Assembly (NCBI RefSeq): GCF_026723765.1
Contig: NZ_CP113524.1
Coordinates: forward strand, 496,001 to 560,000
DNA length: 64,000 bases
Origin: Lacrimispora xylanolytica
GTDB taxonomy: Bacteria > Bacillota > Clostridia > Lachnospirales > Lachnospiraceae
Reading direction: 5' to 3'
Part shown: positions 1 through 64,000 of the stretch, piece by piece
How the letters are laid out: every line of letters begins with the position of its first letter
Numbering within the stretch: the stretch's first letter is position 1
The notes under the pieces: generated by a model
What the model was told of the DNA's origin: nothing
The model's input: only the letters and a program-made list of their open reading frames with translations
Database searches by the model: none
Program-made: the position numbers and the translations under genes

Positions 1-2
1 AC

Positions 3-506
3 GGCATTAAAAACACGGGAACAGAGGATATGCCATGTTTCATTGGAGGCCACCCTGCCTTTCGTTGTCCCCTGGAGCCGGGCGAAGCGTACGAAGAGTA
101 TGAAATCCTGTTTGAAAAAGAGGAAGAAGCATCAAACCCCACACCAGATACGAGAACCGGACTTATTGATATGGAGAACCGGACCTTTCTTTCCTGGAAT
201 AAGAGAAATCTTCCCTTAAGTCATCAGCTCTTTGAACAGGACTCTGTTATATTTGACCGGATATCTTCAAGAAAAGTAACCCTTCGTCACAAGGAAAAAA
301 AGCAGGGAGTGGAGCTTTCCTTTGACGGCTTCCCCTACCTGGTTATATGGTCCTCAGCCAATCATGGCCCCTTTGTTGCCCTGGAGCCCTGGACCGGACT
401 TTCCACGTGCAGTGACGAAGATGATGTATTGGAACATAAGAGAAATCACATGTCATTAAAACCTGGGGAAGAAAAACAGCTGGAATATAAGATTTCCATC
501 ATTTAA
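3..506 (+). CDS. Aldose 1-epimerase family protein, C-terminal part (5' end outside window)
   Basis: The frame is open from the window edge and lacks its start, so only the last 167 residues are visible. They begin with an N-T-G-T-E-D segment followed by GGHPAF, the signature of the galactose-mutarotase-like (LacX-type) fold, where the His takes part in hexose ring opening. A later stretch (VIWSSANHGPFVALEPWTG) fits the family's C-terminal substrate loop. LacX-like members interconvert anomers of hexoses or hexose phosphates in the cytosol. It lies 21 bp before an aldo/keto reductase and probably shares its transcript. Family is clear; the exact sugar is not. Confidence 0.85.
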   Translation, partial: GIKNTGTEDMPCFIGGHPAFRCPLEPGEAYEEYEILFEKEEEASNPTPDTRTGLIDMENRTFLSWNKRNLPLSHQLFEQDSVIFDRISSRKVTLRHKEKKQGVELSFDGFPYLVIWSSANHGPFVALEPWTGLSTCSDEDDVLEHKRNHMSLKPGEEKQLEYKISII

Positions 507-527
507 AAAGAGAAGGAGAACATAAAT

Positions 528-1535
528 ATGAAATCATTCATTGAACCATCTATCGTTCCAAAAGTAACACTGTATACTGGTGAGGAGATTCCCTGTGTGG
601 GAATGGGAACCTTTGGTTCCGACCGGTTTACCCCGGAAGAAGTATCTGGCGCAGTGGCAGGAGCCATTCGCTGCGGCTACCGCATGTTTGACTGTGCCGC
701 CTGCTATGGCAATGAAGACCAGATCGGAGAAGTATTTGCAGATGCTTTTAAAGAAGGCGTTGTGGAGCGTAAGGATTTATTCATCATGACGAAGGTCTGG
801 AATGATATGCATGACAGAGTGGAGGAGTCCTGTAAAAAGAGTATCGTTGATTTACAGTGCGATTATATCGATATGTTCTTTATCCACTGGCCATTTCCAA
901 ACTACCATGCACCACATTGTGACGTAGATTCCAGAAATCCTGATTCCAGACCATTCAGCCCGGAAGAGTTTTTAAAGACCTACCGCCAGTGTGAGGCACT
1001 GCTGGAGCAGGGCTTAATCCGCAATATCGGTATTTCCAACATGACCATACCAAAGCTGGAAGCCGTTCTTCCTCATATGAAGGTAATGCCGGCTGCCTGC
1101 GAGATGGAGCTTCACCCTTGCTTCCAGCAAAAAGAACTGTTTGATTATCTGGTTGCTCACAAGATTCAGCCCATCGGCTTTATGCCATTAGGCTCTCCTC
1201 AGAGACCAGAGCGTGATATGTGCCCAGAGGATGTGGCTGATTTACAGACACCGGAGATGAAGGAAATCGCAGCAGCTCATGGCGTTCACCCGGCAGTAAT
1301 CGCACTGAAATGGGCACGTCAGAGAGGCCAGATCCCCATTCCGTTCTCCATTCATGAGATGGAATACGTAAGTAACTTAAAGGCAATGACAGAAGACCCG
1401 CTGACAGAAGATGAGATGGCAAAGATAGCTACCTTAGAGCGGAATAACCGTCTGGTAAAAGGCCAGGTATTCCTTTGGGAAGGTGCCAATGACTGGCATG
1501 ACCTTTGGGATGAAGAAGGATTTATCGTAAAATAA
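528..1535 (+). CDS. Aldo/keto reductase
   Basis: A 335-residue TIM-barrel oxidoreductase that reduces carbonyls with NAD(P)H in the cytosol. The catalytic tetrad is visible: Asp55 and Tyr60 (DCAACYGNE), Lys89 (MTKVW) and His120 (FIHWPF). The C-terminal cofactor segment is IPIPFSIHEMEYVSNL. The usual GxGT near residue 27 is GMGTFG. The ATG follows an AGAAGGAGA ribosome binding site. With the mutarotase-like gene just upstream it suggests sugar or sugar-alcohol interconversion, but AKR substrates cannot be read from sequence. A perfect terminator hairpin follows 20 bp after the stop. Confidence 0.9.
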   Translation: MKSFIEPSIVPKVTLYTGEEIPCVGMGTFGSDRFTPEEVSGAVAGAIRCGYRMFDCAACYGNEDQIGEVFADAFKEGVVERKDLFIMTKVWNDMHDRVEESCKKSIVDLQCDYIDMFFIHWPFPNYHAPHCDVDSRNPDSRPFSPEEFLKTYRQCEALLEQGLIRNIGISNMTIPKLEAVLPHMKVMPAACEMELHPCFQQKELFDYLVAHKIQPIGFMPLGSPQRPERDMCPEDVADLQTPEMKEIAAAHGVHPAVIALKWARQRGQIPIPFSIHEMEYVSNLKAMTEDPLTEDEMAKIATLERNNRLVKGQVFLWEGANDWHDLWDEEGFIVK

Positions 1536-1554
1536 CAGAACATATAAGAAAATC

Positions 1555-1593
1555 AAAATCCCTGAAGCGCCCTTTGGTAACTTCAGGGATTTT
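1555..1593 (+). terminator. Intrinsic terminator after aldo/keto reductase
   Basis: Perfect 13-bp inverted repeat AAAATCCCTGAAG / CTTCAGGGATTTT around a 13-nt loop. The A and T runs at the ends make it potentially bidirectional. Confidence 0.8.
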
Positions 1594-1706
1594 GGAATAA
1601 ATACTATTTTCTTTTCTAAAAAACGTGTATAATTGTATAAAGTGCACAAATAACAGTAACGATGCAACGCGGACCAGCAGCATTCATTGGATTAGGGGAG
1701 ATAGTT

Positions 1707-3311
1707 ATGTATAAGGTATTGTTGGTAGATGATGAGATTCTGATCAGGGAGCGGATTTCTCAAAGAATACCGTGGGAATCTTTGGGGTACGAGCTTAAGG
1801 GGACTTGTGAGAATGGAAAAGAAGCCATCGAATTTATGGAGAGGCAGCCGGTGGATCTTGTGCTGACTGATATTTGTATGCCGTATGTGGATGGTCTGGA
1901 GCTTGCAAAATATCTTTATGAAAATGAGAAAAGAACAAAAGTAGTGATTATTACCGGCTACGATGAGTTTGAATATGCAAAGAAGGCGGTGGAATACCGC
2001 GTTCTTTCTTACGTGTTAAAGCCGGTAACTTCTGTGGAACTGATTGAAAAATTAGAAGAAGCAAAGAAAATCCTGGATAGTGAGGAGGCCAATTTCCAGG
2101 TCAGGACTTATTATGAAGGAAGCTATCCCCTGTTAAAGAACCAGTTTCTCTTAGAGCTTTCCAAAGGGAGATTTTATGAGGAGGGGATTGAAGAGAAGCT
2201 TAAGGAATTTCACATTGATTTTCAGGGGGAATGCTACTGCGTAGCTCTGTTATATCCAAGGATACATCCGGATAAAAAGGAGCTGTCACATATGGCTTCT
2301 CTCATTGCCAGAGAGGCAGGAGAGGATGTCCTCTCCTTTGAAGGGGATGATCATAATATTATTCTCTATGTGAAGAAGAAAAATAGCTCAGAACTAAAAA
2401 AGGATATGGCTTTCATCTGCGAAGCAGCCGCCAGATGGGTGGAACATGAGTTTCACACTCCCGTATTTTCCTTAATCGGGACATGCGTATTCCGCTTGGG
2501 AGGAATCGGCTTTTCTTATGAAAAAGCCATGGAATTAAAGGAATATATTTACCTGGAGCGGGATCAGGGTATCTATGAATGGGACAAATATCAGAAATAC
2601 AAGCTGAGTGCTCAGGGCATGATCTGTGAAAATGACCGGGAAAAGCGAATCGTACTTGCAGTCAGAAGCAACTTGTCTGAGGAGGTACAAAGAGAGATCA
2701 CTAGCATCCGAAGGGAATGCAGAGTCAGATGGATTCCTAAGAATAAGGTAGTCGTCCTATACCAAAGCTTAATACTTGCCGTAATGAATTTCTTTGAGCG
2801 GCTTAATATTGTAGATGATGCCTTTTTATTAAAGGAGCAGGAAATCATCTCCGGGCTATTTGGATGTACCTATATTTCGGAGATGGAGAAAAAGGTGCTG
2901 GAGTTCTTTCAAATGGCTGTTGAGCTCATGAACAGCAACCGGGGCAATTACGGAGATCATCAGGCAATCGCTGCTCTGGAATATATCAACAGCCACTACG
3001 GGGACTGTGACCTTTCCCTTCAGGAAATATGCGAAAAGCTGGCCATCAGCGTCAGCTATTTCAGTTCTGCCTTTAAAAACTACACGGGTATGACCTTTGT
3101 AGAAGCCCTTACCAAAAAGCGAATGGAAAAGGCCATGGAATTAATGGAAAATACGTCCTTAAGAACTTATGAGATCGCAGAAAAATGCGGCTACAGCGAT
3201 GCCAATTATTTCAGCAACATCTTTAAGAGAACCACCCATATGACGCCCCGGGACTATGTAAGAACAAGGATGAACCGGAAAGGGACCTATGAAAGCCAGA
3301 ATCAGGTTTAA
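1707..3311 (+). CDS. YesN-type response regulator (REC + AraC HTH)
   Basis: A 534-residue regulator. An N-terminal receiver domain has the acidic pair Asp8/Asp9, the phospho-acceptor Asp55 (LVLTDICMP) and Lys105 (YVLKP). A long middle linker leads to a C-terminal AraC double helix-turn-helix (about residues 430-530) with the typical CGYSDANYFSNIFKR motif. The start is placed at the ATG preceded by AGGGGAG, giving MYKVLLVDDE; an upstream in-frame ATG at 1662 has no ribosome site. Its end overlaps the kinase gene by 23 bp, indicating translational coupling. It most likely activates the sugar ABC operon that begins at 6147. Confidence 0.93.
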   Translation: MYKVLLVDDEILIRERISQRIPWESLGYELKGTCENGKEAIEFMERQPVDLVLTDICMPYVDGLELAKYLYENEKRTKVVIITGYDEFEYAKKAVEYRVLSYVLKPVTSVELIEKLEEAKKILDSEEANFQVRTYYEGSYPLLKNQFLLELSKGRFYEEGIEEKLKEFHIDFQGECYCVALLYPRIHPDKKELSHMASLIAREAGEDVLSFEGDDHNIILYVKKKNSSELKKDMAFICEAAARWVEHEFHTPVFSLIGTCVFRLGGIGFSYEKAMELKEYIYLERDQGIYEWDKYQKYKLSAQGMICENDREKRIVLAVRSNLSEEVQREITSIRRECRVRWIPKNKVVVLYQSLILAVMNFFERLNIVDDAFLLKEQEIISGLFGCTYISEMEKKVLEFFQMAVELMNSNRGNYGDHQAIAALEYINSHYGDCDLSLQEICEKLAISVSYFSSAFKNYTGMTFVEALTKKRMEKAMELMENTSLRTYEIAEKCGYSDANYFSNIFKRTTHMTPRDYVRTRMNRKGTYESQNQV

Positions 3312-5061
3312 AAGCATAAGAACCAGCATGATTATCTACTTTTCACTTCTGGTTCTACTTACGGTCACGGTTTTTATGTTCTTTTCCATTCGGTATACAA
3401 AAAACAATCTGACGGAGAATTCCAAAAAGAACAGCCGTCTGCTCATTGAACAGGTCAATTTTAATATTGAAAATTACATTGACTATATGGAGAATATCTC
3501 TCAGGTGGTTATGAGCAACCGGGATATGACCAGCTACCTGTTTGATCAGGATACCAAAGAGACGGGAAGTGATTTAAAGGAGGCCTTTCAGACCATTCTT
3601 CATGCCAGGACGGATATTTACAACATTGCTGTTTTGGGAGACAACGGAAGGTATTTTATTAACAATGGCACCGATATTTTAAACTTAAGGTCAAGGCTGG
3701 CACAAAAGGAGTGGTATCTGGATGCCAGAAAAGAGGGAAGCGGAATCTTAATTTCCTCCTCCCATGTTCAGAATCTGGTAAAGGACGATTATAAATGGGT
3801 GGTAACCTTAAGCCGTGGAATCACAAACCCTGAAACTGGTAAGGTGGAGGGGCTTCTTGTCATTGACTTAAATTATGATGTAATCAATGACCTATGCGAA
3901 TCCATCACCCTGGGAAACAAAGGCTATGTATATATCATTGACCGAAAGGGTGAGATCGTTTACCACCCCCAGCAGCAGCTGATTTTAAGCGGGGTGAAAA
4001 AGGAGCTTTTAAAAGAGGTATCAAACGGAGGAACCAGCATTTCCCACACCGATGAAAATGGGGAGAATAAGATCTACACCCCGTTTCATTCGAATAAGAC
4101 CGGGTGGACCATTGTAGGAGTGGTCTACACCTCAGAGCTGGCGGGAGATGAAAAAGAGGTCAGGGCCATGTACATCGGGACCGCCTGCACACTCATTCTC
4201 TTTGCCAGCATCCTGGCTGTGTTGTTATCTGCCAGAATCACAAGACCAATCAAGCAGCTCCAGGCGGCCATGAAGGAGGTGCAGCAGGGAAAGTTTGAAC
4301 AGGTCTATATTGACACAGGGGGGGAGAATGAAATCTCCAGCCTGACCCGGTCCTTTAACAAAATGACGGAACGCATTGAGGAGCTGATGAAGAATAACCG
4401 GAAAGAGCAGGCAGAGAAGCGAAAAAGCGAGCTAAAAGCCCTCCAGTCCCAGATTAACCCTCATTTTCTTTATAATACCCTGGACTCCATCATCTGGCTC
4501 ATTGAAACCGAGGACTTAAGTCAGGCCATTAAGATGACCTCAGTCCTTGCCCGTTTTTTCCGGCAAGCTATTGGAAACTCAAAGATATATGTGAGCGTAT
4601 GGCAGGAATTGGAGTACACCAGGAATTATCTGCTGATTCAGCAGATGAGATATAAGGACAAGGTAGCATTTCGCATTTTAGTGGATGAAGATGTGATGGA
4701 ATGCGCCATTGTGAAGCTGGTGCTTCAGCCCCTGGTGGAAAATGCCTTATACCATGGCTTAAAATACAAGACCACCCAGGGCAACATCATCATTACCGGA
4801 GGACGGGAGGGAGATTTCGTTATTCTTAAAATCCAGGATGATGGAATTGGCATGTCAAAGGAAGCATTGGCCTCTGTATTTAAGGAGAAAGTTTCTGACA
4901 AACGCCATAATGGCGTTGGTATGAAGAATATTGAAGACCGCCTTAAGATGCATTATGGGCCGGACTACGGACTTTTCGTGGAAAGTGAAGAGGGGCGGGG
5001 GACGACCGTCACTGTGACCATTCCTTTCAAACGCATGGAGGAGACTGATGAAGAGACATAA
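3289..5061 (+). CDS. YesM-type sensor histidine kinase
   Basis: A 590-residue membrane kinase. A first transmembrane segment lies near residues 13-32, then an extracellular sensing region of about 255 residues, a second membrane segment near 295-315 and a HAMP linker (ITRPIKQLQAAM). The His_kinase domain has the phospho-acceptor in LQSQINPHFLYNTLDS. An HATPase domain carries the N-box VENALYHGLKYK and DDGIGM. This is the architecture of LytS/YesM kinases that act with YesN regulators. It overlaps the regulator before it and the binding protein after it (14 bp), so all three are co-translated. Confidence 0.93.
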   Translation: MKARIRFKSIRTSMIIYFSLLVLLTVTVFMFFSIRYTKNNLTENSKKNSRLLIEQVNFNIENYIDYMENISQVVMSNRDMTSYLFDQDTKETGSDLKEAFQTILHARTDIYNIAVLGDNGRYFINNGTDILNLRSRLAQKEWYLDARKEGSGILISSSHVQNLVKDDYKWVVTLSRGITNPETGKVEGLLVIDLNYDVINDLCESITLGNKGYVYIIDRKGEIVYHPQQQLILSGVKKELLKEVSNGGTSISHTDENGENKIYTPFHSNKTGWTIVGVVYTSELAGDEKEVRAMYIGTACTLILFASILAVLLSARITRPIKQLQAAMKEVQQGKFEQVYIDTGGENEISSLTRSFNKMTERIEELMKNNRKEQAEKRKSELKALQSQINPHFLYNTLDSIIWLIETEDLSQAIKMTSVLARFFRQAIGNSKIYVSVWQELEYTRNYLLIQQMRYKDKVAFRILVDEDVMECAIVKLVLQPLVENALYHGLKYKTTQGNIIITGGREGDFVILKIQDDGIGMSKEALASVFKEKVSDKRHNGVGMKNIEDRLKMHYGPDYGLFVESEEGRGTTVTVTIPFKRMEETDEET

Positions 5062-6022
5062 AAACGGGCTAATGCTCCTTACATTCTTTTTATTATCGGT
5101 CGTTTTCCTGTCCATGGTGTTTCAGCTGGAGGAATTCCGGCAGAAAAAGACCGTCAAAATTGTATTTATCCCAAAGGTACAGGATAAGACCAATGACTTC
5201 TGGATGTCCATGATATCCGGTGCCAAAAGTGCAGGAAAGGAGTATCAGGCAGACCTAACCATACTGGCTCCTGAGGAGGAAAATGATTACCAGCAGCAAA
5301 AGAGGTTCATCGAAGAAGCGGTGAAGATGAAGCCGGATGCCATTGCCCTTGCCCCCATACAGTATTCGGAAATGACAGACAGCGTCAGAAAGATAAAAAA
5401 TGCAGGCATTAAACTCATTCTCATTGATTCCAAAATTGATGAAGATATAGAAGAGACCTATATCGGCACAAACAACCGGAATGCCGGGCTTCAGATGGGA
5501 AAGAACATGAAAACCTATGTGAATAAGGAGACGAAGATAGCCATAGTATCCCACGTCAAAGGCTCCTCCACTGCCATGGAACGGGAGGAAGGGCTGAGGG
5601 AGGGGCTGGGGGAGTATGGGGACAGGATTGAAGCTGTCCTCTACAGCAATTCTGACTATAAACAGGCCTATGAAAAGACAAAGGAGCTGATGAAAGAACA
5701 TCCGGATATTAACCTGATTGCAGGTCTGAACCTTTATTCAACCGTAGGCGTAGCCAGAGCCATCAAGGAAATGAATTTAAACAAGGAAGTCCATATCGTG
5801 GGATTTGATAATGATATTGAAGGCATCAAGTATTTAGAGGAGGGAATCATAGACACCCTGATCGTCCAGAAGCCATTTAACATGGGCTACCTGGGAATCC
5901 AGACTGCGGTGGAGTCAGTGAGGGGAAAGAAAATGGAGAAAAACATATACTGTGACACAGAAGTTATCACCGTAGACAATATCTATACCGATGAGAACCA
6001 GAAGCTTCTGTTTCCGTTCTAA
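5048..6022 (+). CDS. Membrane-anchored sugar-binding protein of the two-component system
   Basis: A 324-residue periplasmic-binding-protein-like protein of the RbsB/LacI fold. An N-terminal hydrophobic segment (about residues 9-26) has no lipobox Cys, so it is probably a signal anchor rather than a lipoprotein. Core motifs are KTNDFWMSMISGA, DAIALAPI, IGTNNRNAG and VGFDNDIEG. The gene overlaps the kinase gene by 14 bp and is separate from the transporter's own binding protein at 8690. In comparable loci such a protein presents sugar to the kinase's extracellular domain, so it is read here as the ligand-sensing subunit of a three-component system. That role is inferred. Confidence 0.85.
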   Translation: MKRHKNGLMLLTFFLLSVVFLSMVFQLEEFRQKKTVKIVFIPKVQDKTNDFWMSMISGAKSAGKEYQADLTILAPEEENDYQQQKRFIEEAVKMKPDAIALAPIQYSEMTDSVRKIKNAGIKLILIDSKIDEDIEETYIGTNNRNAGLQMGKNMKTYVNKETKIAIVSHVKGSSTAMEREEGLREGLGEYGDRIEAVLYSNSDYKQAYEKTKELMKEHPDINLIAGLNLYSTVGVARAIKEMNLNKEVHIVGFDNDIEGIKYLEEGIIDTLIVQKPFNMGYLGIQTAVESVRGKKMEKNIYCDTEVITVDNIYTDENQKLLFPF

Positions 6023-6084
6023 AGAAAGTAAAATCCTCTTCTTTTTTTGTAAGATACTCTATGTTACCAGAGGTTTCTCAAAGA

Positions 6085-6090
6085 TATAAT
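6085..6090 (+). promoter_or_regulatory. Candidate -10 of the sugar ABC operon
   Basis: TATAAT lies 57 bp before the ATPase start. There is no good -35 hexamer at 16-18 bp spacing, which fits activator-dependent transcription by the YesN-type regulator upstream. No terminator was seen between 6022 and here, so readthrough from the regulator genes is also possible. Confidence 0.45.
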
Positions 6091-6146
6091 GGTATCATCA
6101 GAGCAGGATACAAGGCTCAATTTAAAAAGAAGCGGAGAGTGAGAAT

Positions 6147-7670
6147 GTGGGCAGTGTTATGCTGAGAATGAAGGGAATCGATAAGTCCTTTCCTGGTGTA
6201 CATGCTTTGGACCACGTGGATCTGGAAGTCAATGGAGGCGAGGTCCATGCGCTTATGGGAGAGAACGGGGCCGGTAAATCAACTCTCATGAAAATCCTTA
6301 CGGGGATTTATCTAAAGGACTCCGGAACCATTACATTTGAAGGAAGAGAAGTGGAATTTACTTCTCCAAAAGAAGCACAGGATGCCGGAATTGCCATCGT
6401 CCATCAGGAGTTAAATATGATGAACCACTTAACCGTGGCCCAGAATTTATTTATCGGCCGTGAGATGATGACAGGCGGATTTATAAACGATTCTCTCATG
6501 AACAAAGAGGCAAGGAAGCTGTTTGACCGGTTAAACATTGATATTGACCCCTCTGAGGTCATGGGAAACTTAACCGTAGGACGGCAGCAGATGTGCGAGA
6601 TTGCAAAGGCCATCTCAAGAGAAGCAAAGCTCATGGTATTCGATGAGCCTTCCGCCGCACTGACGGAGTCAGAGATTGAGGAGCTCTTTAAGATCATAAG
6701 GGATTTAAAACAAAAGGGATTGGGGATTGTTTATATTTCCCACCGTATGGACGAAATCAAGGTGATTACAGACCGGGTAACGGTCATGCGGGACGGAACC
6801 TATGTGGGAACCTTAGTAACGAAGGACAGCACAAAGGATGACATCATCAATATGATGGTGGGCCGTGTGATCTATGAAGACCCAAAACAGACCAGCAGCG
6901 TATCAGAGGACGCGCCGGTGGTATTAAAGGTAGAGCATCTGACCGCCGGTAAGATGGTGAAGGATGTAAGTTTTGAACTTAGAAAAGGTGAGATCCTGGG
7001 CTTTTCCGGACTCATGGGAGCAGGCAGAACCGAGACGGCCAGAGCCATCTTCGGAGCAGATAAAAAGGATGGAGGAGAAATCTACATTAATGGAGAACGG
7101 GTGGAGATTGAGACCACAGAGGATGCAGTAAACCATGGAATTGGTTATCTGTCAGAGGACCGGAAACGGTTTGGTCTCGTGGTTCAAAAATCCGTAGCCG
7201 AAAACTCTTCCATGTCAGCGTTGTCCTCATTTATGAAGGGTATTTTCATTGACAAGCAAAAGGAGCGTAAGGAAGCAGAAAGCTATGTAAAGCTTTTAAA
7301 TACCAAAACTCCAACCGTAGACCAGCTTGTGGTGAACTTATCAGGAGGAAACCAGCAGAAGGTGGTTATTGCCAAATGGCTTATTAGAAACTGTGATATT
7401 TTAATCTTTGATGAACCTACAAGGGGAATTGATGTAGGCGCAAAAAGCGAGATTTACCATTTAATGAATGAACTGGTCAAGCAGGGAAAATCCATTATCA
7501 TGATTTCCTCGGAGATGACAGAGATTTTAAGAATGAGTGATCGGGTTCTGGTCATGTGCGAAGGGCGCATTACCGGGGAAATCCCCATTGAAGAGGTATC
7601 ACAGGAACGAATTATGGCTGCAGCTACTTTGAGAAACCAGGAGGGCAACAATGGAAAAACTGAAAAATAA
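6147..7670 (+). CDS. Monosaccharide ABC transporter, double ATPase (RbsA/MglA/XylG type)
   Basis: A 507-residue protein with two fused nucleotide-binding domains, as usual for CUT2 importers. The first has Walker A GENGAGKST (about residues 38-46), signature LTVGRQQM and Walker B LMVFDEPS. The second has a degenerate P-loop region (FSGLMGAGRTE), a full signature LSGGNQQK and Walker B LIFDEPTRGID. It powers sugar uptake from the cytosolic side. A GTG start at 6147 sits 7 bp after GGAGAG; an ATG four codons later is the alternative. Its end overlaps the permease gene by 20 bp. Confidence 0.93.
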   Translation: MGSVMLRMKGIDKSFPGVHALDHVDLEVNGGEVHALMGENGAGKSTLMKILTGIYLKDSGTITFEGREVEFTSPKEAQDAGIAIVHQELNMMNHLTVAQNLFIGREMMTGGFINDSLMNKEARKLFDRLNIDIDPSEVMGNLTVGRQQMCEIAKAISREAKLMVFDEPSAALTESEIEELFKIIRDLKQKGLGIVYISHRMDEIKVITDRVTVMRDGTYVGTLVTKDSTKDDIINMMVGRVIYEDPKQTSSVSEDAPVVLKVEHLTAGKMVKDVSFELRKGEILGFSGLMGAGRTETARAIFGADKKDGGEIYINGERVEIETTEDAVNHGIGYLSEDRKRFGLVVQKSVAENSSMSALSSFMKGIFIDKQKERKEAESYVKLLNTKTPTVDQLVVNLSGGNQQKVVIAKWLIRNCDILIFDEPTRGIDVGAKSEIYHLMNELVKQGKSIIMISSEMTEILRMSDRVLVMCEGRITGEIPIEEVSQERIMAAATLRNQEGNNGKTEK

Positions 7671-8637
7671 TCCGCTCATCAAAGCGATAGGTACCCAGAG
7701 GCTGGTAGCATTGCTGGCACTTATCGTACTCTATGTGGCGTTTGGAATCATGAATCCCAGATTTGCCACTTATAACACCATGGTCAACATTTTTGACGCA
7801 TCCTATTACATTGGATTTATGGCCATTGGAATCTGTTTTGTTATTGCAACTGGGGGAATCGATCTTTCCATCGGTACCGTACTGACCATGTCTGGTCTGG
7901 TGGCTGGTTACTTAAGCGTAAACCTGGGATTTCCCATTTGGCTTGTTATTATCATCTGTATCTTAATCGGTACCTTGTTCGGAGTTATGAACGGGCTTTT
8001 GGTGGCAAAGTTGGGGCTTCCTCCCTTTATTGCGACCCTGGGTACCATGATGCTTTCCAAAGGAATCGGTTCTATTATCACATCAGCTCAGTCCGTGACC
8101 TGGAAATCAGGATCAGACCCAGAGGGCTGGTACCGTGCCATATTTAAAATCAAGACAGAAAGCGGTCTTTTAATCCCAACAGGTTTTTTATTCCTCATAG
8201 CAGCAGCTGTTATTATGGCAATCGTGATGAATAAGACAAAAACAGGCCGCTATATCCTGTCCCTTGGAAGCAACAAGGAAGCAACCAGATTATCCGGTGT
8301 CAACGTAGATAAATATTTAATCATTGCCTACATCATCAGCGGTACCTTTGCAGGCATTGCTGGACTGGCTTACTCCACCATTTACTCCACTCTCTTACCA
8401 GGCGGCGGAGCCGGCTTTGAGATGGACGCTATCGCAGGTGTGGTGATCGGAGGAACCTCCATGTCAGGAGGAATCGGAACCATAGCCGGAACCATGATCG
8501 GTGTGTTCATCATCTCCGTGTTAAAGACTGGTCTTCCCTTTGTAGGATTACAGACCCATTACCAGCAGGTAGCAACCGGACTGGTGCTAATCGTAGCAGT
8601 CTTTGCAGATGTATATAGAAACCGGAAAAAGAACTGA
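7651..8637 (+). CDS. Monosaccharide ABC transporter permease (RbsC/MglC type)
   Basis: A 328-residue polytopic membrane protein with the BPD_transp_2 pattern: ATGGIDLSIG early, GLLVAKLGLPPFIATLGTM in the middle, and GSNKEATRLSGVNVDKY as the cytoplasmic coupling loop that meets the ATPase. It probably forms a homodimeric channel. An AGGAGG site precedes the ATG and the start overlaps the ATPase gene. The family transports ribose, xylose, galactose, allose or fucose; the neighbouring FucU-type mutarotase is the only local hint to substrate. Confidence 0.93.
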   Translation: MEKLKNNPLIKAIGTQRLVALLALIVLYVAFGIMNPRFATYNTMVNIFDASYYIGFMAIGICFVIATGGIDLSIGTVLTMSGLVAGYLSVNLGFPIWLVIIICILIGTLFGVMNGLLVAKLGLPPFIATLGTMMLSKGIGSIITSAQSVTWKSGSDPEGWYRAIFKIKTESGLLIPTGFLFLIAAAVIMAIVMNKTKTGRYILSLGSNKEATRLSGVNVDKYLIIAYIISGTFAGIAGLAYSTIYSTLLPGGGAGFEMDAIAGVVIGGTSMSGGIGTIAGTMIGVFIISVLKTGLPFVGLQTHYQQVATGLVLIVAVFADVYRNRKKN

Positions 8638-8689
8638 CAGGCGTAGTGATTTAAAAGATTCCACATAAAATGAAGGAGGAAGTATTTCA

Positions 8690-9835
8690 ATGAAAAAAAA
8701 TGTATGGGGCGTTTTATTGACAACAGCTATGGTGGCATCCTTAATGGCAGGCTGCACAAGCAAAACAACTTCAAATGAAGGAAAGACCGAGCCGGCTGGA
8801 ACCACAGCAGAAGGAAAATCCAGTGAGGCAGCGGAGACAAAAGGGGCAGAAAATAACGGGGATGTAACAATTTACATGGTAGCAAAGGGCTTCCAGTCTC
8901 AGTACTGGCAGGCCGTTTATAAGGGAGCAGAAAAAGCTTCCAAGGAACTGGGCGTAAAGCTGGAATACCAGGGCCCAGATTCCGAATCCGACATTGCACA
9001 GCAGGTTCAGATGATGAACAATGCAGTACAGATGAAGCCGGCAGCCATCGGCCTGGCAGCTTTGGATGTATCCGCATTAAACGACAGCATTAAAACTTCC
9101 CAGGATGCAAAGATCCCCATCGTAGGATTTGACTCCGGTGTACCAAACGCACCAGAAGGAGCTGTTGTAGCCAATGCAGCTACCGATAATTACAAGGCAG
9201 GAGAAGTGGCAGCTGAGAACACATATCCGTTAATCAAGGACCAGATTGCAAAAGCTACCTCCAGCGTTAGAATCGGTGTGTTAAACCAGGATGCAACCTC
9301 AGAGTCTATCATAAACCGTGGCCTTGGCTTTATTGATAAGCTGACAGAGTTAATTAAGGCAGACGGAAAGACCGTATGCATTACCGGTAACGATAAGTTT
9401 GTAAGCGATGCAAAAGCAGATAAGGGAGATAAGGCAGATGTCATTCTTGACGTAGCCGTTCCTTCTAAGGTTGAGGCTTCTCTTATGACAACGGATGCTC
9501 AGACCATCTTAAATAAAGACGATACTATTTGTATCTTCGCTTCCAACCAAAAGACTGGAGAAGGTCTTTTAACAGGTGATGAGAACTTAGGAAGACTTGG
9601 AAAAGATGTAATCGGCGTTGCGTTTGACTCTGGAACCATGATCAAAGACGGAATCAAAACAGGCAAACTGGCTGGTGCAGTTACCCAGGCTCCTGTAGAA
9701 ATCGGCTATCAGACCGTAAAACTTGCTGTTGCAGCTGCCAAAGGTGAAAAGGTAACTGACGTAGATACCGGCAGCCAGTGGTACAACAAGGACAATTTGG
9801 ACAGCAGTGAGGTTTCACAGAACTTATACGATTAA
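8690..9835 (+). CDS. Sugar-binding lipoprotein of the ABC transporter
   Basis: A 381-residue substrate-binding protein. The signal peptide ends in a lipobox (SLMAGC, Cys22), followed by a Thr/Glu/Gly-rich linker to about residue 60. The mature domain is of the RbsB type (FQSQYWQAVYKGAEKA, KPAAIGLAALD, IVGFDSG). It should be anchored on the outer face of the membrane and deliver sugar to the permease. AAGGAGGAAG precedes the ATG. It differs in sequence and anchoring from the binding protein at 5048, so the locus has separate transport and sensing receptors. Confidence 0.93.
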   Translation: MKKNVWGVLLTTAMVASLMAGCTSKTTSNEGKTEPAGTTAEGKSSEAAETKGAENNGDVTIYMVAKGFQSQYWQAVYKGAEKASKELGVKLEYQGPDSESDIAQQVQMMNNAVQMKPAAIGLAALDVSALNDSIKTSQDAKIPIVGFDSGVPNAPEGAVVANAATDNYKAGEVAAENTYPLIKDQIAKATSSVRIGVLNQDATSESIINRGLGFIDKLTELIKADGKTVCITGNDKFVSDAKADKGDKADVILDVAVPSKVEASLMTTDAQTILNKDDTICIFASNQKTGEGLLTGDENLGRLGKDVIGVAFDSGTMIKDGIKTGKLAGAVTQAPVEIGYQTVKLAVAAAKGEKVTDVDTGSQWYNKDNLDSSEVSQNLYD

Positions 9836-9841
9836 AAAATC

Positions 9842-9868
9842 AGCGCTCTTCTTTTAAAGAAGAGCGCT
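9842..9868 (+). other. Intergenic hairpin between binding protein and mutarotase genes
   Basis: Perfect 13-bp inverted repeat AGCGCTCTTCTTT / AAAGAAGAGCGCT with almost no loop, directly after the binding-protein stop. No T-run follows, so it is more likely a 3'-end stabiliser or processing site that keeps binding-protein mRNA abundant than a full terminator. Confidence 0.7.
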
Positions 9869-9890
9869 ATTGGAGAAGAAGGAGAACTTT

Positions 9891-10322
9891 ATGTTAAAAG
9901 GAATACCACCAATCATCAGTCCCGAGTTATTAAAAGTATTATGCGAAATGGGCCATACCGATGAACTGACCATCGGAGACGGAAATTTCCCCGGCCATAC
10001 TTATGGAAAAAAGGTCATCCGCATGGATGGACACGGAGTACCGGAAATACTGGATGCCATCCTTACACTATTCCCTCTTGATACCTACGTGGACCACCCG
10101 GTCACTTTGATGGGTGTAGTCGCAGGAGATGACTGCCAAACTCCTATCTGGGATACTTATAAGGAGATTGTGGCAAAGCATGACAAGCGTGGCGCGGATT
10201 GCTTTGAAGAGATTGATAAGTGGGAATTTTATGACAAGACGAAGGAGCGTTCCACTGTGGTAATTATGACAGGGGAGAAGGCATTGTACGCAAATATTAT
10301 TTTAAAGAAGGGCGTTGTGTAG
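9891..10322 (+). CDS. fucU: FucU/RbsD family sugar mutarotase
   Basis: A 143-residue cytosolic protein that speeds interconversion of sugar anomers. The N-terminus MLKGIPPIISPELLKVL with MGH (His22) followed by GDGNFPG, and the C-terminus GEKALYANIILKKGVV, match the FucU branch (L-fucose mutarotase) better than RbsD. The chosen ATG follows AGAAGGAGAA; an upstream ATG at 9870 falls in the hairpin foot and lacks a ribosome site. As last gene of the transporter operon it probably processes the imported sugar, which could be L-fucose or another pentose/deoxyhexose. Family sure, sugar not. Confidence 0.85.
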   Translation: MLKGIPPIISPELLKVLCEMGHTDELTIGDGNFPGHTYGKKVIRMDGHGVPEILDAILTLFPLDTYVDHPVTLMGVVAGDDCQTPIWDTYKEIVAKHDKRGADCFEEIDKWEFYDKTKERSTVVIMTGEKALYANIILKKGVV

Positions 10323-10341
10323 ACGTACCCTTTAATGAATG

Positions 10342-10387
10342 AAAAAGCTGAGTCTGTAACAGGGAAAACCTGCAGGCTCAGCTTTTT
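10342..10387. terminator. Bidirectional terminator between convergent genes
   Basis: AAAAAGCTGAG pairs with CTCAGCTTTTT, extended by four more pairs, between the mutarotase gene (+) and the kinase gene (-). A and T runs on both sides serve both directions. Confidence 0.85.
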
Positions 10388-10400
10388 ATATGACATTTTA

Positions 10401-11915
10401 TCAGGAAGAGATGGCAGGCAGATAACAGATTACCCGGCAGCCGCCTCCTGAAAGATTGGAGAAATGAGCGCTTCCATTGTGAGCTTTTATTATTTGGCGG
10501 ACAATGGTAAGACCAAGTCCGTGGCCGCTTTGTTCCTTTTTTGAATCGGTCTCAGCCGGATTCTCAGCTACATTTTCGCCCATATTTTGAGTTAAATTCC
10601 CGTCCACATCCTCAGTTAAATTCCCGGATAAATTCTTACTCTCATTCTCGCCTTCATTTATGCCCTCGTTCTTACCCGTATTATCACTTTTATTCTTTAT
10701 CCCATTCACTCGCTGCAACACATCTTCCGGGAACCCGGTTCCATTATCTGTAACCGATAATATAAAGTTTTCCCCATCCATACTTAACTCTATAGTAATA
10801 TCACAGCCCTCTGGATTGTGCTTGATGCTGTTTAAGATGAGGTTGGACACAGCACGCTTTAAAAGCTGTTTGTCCCCCAGCAGACAACGATTTTGGGCAT
10901 TATCCTTTATGGATACTTCTAAGGTGTGCCTATCTGAGAGATTGTCGTTTATGATATCAACTGCAACACTGCGAATCAGGGGGGCAAGTGGAGTCTTTTC
11001 CTTTCTTAATGGCTGCATGTCATATTCCAGCTTTGAGGCGAGATTTAAGTCGCTTACCAGATCTTTAATCCGCTGGCACTGCCGCCTTACGATGCCTGCC
11101 AGGTCCCTTTGTTCCTGTAACAGCCTTTCATCCTCTTCCAACTGACTGGAATAGCCCATGGCTACAGCAAGAGGGGTTCGGATATCATGGGAGATTCCCG
11201 CAATCCAGGTGGTTCGGGCGTCGTCTCTTTTCTTTAGGGCGGCTTCCTGTAGTATAAGTTGGCTGGAGGCTTCATTGATTCCCATGGCTAAATCTCCCAG
11301 CACTCCGTTAACAGGAAGTGATACAGGCCGCTTCCTTGTCATATCCTGAACTCCATTGGAGAGACGTTTTAAGGAACGAAACAGCCTGAGACCAAAGATC
11401 AGAGCAAGGAAAATGGCAGTAAGACAGTTCATGACAAGAAAGAAGGGAACCCAAAAGCCTAAATTGTTCATGGATTTTTGAGGAATCATGATTCCTAACT
11501 TCCACATGCTGTTTTTAGGACTTCCCACCACCAAAAGTCCCCCATCATGCCGCCAGACCGATACCGGATAATCCTTTAAGTACCACCGGGAAAATCCTGC
11601 TACATCAGAGATGGAGTAAGTCAAAGGAACATCGGCCGGAAGCATAAAGTTCCAGATGACCTTGCCATCCTGGTCTAACAGCATGGCCCATTGCTGGTTT
11701 TGTTCCAGCTGGGTTTTCCCGGACTGGGAAAGTTCATATCCATCGTTCGTGGCGGTAAGCTGGTTTGCTGTCTGGGAGATATTGTAATAATTCTTATCGT
11801 TCTTTTCCGTAAAGAGCCAGACAATCAAGACGGTAGCATTAATAACAAGCAAAAGCACCGCAACAGCAGCGGCTGACAGTACATAGCGGGATAAAACCTT
11901 CATCATGCTTTTCAT
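10401..11915 (-). CDS. Sensor histidine kinase, peptide-resistance system
   Basis: A 504-residue membrane kinase. Transmembrane segments lie near residues 12-33 and 155-180, followed by a HisKA domain with the phospho-acceptor in GISHDIRTPLAVAMGYS and an HATPase domain with N-box LILNSIKHNPEG, DNGTGFP and GHGLGL. Odd feature: the ATP lid between DNGTGFP and GHGLGL (about residues 407-462) is expanded by a low-complexity insert in which Asn recurs every fourth residue, encoded by a degenerate 12-bp tandem repeat. The gene overlaps the regulator gene by 4 bp. The divergent LanFEG-like transporter is its likely target. Confidence 0.92.
   Translation of the reverse strand: MKSMMKVLSRYVLSAAAVAVLLLVINATVLIVWLFTEKNDKNYYNISQTANQLTATNDGYELSQSGKTQLEQNQQWAMLLDQDGKVIWNFMLPADVPLTYSISDVAGFSRWYLKDYPVSVWRHDGGLLVVGSPKNSMWKLGIMIPQKSMNNLGFWVPFFLVMNCLTAIFLALIFGLRLFRSLKRLSNGVQDMTRKRPVSLPVNGVLGDLAMGINEASSQLILQEAALKKRDDARTTWIAGISHDIRTPLAVAMGYSSQLEEDERLLQEQRDLAGIVRRQCQRIKDLVSDLNLASKLEYDMQPLRKEKTPLAPLIRSVAVDIINDNLSDRHTLEVSIKDNAQNRCLLGDKQLLKRAVSNLILNSIKHNPEGCDITIELSMDGENFILSVTDNGTGFPEDVLQRVNGIKNKSDNTGKNEGINEGENESKNLSGNLTEDVDGNLTQNMGENVAENPAETDSKKEQSGHGLGLTIVRQIIKAHNGSAHFSNLSGGGCRVICYLPAISS
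10561..10680 (-). repeat. 12-bp tandem repeat inside the kinase gene
   Basis: Ten contiguous degenerate 12-mers (plus-strand forms such as TTCTCAGCTACA, TTCCCGTCCACA, TTCCCGGATAAA, TTCTCGCCTTCA) with the first TT(C/T) kept in nearly every unit. They encode Asn-x-x-x units in the ATP lid of the kinase. The unit length is a multiple of three, so changes in copy number stay in frame. Confidence 0.85.
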
Positions 11916-12640
11916 AGAACCTTCACCCCCGTCAGCTTATACCCTAATCCCCGAACGGTCATTAAGTATTGAGGGGAGGAGGGGGTAGGCTCTATCTTTT
12001 CCCTGAGACGGCGGATATGCACCATCAATGTATTTTCATAGCCATAAAGAGAGTCGCCCCAGGCGGCCATACATAAGCTGTCCCCGGTTACAATCTTTTC
12101 CCGGTTTTCAAAAAGCTTTTCCAAAAGAGCAAATTCCTTTGCCGTCAGAGATGAAGTCCCCTTTTGTGAGGTTACCTCACAGCTGTTTAGATCTACTTTT
12201 ATATCTCCCAGGGAGAAGACAGGCTTTGATTTCTGGCTTAAAACAGGAGGGAAATACGTACGGTTTAAAATAGCATGAAGCCTTAAAACCAGTTCCCTTG
12301 GAAGAAATGGCTTTGTCATATAATCATCAGCCCCAAGACCGAGACCCAAAAGACGGTCCTCGTCTTCATCTCTGGCAGAAAGAAACAGCACGGGAACAAA
12401 GGAAGAGGCTCTGAAATCACGCATCAGGGAAAATCCGTCCCCGTCAGGCAGAGAAACATCAAGAATTACAGCCTCCGGCTTTTCTACAGCAAACAGCCTG
12501 CGGGCCTCACTGCAGTCCCCGGCAGAAATAATTTTTTGAAAGCCATTTTGTTTTAATATAGCAATGACCATTCTGCGAAGCTCTGGCTCATCGTCCACGA
12601 TGAGCAGCTTACAGTCATAGATATCTACCATGGGCGTCAC
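11912..12640 (-). CDS. OmpR/PhoB-family response regulator
   Basis: A 242-residue regulator: receiver domain with IVDDEPE, phospho-Asp in AVILDVSLPDGDG and Lys in YMTKPF, then a winged-helix Trans_reg_C domain (SLTAKEFALLEKLFEN, YENTLMVHIRRLREKIE, VRGLGYKL). The listed start is a GTG; an ATG three codons later is about as well placed after AAAGG. The stop overlaps the kinase start (ATGA). A -10 (TATAAT on the minus strand, 12665-12670) lies just upstream. It probably binds the phased TAAGG repeats in the intergenic region to switch on the transporter at 12795. Confidence 0.92.
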   Translation of the reverse strand: MTPMVDIYDCKLLIVDDEPELRRMVIAILKQNGFQKIISAGDCSEARRLFAVEKPEAVILDVSLPDGDGFSLMRDFRASSFVPVLFLSARDEDEDRLLGLGLGADDYMTKPFLPRELVLRLHAILNRTYFPPVLSQKSKPVFSLGDIKVDLNSCEVTSQKGTSSLTAKEFALLEKLFENREKIVTGDSLCMAAWGDSLYGYENTLMVHIRRLREKIEPTPSSPQYLMTVRGLGYKLTGVKVL

Positions 12641-12709
12641 ATCCTTTCCCTTTCATTTATGTTTATTATAGCCGAAAAAAAGTGAAATTGGACAAGAAAT
12701 CTGAAGATT

Positions 12710-12762
12710 TAAGGTAAATGTAAGGTGGCCTACAGCCAGATGTAAGGAGCCCCTGGTACCAT
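12710..12762 (+). promoter_or_regulatory. Response-regulator binding repeats and extended -10 of the resistance transporter
   Basis: TAAGG occurs at 12710, 12721 and 12743, spaced 11 and 22 bp, i.e. in phase on one DNA face as expected for OmpR-family dimers. An extended -10 (TGG-TACCAT) follows at 12754-12762 with no good -35, fitting activator dependence. Confidence 0.6.
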
Positions 12763-12794
12763 GAACTCATCGAAAAGAAAAGGAGAGTATAACA

Positions 12795-13709
12795 ATGACG
12801 GATATCATAACCACAAATGCTCTTTGCAAAAAATACGGCGAAGCCATGAGTGTAAAAGATCTGGATTTAAAAGTGCCAAGGGGAGTGGTCTATGGTTTTC
12901 TTGGCCCCAACGGAGCTGGTAAGTCCACCACCATGAAGATGATACTGGGGCTTGCAAAGCCCACCAGCGGAACCATTACCGTCTTTGGTAAAGAGATGAA
13001 TCAAAGAAACCGCCTAACCATTTTAAAAGAGGCCGGTTCTCTCATAGAATCCCCAAGCTATTACGCCCATCTGACCGGCAGGGAAAATTTAAAAATCATC
13101 AGCACCTTAAAAGGAGTAGAGGAAGAGGAAATTGATAGAGTATTAAAGATTGTCCGGCTGGAAAATCAAAAGGATAAAAAAGCAGGGCAGTATTCCTTGG
13201 GAATGAAACAAAGACTGGGGCTTGCAGGCGCACTTCTTGGAAATCCCAAGCTGCTCATACTCGACGAGCCGACCAATGGCCTTGACCCGGCAGGAATCCA
13301 GGAAATGCGTGAACTCATACGCGCCCTTCCAAAGACCTTTGGAATGACAGTCATGGTTTCCAGTCATCTTTTAAATGAAATCGAGCAGATGGCAGACCAC
13401 ATCGGCGTCATCAGCAAAGGAGAGCTGGTATTTCAGGACCGTTTAAAGGTTCTTCATGATAAGAGCAAAAGCAGCCTGGCAGTACGTACCCTGGACAATG
13501 AAGCAGCCAAAGGGGTGTTTCAAAAACATGGAATCATGTGCAGGGAGGAAGGGGCATTTCTACTCTTGCCGGAGCTTTCGGATCAGGAGCTTTCCGCCCA
13601 CATCTTTCATCTGTTTCATGAAACCATCGGAGTTGTCCGTTTGGAAGAAAGGAAAAAGACACTGGAAGAGATATTCATAGAATTAACAGGAACGGCGGTG
13701 AGTCTATGA
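12795..13709 (+). CDS. Peptide/bacitracin resistance ABC transporter ATPase (LanF/BcrA type)
   Basis: A 304-residue ATP-binding subunit. Walker A GPNGAGKST lies near residues 36-44, signature YSLGMKQRLGLA, Walker B LLILDEPTNGLDPAG and the H-loop SSHLLNEI. The C-terminal extension is typical of the lantibiotic-immunity/bacitracin-export branch. It energises the two permeases that follow (4-bp overlap with the first). The divergent TCS plus one ATPase and two similar permeases is the usual layout of LanFEG-type self-protection or antimicrobial-peptide sensing modules. No lantibiotic precursor or modification gene is present, so defence rather than production is likely. Confidence 0.9.
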   Translation: MTDIITTNALCKKYGEAMSVKDLDLKVPRGVVYGFLGPNGAGKSTTMKMILGLAKPTSGTITVFGKEMNQRNRLTILKEAGSLIESPSYYAHLTGRENLKIISTLKGVEEEEIDRVLKIVRLENQKDKKAGQYSLGMKQRLGLAGALLGNPKLLILDEPTNGLDPAGIQEMRELIRALPKTFGMTVMVSSHLLNEIEQMADHIGVISKGELVFQDRLKVLHDKSKSSLAVRTLDNEAAKGVFQKHGIMCREEGAFLLLPELSDQELSAHIFHLFHETIGVVRLEERKKTLEEIFIELTGTAVSL

Positions 13710-14458
13710 TGAGAGTACTTTTAATGGAATTTCAAAAGATAAAAAGAAAGGGGGTATTTACTACAATCGCTATCCTTCTTGGAGTACAGTGTCTGTGGGG
13801 CTTATGGTCCTTTGGCAGCATGTCCGGGGAAAAGCTGGCCCAGGGGTGGTTTCAGTGTCTCTATCATTTCCCTATTCTCAATGCCATCATGATGCCAGTC
13901 GTCATTGCAGTATTGGCATCCAGATTATGCGATGTGGAGCATAAGGGGCAGACCTTTAAGCTCTTAGAGACCATCATACCAGCGGAAGCTCTGTTTCATG
14001 CCAAGTACTTGTGCGGCGTCATTCACGTGACGGCAATTGCTTTGATTCAGGTCTTTATGATTCTGACCTTTGGCGTCATAAAAGGATTTGGCGGGCCCAT
14101 TCCGTGGGATAAAATTTTGTTTTATCTCATTTCTACCATAGGGGTTCATGTAACTATATTGCTGCTTCAGCAGGTGCTATCCCTGCATTTTGCAAATCAG
14201 ATGGTGCCTCTTACGGTGGGACTTTTAGGCAGTCTTGCAGGATTGTTCAGCATGTTCCTGCCGAAAGGAGTTGGAAAACTTCTGATTTGGGGTTATTACG
14301 GAGTTATGATGCGGGTAGGGTTAAACTGGGATCCCAGTACAAGAATTTCAGATTTCTATTATGTTCCGGTTGACTGGCTTGGTGTGTTCCTGCTCGCTTT
14401 CATGTTTGCAGGGATTTATGTCTATGGCCGTCGGTCGTTTGCAGGAAAGGAGTGGTAA
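13706..14458 (+). CDS. ABC-2 type permease, lantibiotic-immunity family (LanE/MutE type)
   Basis: A 250-residue integral membrane protein with about six predicted hydrophobic segments and the short cytosolic N-terminus (MMRVLLMEFQKIKRKG) typical of LanE/LanG permeases. The ATG overlaps the ATPase stop by 4 bp, so the two are translationally coupled. It should form a heteromeric channel with the next permease and remove peptide from the membrane. Assignment rests on operon position and topology; sequence conservation in this family is low. Confidence 0.82.
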   Translation: MMRVLLMEFQKIKRKGVFTTIAILLGVQCLWGLWSFGSMSGEKLAQGWFQCLYHFPILNAIMMPVVIAVLASRLCDVEHKGQTFKLLETIIPAEALFHAKYLCGVIHVTAIALIQVFMILTFGVIKGFGGPIPWDKILFYLISTIGVHVTILLLQQVLSLHFANQMVPLTVGLLGSLAGLFSMFLPKGVGKLLIWGYYGVMMRVGLNWDPSTRISDFYYVPVDWLGVFLLAFMFAGIYVYGRRSFAGKEW

Positions 14459-14461
14459 AGT

Positions 14462-15196
14462 ATGCTATTTAAAATAATTCGAGCGGAACAGATGAAGCTA
14501 AAGCGGAGTCCCGTCTGGCTGGCATTTTTCCTTTTACCCATTCTTCCGGCATTTATGGGGACCTTTAACTATGTACAAAATGTGGGTATTTTAAATGATT
14601 ACTGGTATAGCCTGTGGACACAGCATACCTTGTTCACCTGCTATTTCTTCCTTCCTGCGACCATTGGTGTTTACTGTTCTTATCTCTGCCGCCTGGAACA
14701 TACGAACCATAATTGGAATTCGGTCATGACACTGCCGGTGCCGATTCCGTATATTTATTTATCTAAGCTTTTTACCGCCTCGGTCATGGTGCTTGCGACT
14801 CAGGTATGGGTGGGAATCTTATTTATTATTTCTGGAAAGCTGTCTCATTTACCAGGCCCAGTGCCGCCAGAACTTTTTGAATGGCTGGCTTATGGTGCCA
14901 TTGGGGGGATTGTGATCTGTGGAGTGCAGTTATGCCTGTCCCTTATCATTCGCAGCTTTGCGGTACCTGTTGGAATTGCCATGATTGGAGGAATCGGCGG
15001 TGTAGCCGCACTTTCTAAGGGGGCAGGGGCGTTTTATCCCTATTCCCTTATGAGCATTGGAATGAGAGCCAATAGCCCGGGCGGTCCGATGATCTGTACG
15101 CCTGGACAGCTGGTCTTAAACAGTTTTCTTTTTTTAGGGGCATCTACTGTAATTGCCGTTTTATGGTTGAGAAATAAAGATGTGATGACTTCATAA
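14462..15196 (+). CDS. ABC-2 type permease, lantibiotic-immunity family (LanG/MutG type)
   Basis: A 244-residue membrane protein beginning MLFKIIRAEQMKLKRSPVW, a charged cytosolic lead followed by several hydrophobic spans, as in MutG/NisG-like permeases. It starts 3 bp after the preceding permease and completes the ATPase-permease-permease module. Its end is followed by a long imperfect hairpin that probably ends the transcript. Substrate is unknown; a cationic antimicrobial peptide or bacitracin-like compound is the natural guess. Confidence 0.82.
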   Translation: MLFKIIRAEQMKLKRSPVWLAFFLLPILPAFMGTFNYVQNVGILNDYWYSLWTQHTLFTCYFFLPATIGVYCSYLCRLEHTNHNWNSVMTLPVPIPYIYLSKLFTASVMVLATQVWVGILFIISGKLSHLPGPVPPELFEWLAYGAIGGIVICGVQLCLSLIIRSFAVPVGIAMIGGIGGVAALSKGAGAFYPYSLMSIGMRANSPGGPMICTPGQLVLNSFLFLGASTVIAVLWLRNKDVMTS

Positions 15197-15229
15197 AAGT
15201 CAGGGATTGCTGCCTGATTAGTATGAAAT

Positions 15230-15326
15230 GAGGGTGCTGCAACGTGAAAGTTGATACAAGAGACTGGTTTTAATCCAATGACCAGAAGTTATATCTTGTT
15301 GATTTCTTTCCTGTTGCAGCACCCTC
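15230..15326. repeat. 97-nt imperfect palindrome between convergent genes
   Basis: The outer arms GAGGGTGCTGCAAC / GTTGCAGCACCCTC match perfectly over 14 bp. Inside them GAAAG/CTTTC, ACAAGA/TCTTGT and CTGGT/ACCAG also pair, giving about 30 bp of nested stem around a 12-nt loop. No T-run follows the right arm. It could be a bidirectional transcription barrier, a MITE-like element or a structured RNA. It fills most of the 173-bp gap. Confidence 0.7.
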
Positions 15327-15369
15327 AACTCTATTATCTAGAAGAGCTTCTTTGCGTTACTAACCGATC

Positions 15370-16431
15370 TTACCAATTAATCACAACCACAGGTTTAATC
15401 AAATCCTTTGGTTTTTCCTTCATTAACATAAGAGCCGGTTCAATGCCTTCCATACCTTCAAACCGATGGGTGACCAGTTTTCCTGGGTCTAATCGTCCGG
15501 TTGAGATAAGAGAAGCCAGTTTTTCCATACGAAGTCTGCCTCCTGGCATAAGTCCGCCGGCAATGATCTTGTGGCCCATGCCGCATCCCCATTCGATACG
15601 GGGAATCTTTATGTAATCGCCTTCACCAAGATAATTTACATTGCCGATTTTTCCGCCTGGCTTTAATATGGCAATGGCCTGCGCAAAGGTATCGTTGTCA
15701 CCGCCGGCAACAATCACTTTATCCACACCCTTATTCCCGGTCTTTGACATAATTTGTTCTACGATATCCCCTTCCCGGTAGTTGATAATATCCGTTGCCC
15801 CATATTCTTTGGCAAGCTGTACGCAGTTGGGACGGGAACCTACGGCATAGATGTGGGAAGCACCACGAAGAGCAGCACCAGCAACGGACATAAGTCCAAC
15901 CGGGCCGATTCCAATGACTGCCACGCTGTCTCCAAACTGGACATCAGAAAGCTCAACTCCATGAAATCCGGTAGGTACCATATCTGCCAGCATACAGGCT
16001 GCCACTGGGTCCATGCCGTCAGGAAGAATCGCCAGGTTTCCGTCAGCATCATTGACATGGAAGAATTCGCCGAAAACGCCATCCTTAAAGTTTGAGAATT
16101 TCCAGCCTGCAAGCATCCCCCCTGAATGCATCTGATAACCGCCCTGTGCTTCCACAGAATTCCAGTCCGGCGTAATGGCAGGAACAATGACCCTGTCTCC
16201 AGGCTTAAAGTCTTTAACACAGCTTCCAACTTCCACAACCTCAGCCACTGTCTCGTGTCCGAGAATCATATCCGTGCGCTCACCAATGGCACCTTCCCAT
16301 ACCGTATGAATATCAGAGGTACATGGCGCCAATACAATGGGACGGCAAATCGCATCAAGAGGCCCGCATTTTGGCCGATCCTTTTCAATCCAACCTGTCT
16401 TACCAATTCCCAGCATTGCAAAACCCTTCAT
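15370..16431 (-). CDS. adh: NADP-dependent secondary-alcohol (isopropanol) dehydrogenase
   Basis: A 353-residue zinc medium-chain dehydrogenase. From MKGFAMLGIGKTGWIEK onward it is strikingly like the Thermoanaerobacter brockii enzyme as I remember it. Zinc ligands Cys37, His59 and Asp150 are kept, and GIGPVG at 174-179 is the Rossmann loop. Gly198-Ser199-Arg200 and Tyr218, which bind the NADP 2'-phosphate in that enzyme, are at the same positions. It should reduce ketones such as acetone to secondary alcohols reversibly. The start is the ATG after GGAGATGTT; an upstream in-frame extension lies beyond the -10 and is rejected. Confidence 0.93.
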   Translation of the reverse strand: MKGFAMLGIGKTGWIEKDRPKCGPLDAICRPIVLAPCTSDIHTVWEGAIGERTDMILGHETVAEVVEVGSCVKDFKPGDRVIVPAITPDWNSVEAQGGYQMHSGGMLAGWKFSNFKDGVFGEFFHVNDADGNLAILPDGMDPVAACMLADMVPTGFHGVELSDVQFGDSVAVIGIGPVGLMSVAGAALRGASHIYAVGSRPNCVQLAKEYGATDIINYREGDIVEQIMSKTGNKGVDKVIVAGGDNDTFAQAIAILKPGGKIGNVNYLGEGDYIKIPRIEWGCGMGHKIIAGGLMPGGRLRMEKLASLISTGRLDPGKLVTHRFEGMEGIEPALMLMKEKPKDLIKPVVVINW

Positions 16432-16457
16432 AAGAACATCTCCTTTGGAATTATATA

Positions 16458-16518
16458 TTGTTATAAAATTAACAAGTAACACTATGATTATTATACATCG
16501 TAATGATTGCTTGGTCAA
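16458..16518 (-). promoter_or_regulatory. Promoter and dyad of the alcohol dehydrogenase gene
   Basis: On the minus strand TTGACC (16513-16518), a 17-bp spacer and TATAAT (16490-16495) form a near-consensus promoter with a leader of about 50 nt. A dyad TTGTTA-N6-TAACAA (16458-16475) sits in the early leader and may be an operator. The regulator is unknown. Confidence 0.7.
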
Positions 16519-16630
16519 TTCGTATTTGGTATTTAATTTAATAATGTATTTTAATAAAGGCGATGTAAAAAAAAGAATAATATCAAATTCAGGATTAATA
16601 ATATGATGAATTTTGCCGAGCTTTGTTTAA

Positions 16631-17335
16631 TCAGGGAAAAAATCTGGATATGTCTTCATAGGCCGCAGCTTCTTTCATTATAGAAAGGGCAGAGGCAGTG
16701 GAAATGCCGAAGCGGTCACAGCCTGACTGCTTCATTTGCAGCAGGGTATCAAGACTTCGGATACCACCGGCAGCTTTGATTTTTGTTGTGGGCTTTATGG
16801 CAGAACGAATGGACTGGATGTGTTGTAACCGGGTGGGATTCTGGCACCAGCCGGTTCCTGTTTTTATGTAGGAAGCACCAGCCGACTCAGCAAGCTGGCT
16901 GGCTCTTACGATTTGTTCCTCGGTTAAAAGGGTGACTTCCAGAATTGTTTTAAGGGGAATCTGTCCGCAGACGTTAGCGACTGCCTTAATGTCCTCATAG
17001 ACCTCGTCCCACATATTTGACTTTAAGAATCCGATGTTAATTACCATATCAATTTCTTCACACCCCATGGCAATCAGCTCCTTCGCCTGAAAGACTTTGC
17101 TTTTTGTGGTATCACAGCCAGAGGGAAAGCCTACGGTTCCTCCAATGCGGGTAATACCGGTTCCTTTTAAATGGTTGATGAGATAGGGGGTCATAGCAGG
17201 AAGAGCAAAGGCGCAGATAAATCCAAACCGCCTGGCAGCCGCTATCATATGATCCATATCCTCAGTGCTGTCAGCGGATTTTACACAGCTGATATCAATG
17301 CATTTTGCCAAAGCTTCCAAAGAAACGTCTTTCAT
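16631..17335 (-). CDS. deoC: Deoxyribose-phosphate aldolase
   Basis: A 234-residue class I aldolase that cleaves 2-deoxyribose 5-phosphate to glyceraldehyde 3-phosphate and acetaldehyde. The Schiff-base Lys158 is in YIKTGTGW, with Asp96 (EIDMVINIG) and Lys187 (KIKAAGGIRS) completing the active site. GTVGFPSG near residue 67 is the family phosphate-side loop. Slightly longer than the roughly 220-residue norm. It sits 17 bp downstream of a GntR-type regulator gene on the same strand and is probably controlled by it. No nucleoside phosphorylase or phosphopentomutase is next to it. Confidence 0.92.
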   Translation of the reverse strand: MKDVSLEALAKCIDISCVKSADSTEDMDHMIAAARRFGFICAFALPAMTPYLINHLKGTGITRIGGTVGFPSGCDTTKSKVFQAKELIAMGCEEIDMVINIGFLKSNMWDEVYEDIKAVANVCGQIPLKTILEVTLLTEEQIVRASQLAESAGASYIKTGTGWCQNPTRLQHIQSIRSAIKPTTKIKAAGGIRSLDTLLQMKQSGCDRFGISTASALSIMKEAAAYEDISRFFP

Positions 17336-17352
17336 CTCAAATTCCCCCTATG

Positions 17353-18072
17353 TTATTTATACCGGCCGTTGGTGGAAATGGCCAGCTCGTACTGATCTCC
17401 AAGGATACACACATCATCCACGCAGACAGGCTCCTCATTTCGGTAGCAGATACGGCGGATGCAAAGAAGGGCAGTCCCCGGCTGGACGTTAAGCATCTCT
17501 GATTCTGCAAAATCTGCGGACTTTGCAAATATCTTATCGTGGGCAGAATCAATTTCCAGGTTATAATGTTCTTCCAAAAACTGATAGAGCCCGGAGAACT
17601 TATTGGTAAACTGAATAAGTCCAGGAACCAGAGTTGTTGGAATGTAATTTCTCATAATCGCAATGGGCTTTTCGTCTATGAGCTGGATTCTCTGGACCCG
17701 GGTGATGGAATCGTCACCAGGGAGATCAAGCTCCTTGCCCAGCTTTTCACTGACAGGGATCAGGTCAATATACATGCTTTTGGTGCGGACATCGTAACCC
17801 CTTCTTCTTAAGGACTCTGTTACGGAGGTGACCTTATTTAGATCCTGAATGGTTCTCCGGTCCAGCACCATGGTTCCCCGGCCCTGCTTGATTTCAACAA
17901 AGCCTTCTTCCTTTAACAGCTCCATGGCACTTCTTATGGTGGTACGGCTTACCTTATATATTTTTTCAAGCTCAGGTTCTGTGGGAAGAAGTTCCAAGAC
18001 AGGATAGGTTCCATCTTCTATTCTTTTTTTGATTAAATCGTGGACTGCCATATAGGCTGGTACTTTACGCAT
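17353..18072 (-). CDS. GntR/HutC-family transcriptional regulator
   Basis: A 239-residue repressor with an N-terminal winged helix (about residues 1-70: VHDLIKKRIEDGTYPV, ELEKIYKVSRTTIRSAMELLKEEGF, KQGRGTMV) and a C-terminal UTRA ligand-binding domain that typically senses a phosphorylated sugar or amino-acid-like metabolite. Start set at MRKVPAYMAVHD; its ribosome site lies in the end of the preceding HxlR gene, which overlaps by 8 bp. Located directly before deoC, it may respond to a deoxyribose or sugar-phosphate effector (inference). Confidence 0.9.
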   Translation of the reverse strand: MRKVPAYMAVHDLIKKRIEDGTYPVLELLPTEPELEKIYKVSRTTIRSAMELLKEEGFVEIKQGRGTMVLDRRTIQDLNKVTSVTESLRRRGYDVRTKSMYIDLIPVSEKLGKELDLPGDDSITRVQRIQLIDEKPIAIMRNYIPTTLVPGLIQFTNKFSGLYQFLEEHYNLEIDSAHDKIFAKSADFAESEMLNVQPGTALLCIRRICYRNEEPVCVDDVCILGDQYELAISTNGRYK

Positions 18073-18418
18073 GGGTATCCTTTCTCTGGATTTGATATTG
18101 TATTCCCCATTCAAACATGGATTCAATGATGGGGCGCATAGTCTTACCAAGTTCCGTTAAATCGTATTCCACCCGTGGGGGAACCTCCGGGTATACAGTC
18201 CGCTCTACGATACCGTCGGCCTCCAGCTGTCGAAGCTGCAGGGTCAAAGTGCGGAAGCTGATGGCAGGCATGATTTCTTTTAACTCATGAAAACGCTTCT
18301 TGCCATCTAAAAGGCGGTAAAGGATGATACCTTTCCATTTGCCGCTCATAACAGTTAAGGTTGTTTCTACCGGGCACTTGCCACCGGGGCAGTCCGGAGT
18401 CATAGGATATGGTTCCAT
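18065..18418 (-). CDS. HxlR/YodB-family redox-type regulator
   Basis: A 117-residue winged-helix protein (KWKGIILYRLLDGKKRFHELKEIMP, ISFRTLTLQLRQLEADGIV, YDLTELGKTM). Near the N-terminus two Cys lie in DCPGGKCP; in YodB/HypR-type members an N-terminal Cys senses quinones or disulfide stress. It is divergent from a nitroreductase gene, the classical target of such regulators, and a dyad lies between them. Start chosen at MEPYPMTPDCPGG, as the upstream extension runs into the operator region. Confidence 0.88.
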   Translation of the reverse strand: MEPYPMTPDCPGGKCPVETTLTVMSGKWKGIILYRLLDGKKRFHELKEIMPAISFRTLTLQLRQLEADGIVERTVYPEVPPRVEYDLTELGKTMRPIIESMFEWGIQYQIQRKDTHA

Positions 18419-18434
18419 AAGGTTTCTCCCGTAG

Positions 18435-18467
18435 TATACAAATGATAGTAATGTTACTTTTTGTATA
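18435..18467. promoter_or_regulatory. Dyad operator between HxlR regulator and nitroreductase
   Basis: TATACAAA (18435-18442) and TTTGTATA (18460-18467) form a perfect 8-bp inverted repeat. A second dyad, GTAATGTTAC, is nested inside at 18448-18457. Location between divergent regulator and target genes supports an operator role. Confidence 0.6.
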
Positions 18468-18562
18468 TTATATAACATTATTTTTCGTACTTCAATATGT
18501 GATTCGTATGTGCTACTATGGGTTTATTACCAACTAATTGCTTAAATAAAGGAGGAGATTGC

Positions 18563-19231
18563 ATGGAAACCATGAATCAGAACATTTTGGATATATTAAA
18601 CTTTCGCCACGCCTGTAAGGGGTTTGACCCGGAAAAAACCGTTTCAAAGGAGGACTTTGAGACCATATTGGAGGCAGCCAGACTTTCCCCCACATCCTTT
18701 GGCTTTGAGCCCTGGAATATGATTGTGGTTCAGGATAAGGAATTAAAGGAGAAGTTGTTTCCCCTTGCTTGGGGCGCCCAAAACAGCTTAAAGGGAGGAA
18801 GTCATTTTGTCATTCTTCTGGCCAGGAAAAGCGGCGATCTGGTATACAATGCAGAATATATCACTCATATGATGAAGGAAGTTCATCATTTTCCGGACGA
18901 GACTGCGGAGTTTGTCCGTAAGGCATTTAAAAACTTCCAGGAAAATGATTTCAATCTCATGGAAAATGACCGGGCTTTGTTTGACTGGGCCAGCAAGCAG
19001 ACTTACATCGTCCTTGCCAATATGCTGACTGCGGCAGCCTTTTTAGGCGTGGATTCCTGCCCCATTGAAGGCTTTGACCAGGCTAAGGTCAATGAGCTTT
19101 TAGTAAAGGAAGGACTTATAGACCCGAAACATTTTGGAGTATCTGTTATGGCAGGCTTTGGCTACCGGGCTGAGGCTCCCCGCCACGAGAAGTCCAGACA
19201 GCCCATAAGTGAGCTGGTGAAGTGGAAATAA
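18563..19231 (+). CDS. NAD(P)H-dependent nitroreductase family protein
   Basis: A 222-residue flavoprotein of the oxygen-insensitive nitroreductase fold. The N-terminal FRHACKGFDPEKTV and LEAARLSPTSFGFEPW motifs bind FMN phosphate, and GVSVMAGFGYRAEAPR is the C-terminal flavin motif. It likely reduces nitro compounds, quinones or azo dyes with NAD(P)H in the cytosol. The ATG follows AAAGGAGGAGA; the upstream ATG at 18518 lacks a ribosome site. Divergent HxlR regulator and operator point to induction by electrophiles. Confidence 0.9.
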   Translation: METMNQNILDILNFRHACKGFDPEKTVSKEDFETILEAARLSPTSFGFEPWNMIVVQDKELKEKLFPLAWGAQNSLKGGSHFVILLARKSGDLVYNAEYITHMMKEVHHFPDETAEFVRKAFKNFQENDFNLMENDRALFDWASKQTYIVLANMLTAAAFLGVDSCPIEGFDQAKVNELLVKEGLIDPKHFGVSVMAGFGYRAEAPRHEKSRQPISELVKWK

Positions 19232-19245
19232 AAGTATACCAATGA

Positions 19246-19288
19246 AATAAGTCAGTGTTTTGTCATAAAAGACAAACTCTGGCTTATT
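19246..19288 (+). terminator. Hairpin after nitroreductase gene
   Basis: AATAAG...CTTATT outer arms with GTTTTGTC/GACAAAC inner pairing. No long T-run, so termination efficiency is uncertain; it separates the nitroreductase from the next flavoprotein gene. Confidence 0.55.
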
Positions 19289-19329
19289 CTTAAAGGAGTA
19301 CATAATAAGTAAAATTATGGAGGGTCGCA

Positions 19330-19977
19330 ATGAAAGTGTTGGCTGTTAATGGAAGTCCACGGAAAAATGAGAACACGGCTGTATTGCTTCGGAGTGCATT
19401 AGGAGGTGCACACGAAAACGGTGCAGAAACAAGACTGGTAAATCTATATGATTTGAATTTCAAAGGCTGCTTAAGCTGCTTTGCCTGTAAACGAAAAGGC
19501 AGTCTGTGCAATGGAATCTGCGCGGTGAAAGATGATCTGAAGGAAGTGTTGGAATACGCATTGTCCTGCGATGTAATATTTCTTGGTTCACCCATTTACT
19601 TTGGTGAGGTCACCGGTGTGATGCGCTCTTTTCTGGAACGTTTGTTTTTCCCCAATCTATCCTATAATGAAGGAGAGTTATCCACCTTTCCTGGAAAGAT
19701 CGCTTCGGGATTTATCTATACCATGAATGTTCCAAAAGATGTTATGGAGAAAATCAATTACGAAGCTATATTTACACAAAACCAACGCCTTTTAGAGCTG
19801 TTTCATGGAAAATCAGAGATTCTAATCAGTAATGATACATATCAGTTCCACGATTACTCCAAGTATGACGCTTCCAGATTTGATGAAAACCATAAGGCCA
19901 AAGTAAAGGAAACCCAATTCCCTATAGACTGCCAGAATGCTTATGATATGGGGATTTTGCTGACCAAAGTGGAATAG
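19330..19977 (+). CDS. Flavodoxin-like NAD(P)H/iron-sulfur flavoprotein family oxidoreductase
   Basis: A 215-residue protein with the FMN-binding flavodoxin start VLAVNGSPRKNENTA and GSPIYFGEVTGVMRSFLERL around residue 97. Between them a Cys-rich motif, CLSCFACKRKGSLC, resembles the compact cluster of Isf-type iron-sulfur flavoproteins, so it may carry a [4Fe-4S] as well as FMN. Likely role is electron transfer or quinone/oxygen reduction. GGAGGGTCGCA precedes the ATG. It is followed within 45 bp by a flavin-reductase-like gene, suggesting a pair. Confidence 0.85.
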   Translation: MKVLAVNGSPRKNENTAVLLRSALGGAHENGAETRLVNLYDLNFKGCLSCFACKRKGSLCNGICAVKDDLKEVLEYALSCDVIFLGSPIYFGEVTGVMRSFLERLFFPNLSYNEGELSTFPGKIASGFIYTMNVPKDVMEKINYEAIFTQNQRLLELFHGKSEILISNDTYQFHDYSKYDASRFDENHKAKVKETQFPIDCQNAYDMGILLTKVE

Positions 19978-20022
19978 CTGTTAATGGGTCGAAAGTATGA
20001 CTATTTTAAAAAGGAGAGAGCA

Positions 20023-20559
20023 ATGAGAAAAGAAATTGATGTGTTTGATTATGCTTCAGAGATTTTAAAAGCAGTGAAGAAAGGTGCGTTGCTGACAACA
20101 AAGGCCGACAACAAGGTAAACACCATGACCATAGCCTGGGGAAGTCTTGGAATTGAATGGGGAAAACCGATTTTCACTGCATTTGTCAGAGAAAATCGGT
20201 TCACAAAGAAGCAACTGGATAAGAGTTCTGAATTTACAATTAATATCCCCTATGGTGATTTTGATAAAAAGATTTTGGGGATATGCGGAACGGAATCCGG
20301 TCATGTTGTTGATAAAATTCAGAAGCTGAATCTCACACTGGAGCCATCTGTTACGGGAACAGTGCCAGCCATAAAGGAACTTCCCCTCACCCTGGAATGT
20401 AAACTGGTATACAAACAAAAACAGGATGAACATGCGATTTTAGAAGAATTCAAAAAAGCGTGCTATCCTCAAGATGTTGACGGCTCCTTTTACGGGGCTA
20501 ACAGGGATTACCATACCGCTTACTATGGGGAAATTGTGTCTGCCTATATCATTGAATAG
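20023..20559 (+). CDS. Flavin reductase-like (FMN-binding split barrel) protein
   Basis: A 178-residue protein with the split-barrel flavin-binding fold (ALLTTKADNKVNTMTIAWGSLG, FTAFVRENRFTKKQLDKS, FTINIPYG). Members reduce free flavin or bind FMN as electron carriers. The start is the ATG after AAAGGAGAGAG, since the upstream in-frame ATG at 19984 lacks a ribosome site. It probably works with the flavodoxin-like protein encoded just before. It ends 5 bp from the convergent TetR gene with no room for a separate terminator. Confidence 0.85.
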   Translation: MRKEIDVFDYASEILKAVKKGALLTTKADNKVNTMTIAWGSLGIEWGKPIFTAFVRENRFTKKQLDKSSEFTINIPYGDFDKKILGICGTESGHVVDKIQKLNLTLEPSVTGTVPAIKELPLTLECKLVYKQKQDEHAILEEFKKACYPQDVDGSFYGANRDYHTAYYGEIVSAYIIE

Positions 20560-20564
20560 AGGCT

Positions 20565-21149
20565 TTAGGATTTAACTCCTTGCAATCCGGCAAATGCATA
20601 AGATATCAGATTTCTTACGAAAGCCGAATCCACAGGTTCCCCTGTGATTAACAGCCGGTAAAAGAGCGGTGCAAAAATAAGGTCAATACTAAGCTCTAAA
20701 TCAAGATTTTGCCTGAATTCTCCTCGCTCCATTCCCCGTTCCAGGATATGCTTTGAGATCAGTCTGCGGGGGTTAAAATACCGGTCTCTGTATTCCTTTG
20801 CCACTTTTTCATCGGATTGCCCTTCAGCAATCAATTCTGTTATAACTCTGCCTTTGGGGCTTGTTAGAAATGCAGCCAGATGATCTGCCTGCAGGATTAA
20901 ATCTTCCTTTGCAGAGCCGGTATCCGGTACCTCTAGCAGTAATTCCGTAGCTGCAAAAAAGCCGTCCAGTACCACGGCAGCCTTATTGGGCCACCATTTA
21001 TAAATGGTAGCCTTACTTACCCCTGCTTTTTCTGCAATTCCTTCCACTGTCATAGAAGGAAAGCCATTCTCGAGCAGAAGCTCATACGCTGCATCCAGTA
21101 TGGCTTTCTTTGTCTTTTCGCTTCTGGGACGTCCCATTTTTTTCTCCAT
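20565..21149 (-). CDS. TetR-family repressor
   Basis: A 194-residue regulator: N-terminal TetR helix-turn-helix (AILDAAYELLLENGF, VEGIAEKAGVSKATIYKWWPNK) and an all-helical ligand/dimer domain. It begins MEKKMGRPRSEKTKK, a common TetR lead. Divergent from an MFS exporter gene whose promoter is bracketed by two identical-arm dyads, so it most likely represses that gene and itself until a drug-like ligand binds. Confidence 0.93.
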   Translation of the reverse strand: MEKKMGRPRSEKTKKAILDAAYELLLENGFPSMTVEGIAEKAGVSKATIYKWWPNKAAVVLDGFFAATELLLEVPDTGSAKEDLILQADHLAAFLTSPKGRVITELIAEGQSDEKVAKEYRDRYFNPRRLISKHILERGMERGEFRQNLDLELSIDLIFAPLFYRLLITGEPVDSAFVRNLISYAFAGLQGVKS

Positions 21150-21228
21150 CTGAATCTCCCTTTTCCTCTTATCATCAATTTGAATACGTTGCGTTCATTA
21201 TAACATAAAAGAATAGAAAAAAACAGGG

Positions 21229-21279
21229 TTGACAAAACGAAACGGTGCGTTTAATATGTAATTAATAAACGATACGTTT
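21229..21279 (+). promoter_or_regulatory. MFS exporter promoter with twin TetR operators
   Basis: TTGACA (21229-21234), 17-bp spacer, TATAAT-like TAATAT (21252-21257). Two dyads with the same arms lie at 21240-21252 (AAACG-GTG-CGTTT, in the spacer) and 21267-21279 (AAACG-ATA-CGTTT, near the transcription start), 27 bp apart. Binding would block polymerase at both. Confidence 0.82.
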
Positions 21280-21302
21280 AGTATATAAAGGAGGATAATA
21301 AA

Positions 21303-22502
21303 ATGATGATTGAAAACAAGGAAGAGAGAAAGATTCCCAGCTGGCTGATTCTGCTTTTGGCCGCCTCCTGCGGTCTGATTGTTGCAAACCTGTATTACTC
21401 CCAGCCTCTGGTGGGGCCTATCAGCAAGGATACCGGAATTTCTCCTGGCATGTCCGGGTTAATTGTTACCATGACCCAGCTCGGCTACGCAGCAGGACTG
21501 TTGTTTCTCGTACCTTTAAGTGACTTGCTGGAAAACAGGAAATTGACGGTTTGTACTCTTCTTGTTGCCATTGTGGGACTTTTAATGGCGCCTTTGGCAA
21601 AGAATACAGAACTCTTTTTTCTTTCAGCCGTTTTCATCGGAGCCGGGTCTGTGGCGGCTCAGGTGTTAGTGCCCTTTGCAGCCCATCTGGCACCGGCAAA
21701 GGAACGGGGAAAGGCCGTTGGAAATGTAATGAGCGGACTCTTACTAGGAATCATGCTTGCCCGGCCTGCGGCCAGCCTGATTACCGGATATCTTGGCTGG
21801 AGAGCAGTGTATTATTTATCAGCTGTTATCATGGTGGTTCTTACCGTAGTTTTAAGCAGGCTCCTTCCTAAGAGAAATCCAAAGCCTTTAGAGAGCTACC
21901 AAAAAATCATTCAGTCCCTGTGGCATCTCATTTGTTCCATCCCTCTCCTTCGCCGTAGAGCCCTTTACCAGGCAGCCCTTTTTGGAAGCTTCAGCCTGTT
22001 CTGGACCGTGGTCCCCATGTATTTATCCCAGCATTTTCATTTGGACCAGAAGGAGATTGCGCTGTTTGGTTTTGCAGGAGTGGCGGGAGCTGTGGCTGCT
22101 CCCATTGCCGGAAGACTTGCGGATAAGGGGTATTCCAGACTTCTTACAGGAATCGCATTTTTACTCGCTGCGTCTTCCTTTGGCCTTACCCATGTATTTA
22201 CCAATCAGGAAGGCATTTCCTTATTCCTGTTTTGTGCTTCCGCAATCCTTCTTGATATGGCGGTTTCCGGGAATCTGGTTCTGGGGCAGCAGGCCATCTA
22301 TTCTCTTGGAGATGAGATACGCGGCCGGGTCAATGGCTTATTTATGGCCATCTTCTTCCTGGGAGGTGCCGCAGGGTCAGCCCTTGGTGGCTTTACCTAT
22401 GCAAGGGGAGGCTGGAATATGGCATCTGTACTGGGGTTCGTTCTTCCACTGGCCGCCTTTCTTTATTATCTGACAGAGAAAAAAGTAAGAAGACAGGATT
22501 AA
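21303..22502 (+). CDS. MFS transporter, drug-efflux type
   Basis: A 399-residue protein with about twelve membrane segments. The first half has YYSQPLVGPISKDTGIS and the loop 2-3 motif (LVPLSDLLENRKLT), and the second half repeats the pattern (PIAGRLADKGYSRLL). The sequence is like YgaY/YtbD-type permeases near the DHA1 drug-efflux group. Likely exports toxic compounds using the proton gradient. AAAGGAGGATAATAA precedes the ATG (a second ATG is the next codon). Controlled by the divergent TetR repressor. Confidence 0.9.
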   Translation: MMIENKEERKIPSWLILLLAASCGLIVANLYYSQPLVGPISKDTGISPGMSGLIVTMTQLGYAAGLLFLVPLSDLLENRKLTVCTLLVAIVGLLMAPLAKNTELFFLSAVFIGAGSVAAQVLVPFAAHLAPAKERGKAVGNVMSGLLLGIMLARPAASLITGYLGWRAVYYLSAVIMVVLTVVLSRLLPKRNPKPLESYQKIIQSLWHLICSIPLLRRRALYQAALFGSFSLFWTVVPMYLSQHFHLDQKEIALFGFAGVAGAVAAPIAGRLADKGYSRLLTGIAFLLAASSFGLTHVFTNQEGISLFLFCASAILLDMAVSGNLVLGQQAIYSLGDEIRGRVNGLFMAIFFLGGAAGSALGGFTYARGGWNMASVLGFVLPLAAFLYYLTEKKVRRQD

Positions 22503-22521
22503 TTTGGCAACGGGATGGTTA

Positions 22522-22550
22522 TTGACAAACTTTCTCTAAAAGAGTATAAG
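22522..22550 (+). promoter_or_regulatory. Candidate promoter of the AraC-family gene
   Basis: TTGACA (22522-22527), 17-bp spacer and TATAAG (22545-22550). Transcription would begin at the foot of the hairpin at 22560, so the terminator would lie within the first 45 nt of this transcript. Confidence 0.5.
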
Positions 22551-22559
22551 TTAAATATC

Positions 22560-22598
22560 AATCGCAATGGAGTCTTTGGCTCTGTTGCGATTTTTTTT
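22560..22598 (+). terminator. Terminator between MFS exporter and AraC-family gene
   Basis: AATCGCAA / TTGCGATT stem with additional inner pairs, followed by eight T. It closes the exporter transcript and may attenuate the promoter at 22522. Confidence 0.85.
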
Positions 22599-22636
22599 AC
22601 CCATTTACTAGTTCTCACAGAGAAGAGGGACTGCTT

Positions 22637-23479
22637 ATGAAGGAAAGAAATCATGTTGGGATGCTGCATCCAAAACAGCCGGGCTTTGTTCTGGTCACGG
22701 GCGCATATAAGAAATACAGTCTTATGGATTATGGAATTTCCCATTTCTATCAGTTTGATGCGGAGTGTGATTTCATGACTGCGATTCCCGATGCCTGTGT
22801 GGATATCCTCTTTTACAATACAGGCACCCGTTTGGAATCCAGGGTCGCAGGCACCCTTCTTACAAAATCTGAGGTGGAGACAGCGGGTAAATGCAGACAT
22901 TTTGGAGTGCGCTTCCTTCCTGGGGTCAATCCGGTCCTTAAGCATAGAAAGATGTCAGAGCTGGTGAGTAAAGAACAGAGCTATGAGGATATGTTTGATT
23001 CGAATTCAGAAAGAGATCAATTATTTGAAGCACTGTGGAAGGAAGAAAGCTTTGAGCAGAGAATTAAGACCTTTCTTTTGTTTTATCGAAAGAATTATGA
23101 GACCCAGCAGGAAGCATACAGCCTTAAGTCATATCTGCGTAAGGAAATCATGGCCTCAGCCGGCAATCTTAAGTTAAATGAGCTTCAGGAAAAAACGGGG
23201 TATTCTCTTCGTTACTTAAACAAGGTCATTACAGAGGAATTTGGCATGGGGCCAAAAGAGCTTCTTCGGATTATCCGGTTTCAAAATGCCATCGACGAGC
23301 TGACAAAGACTGTGAACCGTCCGGATATGACAAGGGCGGCCCTTGATACGGGATACTATGACCAGTCTCATTTTATTAAGGACTTTAAGGAGTTTACCAG
23401 TCATACTCCCTCAAAATATCTAAACAGTCTGGTGACAAACAGTTATCAGGAGAAGTTAAAGGTCATTACCAGGATGTAA
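22637..23479 (+). CDS. AraC-family regulator with N-terminal DUF6597-like domain
   Basis: A 280-residue protein. The first ~110 residues (DACVDILFYNTG, HFGVRFLPGVNPVL) look like the beta-rich sensing domain common in this AraC subgroup. The C-terminal ~100 residues form the double helix-turn-helix (LNELQEKTGYSLRYLNKVITEEFGMGP, AALDTGYYDQSHFIKDFKEFTSHTPSKY). It precedes the RidA/amine-dehydrogenase operon by 165 bp on the same strand and is the most likely regulator of it (inference from position). Confidence 0.87.
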   Translation: MKERNHVGMLHPKQPGFVLVTGAYKKYSLMDYGISHFYQFDAECDFMTAIPDACVDILFYNTGTRLESRVAGTLLTKSEVETAGKCRHFGVRFLPGVNPVLKHRKMSELVSKEQSYEDMFDSNSERDQLFEALWKEESFEQRIKTFLLFYRKNYETQQEAYSLKSYLRKEIMASAGNLKLNELQEKTGYSLRYLNKVITEEFGMGPKELLRIIRFQNAIDELTKTVNRPDMTRAALDTGYYDQSHFIKDFKEFTSHTPSKYLNSLVTNSYQEKLKVITRM

Positions 23480-23569
23480 TGCTCCCTTGAGAAAAAATAA
23501 ATATGTAGTTCCGATTTTTACAATTATTATCCGATGTCCGACGGTAGAATGTAGAGAAATAAAGGACAG

Positions 23570-23609
23570 AGAGGTCTTGTGATCATGACGATCACAGGGC
23601 CTCTTTTTT
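23570..23609 (+). terminator. Terminator-like hairpin 36 nt before the RidA gene
   Basis: AGAGG / CCTCT outer arms with an inner TGTGATC / GATCACA stem, followed by a T-run. Only 35 nt separate the T-run from the RidA start, too little for a full promoter. So either it terminates the AraC transcript with readthrough, or it is a leader attenuator of the operon. Confidence 0.75.
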
Positions 23610-23644
23610 ATTAGATAGAAAAGTTCTACTAAGGAGGTTGAGAA

Positions 23645-24034
23645 ATGAAACGAACCAATTACTCGTCGGGAGCACCGCTTGAAGAACTGGCAGGGTATTC
23701 CAGAATGGTTAAGATAGGGGAACACATCTATATCGGAGGAACCACAGCCGTCCAGCCAGATGGCACAGTCTTTGGAGAAACTCCATATGACCAGGCAAAA
23801 TACATTTTTACAAAATTCATAGAGTTACTGAAACAGGCCGATGCAGATGCCTCTCATGTATTCAAGGTAAACGCGTTCTTAACAGATATGGAATCTGCCA
23901 AAGAGGTGGGGAGAGCATATTCTGAATTCTTCAAAGAAGTAAGGCCATTGTTCACCATGGTGGAAACTCCAAAGCTCAACCGTCCGACTCAGTTTGTAGA
24001 GATAGAATTAGAAGCAATGACCGGATGTGAGTAA
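23645..24034 (+). CDS. RidA (YjgF/YER057c/UK114) family imine deaminase
   Basis: A 129-residue protein that in the characterised family hydrolyses reactive enamine/imine intermediates to keto acids and ammonia. Seen motifs are YSRMVKIGEHIYIGGTT near the N-terminus, KVNAFLTDMESAKEV in the middle, and RPTQFVEIELEAM at the end. The canonical RidA catalytic Arg is not in its usual GN(V/L)R setting here, so it belongs to a divergent Rid subgroup. First gene of the operon, with AAGGAGGTTGAGAA before the ATG. Its place next to an imine-forming dehydrogenase fits imine clearance. Confidence 0.88.
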   Translation: MKRTNYSSGAPLEELAGYSRMVKIGEHIYIGGTTAVQPDGTVFGETPYDQAKYIFTKFIELLKQADADASHVFKVNAFLTDMESAKEVGRAYSEFFKEVRPLFTMVETPKLNRPTQFVEIELEAMTGCE

Positions 24035-24076
24035 TAAATAACTGCAGGCATGAAACAAGAAATGGAGGAAGTCAAA

Positions 24077-25213
24077 ATGAGCGATCCAAGAATTGATTTT
24101 TTATATCTGGGTGAAGAGGAAATGATTCAGGCAGGTGTTACAGATATGGCAGGCTGTGTGGAGGCCATGGAGGAAATGTTTCGATTGATGAAGCTGGGGG
24201 ATTTTCGAATGGGCGGGCCTAACGGCAATTCCCATGGCGTGATGATGACATTTCCAGAGGAGTCCCCATTTCCCAACATGCCTACCGACGGACCGGACCG
24301 GAGATTCATGGCAATGCCTGCTTACCTTGGAGGGAAGTTTGATATGGCCGGCATGAAGTGGTACGGCTCCAATACGGAAAACAGAAAGAAGGGACTGCCA
24401 AGGTCCATTCTCATGCTCACCTTAAACGATAAGGATACGGGAGCACCCCTTGCCTATATGTCCGCCAACATATTAAGTGCCTTCCGTACAGGGGCGGTGC
24501 CTGGAGTGGGAGTCAAATATTTCTCCAAAGAAGATTCCAAGGTGGTGGGAATTATCGGCCCAGGCGTTATGAGTAAAACAGCCTTTGACGCTACGATGGC
24601 AGTGAGAGAGGGGATTGAGACGGTTAAAATTAAAGGACGAAGCAAGGAATCCATTGACGGCTTTATCCGTTATATTAAGGAAAAGTATCCCAGTGTAAAG
24701 AACATCCAGGTGGTAGAGACCATGGAAGAGGCGGTAAGAGATTCCGATATCGTTCACGTGGCAACCTCAAGCCCTACCGGCGATATCAAGGAATATCCCT
24801 ATATCGAAGAGGCATGGATCAAGCCCGGTGCCATTCTCTGCTGTCCGGCAGCCGCAAGGTTTGATGATGACTTTATCTGTAACCGGGCGAGGACCGTGAC
24901 CGATAACATTCAGCTTTACGAAGCCTGGAAGGAGGAAATCGGGGAGAACGCTTACCACACCATCCCAATTCCAGCCGTCCGCTGCATGGACTTAGTCGAA
25001 GAAGGAAAGTTAAAGCCAGAACAGATTGACGACTTAGGAGACGTGATTATGGGAACGGTCCCGGCACATCGGAAGGAAGATGAAATCGTCATCTATTCCG
25101 TAGGTGGAATGCCCATTGAAGACGTTGCATGGGGAACCATTGTTTACCGGAATGCACTTTTAAAGGGAATCGGGAAAAAGCTTAATTTATGGGAAACCCC
25201 ATATCTGGCATAA
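24077..25213 (+). CDS. Ornithine cyclodeaminase/mu-crystallin family protein
   Basis: A 378-residue NAD(P)-binding protein. The conserved core has MAMPAYLGG...AGMKWYGSN, SAFRTGAVPGVGVKYF and the Rossmann segment VVGIIGPGVMSKTAFDAT, then DIVHVATSSPTGD. Family members cyclise ornithine or reduce ketimines. I recall close relatives annotated as tyramine oxidase subunit B, which cannot be verified here. It is longer than the ~320-residue bacterial norm. The start at 24077 has GGAGG 8 bp upstream; an ATG at 24050 does not. Probable role: reduction or handling of the imine made by the following dehydrogenase. Confidence 0.85.
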   Translation: MSDPRIDFLYLGEEEMIQAGVTDMAGCVEAMEEMFRLMKLGDFRMGGPNGNSHGVMMTFPEESPFPNMPTDGPDRRFMAMPAYLGGKFDMAGMKWYGSNTENRKKGLPRSILMLTLNDKDTGAPLAYMSANILSAFRTGAVPGVGVKYFSKEDSKVVGIIGPGVMSKTAFDATMAVREGIETVKIKGRSKESIDGFIRYIKEKYPSVKNIQVVETMEEAVRDSDIVHVATSSPTGDIKEYPYIEEAWIKPGAILCCPAAARFDDDFICNRARTVTDNIQLYEAWKEEIGENAYHTIPIPAVRCMDLVEEGKLKPEQIDDLGDVIMGTVPAHRKEDEIVIYSVGGMPIEDVAWGTIVYRNALLKGIGKKLNLWETPYLA

Positions 25214-25229
25214 GGAGAGGAGGAGAATC

Positions 25230-25544
25230 ATGAGAATCACAGAACATCCAGTTCTCGGAACCATGGAAGAAAAAAAGACAATTACATTTACTTATGATGG
25301 AACTCCCATCACAGGCTATGAGGGGGAACCCATTGCCATTGCCCTGGAGGCTGCTGGAATCATGATCCACCGTTATACCAAAAAGAACCATGAGCCAAGA
25401 GGCATCTTTTGTGCCATTGGAAGATGCACAGACTGTGTCATGGTGGTAGATGGTAAGCCCAATGTAAGAACCTGTATCACTCCGTTAAAAGAAGGAATGG
25501 ATGTGAGGACCCAGTACGGTGTCGGAACAAAGGAAAACGGATAA
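25230..25544 (+). CDS. 2Fe-2S subunit of HcnA/SoxD-like amine dehydrogenase complex
   Basis: A 104-residue plant-type ferredoxin-like subunit. Cysteines occur in FCAIGRCTDCVMVVDG and later in RTCITPL, the pattern (C-x4-C-x2-C...C) of the small gamma/HcnA subunits of D-hydroxyproline dehydrogenase, opine oxidase and HCN synthase. It relays electrons between flavins within the complex. The gene lies 16 bp after the cyclodeaminase-like gene and 26 bp before the FAD subunit, behind GGAGAGGAGG. Confidence 0.88.
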   Translation: MRITEHPVLGTMEEKKTITFTYDGTPITGYEGEPIAIALEAAGIMIHRYTKKNHEPRGIFCAIGRCTDCVMVVDGKPNVRTCITPLKEGMDVRTQYGVGTKENG

Positions 25545-25570
25545 GAGATGGAAAACGGAGGGCAGGAGCC

Positions 25571-27154
25571 ATGACAAGATACGATCTAATAATTATAGGA
25601 GCGGGTCCGGCTGGCTTGTCAGCCGCAATCGAAGCTGCGGCATGCGGCCTTAAGGTCATTGTATTTGATGAGAATGCAAAGCCCGGCGGACAGCTTTTTA
25701 AACAAATCCATAAATTCTTCGGTTCAAAGGAGCATAAGGCCAAAATCAGAGGCTATCAAATCGGAGAGGAGCTTTTAAAGGAAGCCAATGAAAATGGAGT
25801 AGAGGTAGTTTTAAATGCCACAGTAGCAGGACTTTATCAGGATAAGGAAATCACGGTCTCCATTGACCAGGAAATCAGACATTATAAAGGGGATGCGGTG
25901 ATTGTAGCCACGGGAGCATCGGAAAACATGGTTCCTTTTGAAGGCTGGACCCTTCCGGGAGTCATTGGCGCAGGTGCGGCCCAGACCATGATGAACTTAC
26001 ACGGGGTAAGACCTGGTAGTAGAGTGTTGATGCTGGGCTCCGGAAACGTAGGGCTTGTGGTCAGCTTTCAGCTTCTTCAGGCTGGCTGTGAAGTGGTGGC
26101 ACTGGTGGATGCGGCACCAAAGGTGGGAGGATATGGAGTCCATGCGGCAAAGGTGGCACGGTGTGGTGTTCCCTTTTACTTATCCCATACCATAATAAAG
26201 GCAGAAGGAACGGACCGGGTCACCGGGGTTACCATAGGGGAAGTGGATAAGAACTGGCAGGTCATTCCAGGGAGCAGCAAGCATTTTGAAGCAGATACCA
26301 TCTGTCTTGCGGTCGGATTATCTCCCATGTCCCAGCTGACCAAGATGGCAGGCTGTGATATGAAGGATACTCCCACCGGTTACGTGCCGGTATGTGACGA
26401 AACAGGAGCCACAAGCATTCCTGGAATCTTTGCAGCAGGAGATGTATCCGGCATTGAAGAGGCCAGCTCCGCCATGATAGAAGGAAGAATCGCAGGAATC
26501 AGTGCAGCAGAATATTTAGGCTTTGCCACCAGAGAGAAGCAGGAAGAAAGAATCAAGGAATTAAAGGAAGCTTTGGTAAGCTTACGGGAAGGCATGTTCG
26601 CACCGGAGAACCGTGGAAAAAACGTGGAAAAAACAGATGAGGGCATTGACGTCTCCTTAAATCTTCTAAAAAAGGGATATGTGGCAGATTCTGAAATCAG
26701 CCGTTTTCCTGGAGTCACCAGAGGAAAAGGAATTCATCCGGTCATCGAATGCACCCAGAACATTCCCTGTAACCCCTGTCAGGATTCCTGCCCCAGAAAA
26801 TGCATTCTGGTGGGCAATAAAATCACAGCTCTTCCAGTATTTCAGGAAGAAAAAGGCTGTACCGGCTGCGGCTTATGCGTTTCCTCCTGCTCCGGTCAGG
26901 CCATATTTTTAATCAATGAGGAATTGGAGCCTGGCTTTGCCTCTATCACCATGCCATATGAATTTCTTCCTCTCCCAGAGCCGGGAGATATGGGAGCTGG
27001 CCTTGACCGGAGCGGAGCGGAGGTTTGCGAGGCAGAGGTCATCGAGGTGAAATCAAAAAAAGCCTATGACCACACCTCTTTGCTTACCATCAAGGTACCC
27101 GTAGATATGGCAATGAAAGCCAGATTCTTTCGCAGACAGGAGGTAGAGACATGA
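25571..27154 (+). CDS. FAD/NAD(P)-binding subunit with 4Fe-4S domain (HcnB/OoxA-like)
   Basis: A 527-residue subunit. The N-terminal dinucleotide fold is IIGAGPAGLSAAIEAAACG (residues 7-25), a second is VLMLGSGNVGLVVSFQLLQ (about 153-171), and IPGIFAAGDVSGIEEAS is the FAD-proximal motif. Unlike the usual HcnB subunit, it has a C-terminal ferredoxin region with Cys-rich strings CNPCQDSCPRKC and CTGCGLCVSSC, enough for about two [4Fe-4S] clusters. This is probably the electron-output subunit. It overlaps the next gene by 4 bp. Confidence 0.9.
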   Translation: MTRYDLIIIGAGPAGLSAAIEAAACGLKVIVFDENAKPGGQLFKQIHKFFGSKEHKAKIRGYQIGEELLKEANENGVEVVLNATVAGLYQDKEITVSIDQEIRHYKGDAVIVATGASENMVPFEGWTLPGVIGAGAAQTMMNLHGVRPGSRVLMLGSGNVGLVVSFQLLQAGCEVVALVDAAPKVGGYGVHAAKVARCGVPFYLSHTIIKAEGTDRVTGVTIGEVDKNWQVIPGSSKHFEADTICLAVGLSPMSQLTKMAGCDMKDTPTGYVPVCDETGATSIPGIFAAGDVSGIEEASSAMIEGRIAGISAAEYLGFATREKQEERIKELKEALVSLREGMFAPENRGKNVEKTDEGIDVSLNLLKKGYVADSEISRFPGVTRGKGIHPVIECTQNIPCNPCQDSCPRKCILVGNKITALPVFQEEKGCTGCGLCVSSCSGQAIFLINEELEPGFASITMPYEFLPLPEPGDMGAGLDRSGAEVCEAEVIEVKSKKAYDHTSLLTIKVPVDMAMKARFFRRQEVET

Positions 27155-27477
27155 GTAAGAGAAATGACCGGTCCAGGGAATTAAAGGAATTTATGCAGGA
27201 GCCGGATGATGGTCTTATCATCTGCCGCTGTGAGGAGGTCACCAAGGGAGAAATCAGAAAGGCTGTTCATGAGGGAATGTTCACCTTAACGGAAATCAGG
27301 CGTTTTCTCCGCTCCGGCATGGGGCTTTGTCAGGGGCAGACCTGCGGAAATCTGGTAAAGAGAATCGTGGCCAAAGAACTGGGAGTATCCTCTCTTGAGC
27401 TGGAGCCGACTCCCTCAAGAGCCCCCATGAGACCCATTGAGATGAAGGTACTTGGAAATGAACGAAGGGAGGAGTAG
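27151..27477 (+). CDS. BFD-type [2Fe-2S] subunit
   Basis: A 108-residue protein with the bacterioferritin-associated-ferredoxin fold: CRCEEVTKGEI near residue 25 and GMGLCQGQTCGNLV near residue 60, i.e. C-x-C ... C-x4-C. In OoxA/HcnB-type complexes this domain is commonly fused to the C-terminus of the FAD subunit; here it is a separate polypeptide whose start overlaps the FAD subunit stop by 4 bp (ATGA). It likely holds a [2Fe-2S] between flavin sites. Confidence 0.88.
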   Translation: MSKRNDRSRELKEFMQEPDDGLIICRCEEVTKGEIRKAVHEGMFTLTEIRRFLRSGMGLCQGQTCGNLVKRIVAKELGVSSLELEPTPSRAPMRPIEMKVLGNERREE

Positions 27478-27481
27478 GAGC

Positions 27482-28609
27482 ATGTCAAAGTGTGCGGATA
27501 TCATAATTATCGGCGGAGGAATCATAGGAAACGCCACTGCTTATTATCTGGCAAAAAAGGGCTGTTCCGTTATCGTCCTGGAGAAAAGCGACCATATGGG
27601 AAATGGCGGGTCCAGCAGAAATGGAGGCGGCGTGAGGCAGTCAGGCCGTGACAAACGGGAATTGCCTCTTGCCATGTACGGAATCAAACATCTATGGCCT
27701 CATCTATCGGAAGAGCTTGGCATGGATGTGGAATATTATCAGCACGGAAATCTCCGTCTGGGAAAAACGGAAGACCATCTAAACATACTGAAAAAACTGG
27801 CAGACAATGCATCATCCATGGGACTTGATGTCCAGATGGTAGATGGAAAAGAAGCAAAAAGCATCTGTCCTTATCTTTCCGACGAGGTGGTGGGAGCAAG
27901 CTGGTGTAAGACGGACGGCCACGCAAATCCCATGCTTGCCACTCTGGCCTATTATCGAAGCGCAAGAGCCCTTGGCGTTCAGTTCATCACAGGAGAAGAG
28001 GTGTTGAGCATCCGAAAAATCAGGGGTAAGGCAAGGCAGGTTATTACCTCAGAAGGCAGTTATGAGGCAGAGACCATTATACTGAGTGCAGGCTATGACA
28101 GCAGAAAGCTGGCTGCTACGGTTGGGATCGACATTCCTGTGAATCAGGCGCTGTTAGAGGTTCTGGTCACAGAGGCACAGCCTCCCATGTTTTATCAGAT
28201 GCTTGGAACGGCAATGGCAGATTTCTACGGGCACCAGAGCACCCATGGGTCATTTGTATTCGGAGGAGCTTCCGGATACGAGGGGGTCAATAAAGATGAC
28301 GGGACTCCGGTGACCAGCAGCCTTACTGCTTCCTGCATATGCAGAGGAATCATGAAATATTTCCCCTGTCTTTCCGAAGCGAAAATCGTCAGGACCTGGG
28401 CTGGCTGGATCGATGCTTGTGCAGACCACGTTCCGGTCATCAGCCAGGTGGAGGAGGTTCCCGGACTGATCCTGGGCTGCGGCTTCTCAGGTCATGGGTT
28501 TGGAATCGCTCCCACGGCTGCTACATTACTTTCCCAGATCGCGGTTGGAGAAGAACCCATTCTGGATGTAAGTGCATTTCGCTACGACCGATTCAAGGCA
28601 AAAATATAA
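27482..28609 (+). CDS. DAO-type FAD-dependent amine/amino-acid oxidoreductase (catalytic subunit)
   Basis: A 375-residue protein of the glycine oxidase/sarcosine oxidase beta family. FAD-binding motif is IIIIGGGIIGNATAYYLAKKG at the N-terminus, then GNGGSSRNGGGVRQSGRD around the flavin site, and LGCGFSGHGFGIAP at the C-terminus. It should dehydrogenate a C-N bond of an amine or amino acid, passing electrons to the iron-sulfur subunits. The start is the ATG after AGGGAGGAGTAGGAG, 5 bp from the previous gene. It is the likely substrate-determining subunit; the substrate is unknown. Confidence 0.9.
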   Translation: MSKCADIIIIGGGIIGNATAYYLAKKGCSVIVLEKSDHMGNGGSSRNGGGVRQSGRDKRELPLAMYGIKHLWPHLSEELGMDVEYYQHGNLRLGKTEDHLNILKKLADNASSMGLDVQMVDGKEAKSICPYLSDEVVGASWCKTDGHANPMLATLAYYRSARALGVQFITGEEVLSIRKIRGKARQVITSEGSYEAETIILSAGYDSRKLAATVGIDIPVNQALLEVLVTEAQPPMFYQMLGTAMADFYGHQSTHGSFVFGGASGYEGVNKDDGTPVTSSLTASCICRGIMKYFPCLSEAKIVRTWAGWIDACADHVPVISQVEEVPGLILGCGFSGHGFGIAPTAATLLSQIAVGEEPILDVSAFRYDRFKAKI

Positions 28610-28645
28610 CAAGACAAGGAAGCTTAAAAACCTTAGGTGGCAAAG

Positions 28646-28671
28646 GCGTCTACGTACTGTAGACGCTTTTT
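28646..28671 (+). terminator. Intraoperonic terminator before the permease gene
   Basis: Perfect stem GCGTCTAC / GTAGACGC with five T after it. It lies 33 nt before the permease start, as with the hairpin before RidA, so permease expression is probably tuned by partial termination or readthrough. Confidence 0.8.
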
Positions 28672-28704
28672 GTGTTCCTATAAGCATTTAAAGGAGGAGC
28701 GGAA

Positions 28705-30042
28705 ATGGAAAATAACACAACACTGAAACGAACGCTGAAAACAAAAGATCTGATTATTTACGGCCTTATCTTTATGATTCCTTTGGCCCCTGCCGCCATG
28801 TACGGCACCTTTTTAGCCCCCTCCGGGGGTATGGTTGCCTTATGTTACCTGATTGGAATGGTGGCGATGTTCTTTACCGGACTCAGCTATAAGCTGATGT
28901 CCCAGAAATACCCTCTATCAGGGTCTGTCTATGTCTATGTTCAAAAGGGAATCAACCCTGCCTTTGGCTTTCTCACAGGCTGGTCCATTCTTCTTGATTA
29001 CATCCTGCTTCCGGCCACGGTGGTGATCATTGGAAGCTCCTTTGCCAATGCCATGTTTCCAGGGGTGCCGGTCTGGATCTGGGCCATGGGATTTATTTTA
29101 TTCAGTACCGTGACCAACATCATTGGCGTGGATATTATGTCAAAGTGCAGCTGGATCTTGTTTGCCTTACAGATTGCAGTGATACTTGCCTTTATTCTCT
29201 GTACCCTTCGGTTGCTTTTTAATGGTACCATTCATTTTAATACCATATCCTTTTATAATCCGGAACAGTTCGATCTATCCGGTATTTTAAGGGCAACGGG
29301 AATCGTAATCTTAAGCTACCTTGGATTTGATGCCATCAGTACCCTGGCAGAAGAGACGCTTAACCCGGAAAAGGCAGTTGGAAGGGCTATTATCTTAGCA
29401 ATCCTGGTCATTGGGGTGATTTTTATTGTCATTACCTTTTTTGCAGGAATGGTCTATCCTAATTATGAAGAATTGAATGTAGATACTGCTTTCATTGATG
29501 TAGTAAGCTTTGTAGGGGGCAAATGGCTGACAGCCATCACTTCCTTCACCCTTGTCTTATCCTTTGGCGTAGCAACCACCCAGGCATCTCATACGGCGGT
29601 TTCCAGAGTTCTCTTTGCCATGAGCAGAGACGGCGTGCTGCCAAAGCAGTTGTCCTATATCAGCAAAAAATACCATACTCCCTTTGTGGCGATCATATTT
29701 GTAGGCATTCTCATTACTCCTGTGGCCCTTTTCTGTTCCCTGGAGGTCATAACCACCATGGTAAGCTTTGGCGCACTTTTTGGGTTCATCCTTTTAAACT
29801 GTGCGGTCATCATTAAGTTCTATCTTCAAAATGAAGAATCCAGAAGGGGACTTAAGGGAAAAGAATTCTTTTCCTATCTGGTATGTCCCTTCATTGGTCT
29901 GGTGGTTGATGCATGGATATTTATCAATCTTGGCTTCAATGCACATACGGTAGGCTTCTTATGGCTGTTTTCCGGCTTCTTATACCTGGTCTGGGTGACC
30001 CGGTTCTTTAAAAGTCCGGTTCCTCAGCTTGATATGACCTGA
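28705..30042 (+). CDS. APC-superfamily amino acid/amine permease
   Basis: A 445-residue membrane protein with about twelve hydrophobic segments. It has the APC start KDLIIYGLIFMIPLAPAAMYG, the TM6 region GFDAISTLAEETLNPEKAVGR and SFGVATTQASHTAVSRVLFAMSRDGVLP in TM8-9. Relatives import amino acids or polyamines/amines by proton or sodium symport. AAAGGAGGAGCGGAA precedes the ATG. As last gene of the operon it most likely brings in the substrate of the dehydrogenase complex. Confidence 0.9.
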   Translation: MENNTTLKRTLKTKDLIIYGLIFMIPLAPAAMYGTFLAPSGGMVALCYLIGMVAMFFTGLSYKLMSQKYPLSGSVYVYVQKGINPAFGFLTGWSILLDYILLPATVVIIGSSFANAMFPGVPVWIWAMGFILFSTVTNIIGVDIMSKCSWILFALQIAVILAFILCTLRLLFNGTIHFNTISFYNPEQFDLSGILRATGIVILSYLGFDAISTLAEETLNPEKAVGRAIILAILVIGVIFIVITFFAGMVYPNYEELNVDTAFIDVVSFVGGKWLTAITSFTLVLSFGVATTQASHTAVSRVLFAMSRDGVLPKQLSYISKKYHTPFVAIIFVGILITPVALFCSLEVITTMVSFGALFGFILLNCAVIIKFYLQNEESRRGLKGKEFFSYLVCPFIGLVVDAWIFINLGFNAHTVGFLWLFSGFLYLVWVTRFFKSPVPQLDMT

Positions 30043-30075
30043 TAATAACTGTGAACTTGGAATCAGAACAATAAA

Positions 30076-30122
30076 AAGGAAGAGAAAATGGCTTTGAACA
30101 TAAAAGCCTTTTTCTCTTCCTT
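30076..30122. terminator. Bidirectional terminator between permease and racemase genes
   Basis: AAGGAAGAGAAAA pairs with TTTTCTCTTCCTT, with GGCTTT/AAAGCC inside. Serves both convergent genes. Confidence 0.85.
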
Positions 30123-30125
30123 CCT

Positions 30126-30818
30126 TTATGAAGTACAGCCAGACCTTGCAGCTTTTTCTGCGTGAATCCTCGCCGTATCAAATACGGGAAGTGAGGTGTC
30201 CTCCTGCTTTATCATCAGACCGATTTCCGTACAGCCAAGAATCACGCTCTGTGCTCCCTGAGTTTCAAGCTGTCCGATAATCCGCAGATATTCTTTTTTT
30301 GAGTCCGGGGACACGATTCCCAGACACAGCTCTTCAAAAATCACCCGGTTGATGATTTCAATATCCTGTGGTTCTGGAATCAGGATTTCAATTCCGGCTT
30401 TCACAAGCTTTTCGATATAAAAGGTCTCTGTCAAGGTATACTTTGTTCCAAGAAGTGCCGCCTTTGTAATCCCGTGCTGCTTTAATTCCTGGGAAACAGC
30501 ATCTGCGATATGAAGAATGGGGATGGCAATGTTTTCCTGAATCTGAGGTACCACCTTATGCATGGTATTGGTACAGATTACGATAAAATCCGCACCAGCA
30601 GCTTCTAAAGATCTGGCTGCATCAATCATCATGGTGGCACAGATATCCCATTCACCTTTTGACTGATGTTTTTCAATTTCATAGAAATCTACACTGTTTA
30701 AGAGAATCTTTCCAGAGTGCAGGCCTCCAAGCATTTCTTTCACTGTTGTATTGATGATCTGATAATATGTCATGGTGCTTTCCCAGCTCATTCCGCCGAT
30801 TAATCCGATGGTCTTCAA
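30126..30818 (-). CDS. Aspartate/glutamate racemase family protein
   Basis: A 230-residue PLP-independent racemase-like protein. Both catalytic Cys are visible in ICTNTMH and LGCTEIG, and IGLIGGMSWEST at the N-terminus is characteristic of the YgeA/aspartate racemase branch. It may supply D-amino acids or epimerise another amino acid. The start is a TTG with GGAGG 8 bp upstream, giving MKTIGLIGG; a TTG seven codons further up has no ribosome site. It is beside the amine dehydrogenase operon but convergent, so a functional tie is only suggestive. Confidence 0.88.
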   Translation of the reverse strand: MKTIGLIGGMSWESTMTYYQIINTTVKEMLGGLHSGKILLNSVDFYEIEKHQSKGEWDICATMMIDAARSLEAAGADFIVICTNTMHKVVPQIQENIAIPILHIADAVSQELKQHGITKAALLGTKYTLTETFYIEKLVKAGIEILIPEPQDIEIINRVIFEELCLGIVSPDSKKEYLRIIGQLETQGAQSVILGCTEIGLMIKQEDTSLPVFDTARIHAEKAARSGCTS

Positions 30819-30992
30819 TGTCTTAGCCTCCGCTCTCAAGTTTTATGCTCCTATCCTATCACAAGTGAAATCGGTTTTCCACGTTTTTTATAATTCCTGC
30901 ATTTACTTGATGGGAAAAATATAATAAAATGTATTAGAATTATGGAAACATGTTTTACTTTTGATAGTTACCTGAAAGACGAGGATCATTGA

Positions 30993-32432
30993 GTGAATAA
31001 CAAATACCTGATATTAGCCGCCATGTACCGTTATGGAATTCTTCCTATGGAAGATAATCCATCGATGGATCAGATAAAAGATATATTGACTACGGTCAAT
31101 CCACATACTGCATTTCCGTACAGCAAGCTCATTGTAAAGAAGGCCTTAAACGATAATTACGGAATTACAAAGCCCCAGGAAGTGGAACCTGTGCTGAAAG
31201 AGCTTCTTCATTACGCCGTAACAGACGGAATCATTTACAGCGCCCTTATTGAGATATACCTTCATGCTCCGGAACAGTTTGCCTCTATGTCCCGGGAAAA
31301 GGCAGCGGTCTATTTCTCCGCTGGTGAGAGGATAAAACGATACATAAAGCCCTTTGCCCCCGTGTGGGAGCAGTTTCATCTCATGGAACGTTTCAGTGAT
31401 AGTAAGGAAAAGCTCCGTTCCTCTATCCTGGAGTTTTTCCGTCGGGAAAATGACGGGGAGCGTGAAAATCTATCCATGCTCTTTAAGAAAAATAAATGCT
31501 GGCTTTCCTTGACGGGAGGGCGTTCCATGGCTGGCTTTAACTTATCAAGAATCATTTCCATTGTCTCTGATGCGAGTATGATCGGTTTTCTGACAGAGAA
31601 GGAAACAGAAGCTTTGTTAAACCAATACGGGAAAGTGACCGAAGCTCTCTTTGGCAGCTGGCAGACTTATTTTTCCAGTGCCGTGTTTGGAAAACAGCTA
31701 ATGTCAGCGGTCAGCGGCACCTTTATTCTGGATTCCTCAGGCTATGTGGAAAACTGTTATAAGCTGGCAGCCCACAAGGGGAAGCTTTTAGAAGTATCCG
31801 GGCTTTGGCCCGGGAGCGATATGACAGAGTTTTGCAGATGTATTTCCGAAGGGTATGGATTCGGGCTTCATGAATCAGAATCCCATACCGGAATATCGGA
31901 ACCACGCTTTGCCTTTTCCCGGTCCAGGGTATTTCCCATTTTTCATAAATACGGAGTCGGTTATCTGCTTGACCAGGAAATTTGTGAGCCTTCCTATAGA
32001 GTACCTGTTTCTGATACGAACTCAGGGTGGTTCTCAGATATGGAGGCTCTGGTAAAGAAAAAGAAGTTTAAACACTGCCCGGATGAGATTCCTTTTATGG
32101 CTAATTCAAGGCTTCTGATGACTGACCGTTATATCCGTCTGCTGGAAAAAAAGCTGTTCGGTTCCAGACTTCATGTGATTCCCTGGAGCCAGAAGCTACA
32201 TTTTTCCTATGAGTTTACAAAGCATGATTTGATCGCTTTTAAGGTAAATGATATGACTATGTTCCATCTGCCCCGGAATTATAAAAAGGCAGGAATCAGC
32301 AAAAAGGATGACGGGAAGCTTCATAAAGATAAAGTGATTTCCTACTATTTAGAGGATATTAAGAATGCTGTTCTGGCGTTTTCCGAGCTGAATCAGATTC
32401 TTGGAAAAAATCGTGTGCAGAAGGAGAGATAA
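30993..32432 (+). CDS. Unknown protein with DUF1266-like segment
   Basis: A 479-residue soluble protein with no signal or membrane segment. Around residues 170-235 the run FNLSRIISIVSD, GFLTEKETEALLNQYGKV, FGSWQTYFSSAVFGKQL resembles DUF1266, a domain of unknown function. The rest is not recognised; the last third is rich in Lys and His. The start codon is GTG and the preceding GACGAGGATC is a weak ribosome site. It is coupled (3 bp) to a metallophosphoesterase gene, suggesting a joint task. No function is proposed. Confidence 0.7.
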   Translation: MNNKYLILAAMYRYGILPMEDNPSMDQIKDILTTVNPHTAFPYSKLIVKKALNDNYGITKPQEVEPVLKELLHYAVTDGIIYSALIEIYLHAPEQFASMSREKAAVYFSAGERIKRYIKPFAPVWEQFHLMERFSDSKEKLRSSILEFFRRENDGERENLSMLFKKNKCWLSLTGGRSMAGFNLSRIISIVSDASMIGFLTEKETEALLNQYGKVTEALFGSWQTYFSSAVFGKQLMSAVSGTFILDSSGYVENCYKLAAHKGKLLEVSGLWPGSDMTEFCRCISEGYGFGLHESESHTGISEPRFAFSRSRVFPIFHKYGVGYLLDQEICEPSYRVPVSDTNSGWFSDMEALVKKKKFKHCPDEIPFMANSRLLMTDRYIRLLEKKLFGSRLHVIPWSQKLHFSYEFTKHDLIAFKVNDMTMFHLPRNYKKAGISKKDDGKLHKDKVISYYLEDIKNAVLAFSELNQILGKNRVQKER

Positions 32433-32435
32433 GGG

Positions 32436-33293
32436 ATGAACATAGGGGTAATCAGTGATATTCACAGCAATTATCATGGGTTAAAGGCCTGCGTGGACCA
32501 TGCCATTCTTCAGGGAGCAGACCGGTTTCTATTCCTGGGGGATTACGTCAGTGACTGCGCCTATCCCCAAAAGACTATGAAGCTTCTATATGAGCTGAAG
32601 GACAGCTATGAATGCAGCTTTATAAAAGGAAACCGGGAAGAGTATATGTTAGATCACAGGGATTGTATAGGGGCTGGCTGGGTAATGCCATCGTCTGCCA
32701 CAGGAAGCCTTTTATATACGTATGAGAACCTGACAAAACGTGATCTGGACTTTTTTCATAGCCTGAGCATATCCGGGCGCATGATCGTGAAAGGATATCC
32801 GGATGTGCTTTACTGCCATGGTTCCATGGAACACACCAAAGGAATTTTACGGCTGGGAACCAAGGAAACAGAAGCGGTATTAAAGGCCATGGATGCCGGT
32901 GTCCTCTTATGCGGTCACACCCACATACAGGGAACCCAGGAATATGAAGGGAAAAAGCTGATTAACGTCGGATCCGCAGGAGTGCCTTTCTATTACCAGG
33001 GAAATGCCCAGTATGGGATTCTCCACGGGGAGAGGGGGACCTGGCAGGAAGAGCTTCTTCAGATTGAATATGATAAGAATCAGGCGGCTTTTGAACTTCA
33101 TGAAAGCGGTCTGTTTGAGAGCGCCAGCATATGGGCCAGAATCGTGGAAATCTGTTTGCTTACGGGAGTGGACCATTCGAAGGAATGCCTGGAACTTGCC
33201 CTTTTTAAATACAGGGAGAGAGAAGGCAAAAAGGAATGGACCACACTCCCGGAAGTCTACTGGCAGGAGGCTGCTGCGGAGCTTGGAATTTAA
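32436..33293 (+). CDS. Calcineurin-like metallophosphoesterase
   Basis: A 285-residue phosphoesterase. Metal-binding motifs in order: SDIHSN (Asp8, His10), LGDYVSD (Asp36), GNREEYM (the usual GNHE has Arg for His), YCHGS and CGHTHIQG. This order fits the YfcE/DUF2851-free cytosolic phosphodiesterase group. The C-terminal ~70 residues extend beyond the catalytic fold. AAGGAGAGATAAGGG precedes the ATG, 3 bp after the DUF1266-like gene. The replaced His in GNRE is seen in some active family members, so loss of activity should not be assumed. Confidence 0.88.
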   Translation: MNIGVISDIHSNYHGLKACVDHAILQGADRFLFLGDYVSDCAYPQKTMKLLYELKDSYECSFIKGNREEYMLDHRDCIGAGWVMPSSATGSLLYTYENLTKRDLDFFHSLSISGRMIVKGYPDVLYCHGSMEHTKGILRLGTKETEAVLKAMDAGVLLCGHTHIQGTQEYEGKKLINVGSAGVPFYYQGNAQYGILHGERGTWQEELLQIEYDKNQAAFELHESGLFESASIWARIVEICLLTGVDHSKECLELALFKYREREGKKEWTTLPEVYWQEAAAELGI

Positions 33294-33298
33294 GCATA

Positions 33299-34420
33299 TC
33301 ATTCAATCAGAAAATATTCCCGTATATAAAAAGCCATTAACAATTCAAATTTAATCTTGGAGTCATTCAGCTCCGTATGCAACAATTCTTTTATCTTTTT
33401 CAGACGGTAAACAATGGTATTTCGATGGGCATGCATGCTGGAAGCAGTCTCCAGCAGATTGCAGTCCGAAAGAAGAAAGGTTCTTAAGGTATCCACATAG
33501 TCTGAATCATGTAAAGCATCAAACTCTTCCAAAACTCCCAGACTTTTCTGACTGATTCCCTTTAGCATTTCCGGGTCTGAGGAGGAAAAAAGAATCTGAA
33601 AAATCCCCAGCTCTTCAAAATATACAGAAGGAATACTCCAAAAGGAAGCCGCCGCCAGGGCAAACCTTGCCCGTTTATAGCAGAGTCCAAAGTCCATAAG
33701 GGATGAAAAAGAATTGCTGATTCCAAGGGTTATGCTGTCACAAAAAAGAAGAATATCAAGGAGCTCATTAAGGGGGATATTAGGCTGGGACATGAGCACT
33801 ATCAGGATCTGAAGATGATCATGTTCAAATAAGTGGTATTTTAGTTGTTTGTGGTTTAAGGAAAAGGTGATTCTTGTTGTGGTCTGAAGGTTCGAGATGA
33901 CAAAGATACGGTATTCAGCCTTCGTAGGAAAGCCGTGCTGATTTAAGGTGAGAAGTGTACTTTCATGAAGGGGAGACTGATAGATGGCTCCAAGAAAGGC
34001 GGCGTTGATAAGATCTGCATTTCTGGTGCTTAACAAAAGGGTTCGGCAATAATCCTGCATAATGTCCACCAGATGAATCTTCCAGGGCATGGTGATTAAG
34101 GGGAAGTCACTGTTTTTGCAAAACTCCTTAATTTCCTCTGTGATATCTCCTTCGTGGATATACTGCCCTACATTGATTAAGATTCCGCTGCAGCTTCTGG
34201 TAACAAGGGCGCAGATGAATTCAGAAAGCGTGATTCCGCTCTGCATAAAAAGCCCGGTGGTAATCACAAGCTCTCCCCCCTTTAAAAATGGCATGTTCTG
34301 AAAATCCTCAGCCAGATAGACCCAGGAGATTGAGTTGGTAAGTCCTGCTTCGCCGCTTAAAAGCTTTAAGCTGTATTTTTCCTTCGTGGTGTGGTAAAGA
34401 TCCAAAACCTGAGTTCTCAT
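33299..34420 (-). CDS. PucR-family transcriptional regulator
   Basis: A 373-residue regulator. The N-terminal ~120 residues match the PucR purine-catabolism-like domain (LYHTTKEKYSLKLLSGEAGL, SWVYLAEDFQNMPFLKGGELVITTG) and the C-terminus holds the PucR helix-turn-helix (LLETASSMHAHRNTIVYRLKKIKEL). Relatives activate amino-acid, GABA or purine catabolism genes. Start set at MRTQVLDLYHT with AGGGAGG 8 bp upstream; longer reading is non-genic. Divergent from the kinase-like gene and the amino-acid catabolic cluster, which it likely controls. Confidence 0.9.
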   Translation of the reverse strand: MRTQVLDLYHTTKEKYSLKLLSGEAGLTNSISWVYLAEDFQNMPFLKGGELVITTGLFMQSGITLSEFICALVTRSCSGILINVGQYIHEGDITEEIKEFCKNSDFPLITMPWKIHLVDIMQDYCRTLLLSTRNADLINAAFLGAIYQSPLHESTLLTLNQHGFPTKAEYRIFVISNLQTTTRITFSLNHKQLKYHLFEHDHLQILIVLMSQPNIPLNELLDILLFCDSITLGISNSFSSLMDFGLCYKRARFALAAASFWSIPSVYFEELGIFQILFSSSDPEMLKGISQKSLGVLEEFDALHDSDYVDTLRTFLLSDCNLLETASSMHAHRNTIVYRLKKIKELLHTELNDSKIKFELLMAFYIREYFLIE

Positions 34421-34580
34421 GTAGGCGTCCTCCCTGATGATATGATGGTACAGTATATCATGCTTTGTACTTGGAGTACAACAATAACCGAAAAAATTGG
34501 AGGATACACCTATTGAAGCAGGAGAGTCCACAGCGTATAATATCAAAATAATACAGAACCTGAGGAAAGAGGTGTTCCAT

Positions 34581-35189
34581 GTGAGGGAAACATTTGTTGT
34601 TACCATTACGAGACAATTTGGCAGCCTGGGAAGACCCATTGCACGGCTGGTCAGTGAGAAGCTGGGAATTGAATACTATGACAGGGACATTGTTGAAATG
34701 ACTTCAAAGGATTTAAATCTTCCCGTTTCAGCTATCAGCGATGTTGAAGAAAGTGCAAAAACAGCATTCTTTAACATGAATTATCCACTGGGCATGGGAA
34801 CCACAGCCATTCAGGATTCCGTTTTTTCCGCCCAGAGAAAGATTATCGTAGACTTAGCAGAGCGGGAATCCTGCATTATCGTAGGGAGATGTGCGGATCA
34901 CATTTTAAGGGATCATAAAAATATCATCCATATTTTTATTTACGCTCCTTATGAAGCAAGGCTTTCCAACTGCATCGAGCGGCTGAATATGAAGCCGGAT
35001 GAAGCAAAGAAGATGATCGCCTCCGTAGATAAGGCCAGAGAATCCTACCACAGGCATTACTGCGGATACTTAATGTCTGATAAGGACTATAAGAATGTAA
35101 TGATTGATTCCAGCTTACTTGGAGTAGAAGGAACCTGTGATATCTTAACAGAGCTTATCCGCAAGAAATTTCCGAACCTTGTTTCTTAA
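34581..35189 (+). CDS. Cytidylate kinase-like family protein
   Basis: A 202-residue P-loop protein of the cytidylate_kin_2 family. ITRQFGSLGRPIARLVSEKLG is the modified P-loop region, YYDRDIVEM follows, and CIIVGRCADHILRD, HIFIYAPYEARL and SYHRHYCG are family motifs. These proteins resemble CMP kinase but their substrates are mostly unproven. The GTG start has AGAGG 8-9 bp upstream; a TTG 28 codons earlier is discarded. A terminator follows, so it is its own unit beside the PucR gene. Confidence 0.8.
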   Translation: MRETFVVTITRQFGSLGRPIARLVSEKLGIEYYDRDIVEMTSKDLNLPVSAISDVEESAKTAFFNMNYPLGMGTTAIQDSVFSAQRKIIVDLAERESCIIVGRCADHILRDHKNIIHIFIYAPYEARLSNCIERLNMKPDEAKKMIASVDKARESYHRHYCGYLMSDKDYKNVMIDSSLLGVEGTCDILTELIRKKFPNLVS

Positions 35190-35220
35190 CAGGGCAGACA
35201 AGTAAATATCAGATACGTCC

Positions 35221-35261
35221 AGGGCAATGGAGCTTTTGAAAAAAAGACATTGCTCTTTTTT
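35221..35261 (+). terminator. Terminator between kinase-like gene and ABC operon
   Basis: AGGGCAATG pairs with CATTGCTCT (one G-U), loop about 18 nt, followed by a T6 run. It ends 35 nt before the ATPase gene. Confidence 0.8.
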
Positions 35262-35295
35262 GTTAAAAAAACCAGGAGAGAGGAGGACTAAGGTC

Positions 35296-36018
35296 ATGCT
35301 GCAAATAAAAAATTTATCAAAATGTTTCGAGGATCTGGAGGTTTTGCGGGATGTGAATATGACCGTCAGTAAGGGAGAGGTCGTTGTTATTATCGGTCCC
35401 TCCGGTTCTGGAAAAAGCACATTTTTACGGTGCATTAACCTGTTAGAAAAGCCTACCGGAGGAGAGATTTTGTATCTGGGAGACAACATAGTCCATTTAG
35501 GGAAGAAGGTAACGGATTACCGAAAGCAGGTGGGAATGGTATTTCAGAGGTTCCATCTCTTTCCCCTGATGAGCACACTTGAAAATGTAATGTATGCGCC
35601 CATGAAGCTTAATAAGCTGCCTCAAAAGGAAGCCAGGGAGGAGGCACTAAAGCTCCTTGAAAAAGTAGGGCTTTCCCACAAGGCGGATTCCTATCCCTCG
35701 TCCTTATCCGGAGGGCAGCAGCAAAGAGTCGCCATTGCAAGAGCCCTTGCCATGAAGCCGGAAATCCTTCTCTTTGATGAACCCACCTCCGCTCTTGATC
35801 CTGAGCTGGTAGGAGATGTTCTGGAGGTCATGAAGCAGCTGGCCGGAGAAGGAATGACTATGATCGTAGTGACCCATGAAATGGGGTTTGCCAAAGATGT
35901 GGCGGACCGGGTCATCTTTATGGACGGCGGCTACATCGTAGAAGAAGGACCGCCGGATGAAATATTTACCCAGCCGAAAAATGAAAGAACAAAGGCATTC
36001 TTATCCAGAGTGCTTTAG
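35296..36018 (+). CDS. Polar amino acid ABC transporter ATPase (GlnQ type)
   Basis: A 240-residue ATPase with Walker [10 protein letters not shown] (about residues 36-44), the Q-loop [12 protein letters not shown], signature [15 protein letters not shown], Walker [15 protein letters not shown] and H-loop VTHEM. Typical of PAAT-family importers. Start taken at MLQIKNLSK after AGAGGAGGACTAAGG; the ATG at 35227 lies inside the preceding terminator. Followed 12 bp later by the permease gene. Confidence 0.94.
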
Positions 36019-36030
36019 GGAGGTGACACC

Positions 36031-36726
36031 ATGGAACTTAATTTCGCAAAAGCATTCGGAACCTTACTGCCCAGTCTTTTAGGAGGCGTGGGAATCGTCC
36101 TTTATATTACTCTGGCAGGCTTTTCCCTGGCCTTAATCGCAGCCTTACTCATAGCCATCGGAAGACTTTCAAAGCATAAGCTTCTTGGCCGGTCTCTTGG
36201 AATCATCATTGAACTGGTCCGGGGAACGCCTCTTCTGGTTCAGCTGTTTTATATCTATTATGTAGTCCCCACCCTGATTAACGGAGTGCTGCTGGCTTTT
36301 GGATATGAAGCCAATGTCCAGCTAAGGGCATCTACCTGCGGTATCATCGGTTTTGCAGTCAATTATGGCTGCTATATGTCAGAGGTCATACGGTCAGCCA
36401 TACTGGCCATCGATCCCGGTCAGAGGGAAGCCGGCCTTGCCCTTGGCTTTAGCGAGAAGAAGGTGCTCTTTCATTTTATCATACCTCCGGCTTTGCGAAA
36501 TTCCGTACCCGTTTTTGGAAATTATCTGGTCATGTTAATTAAAGACACATCCCTTCTTGCCATGATTTCGGTTCAGGAGCTTCTCCTTCGAACAAAAACC
36601 TTTGCCTCCCAGACGTTTCTTACGGTCGAGGCTTACACCATACTGGCATTGGTATATCTGATGTTAAGTCTTCCCCTTTCCCAGCTTGGCGGGATTTTGG
36701 AGAGAAGGCTGAAAAGGACCCCATAA
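36031..36726 (+). CDS. Polar amino acid ABC transporter permease
   Basis: A 231-residue membrane protein with about five segments and the His/Glu/Glu-permease loop ELVRGTPLLVQLFYIYYVVP, plus the EAA coupling motif (REAGLALGFSEKKVLFHFIIPPALRN). It pairs with the ATPase just upstream as a homodimer or with itself. AGGGAGGTGACACC precedes the ATG. Members take up Gln, His, Arg, Cys or other polar amino acids. Confidence 0.94.
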   Translation: MELNFAKAFGTLLPSLLGGVGIVLYITLAGFSLALIAALLIAIGRLSKHKLLGRSLGIIIELVRGTPLLVQLFYIYYVVPTLINGVLLAFGYEANVQLRASTCGIIGFAVNYGCYMSEVIRSAILAIDPGQREAGLALGFSEKKVLFHFIIPPALRNSVPVFGNYLVMLIKDTSLLAMISVQELLLRTKTFASQTFLTVEAYTILALVYLMLSLPLSQLGGILERRLKRTP

Positions 36727-36755
36727 CAAGCATAATAAAGAAAGGAAACAGGAGT

Positions 36756-37634
36756 ATGAAGAACAGAACAAGAAGAAATGGAATCCTATGGCTCATGGTA
36801 TTTACGCTGACAGTGGTGTCACTTATGGGCTGTCAGGGAAAGAAAGCAGAAACAAAGACAGTAGCAGGAGAATCCGCCATGCTGACAAAAGCAAAGGAAA
36901 AGGGCTATCTCCTCATTGGCTCCTCCAACGACGCCCCATTTTCTTATACGGATGTGGAATCCGGTAAGTTAAAGGGACTTGATATTGAAATATTAAAGGA
37001 GATATGCAAGCGTTTGGGAATCGGCGATATCCAGATGAAGGTCACAGACTTTTCCAATTTATTGGTGGAGCTTAACAACAAGAACGTGGATATGGTTGCA
37101 GATGCCATGTATGTAAAAGATGAACGGCTTCAGATTGCTGCTTTTACGGATAAATGGTATCAGGAAGGCGAAGCAGTGGTAATCCCGGAAAGCTCCTTCA
37201 TAAAGACCAAGGAAGATTTAAAGGATAAAAAAGTAGGAGCCCAGCCAGGAACCACCTTTTATGAGACCGCGCAAAAATGGCTGGATGAAGGAAAAATCGG
37301 CGGACTGGAAGCGTATGACAATCAGGCGACCTTAATGACTGCTGTCAATACCGGGAAAGTGGATGCTGTAGTCACCGATGGAATCGTTGCAGGCTATACC
37401 CTTTCTTCTGACAGCTCCTTAAAGCTTAAGCTTCTTTCCCCATATGAGGCAGAGGCAAGCGGTCAAATCGGTGCTGCGGTGCGCTTTGAAGACAAAGAAT
37501 TTCTGGCAGAAATAAACAAGGCGCTGAATGATATGAAGGCAGATGGAACGCTGTTAAAGATATTAAAGGATTACGGTCTGACAGAGGATTACCTTGTAGG
37601 TGTAGAAGAAGGAAAGACAACAAATGTAAAATAG
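36756..37634 (+). CDS. Amino acid-binding lipoprotein of the ABC transporter
   Basis: A 292-residue SBP_bac_3 family receptor. Signal peptide with lipobox LMGC (Cys26). Core motifs are GYLLIGSSNDAPFSYTD, KGLDIEILKEICKRL, DMVADAMYVKDERL and VGAQPGTTFYETAQKW. Likely anchored outside the membrane and feeding the permease upstream. The binding site resembles those for basic or small polar amino acids, but specificity cannot be read. AAAGGAAACAGGAGT precedes the ATG. Confidence 0.93.
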   Translation: MKNRTRRNGILWLMVFTLTVVSLMGCQGKKAETKTVAGESAMLTKAKEKGYLLIGSSNDAPFSYTDVESGKLKGLDIEILKEICKRLGIGDIQMKVTDFSNLLVELNNKNVDMVADAMYVKDERLQIAAFTDKWYQEGEAVVIPESSFIKTKEDLKDKKVGAQPGTTFYETAQKWLDEGKIGGLEAYDNQATLMTAVNTGKVDAVVTDGIVAGYTLSSDSSLKLKLLSPYEAEASGQIGAAVRFEDKEFLAEINKALNDMKADGTLLKILKDYGLTEDYLVGVEEGKTTNVK

Positions 37635-37700
37635 CAGTATGCAGACCCGCTTTTAACAAGCGCTGGCAAGCCTGCTGTTCGAGAGGAAAGAGGATTTTAC

Positions 37701-38831
37701 ATGGAATTTCAGTATTATTTACCGGTCAACCTGGTGTTTGGGCGGGGGAAGGCAGATGTCATAGGAGAAAGAGCAGCCGCTCTTGGGACCCGGGCACTAA
37801 TTGTTACCGGCGGAAGCAGCACCAGAAAATCAGGACTCTTAGACAGAGCCATAAAGCAGCTAGAAAATCATGGAGTTTCCTATGTATTGTTTGACAAAGC
37901 AGAACCAAATCCCCTGACGACCACCGTATGGAAAGGGGCCGAAACTGCTCGAAGGGAAGGGTGCGACTTCATCCTTTCAATAGGAGGCGGAAGCAGCCTG
38001 GATACGGGAAAGGGGATTGCCTTTCTGGCAGTAAATGAAGGGGATATCAGCGATTATATTTATGGAAAGAAGAAAAGCGATAAGGCCCTTCCTGTTCTGG
38101 CAGTACCAACCACCTGCGGAACAGGAAGCGAGGGAAATGGCTTTGCGGTAATGACCAATCCAGACACCCTGGATAAGAAATCCCTGCGGTGCAGCGCCAT
38201 CGTTCCGGCTTGTTCCATTGTGGACCCTCAGCTCATGATGACAATGCCAGGAAACATACTTGCTTCCGTTGGCTTTGATGCCCTTTGTCACAACATAGAT
38301 GCTTACTTATCTGCCACATCTCAGCCCCTTACGGAGCTTATGGCCTTAGAAGGAGTAAGACTTGCAGCAGAAAGCCTTGTGAGCCTTTATGAGGGTTCAA
38401 AAGATTTAAACCATTGGGATCAGCTCTCTCTTGCCAGCACTCTTGGCGGTATGGTAATCAATACCGCTGGGGTCACGGCTCTTCATGGAATGGAGCACCC
38501 GGTCAGCGGTTTAAAGGACGCCGTTCACGGAAGAGGACTTGCGGCACTGGCACCTTATGTGTTTGAAGCATCCATAAAGGGGGCACCCCATAAGTTTTCT
38601 GCTCTTTCCAGGCTTCTTGGGGGAAAGGGAGAATGGGATTTTACAGACCAGATCCGAAGCCTTATCACTCGTTTGGGCCTTACGGAAGGTCTTAAGGATA
38701 TGGGAGTAGAAGAAAGTGATTTAAATTGGCTGACAGAGAACTGCTTTAAGGTTTCTGCCCCCAGCATGGCAAACCATCCGGTGGTATTTACCCCGGAAGA
38801 AGTTAAGGAAATCTATAGAAAATCACTGTAA
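37701..38831 (+). CDS. Iron-containing (type III) alcohol dehydrogenase
   Basis: A 376-residue Fe-ADH. NAD-binding segments GGSSTRKSG and SIGGGSSLDTGKGIAF, then PTTCGTGSEGNGFAV. Metal ligands are expected in GFDALCHNIDAYLS and in HGMEHPVSG / DAVHGRGLAAL. It should reduce an aldehyde to an alcohol (or reverse). With the aminotransferase 37 bp downstream, a natural reading is reduction of the semialdehyde product to a hydroxy acid, as in 4-hydroxybutyrate dehydrogenase. The pairing is inference. Confidence 0.92.
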   Translation: MEFQYYLPVNLVFGRGKADVIGERAAALGTRALIVTGGSSTRKSGLLDRAIKQLENHGVSYVLFDKAEPNPLTTTVWKGAETARREGCDFILSIGGGSSLDTGKGIAFLAVNEGDISDYIYGKKKSDKALPVLAVPTTCGTGSEGNGFAVMTNPDTLDKKSLRCSAIVPACSIVDPQLMMTMPGNILASVGFDALCHNIDAYLSATSQPLTELMALEGVRLAAESLVSLYEGSKDLNHWDQLSLASTLGGMVINTAGVTALHGMEHPVSGLKDAVHGRGLAALAPYVFEASIKGAPHKFSALSRLLGGKGEWDFTDQIRSLITRLGLTEGLKDMGVEESDLNWLTENCFKVSAPSMANHPVVFTPEEVKEIYRKSL

Positions 38832-38868
38832 GACGTTGTGAAAACGCAGCGCAGAATGGGAGGATATT

Positions 38869-40218
38869 ATGTTAAAGGATTCGCTGCCGGAAATAAAGAC
38901 ACCTTTGCCGGGACCAAAGGCTGATGCTATCTTAAAAAGAAGAATGGAAGCAGTACCCAATGCCATAAAGTCGGTTTATCCCTGTGTCATCAAACGGGGA
39001 GAAGGAGCTATGCTTGAGGATGTAGACGGAAACCGTTTCCTTGACTGGGTGGGAGGCGTTGGGGTATTGAACATCGGATACAGCCGCCCGGAGCTCATAG
39101 AAGCAGTCAAAGAGCAGTCAGAGCAGTATTTCCATGCCATGATGAATATCGTGACTCATGAGGGATACATAAGCCTGGTAGAAAAAATGAATGAAATTGT
39201 TCCCTTAAAGGCAGAAACGAAAAAGACCATGTTTGCCAATTCGGGAGCTGAGGCCATAGAAAATGCGGTAAAGATAGCAAGATCCTATTCCGGCAGACCC
39301 AATATTATTGTCTTTTCCGGTGCCTTTCATGGAAGAACTCTTCTTGCAGCCTCTATGACGGCAAAGAAGTCTTATGCCGCCGGGATCGGACCATTTCCTG
39401 ACGGCATTTACCGGGCAGAATTTCCTTATCTCTACCGTGGGCCTAAAGGATATGGGGAAGAAATGGCAATTGAGTATTACGTGGAACGGCTTCATAAGGT
39501 CTTTGAGGAGGCATCACCGGCGGAATACGTGGCAGCAATTGTAGTGGAGCCAGTCCAGGGAGAGGGCGGTTTTATTCCGGCTCCTTTGGAATGGGTGAAG
39601 GCGCTTAGAAAAATCTGTGACGAGTATGGAATCTTACTCATTGCCGATGAGGTGCAGACCGGCTTTGCAAGGTCCGGCAGGCTCTTTGTATCCCATTACT
39701 GGAAAGAAGCAGGCTGCCCGCCGGATATCCTGGTTTCTGCAAAGTCCATAGCCGGAGGTCTTCCCTTAAGCGCAGTCACAGCAGCCAAAGAGGTTTTTGA
39801 CGGGGTAAGAGGCGGTGTCATCGGAGGAACCTTCGGGGGAAATGCCCTAGCCTGTGCTTCCGCCCTTAAGACCATTGAAATCATAGAAAAAGAAGACTTA
39901 TGCACCAGAGCTCTTAAGATTGCTGAAAAATGCCGGAAGGAATTTGAAAGCTGGAAGAAGGAATTTGAGGAAGTGGGAGATGTGAGAGGGATTGGATGCA
40001 TGATGGGAATCGAATTTGTGAAAGACAAAGAGAGCAAGATTCCAAACGGAACGCTGGTATCCGCCATCGTAGCCCACTGCGTGCAGAAAGGCCTGATCGT
40101 AGAGAGTGCTGGCTCCGGGTCCAATGTGATACGGTTCTTATGTCCTCTTGTGGTCACAGACGAGCAGCTTGACAGCGGGCTTTCCATATTAAAATCCGCA
40201 ATAGAAGCGTGCCGATAA
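38869..40218 (+). CDS. Class III aminotransferase (GABA/omega-amino-acid type)
   Basis: A 449-residue PLP enzyme. Motifs: DWVGGVGVLNIGY, FANSGAEAIENAVKIAR, FHGRTLLAASMT, VVEPVQGEGGF, IADEVQTGFARSG and the PLP-lysine in SAKSIAGGLPLS. This set is typical of GabT-like 4-aminobutyrate aminotransferases, which also use beta-alanine, 5-aminovalerate or similar. It transfers the amino group to 2-oxoglutarate, leaving a semialdehyde for the alcohol dehydrogenase upstream. TGGGAGGATATT precedes the ATG. Confidence 0.92.
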   Translation: MLKDSLPEIKTPLPGPKADAILKRRMEAVPNAIKSVYPCVIKRGEGAMLEDVDGNRFLDWVGGVGVLNIGYSRPELIEAVKEQSEQYFHAMMNIVTHEGYISLVEKMNEIVPLKAETKKTMFANSGAEAIENAVKIARSYSGRPNIIVFSGAFHGRTLLAASMTAKKSYAAGIGPFPDGIYRAEFPYLYRGPKGYGEEMAIEYYVERLHKVFEEASPAEYVAAIVVEPVQGEGGFIPAPLEWVKALRKICDEYGILLIADEVQTGFARSGRLFVSHYWKEAGCPPDILVSAKSIAGGLPLSAVTAAKEVFDGVRGGVIGGTFGGNALACASALKTIEIIEKEDLCTRALKIAEKCRKEFESWKKEFEEVGDVRGIGCMMGIEFVKDKESKIPNGTLVSAIVAHCVQKGLIVESAGSGSNVIRFLCPLVVTDEQLDSGLSILKSAIEACR

Positions 40219-40257
40219 TCGATCATACGCAGAATGAATCATGCTAATATCAATCAT

Positions 40258-40428
40258 ACAAAAAATGGGCTGTCGCAAAATGAGTCAGTGATAGCAAATT
40301 TGTATAAAATAATTCTATTAACAGTACAAAAATGCGCCTTGAAACAGCTTTTAAAGCTTAGTCAAGACGCATTTTTTGTGCTATCGTTTTCAGTATGTCT
40401 ATTTTGCCATAGACGCTCCATTTTGTTT
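40258..40428. mobile_element. MITE-like ~170-bp imperfect palindrome
   Basis: Left end ACAAAAAATGGGCTGTC-GCAAAATGAG and the reverse complement of the right end (AAACAAAATGGAGCGTC then GGCAAAATAG) align over about 30 bp. GATAGCA/TGCTATC follow inside, and an inner terminator-like stem has AAAAATGCG/CGCATTTTT (40328-40376). No coding capacity. The GGGCTGTCGCAAAATGA end resembles transposon termini I have seen in other Firmicutes. Lies between convergent aminotransferase and MarR genes and could also stop transcription. Confidence 0.55.
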
Positions 40429-40433
40429 ACCCA

Positions 40434-40964
40434 TCACACATCCGGGGTATCATACTCCTGTGGTTCCTCTTCCAGGGAAAAGAGCAGTTTTTTAAGCAGC
40501 TGGTTAAAAAGAGCAGTTTCTTCTCCCGATAAATCTTTTAAGATAGAATCTTCGGTTTCCGTATGGGTAACAATAGCCTGGCTGATGAGATCCAGGCCTT
40601 TTTTCGTCAGCTCCACGCAGATGGCTCTCCGGTCAGTGTCGTCATGAGTCCGTGAAACAAGCCCCTTTTTTTCCAGAGTATCGATCCGGTTCGTCATGGC
40701 ACCAGAGGTGATCATAAGGGACTGGTAAAGCTCCGTTGGTTTTAGGCGGTAACCATTACCACCAGTACCGGAACGCCGAAGGGTAGCAAGCACATCGAAT
40801 TCTCCGCTGTTAAGGTTGTACGTTGAAAAATTCTTTCCTAACCTCTTTTCTATATGTTTTGCGACTCGGTTCAGCCGTCCCAAAACAGCCATGGATTCTG
40901 TAGCTAGCTCCGGCAGCTCCTGGTTCCATTGTTCCATAAAAGTATCCACTTTATCTTTTTTCAT
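40434..40964 (-). CDS. MarR-family regulator
   Basis: A 176-residue winged-helix regulator: SGEFDVLATLRRSG, LKPTELYQSLMITSGAMTNRIDTLEKKGLVSR and the wing HDDTDRRAICVELTKKG. Divergent from a DMT exporter whose perfect promoter carries two matching dyads. It most likely represses the exporter gene, and perhaps itself, until a small ligand binds. Confidence 0.93.
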   Translation of the reverse strand: MKKDKVDTFMEQWNQELPELATESMAVLGRLNRVAKHIEKRLGKNFSTYNLNSGEFDVLATLRRSGTGGNGYRLKPTELYQSLMITSGAMTNRIDTLEKKGLVSRTHDDTDRRAICVELTKKGLDLISQAIVTHTETEDSILKDLSGEETALFNQLLKKLLFSLEEEPQEYDTPDV

Positions 40965-41018
40965 AGAACCAGTGTAACATCAGTAAATTAAAAAAACAAG
41001 AAAAACATTAAGGTTAAC

Positions 41019-41089
41019 TATCTTAATGTTAAGATACTTGACAAGAAAAGAAGACAGGCATATAATTCAGTTATCTTAACATTAAAATA
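41019..41089 (+). promoter_or_regulatory. DMT exporter promoter with twin MarR operators
   Basis: Perfect consensus promoter TTGACA (41038-41043), 17 bp, TATAAT (41061-41066). An 18-bp perfect palindrome TATCTTAATGTTAAGATA (41019-41036) abuts the -35, and a 17/18 copy TATCTTAACATTAAAATA (41072-41089) covers the transcription start, 53 bp away. Confidence 0.85.
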
Positions 41090-41143
41090 CTTTTGATTAA
41101 GATACAATACACCCTAAGAAAAACAAATAGAAAGGACAACGGT

Positions 41144-42046
41144 ATGAAAGATTTTAAAGATACTCTCTTAACCATGCTTACTCCCATACTGTGGGGGTCT
41201 ACCTATATGATCACAGCCGTATGGATTCCCATAGACAGACCCATCTTTGTTGCTTTAATGAGGGGACTGCCCATCGGACTTATACTTTTATTGTGTTACC
41301 GCACCTTCCCAAAGGGAATCTGGCTGTTTCGTTCCATTTTACTTGGAAGCTTAAATATTGGTATTTTTTTCCTGCTTTTATTTATAGCAGCTTACCGCCT
41401 TCCCGGTGGAATTGCCTCCATTATCGGCAGCGTGCAGCCCGTTTTTATTATTCTTCTAAGCTGGCTCATTTTAAAGGAAAAGCCAACCACCAAATCCTAT
41501 CTTGCCATAGGAATGATCATGGTGGGGGTGTTCCTGTTATTCTTTAAGCAGCAGGCAGCCATTGATCCTATTGGTGTCCTGGCCGCATTGACAGGTTCAG
41601 CTCTCATGTCCCTTGGTGTTGTACTTACCAAGCACTGGGGAAAGCCGGAAGGCGTAAGCCAGATGGCCTTTACCTCCTGGCAGTTATTTTTCGGAAGCCT
41701 GATTCTCATCCCAGCCTTTTTGTTATTCGAAGGCCCGGTTCCGCCACTGTCTGGCGCAAATATTCTGGGAATCGCCTTTATCGCCATATTCAACACGGGA
41801 CTTGCTTATTTCCTCTGGTTTCGGGGAATTGAGAAAATCGGTCCGGCGAAAGCTTCTTTTTTAAATCCCTTAAATCCTTTGACTGCCTTTTTCCTGGGGT
41901 ATCTCATGCTGGGACAGACCATTAATTTCCTTCAAGTACTTGGAGTAATTATCATCATTTCCAGTGTCTTTGTATCTCAAAGCAAGGGCAAGGTAAAAAG
42001 ATCAGCTGCCGCAGGAAGTGGGCAGCCACAAAACAGCTTTCAATAG
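41144..42046 (+). CDS. EamA/DMT-family exporter
   Basis: A 300-residue membrane protein with ten predicted segments as two EamA repeats (first with LWGSTYMITAVWIP, second with ALTGSALMSLGVVLTKHWGKP). Likely exports an amino-acid-like or drug-like metabolite. The start is the ATG after AGAAAGGACAAC; the upstream ATG at 41093 sits past the second operator and is not preferred. Controlled by the divergent MarR protein. Confidence 0.9.
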   Translation: MKDFKDTLLTMLTPILWGSTYMITAVWIPIDRPIFVALMRGLPIGLILLLCYRTFPKGIWLFRSILLGSLNIGIFFLLLFIAAYRLPGGIASIIGSVQPVFIILLSWLILKEKPTTKSYLAIGMIMVGVFLLFFKQQAAIDPIGVLAALTGSALMSLGVVLTKHWGKPEGVSQMAFTSWQLFFGSLILIPAFLLFEGPVPPLSGANILGIAFIAIFNTGLAYFLWFRGIEKIGPAKASFLNPLNPLTAFFLGYLMLGQTINFLQVLGVIIIISSVFVSQSKGKVKRSAAAGSGQPQNSFQ

Positions 42047-42053
42047 ACAAAAG

Positions 42054-42109
42054 AAAAAAGTGGTACCTTTCCTCACGCGTAAACGCCAGAGGATGGGTAT
42101 CACTTTTTT
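42054..42109. terminator. Bidirectional terminator between exporter and ABC genes
   Basis: AAAAAAGTG / CACTTTTTT plus GTACC / GGTAT extend to a 14-bp stem. Located between convergent genes. Confidence 0.85.
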
Positions 42110-42119
42110 ATCGTTAGAA

Positions 42120-43919
42120 TTATGCCGTTTGCTGACCGTCAGAATCAGCGTCTGCGAACTGGCTGTTATATAGCTTTTCATAAAAGCCTTGTTTTTTAAG
42201 AAGCTCTTCATGGGTTCCCTGCTCAATGATGGTGCCGTGGTCCATGACCAGAATCAGGTCTGCATCCCGAATGGTAGACAGCTTATGGGCGATGATAAAG
42301 CTGGTGCGCCCCTTCATTAAGTTGTTCATGGCCTTTTGAATCTCGGCCTCTGTTCTGGTATCTACACTGGAGGTGGCTTCATCAAGAATTAATATAGCTG
42401 GGTCAGCCAGGATCGCTCTGGCTATGGTCAACAGCTGCTTCTGTCCCTGTGATACATTGGAGCCGTCTTCCGTTAACAGCGTCTGGTAGCCCTCCGGCAG
42501 AGTGCGGATAAAATGATCTGCCCTGGCGGATTTAGCCGCCCCTATGATTGCTTCATCCGGGGCTTCAAAATTGCTGTACGCGATGTTATCCCGAATGGAG
42601 CCGCCAAAGAGCCAGGTATCCTGAAGAACCATGCCGAACTTGCTTCGAAGCTCTGCTCTTGACATGGATTTAATATCCACCCCGTCGATCTTAATGGCAC
42701 CGCCCTGAATCTCATAGAACCGCATAAGAAGGTTTACCAGTGTTGTCTTTCCCGCACCGGTTGGCCCCACGATGGCAATTCGGTCACCAGTCTTTACATC
42801 AATGTTAATGTCCTTCATTAAAATGTGGTCATCAGAGTATCCAAAGCGGACATGCTCAAAGCTTACATCTCCCTTTGTTTCAGGAAGTACCTCTGTAGAG
42901 CTGTGATCCGGAACCTCATCAAGCTCATCCATGATTTCAAAGTATCGGATGGAAGCCGCAAATGCGGACTGCATGGAGCTGATGATCTGGGAAAGCTCAA
43001 TGACCGGCTCAGAGGCTTTATCTGAATACTGAATGAATGCCTGAACGATACCAATGGTCATTCTGCCCTGAATAATGGCAATTACACTTAAAACCGCAAC
43101 AATGGTATAACCGAAGTTATTAATGAGCCTCACGCAGGGAGCAACGATGAACTGGGCGATCTGAGAGGAACTGCTGTGTTTATAAAGCTCCTGATTGATT
43201 TCCCTGAATTTCTTTAAAGAAGCATCTTCCTGGTTAAATGCCTTGATGACCAGCTGTCCTGTAAAGGTTTCTTCCACCGCTGCATTTAACTCACCCATGG
43301 AGGTCTGATACTTTAAGAAGTATCTTCTGGACTTACTGGCAATGCAGATGGTCAGGACCGTAGCAGTACCAATGGTAAGAAATGCGACCACAGATAAGGC
43401 TGGGCTGATGACAAGCATCATGATAACGGCTCCGATGATGGATATGATACAGCCAATCAAACGGTTGAAGCCTTCTCTTAAGGCATCCGCTACCTTTTCC
43501 ACGTCATTGGTGGCCCGGCTTAAGATATCTCCACGCTCGGTCGCATCATAAAAACGCAGAGGCAGGCGGTTTAACTTATCCATTAAGGCGCCTCTCATAT
43601 TAAGAGTTACTGTTTCCGTCACAGCAGCCATCATGTAATTCGCCAGGTAGTTGGTGATAAAGCTTAAAACATAAAGCGTGAGGAGAATGGCAAAAATATT
43701 CCCCATGGTATTCCAGTTCACCTGGAATTTAGTACCGTTAGCCAAGGAGGACTTAATCCCCTCGGCAAGCTGATCCAGTGCCTTTCCTAAAAAGATAGGA
43801 GAAGCGATGAAAAGAGCGGCGCTTAATATGGAAGAAGTGATGACAGCCGCCATCTTAAGCTCCAGGCCCTTAAAATAAGTAATAAGTCTTAAAACCGTTC
43901 CTTTTTTCCGATTATTCAT
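42120..43919 (-). CDS. Heterodimeric ABC exporter, subunit with intact catalytic Glu
   Basis: A 599-residue half-transporter: ABC membrane domain (six segments, residues about 20-320) followed by a nucleotide-binding domain with Walker A GPTGAGKTT, signature VSQGQKQLLTIARAI and Walker B ILILDEATSSVDTRTE. The Glu after Walker B is kept. Its start overlaps the partner gene by 8 bp. Multidrug or lipid efflux is typical; the divergent MerR regulator points to drug efflux. Confidence 0.92.
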   Translation of the reverse strand: MNNRKKGTVLRLITYFKGLELKMAAVITSSILSAALFIASPIFLGKALDQLAEGIKSSLANGTKFQVNWNTMGNIFAILLTLYVLSFITNYLANYMMAAVTETVTLNMRGALMDKLNRLPLRFYDATERGDILSRATNDVEKVADALREGFNRLIGCIISIIGAVIMMLVISPALSVVAFLTIGTATVLTICIASKSRRYFLKYQTSMGELNAAVEETFTGQLVIKAFNQEDASLKKFREINQELYKHSSSSQIAQFIVAPCVRLINNFGYTIVAVLSVIAIIQGRMTIGIVQAFIQYSDKASEPVIELSQIISSMQSAFAASIRYFEIMDELDEVPDHSSTEVLPETKGDVSFEHVRFGYSDDHILMKDINIDVKTGDRIAIVGPTGAGKTTLVNLLMRFYEIQGGAIKIDGVDIKSMSRAELRSKFGMVLQDTWLFGGSIRDNIAYSNFEAPDEAIIGAAKSARADHFIRTLPEGYQTLLTEDGSNVSQGQKQLLTIARAILADPAILILDEATSSVDTRTEAEIQKAMNNLMKGRTSFIIAHKLSTIRDADLILVMDHGTIIEQGTHEELLKKQGFYEKLYNSQFADADSDGQQTA

Positions 43920-45663
43920 GATTGTGGTCCTCCTTTCTTTTTAATTCTTTTTCACTTAACTGGGTCGCTGCAATCTGCTGATAGACTTTACAGCTTTCCA
44001 TAAGCTCCTCATGACGCCCCACGCCCACTAACTTACCGTCGTCCAGTACAAGAATCTGGTCCGCATCCATAATGGTACTGATTCTCTGGGCCACGATGAT
44101 CAGGGAAGATTCCTTTATCTGAGACTTTAAGGCCTTTCTTAACATGGAATCCGTTTTAAAATCCAGGGCAGAGAAGCTGTCATCAAAGACATAGACCTCT
44201 GGTTTCTTTACAAGGGCTCTGGCAATGGCGACTCGCTGCTTCTGTCCGCCAGAAAGGTTGGAGCCAGCCTGAGCCACATAGGACTCATACCCATCCTCCA
44301 ATCCTTCAATAAAGTCATGTGCCTGAGCCACCTTTGCAGAGGCAATGATTTCCTCCATCGTTGCATCTTCTTTTCCAAACCGGATATTGCTTTCAATGGT
44401 TCCCCGGAAAAGGAATGCCTTCTGAGGAATAAAACCGATCCTTTCCCTTAATGCTTTCTGTGGATATTTCCTGATATCAATACCATTTAAGAGAATTTCC
44501 CCTTCCTGAAACTGATAAAAGTAAGGAATGAGGTTTGCAATGGTGGATTTTCCTGAGCCGGTTCCGCCGATGATGGCAGTGGTCTGTCCTGGCTTTGAAG
44601 TAAAGGAAATATGGCTTAAGACAGGTTCCTCTGCATTTGCATACATAAAGGAAACATTTTTAAATTCCAGAGTACCTCTTAGCTCACTTTGTGGCAGGGC
44701 ATCGGTATCATCATTGATTTCAGGGGTCAGGTTTAATATCTCATTGATTCGGCCTATGCTGCTTAAGGCACGGGGGATTTCCATAAATCCCATAACAGCC
44801 ATAACACAGCAAAAGAGAATGATAGTCAGGTATTCAATGAGGGCAAAAATGCTTCCGATTTCCATGGAGCCGTTGGTAACCTGAATTCCACCGAACCAGA
44901 TGACAGAAGCTACGCTTAAATCAAGAATCAGAAACAGAAATGGAAGGAGAATCGCAAAGACTCTTCCCGTCTTAATGGCAACATCACGGTAATCATCGCA
45001 GGCCTCTACAAACCGGTTCCTTTCAAACGCCTCCCGGTTAAAAGCACGGATAACCCGGACTCCGGTAATTCCTTCCCGAAGCACATAAGTGAGCCGGTCC
45101 ATCTTTCTTTGGATCATTTGGAACAATGGAATTGCCTTTTTTCCAATTAAGTAAGCCATAATTCCGAAAAATACGATCACTGCAATAAAGAAGCAGGCCA
45201 TCTGCACATTAGTTCTAAATGCCAGGGTAAGGCCTACAATCGTCATAATCGGTGCAGGCAAAAGGATTCTTAAGAACATCATGCCAGACCTTTGAATGAT
45301 ATTGATATCATTGGTACAGCGTGTAATCATGGATGCAGTTCCAACGGTTTTAAAATCAGTAAGGGAATAAGTCTGCGCTTTGGTAAACACAGCTTCCCTT
45401 AAATCCCTGGCAACGCCAGCCGATGCCTTTGATGCCAGGATCGCAGAGACAATGGAGCTGAGCCCACCCAGGACGGCAACCGTAAGCATTAGCCCACAGG
45501 TCTGGTAGATATAGGTCATATCCTGATTGGCGACCCCCACGTTAATTAACCTGGCTGTCAGGGTCGGAATGAACATGGCAGTAAAGTTATTAAAAAATAA
45601 AAATATAATGGCACCTGCCAGAAGCCTTTTGTGGGGCTTTATGTAAGGCAGTAAATCTCTCAT
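43912..45663 (-). CDS. Heterodimeric ABC exporter, subunit with Asp in place of catalytic Glu
   Basis: A 583-residue half-transporter with the same layout. Walker A GGTGSGKST, signature [15 protein letters not shown], but Walker B reads VYVFDDSFSALD, so the catalytic Glu is Asp. This is the known asymmetry of TM287/288- and BmrCD-type heterodimers, with one degenerate ATP site. First gene of the pair; a MerR-type promoter lies upstream. Confidence 0.92.
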   Translation of the reverse strand: MRDLLPYIKPHKRLLAGAIIFLFFNNFTAMFIPTLTARLINVGVANQDMTYIYQTCGLMLTVAVLGGLSSIVSAILASKASAGVARDLREAVFTKAQTYSLTDFKTVGTASMITRCTNDINIIQRSGMMFLRILLPAPIMTIVGLTLAFRTNVQMACFFIAVIVFFGIMAYLIGKKAIPLFQMIQRKMDRLTYVLREGITGVRVIRAFNREAFERNRFVEACDDYRDVAIKTGRVFAILLPFLFLILDLSVASVIWFGGIQVTNGSMEIGSIFALIEYLTIILFCCVMAVMGFMEIPRALSSIGRINEILNLTPEINDDTDALPQSELRGTLEFKNVSFMYANAEEPVLSHISFTSKPGQTTAIIGGTGSGKSTIANLIPYFYQFQEGEILLNGIDIRKYPQKALRERIGFIPQKAFLFRGTIESNIRFGKEDATMEEIIASAKVAQAHDFIEGLEDGYESYVAQAGSNLSGGQKQRVAIARALVKKPEVYVFDDSFSALDFKTDSMLRKALKSQIKESSLIIVAQRISTIMDADQILVLDDGKLVGVGRHEELMESCKVYQQIAATQLSEKELKRKEDHNHE

Positions 45664-45728
45664 TTTAGTCCTCCTGTATCATGTCTTAGTTTAGAAACAA
45701 TTTCTTGACGGATGTTAGCAACTATGTC

Positions 45729-45759
45729 ATTATAAAGTATAGGGTAACCCTAAAGTCAA
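45729..45759 (-). promoter_or_regulatory. MerR-type promoter of the ABC exporter operon
   Basis: On the minus strand TTGACT (45754-45759) and TATAAT (45729-45734) are 19 bp apart, longer than the 17-bp optimum. The dyad TAGGGT-A-ACCCTA (45740-45752) is centred in the spacer. This is the classic MerR/BmrR activation architecture, in which the regulator twists the over-long spacer. Confidence 0.85.
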
Positions 45760-45822
45760 GATTTTTCAACCAACTGTAAAAATCAAGAAATGGGACAAAT
45801 AGAAAGCAGGAAAGGGAAGCAG

Positions 45823-46650
45823 ATGTCAGGAAATAACAAGCAGTATATGACGACCAAAGAATTCGCCCACCTTTGCGGAGTGAGCAAACATACCTTATTT
45901 CATTATGATGAAGTGGGAATCTTAAAGCCGGAGATGGTTAAGGAAAACGGCTACCGCTATTATTCCATAAAACAATTTTTCACTTATGATATCATTCATA
46001 TTTTAAAGCAGGCTGGCTCCTCCCTGGAAGAAATTAAGGATTACATGAATAATTATAACCCAGATATGTTTCTTTCTATCCTAAGGCAGAAAGAAAAACA
46101 GCTGGAGGAAGAGATTAAAAAGATGAATCTCATGAGAAATAAAATTCTTGCCACCATAGATACCACGGAAGAGGCGCTTCGCTCGGTCTATGGAGAGCCT
46201 TTTTTAGAGGAGTGCAAGGAAGAGTATTATATTGTTGTTAACTTAACGAAAGATATGTCAGCGAAAGAAGAACTGGAAAAGCTGAGAGATCATTTTCAGT
46301 ATTGCGAAGAAATCAATGGAGAAACCGAGCTGCTTCTGGGAGTGATCATGAAAAAGGAGAACATTCTCGCTGGGGAATATATGAAGGTCTCCTGCTACAG
46401 CAGCAAGATTAAATCTTACCTTGACAGTGAACGTGTCCATGTAAAAAAGGCCGGTCTATATGCCGTAGTGATTCATAAGGGGGCATATACAGATACAAAA
46501 AAGTCTTATGAGAAACTGAAATCGTTTATAAAAAAGAACCATCTTGACATCAGTGGTGATACGTATGAGGACGATATGCTCAGTCATCTGGCGGGTATGA
46601 ATGATGACGAATACGTAATAAAGATACAGATTCCGGTAATTCCCAGATAA
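45823..46650 (+). CDS. MerR-family activator with GyrI-like effector domain
   Basis: A 275-residue regulator. N-terminal MerR winged helix ([36 protein letters not shown]), a coiled-coil dimerisation helix (about residues 85-120) and a C-terminal BmrR/GyrI-type drug-binding domain ([29 protein letters not shown]). The start is the ATG after AAAGGGAAGCAG. It is divergent from the ABC exporter whose promoter has a 19-bp spacer, so it likely activates efflux on ligand binding. Confidence 0.92.
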
Positions 46651-46653
46651 GGC

Positions 46654-46673
46654 CATTGTGTAATGCCACAATG
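46654..46673 (+). other. Short hairpin after MerR gene
   Basis: CATTGTG-TAATGC-CACAATG is a perfect 7-bp stem without a T-run. Located between the MerR stop and the NUDIX gene; weak as a terminator. Confidence 0.45.
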
Positions 46674-46720
46674 TGCGGTAAAATTTAATCAGGATAATGG
46701 AAGAACAGGAGGAGTTTGCT

Positions 46721-47332
46721 TTGAAGAAGAAAGGTTTTTCCGTCAGGAGACCAGGCATCATAGGAGAGGAAGCCTTCCGTAAGTATGCAGTCCTGATTCC
46801 TTTAATCGAGGTTTCAGGAATTCCTCATTTACTATTTGAAAAAAGATCAGGAAAGCTAAAGCACCAGCCAGGAGAAATCTGTTTTCCAGGAGGAAAGCTG
46901 GAACCGGGAGAATCCTTAAAGGCGTGTGCCGTCAGAGAGACCATGGAAGAGCTTCTTGTGCAAAGGAAACAGATTAAAGTATTGGGGCCTGGGGATATCT
47001 ATCTGTCTCCCTTTAATCTGATGATCCAGCCCTTTATCGGCACCATAAAGGATTATAAGGATACCTTTAGTACGGATGAGGTGCAGGCTGTCATTAAAGT
47101 GCCTCTTGACTTTTTTCGGTCCAATGCGCCAAAGACCTACACCAGCCAGCTGATACAGGAGCCTCCAAAGGATTTTCCGTACGAATGGATTCCAGGCGGC
47201 ATGGAATACCCCTGGGTCAAGGGAAATCATTCCATATCATTTTATCAGTATGAGGATACCACCATATGGGGAATGACAGCCCAGATGGCTACCTCCGCAG
47301 TTAGGCTCATGGAAAAATACCACATAATATAG
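46721..47332 (+). CDS. NUDIX hydrolase, CoA-diphosphatase-like (NudL type)
   Basis: A 203-residue hydrolase. The upstream motif LLFEKRSGKLKHQPGEICFPGG is the CoA-pyrophosphatase signature and overlaps the Nudix box (GGKLEPGESLKACAVRETMEE). The final Gly of the classic box is Leu. Likely cleaves CoA or similar diphosphates. The start is a TTG with AGGAGG 8 bp upstream; an ATG eight codons before lacks that spacing. Next to a PhnP-like metallohydrolase and hydE. Confidence 0.85.
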   Translation: MKKKGFSVRRPGIIGEEAFRKYAVLIPLIEVSGIPHLLFEKRSGKLKHQPGEICFPGGKLEPGESLKACAVRETMEELLVQRKQIKVLGPGDIYLSPFNLMIQPFIGTIKDYKDTFSTDEVQAVIKVPLDFFRSNAPKTYTSQLIQEPPKDFPYEWIPGGMEYPWVKGNHSISFYQYEDTTIWGMTAQMATSAVRLMEKYHII

Positions 47333-47372
47333 ATAAAGTATTTTAGACGAAAGATTAGATGGGAGAGGGTAT

Positions 47373-48218
47373 ATGAAATTTAACATCATTGGTTCCGGAG
47401 GCTGCGTAAGTATACCAAGGCCCTTATGCAAATGCCGGGTCTGCAGAGAGGCCAGAGTAAAAGGAGTGCCCTATGCAAGATGCGGCTGCAGCCTCTATGC
47501 AGAGGACATTCATGTTCTGGTAGATACCCCGGAGGATATCGTCCAGGCGTTGAACCGTGGGAATGTGGAGTCCATAGACTATATTCTATATAGCCACATC
47601 GACCCGGATCATACCATGGGAATGCGGATCATTGAACAGCTTCGCCTTGACTGGCTGGCTGCCTCAATGGGGGAAAGCTGCGAAAACCCCATTGTGGTAG
47701 GGGCTCTGCCTAAGGTACTTAAAGATTTAGATAATCAGAGAACTGCATATGGTTCCATGCTTTCCTATTATAAGTCCTTAAATCTCATAACCGAACAGCC
47801 GCTTCATGAACTTAATATAAACGGTATTCATGTAGATTTAGTACCAGTGGATGAAAGGGGCGATGTAACTGTTTTTGTATTTACAGAAGGGGAGAAAAAG
47901 TTAATCTATGCCCCCTGTGATGTAAAGCCGTTTCCAGAGTCTGAGAGCTTTTATGAGGCGGATTGCCTTATAATTGGAAACACCATAATAGGGGACGTGT
48001 TAAAGGACGGCTTTGTCCTGGAGGAGAGTAACAGCCTTCGAACGGAGCTCTTTGTTATGGAGGAGATTATAGCCATTCAGGAAAAATATAAGATCAAACG
48101 GGTCATCATCACTCATTTGGAAGAAGACTGGGGCAAAAGCTACGACGATTATAAGTGCCTGGAGAAAAAATATGAGAACATAGAATTTGCTTATGACGGC
48201 ATGAAGATTGAAATCTAG
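47373..48218 (+). CDS. Metallo-beta-lactamase-fold hydrolase (PhnP-like)
   Basis: A 281-residue protein. The N-terminus has IIGSGGCVSIPRPLCKCRVC with Cys19/21/24 and later Cys37/39, like the structural zinc cluster of PhnP. The metal motif is SHIDPDHTMG (Ser for the first His of HxHxDH). A C-terminal VIITHLEEDWG provides another ligand. Phosphodiesterase activity is plausible. The gene ends 20 bp before hydE, so both are probably co-transcribed; whether it aids hydrogenase maturation is unknown. Confidence 0.82.
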   Translation: MKFNIIGSGGCVSIPRPLCKCRVCREARVKGVPYARCGCSLYAEDIHVLVDTPEDIVQALNRGNVESIDYILYSHIDPDHTMGMRIIEQLRLDWLAASMGESCENPIVVGALPKVLKDLDNQRTAYGSMLSYYKSLNLITEQPLHELNINGIHVDLVPVDERGDVTVFVFTEGEKKLIYAPCDVKPFPESESFYEADCLIIGNTIIGDVLKDGFVLEESNSLRTELFVMEEIIAIQEKYKIKRVIITHLEEDWGKSYDDYKCLEKKYENIEFAYDGMKIEI

Positions 48219-48238
48219 AATGAGAAGGAGTAAGGAAT

Positions 48239-49288
48239 ATGAAACACTTAATCGATAAACTGTATGAGACACACAACCTTTCCAAGGAAGAGTTTGTTTA
48301 TTTGCTGGAGAATTTCGACCAGGAGACAAGCGATTACCTGTTTTCCCTTGCAAGAACCTACAGCCAGAAATATTTTGACAAGGAAGTTTATATTCGTGGA
48401 CTGATTGAATTCACCAATTACTGTAAAAATGACTGCTTTTACTGCGGAATCCGGAGAGGAAACAGCAATGCAGACCGTTACCGCTTAAGTAAGGAAGAGA
48501 TTCTTTCCTGCTGTCAGACAGGACATGAGTTAGGCTTTCGTACCTTTGTGCTACAGGGAGGAGAGGACCCCTATTACACCGATGAGATTATGGTAGATAT
48601 TATAAAATCCATCCGGGAAGGTTACCCGGACTGTGCCATTACCCTTTCCATCGGAGAAAAAACCTATGACCAGTACTTAAAGTATCATGAAGCCGGGGCT
48701 GACCGCTACCTTCTCCGCCATGAGACGGCTGACGAAGAGCATTATAAAAAGCTACATCCAGAGTCCCTTTCTCTGGAAAACAGAAAGGAATGCCTACGGA
48801 ACTTAAAACGAATTGGATATCAGGTAGGAACCGGTTTTATGGTAGGATCTCCCTACCAGACTACAGAATGTCTGGCAAAGGATCTTGCCTTTATCAAAGA
48901 GTTATCCCCTCAGATGGTAGGAATCGGTCCGTTTATCCCCCATAAAGATACACAGTTTGGGAATTTTCCGGCGGGAAGCGTGGATCTGACCTTGTTTCTC
49001 ATCGGAATCTTAAGGCTTATGCTTCCAAACGCCTTACTTCCGTCCACCACGGCTCTTGGGACACTTGATAAAAAAGGAAGAGAAAAAGGCATATTATCCG
49101 GTTCTAACGTGCTGATGCCTAATCTTTCTCCCATTGGGGTCCGGAAAAAATACGACCTCTACGACAATAAGATCTGTACCGGAGAAGAGGCCGCAGAATG
49201 CAACATGTGCCTGAGAAACCGTGTCTCCTCCATTGGATATGAAGTCGTGGAAAAAAGAGGAGATTTTGTAGAAGATACGATCGGTTAA
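48239..49288 (+). CDS. hydE: HydE, radical-SAM [FeFe]-hydrogenase maturase
   Basis: A 349-residue radical SAM enzyme. The cluster motif C-x3-C-x2-C is Cys62/66/69 (YCKNDCFYCGIRRGN). Near the C-terminus C-x7-C-x2-C (KICTGEEAAECNMC) is the optional second cluster of HydE. It takes part in building the dithiomethylamine bridge of the H-cluster. AGAAGGAGTAAGG precedes the ATG. Partners HydF and HydG and a hydrogenase are not in the window, so it is a lone maturase here. Confidence 0.92.
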   Translation: MKHLIDKLYETHNLSKEEFVYLLENFDQETSDYLFSLARTYSQKYFDKEVYIRGLIEFTNYCKNDCFYCGIRRGNSNADRYRLSKEEILSCCQTGHELGFRTFVLQGGEDPYYTDEIMVDIIKSIREGYPDCAITLSIGEKTYDQYLKYHEAGADRYLLRHETADEEHYKKLHPESLSLENRKECLRNLKRIGYQVGTGFMVGSPYQTTECLAKDLAFIKELSPQMVGIGPFIPHKDTQFGNFPAGSVDLTLFLIGILRLMLPNALLPSTTALGTLDKKGREKGILSGSNVLMPNLSPIGVRKKYDLYDNKICTGEEAAECNMCLRNRVSSIGYEVVEKRGDFVEDTIG

Positions 49289-49414
49289 TTATTTAACAAT
49301 ACTTACAAACTTTTTTGCCATCTGCTCCGGTTTTTTAGATTTTATAACCATAGCCATCTCCTGATTTGTGAACATCAAACCGATGAACCTGTCAATATTT
49401 AGAAAATACAACAT
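49289..49414 (-). CDS. Possible small 41-residue protein gene
   Basis: A 41-codon reading frame on the minus strand starts with ATG after AGGTG (5 bp) and ends at a TAA abutting hydE. The peptide begins MLYFLNIDRFIGLMFTNQEM and ends with a basic amphipathic stretch (KSKKPEQMAKKFVSIVK). No family is recognised. It fills most of an otherwise empty gap. No clear promoter was seen. Could be chance. Confidence 0.4.
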   Translation of the reverse strand: MLYFLNIDRFIGLMFTNQEMAMVIKSKKPEQMAKKFVSIVK

Positions 49415-49464
49415 GGTTTCACCTATAAATTGAAAATGATTCAAAATAGTCCAAATAAATGTAG

Positions 49465-49493
49465 TTGCGAAACAGGTATGAACTCTATATAAT
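49465..49493 (+). promoter_or_regulatory. Promoter of the YitT-family gene
   Basis: TTGCGA (49465-49470), 17-bp spacer, TATAAT (49488-49493), followed by a leader of about 65 nt. Confidence 0.65.
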
Positions 49494-49562
49494 AATGGTC
49501 GATGTAATGCTAGAAAATACAGGACAAGAAAAGGGTTTTTGTACTTTGTGAGGAGAAAAGCA

Positions 49563-50387
49563 ATGAAAAAAAAGCTATTTTGGATTGCTGTGGGGCAGTT
49601 TATTTCAGCATGTGCGTATTGTCAGATACTCAATGCCAATGATTTGGTAGCGACCGGAATCGGAGGACTGGCAGCAGTGATCAATCGTTTGACCGGAGCT
49701 GATGTTCAGATGCTTCTTATATTTATGGCTCTGCCAATATTTATCTGGTCGTTTTTCAGCTATAATAAGAAACAGATTTTTTATGCGGGATTCAGTTATC
49801 TCATGTTTACCTTTTATGTAGGCATTGTAAACCGCTATCTTCCACCCCTTCAGACCGACCCCATTGCAGCAGCCGTCAGCGGCGGCCTGGTAGGCGGTAT
49901 TGCAGGTGGAATCATTATGAAGCAGAGAGTGGCCAATGGCCCGGAATCCATTGTCGCTCTTTACTTAAAAGAGAAAAAAGGAATTTCAATAGGAACCTAT
50001 TATCTCATTCTCAATACAGTCGTTATTTGTTCCTCTATCATATACGGAAATGTGACCATGATCATTTACTCCCTGATCTGTACCTTTGTACAGAGCGCGG
50101 TAACCGATAAGCTGATCATCGGCTTTGAGAAATACTATAATGTGAGCATTATGTCAGACCAGTATTTAGAGATCACTCAGTTTATCCAGGATGAGTTAAA
50201 GCGCGGAGCCACATTCATTCAGGGAATGGACACCTCCAATGTAAAAAAGAAGATGCTGATTCAGTCCGTGTTAAATCAGCAGGAGCTGATTGCCATAAGA
50301 GATTACGTGAAATCCTTTCATGATGACAGCTTTATCTGCGCCAGCAGAAGCAACAGCATCATTGGAAGAGGCTTTGATGTGGAATAA
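49563..50387 (+). CDS. YitT-family membrane protein with DUF2179 domain
   Basis: A 274-residue protein. About five hydrophobic segments fill the first 190 residues (NANDLVATGIGGLAAVINRLTG is the conserved YitT start, VSGGLVGGIAGGIIM the mid motif), and the last 80 residues are the cytosolic DUF2179 domain (RGATFIQGMDTSNVKKKM). Function is not established; transport is suspected. The ATG follows GTGAGGAGAAAAGC; an ATG eight codons earlier lacks a ribosome site. A terminator follows. Confidence 0.88.
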   Translation: MKKKLFWIAVGQFISACAYCQILNANDLVATGIGGLAAVINRLTGADVQMLLIFMALPIFIWSFFSYNKKQIFYAGFSYLMFTFYVGIVNRYLPPLQTDPIAAAVSGGLVGGIAGGIIMKQRVANGPESIVALYLKEKKGISIGTYYLILNTVVICSSIIYGNVTMIIYSLICTFVQSAVTDKLIIGFEKYYNVSIMSDQYLEITQFIQDELKRGATFIQGMDTSNVKKKMLIQSVLNQQELIAIRDYVKSFHDDSFICASRSNSIIGRGFDVE

Positions 50388-50408
50388 GATATATTATTAG
50401 TTAGAAAA

Positions 50409-50475
50409 AACCTGCCGGTTACTACCCGTCTCCTTTTTTGTAGGAAATGTGGTATTTTTCCGGCAGGTTGTTTTT
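50409..50475 (+). terminator. Terminator after YitT-family gene
   Basis: AACCTGCCGG / CCGGCAGGTT stem with a large loop, followed by T5. Confidence 0.85.
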
Positions 50476-50545
50476 ATATTGAATTAAGAACACGAGTCTC
50501 TTATAATGAGTATAAACGGGTCAAGAGCCTGCCGCTAATCCAGTG

Positions 50546-51148
50546 TCAGTATGTAATCATCTTGATTGAAAAGGCTGGTGTCTGGGGAGGAATACTGGCG
50601 GTCTCAAAATCTCCGTATTCCACGCGGATCATTTGGCCGGGCTGCAATATATTAAGAGGAATGGGATTGTTATTCTGATCCAGAATCTGGGTCAGGTTGG
50701 AGATGGTGAACCGAATCTGGTCCGCCATATTGTTCGGGTTTCCTACATAAAGAAATCCATTTTGGTCATCTATGGAAGCAATCCGATCCACGAGAACCCG
50801 GACATTAGGGGCCGGAAGAAATGCCACAATCCGATAGGCATTGGTCTGGGGAGGGGTGGAATTCGTAAAGTCTGGGGAGAACCAGGCATTGATGGTCATT
50901 CCCTTTAAGATCCTGCATAGACTGATGGATTCATTATATTGATTGATTAAAATGGTGTTCCAGTTTACATTTAATTGTAGCAGATTGGTAAATATCATCT
51001 CCCGTTCTCCTGGAAAGGAATAGGAAATTCTCACGTATCCGGTTCTGCTGTCTGGGGTATAGACTTCTTCCACCAGTGCATTCTGGACCTGCATGACATT
51101 TCCGTCTTGGAATAAGGTGCTGTTAGCGCCACCGGTTAAGTCACTCAT
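50546..51148 (-). CDS. Unknown protein with two similar ~85-residue domains
   Basis: A 200-residue, Asn-, Gln- and Thr-rich protein without signal peptide or membrane segment. Two parts look like copies: about residues 26-110 and 120-198. Each has a start (V-E/D-x-V/I...GYVRI / GFLYV), a middle xxL-x-x-ILxxG-M-I, and a PPQT-x-A-Y/F ending (99-104 and 187-192, 88 apart). The predicted content is beta-strand. The ATG is preceded by AGCAGGAG. No family known to me. It sits alone with its own strand between a YitT gene and a divergent ferredoxin. Confidence 0.65.
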   Translation of the reverse strand: MSDLTGGANSTLFQDGNVMQVQNALVEEVYTPDSRTGYVRISYSFPGEREMIFTNLLQLNVNWNTILINQYNESISLCRILKGMTINAWFSPDFTNSTPPQTNAYRIVAFLPAPNVRVLVDRIASIDDQNGFLYVGNPNNMADQIRFTISNLTQILDQNNNPIPLNILQPGQMIRVEYGDFETASIPPQTPAFSIKMITY

Positions 51149-51236
51149 AATAGGCTCCTGCTGTTAAGAAATTTATTACTAATGTATGCGGTCACAATTA
51201 AAATTATATAATAGGGATTCAACATGGAGGAGAAAG

Positions 51237-52103
51237 ATGGAATATAACACGGTAACCATTGCCTGCTTCTCAGGAACAGGCGGTACAGAGCTTGCGGCGG
51301 AGTATCTGGAACGACAGCTTACGGAAAAAGGAGTGAAGGTACAAAAAAAGAATATAGCCAAGGTATCTCCTCTTAAAATCGAGGAATCGGATCTGCTTCT
51401 TATCATGTCTCCTGTTTATGCCTTTCGTCTGGCAGAATTAACAGAGCGATGGATTAAAAAGCTTCCCAATGGAAATCACAGGCATGCGGCTGTTATATCC
51501 GTTTCCGGAGGAGGGGAAGTATCCCCCAATACGGCCTGCCGTGTCCCTGCCAAAAAGTATTTAACGCGGAGGGGCTATGAGGTTGTTTATGAAAACATGG
51601 TGATCATGCCGTCAAACTTCCAGACTCAGGTAGAGCCTCCCTTAAACCTGGCTCTCTTAACCGTTCTTCCCCATAAGATGGAGACAATAAGTAAAGAGCT
51701 TTTAGAAGGAAAGAAGCGGCTTACGGTGCCAAAGACAAAAGATAAGTTCATTACTGCCTTCGGGGTCATGGAGCATCTGGGAGGCCGGTTATTTGGGAAG
51801 AAATTATACGCCACCAGTGACTGCAACCAGTGCGGCTTGTGCGTGAAGAACTGTCCCAAAAAGAATATACGCATGGAAAATGGAAGACCGAAATTTGGCT
51901 GGCGGTGTATGTGGTGCTTAAAATGTGTCTATGCCTGCCATCGAAAGGCCATAGTTCCTGGTATCATGAAGTCCATCATATTAAAAGACGGGTATGATAT
52001 CAAGAGGATGAACCGGCTGGCGTTAAAGGAACCCAGAAAAGAACAATACACATCAGACTCAAAAAATGTTTGGGAAGGTATTATAGAGTACTTAAATAAT
52101 TGA
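51237..52103 (+). CDS. EFR1-type flavodoxin-ferredoxin fusion
   Basis: A 288-residue redox protein. The N-terminal half is flavodoxin-like (ACFSGTGGTELAAEYLE as FMN-phosphate loop, IMSPVYAFRLAELTERW) and the C-terminal ~100 residues carry two [4Fe-4S] motifs (CNQCGLCVKNCP and CMWCLKCVYACH). Members shuttle electrons between flavin and iron-sulfur clusters. The ATG follows ATGGAGGAGAAAG. It is directly followed (20 bp) by a nitroreductase, a plausible electron partner. Confidence 0.9.
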   Translation: MEYNTVTIACFSGTGGTELAAEYLERQLTEKGVKVQKKNIAKVSPLKIEESDLLLIMSPVYAFRLAELTERWIKKLPNGNHRHAAVISVSGGGEVSPNTACRVPAKKYLTRRGYEVVYENMVIMPSNFQTQVEPPLNLALLTVLPHKMETISKELLEGKKRLTVPKTKDKFITAFGVMEHLGGRLFGKKLYATSDCNQCGLCVKNCPKKNIRMENGRPKFGWRCMWCLKCVYACHRKAIVPGIMKSIILKDGYDIKRMNRLALKEPRKEQYTSDSKNVWEGIIEYLNN

Positions 52104-52123
52104 GAAAAGAAAGGAGAAGTCAT

Positions 52124-52651
52124 ATGTCTGCCGAAATGCTTGAAATAATCAAAAAAAGAAGGTCCATTCGAAAATTTACGGAGGAAGAGGTGTCAGACCA
52201 AAACCTTGATGAAATTTTAAAAGCAGGACTCCTTGCCCCATCTTCAAAAAATAAGAAGCCTGTGGAATTTATTGTGGTCAAAGACCGGGAAACCATAAAA
52301 AAATTAAAGGATTGCAAAAGTATGGGAACCATTGGCCTTGATACGGCTCCTGTTGTCATTGCTGTGATCGCTGACAGTGAAACGAGCGATGTATGGGTAG
52401 AGGACGCTTCCATCGCTGCTACCATGATGCAGCTGGTGGCAGAAAACCTGTCACTTGGCTCTGTATGGATTCAGATGAGATGCCGCCAGAGCACCAACGG
52501 AGATTCGGAAGCAGCGGTAAGAGAGGTTCTTAACATCCCTGAGAAATACGGTGTTTCCTGTCTTCTTGCCATTGGACATAAGGCAGAGGAACGAGCTCCC
52601 TATAAAGATGAGGATGCAGATTTTAATCGAGTTCACAAGGAAACATATTAA
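52124..52651 (+). CDS. Nitroreductase family protein
   Basis: A 175-residue FMN protein (IIKKRRSIRKFTEEEV, LKAGLLAPSSKNKKPVEFIVV, ACLLAIGH-type end CLLAIGHKAEERAP). Short single-domain type. The ATG follows AAAGGAGAAGTCAT. It probably takes electrons from the adjacent EFR1-type protein. Its stop codon overlaps the stop of the convergent sensor kinase gene by 4 bp, leaving no terminator between them. Confidence 0.9.
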   Translation: MSAEMLEIIKKRRSIRKFTEEEVSDQNLDEILKAGLLAPSSKNKKPVEFIVVKDRETIKKLKDCKSMGTIGLDTAPVVIAVIADSETSDVWVEDASIAATMMQLVAENLSLGSVWIQMRCRQSTNGDSEAAVREVLNIPEKYGVSCLLAIGHKAEERAPYKDEDADFNRVHKETY

Positions 52652-54015
52652 TCCTTTATAAGAGGAAGCTTCATGGTGACTGAGGTGCCCTTTCCATACT
52701 CACTTTCAATGGAAAGGCTGCCTCCGTGAAGCACCATGATTTTCTGGGAGATAGCAAGCCCAAGTCCTTCCCCTGGCGACCGTTTGTCCGCCTTAAAAAA
52801 GGAATGGGTGATGTATTTTAAATGTTCTTTTCTAACCCCAATTCCGGTATCCCGGATTACCAGACTCACCCAGTCGTCTGAGGCTGTCATAGTGATGTAA
52901 ATCTCACCATTCTGTTCTGAAAACTTGATCCCATTGTCTAAAACATTGATGACCACCTGTTTTAATTTATCCCAGTCTCCCTGTATTCTTGCCGGCGTTA
53001 AATCTTTCATCAGTCGGATGCCCTTTTTCTCTGCTTTCTTACTGAGCTCCAAAGAAACCTTTTCTACCAGCTGGTCGAAGGACAGCGGGGAAAGAGATAA
53101 TACCATGCGGTCAGACTGGTATCTGGAAAAATCAAGGAGACTTTCCACCATACGGATGAGACGCTCTGTTTCCTCCTCTATGATTTTAAGCCCAAACTTC
53201 ATTTCTTCTTCTGTAACGGAATCAGGCTCTTTTATGGTCTCCGCCCAGCCCTTGATTCCTGTAAGAGGAGTTCTTAACTCATGGGATATGGAGGAGATGA
53301 AATCATTTTTCATTCGGTCCGATTTCGTAATCTCATCTGCCATATAGTTAAGCATCTTTACCAGCTCCCCAGCTTCGTAAGGGTATTCTTCCTGAATCTT
53401 TTCTTCATAATTACCTTCTGCCATCCGCTTTGTCAGCCTTATAATGTTTTTTAAAGGCAATACAATGGAATTTCCAAGACGAAGGCTTACCACAAATGCA
53501 ACAAAAGCCACCATGAGACAGGCAGCAAGGCCCCAGGATAACAGGGTGAAGATTCTTTCATCGGTCTTAGCCAGAGACATTTCATACTTTAAGACTCCCA
53601 CCGTTTGCCCCTGATATAGAAGAGGAGTATATACCGTCATGTTCCTCTGCCCCATGGGATCTTGTATTTTGTATACGGTTTCAAAGGATAAGACTTTGGA
53701 ATCAATAGAGACCTTATGGTCTTCCAGATAGCCGGTGGTGGATTGAATGGGATCCCCTTTTCTCGTGAGAAGAGTAAGACTGATTCCTTCCATCTGGTAT
53801 GCTTTTATTACTTCATCACTTTTTCTGATTAAATCCTCACTGGTAAACTCCCCAAGCTCGGCCCATACAAAGGGAACGGCTTCCGCATGGCTTTTTATGC
53901 TGTTAGAAAGCTCCTGATAAAAATACCGCCTCATTCCAAACCCAAAGCAAACCATAACAAGAGTCAGGGTCAATATAGTCAAAAGCATGAAATAAGAGAC
54001 TACCTTACGCTTCAT
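52648..54015 (-). CDS. Sensor histidine kinase of the lipoprotein-linked system
   Basis: A 455-residue kinase: membrane segments near residues 7-27 and 168-188, an extracytoplasmic domain between them, a HAMP region (GNSIVLPLKNIIRLTKRM), HisKA (SSISHELRTPLTGIKGW) and HATPase (NVLDNGIKFS, DTGIGV, GEGLGLAI). Encoded last after the lipoprotein and the regulator. The extracellular part may contact the lipoprotein. Confidence 0.92.
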   Translation of the reverse strand: MKRKVVSYFMLLTILTLTLVMVCFGFGMRRYFYQELSNSIKSHAEAVPFVWAELGEFTSEDLIRKSDEVIKAYQMEGISLTLLTRKGDPIQSTTGYLEDHKVSIDSKVLSFETVYKIQDPMGQRNMTVYTPLLYQGQTVGVLKYEMSLAKTDERIFTLLSWGLAACLMVAFVAFVVSLRLGNSIVLPLKNIIRLTKRMAEGNYEEKIQEEYPYEAGELVKMLNYMADEITKSDRMKNDFISSISHELRTPLTGIKGWAETIKEPDSVTEEEMKFGLKIIEEETERLIRMVESLLDFSRYQSDRMVLSLSPLSFDQLVEKVSLELSKKAEKKGIRLMKDLTPARIQGDWDKLKQVVINVLDNGIKFSEQNGEIYITMTASDDWVSLVIRDTGIGVRKEHLKYITHSFFKADKRSPGEGLGLAISQKIMVLHGGSLSIESEYGKGTSVTMKLPLIKD

Positions 54016-54019
54016 GAGC

Positions 54020-54706
54020 TTACTCCTTCCACAGATATCCGTAGCCCCATTCCGTACATAAATACCTGGGGTTTTTCGGGTCTGGTTCTATCTTTCTTCG
54101 GATTCGCCGTATGTTTACATCTACGACCTTGGGGTCCCCTATATAATTGGTGCCCCAGACCTGGTCAAGAATCTCATCTCTCGTAAATCCTTTGTTTTTA
54201 TTGGAGATTAGAAACTGCAAAAGACAGGCTTCGGTAGGTGTAATCCTGATTTCGGTTCCCAAATAGGTTAATTTATTCCGAAGGCTGTCAAGAGAAAAGG
54301 AGCCGGAAACCATGACCCCGGATGTCTCTTTTTCCAGACCATGGGACAAGCGCCGTAAGAGAGAAAGAATCCTTGCTTCCAGCTCGCTCATCAAAAAGGG
54401 CTTTGTCAGGTAGTCATCGGCGCCCAGAAGAAGCCCCTTCACCTTATCTTCATCCTGGGAGCGGGCGGTAAGCATGATGATTCCTGCGGTAGGATTTAGA
54501 TTTCTCATCTCGTCACAGACAGCAAAGCCATCTATACCCGGAAGCATAATGTCTAAAATCACTACATGAATGGTCTGATCCTGAAACAGAACCAGGGCAT
54601 CTTCCCCGGTTTCTGCTTCAAAAACCTCATATCCTTTTTTTCTTAGATTCAGGCAGACAAAGCTGCGAATGGACAGCTCATCCTCCACCACCAGAATTGT
54701 TTTCAT
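54020..54706 (-). CDS. OmpR/PhoB-family response regulator
   Basis: A 228-residue regulator with receiver motifs VVEDE, VVILDIMLPGIDG and YLTKPF, and a winged-helix domain (ITPTEACLLQFLISN, VVDVNIRRIRRKIEPD). It lies 4 bp before the kinase gene and 10 bp after the lipoprotein gene. The phased GTTACA repeats upstream of the operon are the expected binding site, implying autoregulation. Confidence 0.92.
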   Translation of the reverse strand: MKTILVVEDELSIRSFVCLNLRKKGYEVFEAETGEDALVLFQDQTIHVVILDIMLPGIDGFAVCDEMRNLNPTAGIIMLTARSQDEDKVKGLLLGADDYLTKPFLMSELEARILSLLRRLSHGLEKETSGVMVSGSFSLDSLRNKLTYLGTEIRITPTEACLLQFLISNKNKGFTRDEILDQVWGTNYIGDPKVVDVNIRRIRRKIEPDPKNPRYLCTEWGYGYLWKE

Positions 54707-54716
54707 ATATTTAACC

Positions 54717-55955
54717 TCAGTTTAATTCTTCCTCCATCAGATGGAATGCACTTGCTGGTATTTTTGTTTCTGATTTTGATTCTGTATAAAAGGCAGTATC
54801 CTTTGTGCTGGCAAGTAAAACAGCGTCAGCAGGAACGGCTTCCTTTGAAGCCCATTTTACCTGGAATAACAAGGCATCTCCCTGGGTGGAAAGAAGTTCC
54901 ACTCCGTCATCCAGTCGTTTTACCGTTACACCCTCATAAAGTTCTCTGGGGAAGGAAATATAAAAATGCTGACCGTTATCCGCATACCGTTCTTCCACCA
55001 CCTGAAAGCTTCCGTCAAGTTTATAGTCTTGATACGTATAAATAAAGGGAATCTCAGCCATGGCAGCGTCCTCATAGCCCTTTGGACTGTACATTCCTCC
55101 GACCTCTATGATACCATCCCCGTTCAAGTCCCTGCTGTAAAGAGGATATGGCTTTAAAAGTACGCTGTCGGAAGGATCTCCTACTTTTGAAAGAGTTCCG
55201 TTGTTGTAAACAATAATTTCCGTCAGCATGGAATGGGCGCCAAGGCCGCTGTCGGCATACAGAGCTTTTTTTCCGTCTGCTAACGTTCCAAATGCTGCAT
55301 GCTCGAACATGCCCTGGGGGTCTAAATCAATCTGGGAAATCAAGGTGAGAGCACCAGCTTTATAAGAATACAGTCCGGCTGCCCTTGTCTCATCCTGCTT
55401 CTTCGTTATAGCCATAAGATCAGGAATCTTATCGTCAGTATAATCCTCAATGGAAAGGGCATCGTAGCTTAATTCCCCGGCCTTTTTAAGTCCATCCTTC
55501 TCCAGCTTATAGATTGTAAGCTGGTTGTCGTGCCCTGATTCTGAAACAGTCCCGCCAACAATAGCCTCCTTTGCTCCATCTCCGTCAAGATCAATAAGCT
55601 CAAAGGTATCAAAGCCTAAGAATCCTGTTTCAATGTCTTCTTTTTTCTGCCAGGTGTCCTTTTCCTTTGTAAGATAGAGAAGATGGGCCTGACGGTTGTC
55701 TGATGGATTCCGGTATAAAAGAAAGGCCTCTTTATTTTCACCGCCTGCCTGAGCATTCAGATAGATGCTCTGCTTTTTCCCTGCCTTTTGCGGAACTAAA
55801 AGCTCTGAGCCGGAAGGAAGAAATCCTCCAATGGAAGCCGCGTCATCCTGTGGCTGATTTTTTGTGGTATTTTGGTTTTCTGCTTTGCCGCAGCCTGTAA
55901 GGAGAATGGCTCCTGTCAGCAAAAGAGGAATAAGCTTTTTCATGTTATATTTCAT
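54717..55955 (-). CDS. Lipoprotein with VCBS/FG-GAP-like repeats, first gene of a TCS operon
   Basis: A 412-residue protein with a signal peptide and lipobox (LLTGC, Cys22). The mature part has Asp-rich calcium-binding-like units: LIDLDGDGAKEAIVGG, DYTDDKIPDLMAI and SRDLNGDGIIEVGG, spaced through a predicted beta-propeller. Located on the outer membrane face. As first gene of a kinase/regulator operon it may be an extracytoplasmic sensor accessory or a target. AAAAGGAGCACTG precedes the ATG. Confidence 0.85.
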   Translation of the reverse strand: MKYNMKKLIPLLLTGAILLTGCGKAENQNTTKNQPQDDAASIGGFLPSGSELLVPQKAGKKQSIYLNAQAGGENKEAFLLYRNPSDNRQAHLLYLTKEKDTWQKKEDIETGFLGFDTFELIDLDGDGAKEAIVGGTVSESGHDNQLTIYKLEKDGLKKAGELSYDALSIEDYTDDKIPDLMAITKKQDETRAAGLYSYKAGALTLISQIDLDPQGMFEHAAFGTLADGKKALYADSGLGAHSMLTEIIVYNNGTLSKVGDPSDSVLLKPYPLYSRDLNGDGIIEVGGMYSPKGYEDAAMAEIPFIYTYQDYKLDGSFQVVEERYADNGQHFYISFPRELYEGVTVKRLDDGVELLSTQGDALLFQVKWASKEAVPADAVLLASTKDTAFYTESKSETKIPASAFHLMEEELN

Positions 55956-56003
55956 ATCAGTGCTCCTTTTCGTTTTCTTTCATTTGTAGCTTGCTTCCTA
56001 CGT

Positions 56004-56047
56004 AGTATAGCTCATAGACAGGCGTATGGGGTTACAAAAAAGTTACA
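56004..56047 (-). promoter_or_regulatory. OmpR-type direct repeats and -10 of the lipoprotein/TCS operon
   Basis: GTTACA at 56031-56036 and again at 56042-56047, 11 bp apart, read TGTAAC on the operon strand. A TATACT -10 lies downstream on that strand (56004-56009) with no good -35. Resembles a PhoB/PhoP box, fitting autoregulation by the operon's regulator. Confidence 0.6.
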
Positions 56048-56068
56048 GCACTCAAATGGAAGAGTTTA

Positions 56069-56091
56069 CCACTATGAAAATGGAAAAAAGA
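56069..56091 (+). promoter_or_regulatory. Shared PTS-regulon motif, copy upstream of the activator gene
   Basis: CCACTATGAAAATGG followed by AAAAAAGA. It differs from the copy at 59811 only by one C/T and one extra A. It lies about 190 bp before the activator's start. Confidence 0.6.
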
Positions 56092-56283
56092 TTCATTTAG
56101 TTGCTATTTAAACTATGTTATTATGTGAATATGCATAAAAATATTAATATTTAAGCAAGAAATAAGTAAAAAGTTAACAAAAAACTTGGGCGGTTTATGG
56201 TGATCAATCCGATTATAATATAATCTGCCCCAAGATACCACTAAAAAGCGCAAGCTGGCATGAATCGATAGGAGTGAACATAT

Positions 56284-58197
56284 ATGGATAGGCGAAAGAG
56301 ACAGATCCTTGATATTTTGTCAGACAAAGAATACGTTACCGCACAGAATCTTGCACAGCAGATTCAGGTGGGAACGAAGACCATAAGAAACCTGTTAAAG
56401 GAAATGAACCGGGAGATGGAAGCTTGTGGTGGTGCCATTCTTTCTAAGTATGGGGTTGGCTATTATTTAAAGATTACCGATAAAGAAAAGTTTGAAACGT
56501 TTCAAAGGAAATTATACTCCCGCCTTTCCGATGAATATCTGCCTGGAACCTCGGAAGAACGAATTCAGTATCTATTGGAGTATTTATTTAACAGCCCCTC
56601 CTATGTAAAGCTAGATGAGTTAAGCGAGAGCCTGTTTATTTCAAAAAGAACCCTGACCGCAGATTTAAAGGAAGTGGAACAATACATCAAACAGTTTAAT
56701 ATCAAAGTAATCAGAAAGCCCAATTACGGAATCAAGCTGGAGGGAGGAGAATTCGATGCCAGGCTGTGCATTGCTTCCTTTTCCGGAAAACGGCTTCATA
56801 AAGGAAATCAAAGCATGGACGAAATTGCGGCCTGTGTTTCCTCCGTCTTAAAGAGCAATGATTTTACCATAACCGGCGCCTCCTATCAAAATCTGGTGGT
56901 GCACCTTTATATTGCCATCAGCCGTATCATGGAATGCCATTATGTGCCTCTGCCAAAGGAGCATATGGAAAAGAAGGATGACAGCCTGGAATACCAGATT
57001 GCAACGGAAATTGCAAGGAGCCTTCAAACCACTTTTCATATTACATTTCCAGAGACAGAGATCTTTTATATTGCCATTCATCTGGCAGGAAAGAAAATCA
57101 TTTATCCAAGAGATGAGGCAGAACAGAATATGATCATTACCCAGGAAATCAATGATCTGGTGACTGCCATGCTGGAACGGGTCTATGACCTGTTTAAATT
57201 TGATTTCCGAAATGACTTGGAGCTTCGCATGATACTGTGCCAGCATCTGGTACCTTTAAGCGTCCGGATTAAATACGATATGAACTTAAAAAATCCCCTC
57301 CTTCGTGATGTGAAGGAGAAATTCTGTCTTTCCTACACTATGGCAAGCAATGGGGTCACAGTCATCAATGAACACTTTCATGTGCTTTTATCCGAGGATG
57401 AAATCGCATATTTTGCCTTTGCCTTTGCTCTTGCCCTGGAGAGAAAAAAGTCTGAAATCCAGAAGAAAAACATACTCCTTGTCTGTTCCTCCGGCCGGGG
57501 AAGCGCAAAATTACTTCAGTACAAATACCAGAGCTACTTTAAAGATTACATAAACAACATTACAGCCTGTGACCTTGGCAGTCTGTATAAAGTGGATTTT
57601 GCAGATTATGATTATATTTTCACCACGGTTCCCATAACGGTTCCGGTTCCACTACCCATCCTGGAGGTTCAGTATTTCCTTGACGATAATGACATCGTTA
57701 ATGTGAAAAAGGTCCTTTGCTCGGAGAAGACCTCTTCTGTGATGAATTACTATGAGAAAGAGATGTTTCTCCCTCATTTAAAGTTACGGACAAAGGAAGA
57801 GGTCCTTCGCTGCATGTGTCATTTTGTCATGGAGGAGAAGAATCTGCCCCAGGAATTTTACGAATCGGTCTTAAAACGGGAGAGGCTTGCAAAGACTGCC
57901 TTTGGCAATATGGTAGCCATGCCTCACGTTTATAAGGCCATCAGCCAGGAGACCTTTGTCTGTGTTGGAATTCTTGATGAGCCTGTGGACTGGGGAGGAC
58001 AAAAGGTGCGGGCTGTGTTCCTGGTATCCATTGCCAATAAGGACCATACCAGCGTTGAGCTACAGCGTTTTTACCAGATGACTGCCGCATTTTTGCTAAG
58101 CCAGAAGGAGATTCAGGATCTGGTTAAAAAGCAGGATTATGATGCATTTATTGAGGCTATGACATGGATAGAAAAACAGCTCCCAAAGGAGCTGTAG
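56284..58197 (+). CDS. PRD-containing transcriptional activator with EIIB/EIIA domains (LicR/MtlR type)
   Basis: A 637-residue regulator of the PTS. Two N-terminal helix-turn-helix domains (RQILDILSDKEYVTAQNLAQQ and KLDELSESLFISKRTLTADLK), then two PRD domains (about residues 165-385) with His phosphorylation sites, an EIIB-like domain with Cys in ILLVCSSGRGSAK (about residue 400), and a C-terminal EIIA domain with the His in GNMVAMPHVYKA. Its activity depends on phosphorylation by HPr and the PTS. It probably activates the beta-glucoside PTS operon. Confidence 0.93.
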   Translation: MDRRKRQILDILSDKEYVTAQNLAQQIQVGTKTIRNLLKEMNREMEACGGAILSKYGVGYYLKITDKEKFETFQRKLYSRLSDEYLPGTSEERIQYLLEYLFNSPSYVKLDELSESLFISKRTLTADLKEVEQYIKQFNIKVIRKPNYGIKLEGGEFDARLCIASFSGKRLHKGNQSMDEIAACVSSVLKSNDFTITGASYQNLVVHLYIAISRIMECHYVPLPKEHMEKKDDSLEYQIATEIARSLQTTFHITFPETEIFYIAIHLAGKKIIYPRDEAEQNMIITQEINDLVTAMLERVYDLFKFDFRNDLELRMILCQHLVPLSVRIKYDMNLKNPLLRDVKEKFCLSYTMASNGVTVINEHFHVLLSEDEIAYFAFAFALALERKKSEIQKKNILLVCSSGRGSAKLLQYKYQSYFKDYINNITACDLGSLYKVDFADYDYIFTTVPITVPVPLPILEVQYFLDDNDIVNVKKVLCSEKTSSVMNYYEKEMFLPHLKLRTKEEVLRCMCHFVMEEKNLPQEFYESVLKRERLAKTAFGNMVAMPHVYKAISQETFVCVGILDEPVDWGGQKVRAVFLVSIANKDHTSVELQRFYQMTAAFLLSQKEIQDLVKKQDYDAFIEAMTWIEKQLPKEL

Positions 58198-58198
58198 T

Positions 58199-59692
<1,494 letters not shown>

Positions 59693-59721
59693 TTAAAATG
59701 AACTGTAATGAAGATAAATCC

Positions 59722-59751
59722 ATTATATCAGAGCCTTAAAGCAATCTCCAA
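59722..59751 (-). promoter_or_regulatory. Promoter of the 6-phospho-beta-glucosidase gene
   Basis: On the minus strand TTGGAG (59746-59751), 18 bp, TATAAT (59722-59727). Confidence 0.5.
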
Positions 59752-59810
59752 GCACAGTTTTTCCACTTTCCTGGTGGCGTTTATTTCCCAGAAAAAGGAA
59801 GCAAAGGTTG

Positions 59811-59832
59811 CCATTATGAAAATGGAAAAAGA
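59811..59832 (+). promoter_or_regulatory. Shared PTS-regulon motif, copy upstream of the PTS operon
   Basis: CCATTATGAAAATGG followed by AAAAAGA. It contains the dyad CCATT-N5-AATGG. It sits 95 bp before EIIC and about 30 bp before an extended -10 (TGC-TACCAT at 59858-59866), where an activator would bind. Confidence 0.65.
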
Positions 59833-59927
59833 CCACATGGAGTTCTTTGGTACAGTGTGCTACCATGTGATTACAAATAAAGAACCGGTTACGATTACCG
59901 CCAAAAGCGGTGGATATGGAGGAAGAG

Positions 59928-61238
59928 ATGAAAGAAAAGATTATGAACGGTCTGCTTTCTGCAGCAGGAGTCATGCAGACACAACGTCATCTGGCAGCCA
60001 TTAAGAATGCATTTATGAGCCTGCTGCCAATCATTATCATTGGCTCATTCTGTACCCTGTTTTCCAATGTTATCTGCAGTACCACGCCAGGCTTTTTAAG
60101 TCTTGCAAACGTTCCGGGGCTTGGCTTTTTGGGAAAGCTCAATCCCATGTTCGTGGCTGCCAACTATGGAACCATGAACTTTATTGCCATTGGCTGTGTC
60201 ATACTCATTGCCATGGAGCTTGGAGAGCATTACGGGATTAAGGATAAGGCCCTTCCCGTAGTGGCACTTGGCGCTTATATTTCCCTCTGTGCCTTCAGCG
60301 CATCTGGTAAGGCTGTAGATGGAAGTGAGGTGGTGGTGACCAATGTACTGGCCAGAATGTACACCAATGCACAAGGCTTATTTGTAGGCATGTTTGCTTC
60401 GGTGGGAGCCACGGAAGTTTACTGCAGGCTGGTAAAAAGCGGTAAGTTCGAGATCCATATGCCGGACAGCGTTCCTTCCAATGTGGCCCGCTCCTTTACC
60501 ATTTTGTTTCCGTCCCTGATTACCATACTTATTGTTTCAGGAATCGGCATGGTATTTGAGATGATAACAGGCATGTCCCTCTTTAATGCCATCATTGCAT
60601 TTATCCAGAAACCATTGTCCAATATTCTCACAAGCTTTCCCGGATACATAACCCTTATCTTTATCACGACTTTACTATGGACCTTTGGAATTCATGGAAC
60701 TCAGGTAACAAAAGCAGTGTACGAACCCATTTTGTTAGCAGCCTTTGCAGAAAATGAAGCAGCCTACGCCGCAGGTGCTCCCATACCGAATATCATCAAC
60801 ACACCGTTCATGTCCTGTTTCTCAACGGTTACGGGAGCAGGCATTACAGGCGGCCTGATTATTGCCATTATGATCTTCTCAAAACGGGACGATTTTAAGG
60901 CAATCGCAAAGCTTGCCATACCATGTGCCCTGTTTAACATCAATGAGCCAATCATCTTCGGTCTTCCGGTGGTCATGAACCCCATTATGGCAATTCCCTT
61001 TATGATTGCTCCGGCAGTATCAGCGACCTTTGCCTATCTTATGACCAATCTTGGCTTTGCAGGCAGAATGGTGGTCAATGCTCCCTGGACCACACCTCCG
61101 GGACTTATGGCATTCCTTTGTTCGGGAGGCAGCATCGGAGCAGCAGTGACCCAGATCCTTTGTATCCTGCTTGCCTTTGTTGTATACATTCCATTTGTGC
61201 TTGCATCCAACCGGCAGAGGATTGAAACCGAAGAATAA
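59928..61238 (+). CDS. PTS EIIC, lactose/cellobiose family
   Basis: A 436-residue membrane component with around ten segments (FMSLLPIIIIGSFCTLFSNV, PDSVPSNVARSFTILFPSL, LLWTFGIHGTQVTKAVYEP, FNINEPIIFGLPVVMNPIMAIPF). Imports a disaccharide coupled to phosphorylation through EIIB. The ATG follows GGAGGAAGAG; an upstream ATG at 59915 lacks this. Separate EIIA and EIIB genes follow. Confidence 0.93.
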   Translation: MKEKIMNGLLSAAGVMQTQRHLAAIKNAFMSLLPIIIIGSFCTLFSNVICSTTPGFLSLANVPGLGFLGKLNPMFVAANYGTMNFIAIGCVILIAMELGEHYGIKDKALPVVALGAYISLCAFSASGKAVDGSEVVVTNVLARMYTNAQGLFVGMFASVGATEVYCRLVKSGKFEIHMPDSVPSNVARSFTILFPSLITILIVSGIGMVFEMITGMSLFNAIIAFIQKPLSNILTSFPGYITLIFITTLLWTFGIHGTQVTKAVYEPILLAAFAENEAAYAAGAPIPNIINTPFMSCFSTVTGAGITGGLIIAIMIFSKRDDFKAIAKLAIPCALFNINEPIIFGLPVVMNPIMAIPFMIAPAVSATFAYLMTNLGFAGRMVVNAPWTTPPGLMAFLCSGGSIGAAVTQILCILLAFVVYIPFVLASNRQRIETEE

Positions 61239-61270
61239 AAAGAATACAATATGAGCATGAGGTGATTGTG

Positions 61271-61453
61271 ATGGAAGAAGTCTTTACCAGAGAAAGGATC
61301 AAAACGTATTTCTGGCTTATCTTTGCTCCGCCCTTTGGATTATACCGTGTCTTAAGCAGAAAATCAGAATTCCGGAGATCGGAACAATGGGTTTGGACCA
61401 TGATTGTTTTAATTACCCTTGTTACCTACGTGAAACTCATAATCACAGGTTAA
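61271..61453 (+). CDS. Small membrane protein in the PTS operon
   Basis: A 60-residue protein with two predicted hydrophobic segments (residues ~13-27 and ~41-57) joined by a basic loop (RVLSRKSEFRRSEQW). Not recognised. The ATG has AGGTG 7 bp upstream; a GTG three codons earlier is the alternative. Position between EIIC and EIIA is unusual and suggests a partner of EIIC. Confidence 0.6.
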   Translation: MEEVFTRERIKTYFWLIFAPPFGLYRVLSRKSEFRRSEQWVWTMIVLITLVTYVKLIITG

Positions 61454-61472
61454 GAGAGAGAGGCTCGTTGAT

Positions 61473-61781
61473 ATGGATATGGAAATGATTGTGATGAAGC
61501 TTGTAGTCAGTGCGGGAAATGCCAGAAGTACTGCCATTGAAGGGCTTCGTGCTGCAAAAAACGGAGAGTTTCAACTGGCAGAGAAGCGGTTAGAGGAGGC
61601 GGATCAATTAATCCTGGAAGCTCATGAGATTCAGACGGAGATGATCCAGAATGAACTGAATGGAAAGAAGGTTGAAGTCGGCCTTTTGATGGTTCATGCT
61701 CAGGATCATCTGATGAATGCCATGACGGTCATGGATCTCTGTAAGGAAATGATTGATATCTTAAAAATAAATATGAAGTAA
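61473..61781 (+). CDS. PTS EIIA, lactose/cellobiose family
   Basis: A 102-residue helical EIIA. The phosphorylated His75 is in LLMVHAQDHLMNAM, and Asp78 is part of the metal site. It passes phosphate from HPr to EIIB. Confidence 0.93.
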   Translation: MDMEMIVMKLVVSAGNARSTAIEGLRAAKNGEFQLAEKRLEEADQLILEAHEIQTEMIQNELNGKKVEVGLLMVHAQDHLMNAMTVMDLCKEMIDILKINMK

Positions 61782-61798
61782 TAGAAAGGAAGTCATTT

Positions 61799-62101
61799 AT
61801 GAGAAACATTGTACTATTTTGTGCGGCAGGAATGTCAACCAGTCTTCTGGTCAATAAGATGAAAGAAGCAGCAGCAAAGGATAATTATGAATGTATCATC
61901 AATGCGTATGCTCTAGCAAGCACCAGAGAAAAAGGTCCTGATGCAGACATCATATTATTAGGGCCTCAGGTCCGCTTTAGTAAATCAAAGGTGGAAAAGG
62001 ACTGCCCTGGTAAGATCATTGAATGCATTGATATGCAGGCTTACGGCACCATGAATGGAGCAAAGGTCATTGCACAGGTGAAAAAGGCATTGGGAGACTG
62101 A
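61799..62101 (+). CDS. PTS EIIB, lactose/cellobiose family
   Basis: A 100-residue EIIB. The phosphorylated Cys8 is in FCAAGMSTSLLVNKM. It gives phosphate to the sugar during passage through EIIC. AAAGGAAGTCATTT precedes the ATG. Confidence 0.93.
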   Translation: MRNIVLFCAAGMSTSLLVNKMKEAAAKDNYECIINAYALASTREKGPDADIILLGPQVRFSKSKVEKDCPGKIIECIDMQAYGTMNGAKVIAQVKKALGD

Positions 62102-62134
62102 GAAAGGAAAGTAAGGGGCACAGGTTAAACGCAT

Positions 62135-63064
62135 ATGGATCTGGCATTATTAACAGCAAAGAAAATTCTGGAGATGTTTTTCATCCTGCTGATTGGAGCA
62201 GGTACCATAAAGGCAGGGGCGGCAGACGGCACCACCGGGAGTCGTATGACCTCCATACTCTTAAATGTTGTGTCTCCCTGTGTGATTCTTATGTCATATC
62301 AGATGGAGTTTGACAAACAAAAGCTGATGGGACTTCTTATCACCGCTGTCCTGTCTCTGGCAAGCTTTTCAGGGGCCATTGCCATATCTAAGCTTGTGGT
62401 CCCGGCCAGGACGGGGCCGGATATGGCCGTAGAGAGGATGTCAATTGTTTATTCCAACTGCGGATTCATCGGCATTCCTCTGATTCATGGGCTTTTAGGC
62501 TCAGAGGGCGTATTTTATATGACCTCATATATTACCGTATTCAACCTGTTCGTATGGTCTCATGGAATCATACTGATGAAGGGAAAGACAGAGAATTTAA
62601 AGGCTGCGGTCAAAAATTTCATTCAGCCCTCCAATGCTGCAATTTTGGTTGGCCTGATTTTTTACATAACGGGAATCCGGTTTCCAAATGTAATCGCAGC
62701 TCCACTGGAGATGATCGGGAACATGAATACGCCCATGGCAATGCTGATATCCGGTATGAACCTGGCAGAAAGTGATCTGCTATCCTCTTTAAGAATGCCA
62801 AGGACGTATCTCTTAAGTGCAGCCAGACTTATTTTTGTCCCCCTGGTGACCTTAGGAGTTCTCCTTCTTTTCCATGCAGACCGTATAATTGCCATTACAG
62901 TTCTTGCAGCTGCGGCCTGCCCCAGCGGAGCCATGGGAACCATGTTCGCCCTGCAGTATCATAAGAACAGCCAGTATGCTTCCAAGCTGCTTACCATTAC
63001 CACATGTTTGTCCCTGTTTACCATTCCGGTCATTATGCTGGCCGCAGGCAGAATCTTTTCGTAA
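62135..63064 (+). CDS. AEC-family (auxin efflux carrier) transporter
   Basis: A 309-residue protein with ten predicted segments. YSNCGFIGIPLIHGLLG in the first half and the pair NMNTPMAMLISGM in the second are AEC hallmarks. Members carry malate, other organic acids or amino-acid-like anions. In this operon it might export a fermentation product, but that is speculation. Followed by a 68-residue gene. Confidence 0.88.
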   Translation: MDLALLTAKKILEMFFILLIGAGTIKAGAADGTTGSRMTSILLNVVSPCVILMSYQMEFDKQKLMGLLITAVLSLASFSGAIAISKLVVPARTGPDMAVERMSIVYSNCGFIGIPLIHGLLGSEGVFYMTSYITVFNLFVWSHGIILMKGKTENLKAAVKNFIQPSNAAILVGLIFYITGIRFPNVIAAPLEMIGNMNTPMAMLISGMNLAESDLLSSLRMPRTYLLSAARLIFVPLVTLGVLLLFHADRIIAITVLAAAACPSGAMGTMFALQYHKNSQYASKLLTITTCLSLFTIPVIMLAAGRIFS

Positions 63065-63074
63065 AGGAGATCAT

Positions 63075-63281
63075 ATGATTGTAATCAATACACCACTTCG
63101 GGCAGAGCTGTTTCAGCAGGCTGCTGAAGAAGAGGGCCTTGTTTTCGTTAAAAGAACGGGCATGAAGCTTCTGTTTGAGAATCCTCACGGTGAGGATGGA
63201 AAGATGGCAGAATTGTTAAAGAAAAAGTGTAAGGGAAAGAAAGAACTGGCGGCAATTTACTTTCAGGTTCTTCCCTTATAG
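63075..63281 (+). CDS. Small 68-residue protein, end of the PTS operon
   Basis: A 68-residue soluble protein with AAAGGAGATCAT directly before its ATG, a strong ribosome site. It begins MIVINTPLRAELFQQAAEEE and has a lysine-rich stretch (KKKCKGKK) near the end. No family recognised. It starts 10 bp after the AEC stop and is followed by a terminator. Confidence 0.7.
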   Translation: MIVINTPLRAELFQQAAEEEGLVFVKRTGMKLLFENPHGEDGKMAELLKKKCKGKKELAAIYFQVLPL

Positions 63282-63287
63282 CAGGAT

Positions 63288-63313
63288 AAAAGAGGGCTGA
63301 TTGCCCTCTTTTT
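63288..63313 (+). terminator. Terminator of the PTS operon
   Basis: AAAGAGGGC / GCCCTCTTT stem with a 5-nt loop and a T-run. Confidence 0.88.
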
Positions 63314-63342
63314 AATTTCAGTATAAATTTACCATATAAAAT

Positions 63343-63371
63343 AAGACAATTTTTCGTCCATGTGTTATACT
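63343..63371 (+). promoter_or_regulatory. Candidate promoter of the terminal sensor gene
   Basis: AAGACA (63343-63348), 17 bp, TATACT (63366-63371). Confidence 0.45.
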
Positions 63372-63443
63372 ATCCCTATTCGATCCCGTTTGGATTTTAT
63401 TTTTTAGATATCCGATTCAATCAATGGGAAGGGGGAATTAGTT

Positions 63444-64000
63444 ATTCGGCGTAAATATGCAATATTTTTAACCATAATCAGCAGTATAATCTGTACGGTT
63501 ATGGTATGTTTTTATTTGTTTTCCATTGATAAGATCGGTCAGATCTATCTCGGAAGTTCAAGGGATGTGATCTGCAGCATAAAAAAGGATTTTTTAAAGG
63601 ATACAGTCAATAACCTTGTTACTGAAATCGACTTGAAACGGACTGCCAAGTCCAAAAACGTGGAAAAGTACGTTGCCAGGACCTTTAATACCATCGATGT
63701 GCAGATGGACCTTACAGATGAGGAATTTAAGGACTTTTTCATCCATTTCTTTCAAAATAACCCGGATTACAAAAATGTTATGGTGGTATTGTGGGATGGC
63801 TCGGCTCAGAAAGCCGTTTATGATCCTTACGGTCTTTCTCATGAGACCTGGGTGGACACGGTTTATAACAATGCAGGAACCTTTAGTGCATATCGGGTAG
63901 CCATGCATGGAAAATACCGTTACTTTTTAGGAGTTACCAAGGATTACACAGAATCTTTGGTAAAAACGGATATTTTAAACACCATTCGTGGAGTACAGTT
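63444..64000 (+). CDS. Membrane sensor protein, N-terminal part (3' end outside window)
   Basis: The frame is open to the window edge. A basic lead (RRKYAIF) is followed by one membrane segment (LTIISSIICTVMVCFYLF, near residues 8-25) and then an extracytoplasmic region of at least 150 residues with a helical start and a W-D-G-x-A...Y-D-P pattern. This is how diguanylate cyclases, kinases or chemoreceptors begin; the output domain is not visible. No ATG, GTG or TTG lies at a suitable point. The best start is ATT at 63444, 8 bp after AAGGGGG. Confidence 0.65.
   Translation, partial: MRRKYAIFLTIISSIICTVMVCFYLFSIDKIGQIYLGSSRDVICSIKKDFLKDTVNNLVTEIDLKRTAKSKNVEKYVARTFNTIDVQMDLTDEEFKDFFIHFFQNNPDYKNVMVVLWDGSAQKAVYDPYGLSHETWVDTVYNNAGTFSAYRVAMHGKYRYFLGVTKDYTESLVKTDILNTIRGVQ

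Follow-up and report, generated by a model that had tools for sequence, protein, structure and literature searches.

A conserved four-gene unit for a probable flavin/iron-sulphur dehydrogenase, linked to an OCD-family enzyme in Clostridia: a putative oxygen-independent route for amine or amino-acid nitrogen

In the window, i.e. the 64,000-nucleotide stretch of the Lacrimispora xylanolytica genome that was analysed, genes encoding a Fer2 protein, an FAD subunit, a BFD protein and a DAO-family protein form the core of a conserved unit, whose arrangement is more than chance and which is linked to a gene encoding an enzyme of the ornithine-cyclodeaminase/mu-crystallin family (OCD). The predicted complex is very probably an imine-forming dehydrogenase, and with equal confidence the OCD is placed in the same pathway. 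As the best explanation of the whole we tentatively propose an oxygen-independent four-subunit flavin/iron-sulphur dehydrogenase that is paired with the OCD as NAD(P)H enzyme and serves amine or amino-acid nitrogen.

Layout and conservation of the gene cluster

A sequence-only reading had described seven consecutive genes on the plus strand, from rid to an APC permease; all were checked, and order and coordinates hold. The cluster and its surroundings comprise:

22637..23479, plus strand: AraC-family regulator, probable regulator of the cluster (PF12833)
23568..23606, plus strand: terminator-like hairpin between the AraC gene and rid, 17 pairs with T tail (consensus scan)
23645..24034, plus strand: Rid-family protein without catalytic Arg, optional member (PF01042; TIGR00004 below cut-off)
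24050..25213, plus strand: OCD/mu-crystallin-family enzyme, NAD(P)-binding type (PF02423, NF004848)
25230..25544, plus strand: gamma-type subunit, [2Fe-2S] Fer2_4 (PF13510)
25571..27154, plus strand: alpha-type subunit, FAD/Pyr_redox_2 with C-terminal 2x[4Fe-4S]-type tail (PF07992, nine-Cys tail)
27151..27477, plus strand: delta-type subunit, [2Fe-2S] BFD (PF04324, PF17806)
27482..28609, plus strand: beta-type catalytic subunit, DAO family, FAD motif and FMN-type R-x-W (PF01266)
28705..30042, plus strand: APC-family amino-acid/amine permease (PF13520, AA_permease_2)
30090..30108, both strands: terminator-like hairpin after the permease (consensus scan)
30126-30839, minus strand: Asp/Glu racemase-family gene

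The gene spacing is operon-like: the Fer2 gene is flanked by gaps of 16 and 26 nt, the FAD and BFD genes overlap by 4 nt, BFD is followed after 4 nt by the likely DAO start, and 95 nt lie before the permease. Likely starts (ATG 24077 for OCD, ATG 27482 for DAO) were chosen by ortholog length and not by mechanical ORF start. The consensus scan gave 10 terminator-like sites in total, a number not above that in shuffled sequence (mean 9.1, sd 3.3). In L080-L088, L092 and L107, AraC homologs (46-51%) are located upstream of the Rid/OCD genes and encoded on the opposite strand.

A search with the FAD subunit gave at least 503 relatives, the best 80 of which, all named, were taken. Of these 80, 46 are flanked by 9 kb or more on either side and are counted here as complete loci; the other 34 were omitted from this count because the end of the contig or of the stored stretch cuts off their surroundings. 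Fer2-FAD-BFD-DAO was contiguous in all 46 complete loci of the best 80, and OCD was present in 44/46, always on the same strand; in the stretches of the two others (L129, L131) the complex was found without OCD, which speaks against the best explanation. The BLAST counts among the best 80 of at least 503 were 78 for DAO, 79 for Fer2, 78 for BFD, 68 for OCD and 23 for Rid. Variable companions in the 46 complete loci of this set were Rid (14/46), APC (30/46) and AraC (31/46). Among the carriers named in the best 80 are numerous isolates and MAGs from gut and rumen.

The unit is common in the family to which the window belongs: in a sample of 150 genomes, the window's own included, a full-length FAD subunit (E below 1e-200) was found in 18 and an NF004848 OCD above cut-off in 20. 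All 18 FAD-positive genomes also hold OCD (Fisher p = 2.4e-21), compared with 2/132 of those that lack the full-length FAD subunit. Together with the contiguity in 46/46 complete loci of the best 80, this bears out the sequence-only reading of one unit conserved in Clostridia. In a wider draw from the phylum, 4/398 genomes passed the NF004848 cut-off, and no complex was found in the fetched stretch of two of the four (G280, G291; L063, L064). Distant NF004848 proteins (L063, L064, L192, L193) are accompanied by TRAP, hydantoinase or dipeptide-type transport genes, with no complex found in the fetched stretch; this is a point against the best explanation, and the OCD is therefore not an exclusive partner of the complex.

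Cofactor motifs of the subunits and loss of the Rid arginine

The alpha subunit carries a tail (approximately residues 331-527) that is ferredoxin-like by profile and has a nine-Cys pattern in 79 of the best 80 of at least 503 relatives; in divergent relatives the tail is a free-standing ORF or is fused to BFD. BFD is a separate gene in 71 clustered loci, with the motif C-x-C...C-x4-C in 71/71 clustered relatives. The split-off BFD and the added clusters, as seen in the sequence-only reading, are thus real and conserved. The Fer2 motif of the window protein is C-x4-C-x2-C-x12-C; scanned with x11-13, it was present in 74/74 clustered relatives. In the DAO beta subunit, R303 and W305 are kept in 76/76 clustered relatives. 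All 76 clostridial betas, all 10 of the divergent clostridial ones and two betas of three-subunit Rhizobium complexes have the Arg of this R-x-W motif; position 305 is W in just 3/10 divergent betas, a point against the best explanation. From these motifs beta is predicted to bind FAD and FMN, alpha FAD and two [4Fe-4S] clusters, and Fer2 and BFD [2Fe-2S] clusters.

The DAO subunit scored highest with the soxB profile (169.8 bits), compared with 92.6 bits for D-amino-acid dehydrogenase models, and its closest solved chain is 1y56_B (2e-56), which we take to be the beta subunit of the Pyrococcus L-proline dehydrogenase complex. Since both are enzymes of secondary amines, score and match are counted for the best explanation. 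Alpha matches 1y56_A with E 2.5e-18, the best stretch covering residues 4-158 only. The 1y56_B match and the family description agree with the earlier grouping of the electron chain with opine, D-hydroxyproline and proline dehydrogenases. Of the earlier proposal that the acceptor is not oxygen, the general part fits the anaerobic hosts and the ferredoxin-like tail; for its identity we infer that NAD+ or ferredoxin probably takes the electrons.

The OCD passes the NF004848 profile, named 'tyramine oxidase subunit B', with 601.2 bits (cut-off 362) and fails that of ornithine cyclodeaminase (EC 4.3.1.12, NF005762) with 52.9 bits against 350. The top score after its own family is SbnB (TIGR03944; 168.8 bits, under the cut-off of 326.9), and the best solved relative, 4m54, titled 'Putative ornithine cyclodeaminase', is presumably SbnB. 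SbnB handles a secondary-amine adduct of an amino acid, and its place as next-best score is therefore counted for the best explanation. K103 and R146 are kept in all 95 aligned rows, three outgroup rows included, and the Rossmann-type glycines G170 and G172 are present in type-1 and proteobacterial rows.

For the Rid protein, the sequence-only reading had assumed that the complex makes an imine, which RidA hydrolyses while the OCD reduces the rest. Passages of PMC4433059 report that genes for RidA, and occasionally for Rid3, are clustered with those for FAD amine oxidases and that RidA and Rid2 of S. enterica hydrolyse imines arising from an amino acid oxidase, and the 14 complete loci with a Rid gene likewise favour this sequence of events. 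However, the Rid of the window has Phe103 at the position of RidA Arg105. We aligned 39 cassette Rids (27 clostridial, near-copies included, and 12 proteobacterial) with E. coli references: the position is F, C or N in 27/27 clostridial and T, S, L or M in 12/12 proteobacterial proteins, and Arg is present in E. coli RidA, TdcF and RutC and absent in YjgH. With the catalytic Arg in 0/39 cassette Rids, the imine-hydrolase role was rejected. In the same passages of PMC4433059 an Arg-less Rid7 did not hydrolyse a leucine-derived imine, and no Rid was found in 32/46 complete loci of the best 80. This course of events is thus very unlikely.

Candidate reactions and the proteobacterial cassette

In the preferred explanation, the complex and the OCD would both act on the same C=N or C-N bond so as to remove nitrogen from an amine or amino acid that the cell has imported. 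Using NAD(P)H, the OCD would couple the amine with a 2-oxo acid, like opine-type enzymes; the complex would oxidise the resulting N-substituted amino acid to an imine, which would fall apart into an aldehyde or ketone and an amino acid. Electrons would pass via the clusters to NAD+ or ferredoxin, which would allow the two enzymes together to be redox-neutral. Since NADH is usually a stronger reductant than an amine/imine couple, reduction of NAD+ would be uphill unless the products are removed, a point against the best explanation. This order of capture and cleavage, at which we arrive by inference, is possible but somewhat doubtful; the OCD residues do not single out the capture step, since its carboxylate-type Arg is also kept by ordinary imino-acid reductases. 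There are precedents for the two halves of the scheme, namely the sponge strombine and tauropine dehydrogenases of the OCD superfamily and a flavin opine dehydrogenase encoded near a homolog of an NAD(P)H opine synthase of another family, pfam02317 (both in passages of PMC4575208).

Neighbouring genes provide a nitrogen context that favours the best explanation. Among the 46 complete loci of the best 80, a PII gene was found in 21, with AmtB adjoining PII in L099; a PotA-like gene of PotABCD-type transporters in 13; and a clustered Fe-ADH in 10, nine of which also have the PotA-like gene. No Fe-ADH was found in the 13 complete loci of this set with clustered Rid, and neither Fe-ADH nor aldehyde dehydrogenase adjoins the window cluster, which speaks against the best explanation. 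Because in this set Fe-ADH goes mostly with PotA-like loci and not with clustered-Rid loci, the argument for an aldehyde comes mainly from another branch.

A rather unlikely alternative is a redox inversion or salvage as in DauAB of P. aeruginosa: the complex would turn a D- or other amino acid into an imino acid by oxidation, and from this imino acid or the oxo acid the OCD would form the L-amino acid by reduction with NAD(P)H. DauB belongs to the OCD family, which includes alanine dehydrogenase and imino-acid reductases; the invariant K103 and R146 fit such a role, and the route would likewise be redox-neutral. As stated in part of PMC5619798, DauA makes iminoarginine, Rid2/Rid3 deaminate it and DauB turns 2-ketoarginine into L-arginine. 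The DAO subunit argues against this, agreeing better with the sarcosine-type than with the D-amino-acid dehydrogenase models, and the PotABCD-type transport and Fe-ADH of the second branch and the ALDH beside two aerobic cassettes would remain unexplained. The Asp/Glu racemase-family gene near the window cluster would be a cue for D-Glu or D-Asp, but among the best 80 of at least 503 it recurs beside L079 only, a near-identical locus, and was for this reason not counted in the unit. Racemase-family genes are also annotated near the Rhizobium complex L173 and the aerobic cassette L169; they favour the salvage route and speak against dismissing the racemase.

The sequence-only reading knew of no described pathway with this gene set. 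A parallel exists on proteobacterial plasmids: OCD, Rid and a DAO-type FAD oxidase occur together in 12/12 annotated records opened; 9/12 stretches also hold an APC permease, and in 11/12 the OCD is named 'tyramine oxidase subunit B'. The earlier statement is thus too strong. On the clostridial multi-subunit form a full-text literature search, with most subscription journals outside it, found no text; it likewise found nothing on the name 'tyramine oxidase' or the gene set. With 56.5-57.9% identity (6 compared), the OCD is the most strongly conserved link to the proteobacterial cassette; the Rids there are of the same Arg-less kind, and the partner classes are the same, often with APC and AraC. 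The oxidase, in contrast, is a single chain (about 430 aa) with only 24-29% identity, without the FMN Arg (0/12 single-chain cassette oxidases), and no Fer2, FAD-subunit or BFD genes are annotated beside it in the 12 records. The Klebsiella plasmid OCD gene had no match in an E. coli search.

The proteobacterial proteins branch within the clostridial set of the OCD tree, but their placement depends on weak inner forks (0.31 and 0.90). In the DAO tree the cassette oxidases join first Rhizobium and Aminobacter single-chain oxidases (100/99) and, more weakly, PuuB (83/67), and only then, through a weak fork (76/28), the clostridial side; several end branches are long. Cassette oxidase and clostridial beta form no exclusive pair, the former being nearer to other single-chain oxidases, and an orthologous oxidase in aerobes and anaerobes is unsupported by this tree. 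From the identities and the lack of an exclusive pair, the OCD seems to be the component that stays constant and the oxidase the one that is exchanged. The pocket-like motif S-S-R-N-x-G...R...R...D/E-x-P-L was discarded as a sign of the same substrate, as it also occurs in the single-chain oxidase L175, in whose 9-kb stretch no OCD is annotated. As part of the best explanation we regard the clostridial cluster, again tentatively, as the anaerobic counterpart of this cassette. An ALDH directly follows the oxidase in just 2/12 annotated aerobic records, a point against the best explanation.

The annotation suggests that the DAO complex would oxidise a free primary amine, e.g. tyramine, directly to the aldehyde, the OCD being a non-redox second subunit. 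The NF004848 name and score are in line with this, as are the APC/polyamine-type transporters, PII, and the Fe-ADH or ALDH found in some of the loci; a tyramine/dopamine paper on P. putida U is listed among the references of two papers. A purely structural subunit would not need the Rossmann glycines, K103 and R146 that the OCD keeps, and 'tyramine oxidase subunit B' may be a propagated annotation. Moreover, known DAO-family amine routes act on amino-acid-linked amines (PuuB, N-methylglutamate dehydrogenase). We consider direct oxidation unlikely.

Taken at its widest, the preferred explanation describes an oxygen-free, redox-closed route for amine nitrogen, in which the OCD captures the amine as an opine-like adduct and the four-subunit complex cleaves it to aldehyde and amino acid, widespread in gut, rumen and soil Clostridia and with an aerobic twin in Proteobacteria that uses a one-chain oxidase and is perhaps mislabelled tyramine oxidase; in this full form it is speculative. 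If oxygen-free degradation of amines or amino-acid adducts proved true, it would add a gut route for dietary and microbial amines and assign the NF004848 OCD family and the Arg-less Rid proteins a function that can be tested.

Comparison with known systems

DauA is a single-chain D-amino-acid dehydrogenase and lacks the Fe-S subunits of the clostridial complex, and the D-amino-acid dehydrogenase model PRK00711 gave DAO 92.6 bits against 383. DauAB, which converts D-Arg to L-Arg, is alike in combining an FAD dehydrogenase with a second enzyme that makes an L-amino acid (part of PMC5619798). Heterotetrameric sarcosine oxidase shares the DAO beta and Fer2/Pyr_redox/A3-type modules, but here the alpha modules are on three genes with an added [4Fe-4S]-type tail, and the scores stay far below the cut-offs of the sarcosine oxidase profiles TIGR01373 (169.8 against 529 bits) and TIGR01372 (135.5 against 1164 bits). 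Among the archaeal dye-linked L-proline dehydrogenase complexes, PDH1 (1y56) has the closest solved beta subunit, and an alpha-beta-gamma-delta heterotetramer is reported in part of PMC8704557.

With the opine dehydrogenase OdhABC, D-hydroxyproline dehydrogenase and HCN synthase, as described in passages of PMC4575208, the cluster shares the R-x-W FMN motif of the DAO beta, a Fer2-type gamma, an FAD alpha and a BFD-type motif; it differs by its separate BFD gene, the nine-Cys tail of alpha and the linked OCD, and the carriers found here are mainly Clostridia. Of the features of heteromeric flavin dehydrogenases (OpnDH, D-HypDH, L-ProDH), the N-terminal dinucleotide and R-x-W motifs of the DAO beta and the [2Fe-2S] motif C-x4-C-x2-C-x11-12-C of gamma are present; FAD and BFD-type motifs do not lie in one alpha chain, the modules being the same and the fusion different. 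Judged by its sequence, the cluster thus appears to encode a heteromeric flavin dehydrogenase that is akin to opine and proline dehydrogenases and paired with an OCD.

Gene set and its conservation

Profile matches recovered all seven consecutive genes that the sequence-only reading had claimed, with operon-like intergenic spacing:

23645-30042, plus strand: genes for Rid, an ornithine-cyclodeaminase family protein (OCD), the subunits Fer2 (gamma), FAD (alpha), BFD (delta) and DAO (beta, catalytic), and an APC permease
upstream of the seven-gene set: AraC regulator gene
30090-30108, 3' of the permease: terminator-like hairpin (consensus scan only; number of such sites not above shuffles)

The closest solved relative of the DAO subunit was 1y56_B (E 4.8e-40 with the single sequence, 2e-56 with a profile), which carries the label 'sarcosine oxidase' in the structure table and which we take to be the beta subunit of the Pyrococcus L-proline dehydrogenase complex; sarcosine oxidase beta subunits followed. 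An Asp/Glu racemase-like gene (30126-30839, minus strand) adjoins the cluster and was seen, among the best 80 FAD loci of at least 503, only in the near-identical locus L079 as well. Downstream, 33299-40218 holds a second amine/amino-acid set: a PucR regulator (33299-34639, minus strand), a polar amino-acid ABC transporter, an iron-dependent alcohol dehydrogenase (Fe-ADH) and a class III aminotransferase. Locus L070 shows a comparable group of ABC transporter, Fe-ADH and aminotransferase genes next to its divergent DAO complex.

Relatives were collected from genome contigs, with an alignment of 13 FAD-subunit sequences as query. The search gave at least 503 candidate stretches, of which the analysis covered the best 80 loci. 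Those with at least 9 kb on each side of the FAD gene (46/80) formed the complete set, the other 34 being excluded from the counts on that set. BLAST served to count Rid and OCD, and sequence clusters the remaining companions. The core subunits indeed stay together as the gene-neighbourhood check required: Fer2-FAD-BFD-DAO were contiguous in 46/46 complete loci from these best 80 of at least 503. An OCD homolog was present in 44 of the 46, on the same strand every time, and was not found in the stretches of Acidaminococcus fermentans (L129) and Acetobacterium bakii (L131). Further companions in the 46 loci were Rid (14), clustered APC (30), AraC (31), PII (21), a PotA-like ATPase (13) and Fe-ADH (10). 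By BLAST over the best 80 loci of at least 503, DAO was found in 78, Fer2 in 79, BFD in 78, OCD in 68 and Rid in 23. Named carriers among these 80 include Lacrimispora, Anaerostipes, Desulfosporosinus, Acetobacterium and Clostridium magnum; the closest named relative among the matches listed was [Clostridium] aerotolerans (FAD subunit 98% identical). In one Lacrimispora xylanisolvens chromosome (L107:8400-9600) the OCD gene appears as two ORF pieces, possibly through a frameshift.

Of 150 genomes sampled from the window's family, its own included, 18 encoded a full-length FAD subunit (E below 1e-200) and 20 an OCD above the cut-off of NF004848; all 18 were among the 20 (Fisher p = 2.4e-21). 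The two with OCD only were G410 and G533, the latter with a divergent complex elsewhere (L067). In a draw of 398 genomes from the phylum, four had an OCD over this cut-off: the complex adjoined it in the window genome and in G222, and no complex was found beside OCD in the fetched stretches of G280 and G291.

Electron-transfer modules

The sequence-only reading had described a split-off BFD and added clusters in the FAD subunit, and both are conserved: the BFD motif was present in 71/71 clustered relatives and a nine-Cys tail in 79/80 FAD subunits. The Fer2 motif was found in 74/74 clustered relatives. The tail profile is similar to multi-cluster ferredoxin domains such as that of RnfB (best E 3e-07), and in divergent complexes the tail behaves as a module, being a free-standing ORF in L068 and L070 and fused to BFD in L061. 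L060:4525-14500 contains a tandem pair of DAO complexes; in the second, a separate ORF encodes the 4Fe-4S module, and two Fe-ADH genes come after the pair. These modules and the anaerobic life of the hosts fit ferredoxin or NAD+ as putative acceptor.

Putative binding of FMN between alpha and beta has been assigned to an R-x-W motif in beta (Watanabe et al., PMC4575208). R303 and W305 were present in 76/76 clostridial DAO subunits. Divergent clostridial betas kept the Arg in 10/10 and the Trp in 3/10 (else Y, F or M), and two three-subunit Rhizobium betas kept the Arg. In the 12 single-chain oxidases of the proteobacterial cassette the Arg position was Q, E, N, A or D, never R. This pattern supports, for the clostridial version alone, a predicted FMN-containing enzyme of several subunits. 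Each protomer set would carry 2 FAD, 1 FMN, two [2Fe-2S] and two [4Fe-4S] clusters.

OCD, Rid and the proposed reaction

The OCD scored 601 bits against NCBIfam NF004848 (cut-off 362). The model of true ornithine cyclodeaminase, NF005762, gave 52.9 bits versus a cut-off of 350. K103 and R146, which we take from family knowledge to be the catalytic Lys and the carboxylate-binding Arg, were kept in 95/95 alignment rows, three outgroup OCD-like proteins included. The OCD should be an active enzyme with a carboxylate-bearing substrate. The nearest functional model after NF004848 was SbnB (168.8 bits, under its cut-off of 326.9) and the nearest solved structure 4m54 (E 2.4e-31), presumably SbnB itself. 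Sponge strombine and tauropine dehydrogenases condense an amine with pyruvate. The marine-sponge-type enzymes belong to the OCD's own superfamily, pfam02423, and in P. putida KT2440 a homolog of an NAD(P)H opine synthase from another family (pfam02317) flanks flavin opine dehydrogenase genes (PMC4575208). We therefore tentatively favour, at less than even odds, a scheme in which the OCD would join an amine to a 2-oxo acid and the complex would oxidise the resulting N-substituted amino acid. Against it, a DauAB-like inversion also fits these two enzymes; we rate the inversion as somewhat less likely, and direct oxidation of a primary amine as less likely again.

Against condensation followed by oxidation stands also that no aldehyde enzyme lies beside the cluster in the window's own branch; clustered Fe-ADH was found in 0/13 complete loci with clustered Rid. 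In line with the favoured scheme, loci of a second branch (L133, L143, L149, L157, L158) surround the same Fer2-FAD-BFD-DAO core with a pair of OCD genes, PotABCD-type transporter genes, PII in most cases, and an Fe-ADH, which could remove an aldehyde. In L099, AmtB and PII adjoin the cluster.

Hydrolysis of the imine product had been assigned to Rid, but the equivalent of RidA Arg105 is missing from 27/27 clostridial (F 21, C 3, N 3; near-copies and the window included) and 12/12 proteobacterial cassette Rids (T, S, L or M). In the same alignment, E. coli RidA, TdcF and RutC have Arg and YjgH has W. According to Niehaus et al. (PMC4433059), the RidA to Rid3 subfamilies have the Arg in common and Rid7, without it, did not hydrolyse a leucine-derived imine; the conclusions of Hodge-Hanson and Downs (PMC5619798) state that residue 105 determines deaminase activity. 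Since the Arg is absent, the cassette Rid is unlikely to be a standard imine hydrolase.

Distant NF004848 proteins also occur in stretches where no DAO complex was found. Their neighbours there are a TRAP transporter together with a glycerate-kinase/enolase fusion ORF (L192), a TRAP transporter (L193), genes for hydantoinase A/B (L063) and a transporter of the dipeptide type (L064). Corynebacterium glutamicum was the sole one of 14 control genomes with a match over the cut-off.

Comparison with the aerobic cassette and known dehydrogenases

The OCD matched 546 plasmid records, 113 over at least 80% of the query; 14 records, all from the best 24 of the 546, were surveyed, and 12 are annotated. 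Gene order was OCD, Rid, single-chain FAD-binding oxidoreductase in 12/12, with an APC permease within the stretch in 9/12, a regulator in 10/12 (AraC 7, unspecified helix-turn-helix 3) and an aldehyde dehydrogenase directly 3' of the oxidase in 2/12 (L164, L171) and further away in four more. On a Rhizobium NXC14 plasmid (L173:1172-9110), another OCD-family protein is encoded with a flavin dehydrogenase of three subunits, a parallel arrangement; the same stretch holds genes for a single-chain FAD oxidase, a threonine/serine dehydratase, an aldehyde dehydrogenase and a member of the Asp/Glu racemase family.

Between the window and six cassettes compared, OCD identity was 56.5-57.9%, whereas oxidase identity was 24-29%. 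A FastTree was built from 95 OCDs: 79 of named clostridial loci, 12 of Proteobacteria, that of the window and 3 outgroup sequences. In it the proteobacterial proteins were nested among the larger clostridial group (type 1), some inner forks being weak (0.31, 0.90). A tree of 52 DAO proteins supported a clostridial (100/98) and a proteobacterial group (100/100) with no exclusive pairing: Rhizobium and Aminobacter single-chain oxidases were nearer the latter (100/99), and the fork joining both sides was weak (76/28), with several long branches. Identities and trees together make the OCD look like the invariant element, with the oxidase as the part that is swapped between the aerobic and the anaerobic version. 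An exchange of subunits has been described within opine dehydrogenases (Watanabe et al., PMC4575208).

'Tyramine oxidase subunit B' is the name of the curated model NF004848. Our guess is that tyramine/dopamine tynB of P. putida U is an NF004848 OCD. A full-text literature search, with most subscription journals outside its coverage, returned nothing on this name, on tyramine oxidase with ornithine cyclodeaminase, on a RidA/ornithine cyclodeaminase/FAD-dependent set or on a clostridial sarcosine-oxidase-like 4Fe-4S enzyme. On its sequence features the complex is classed as a candidate new form within the heteromeric flavin amino-acid dehydrogenases. In OpnDH and D-HypDH, BFD lies inside alpha, whereas here it is a separate subunit; the complex would thus be akin to these dehydrogenases in its working, yet stand outside strict OpnDH or D-HypDH membership.
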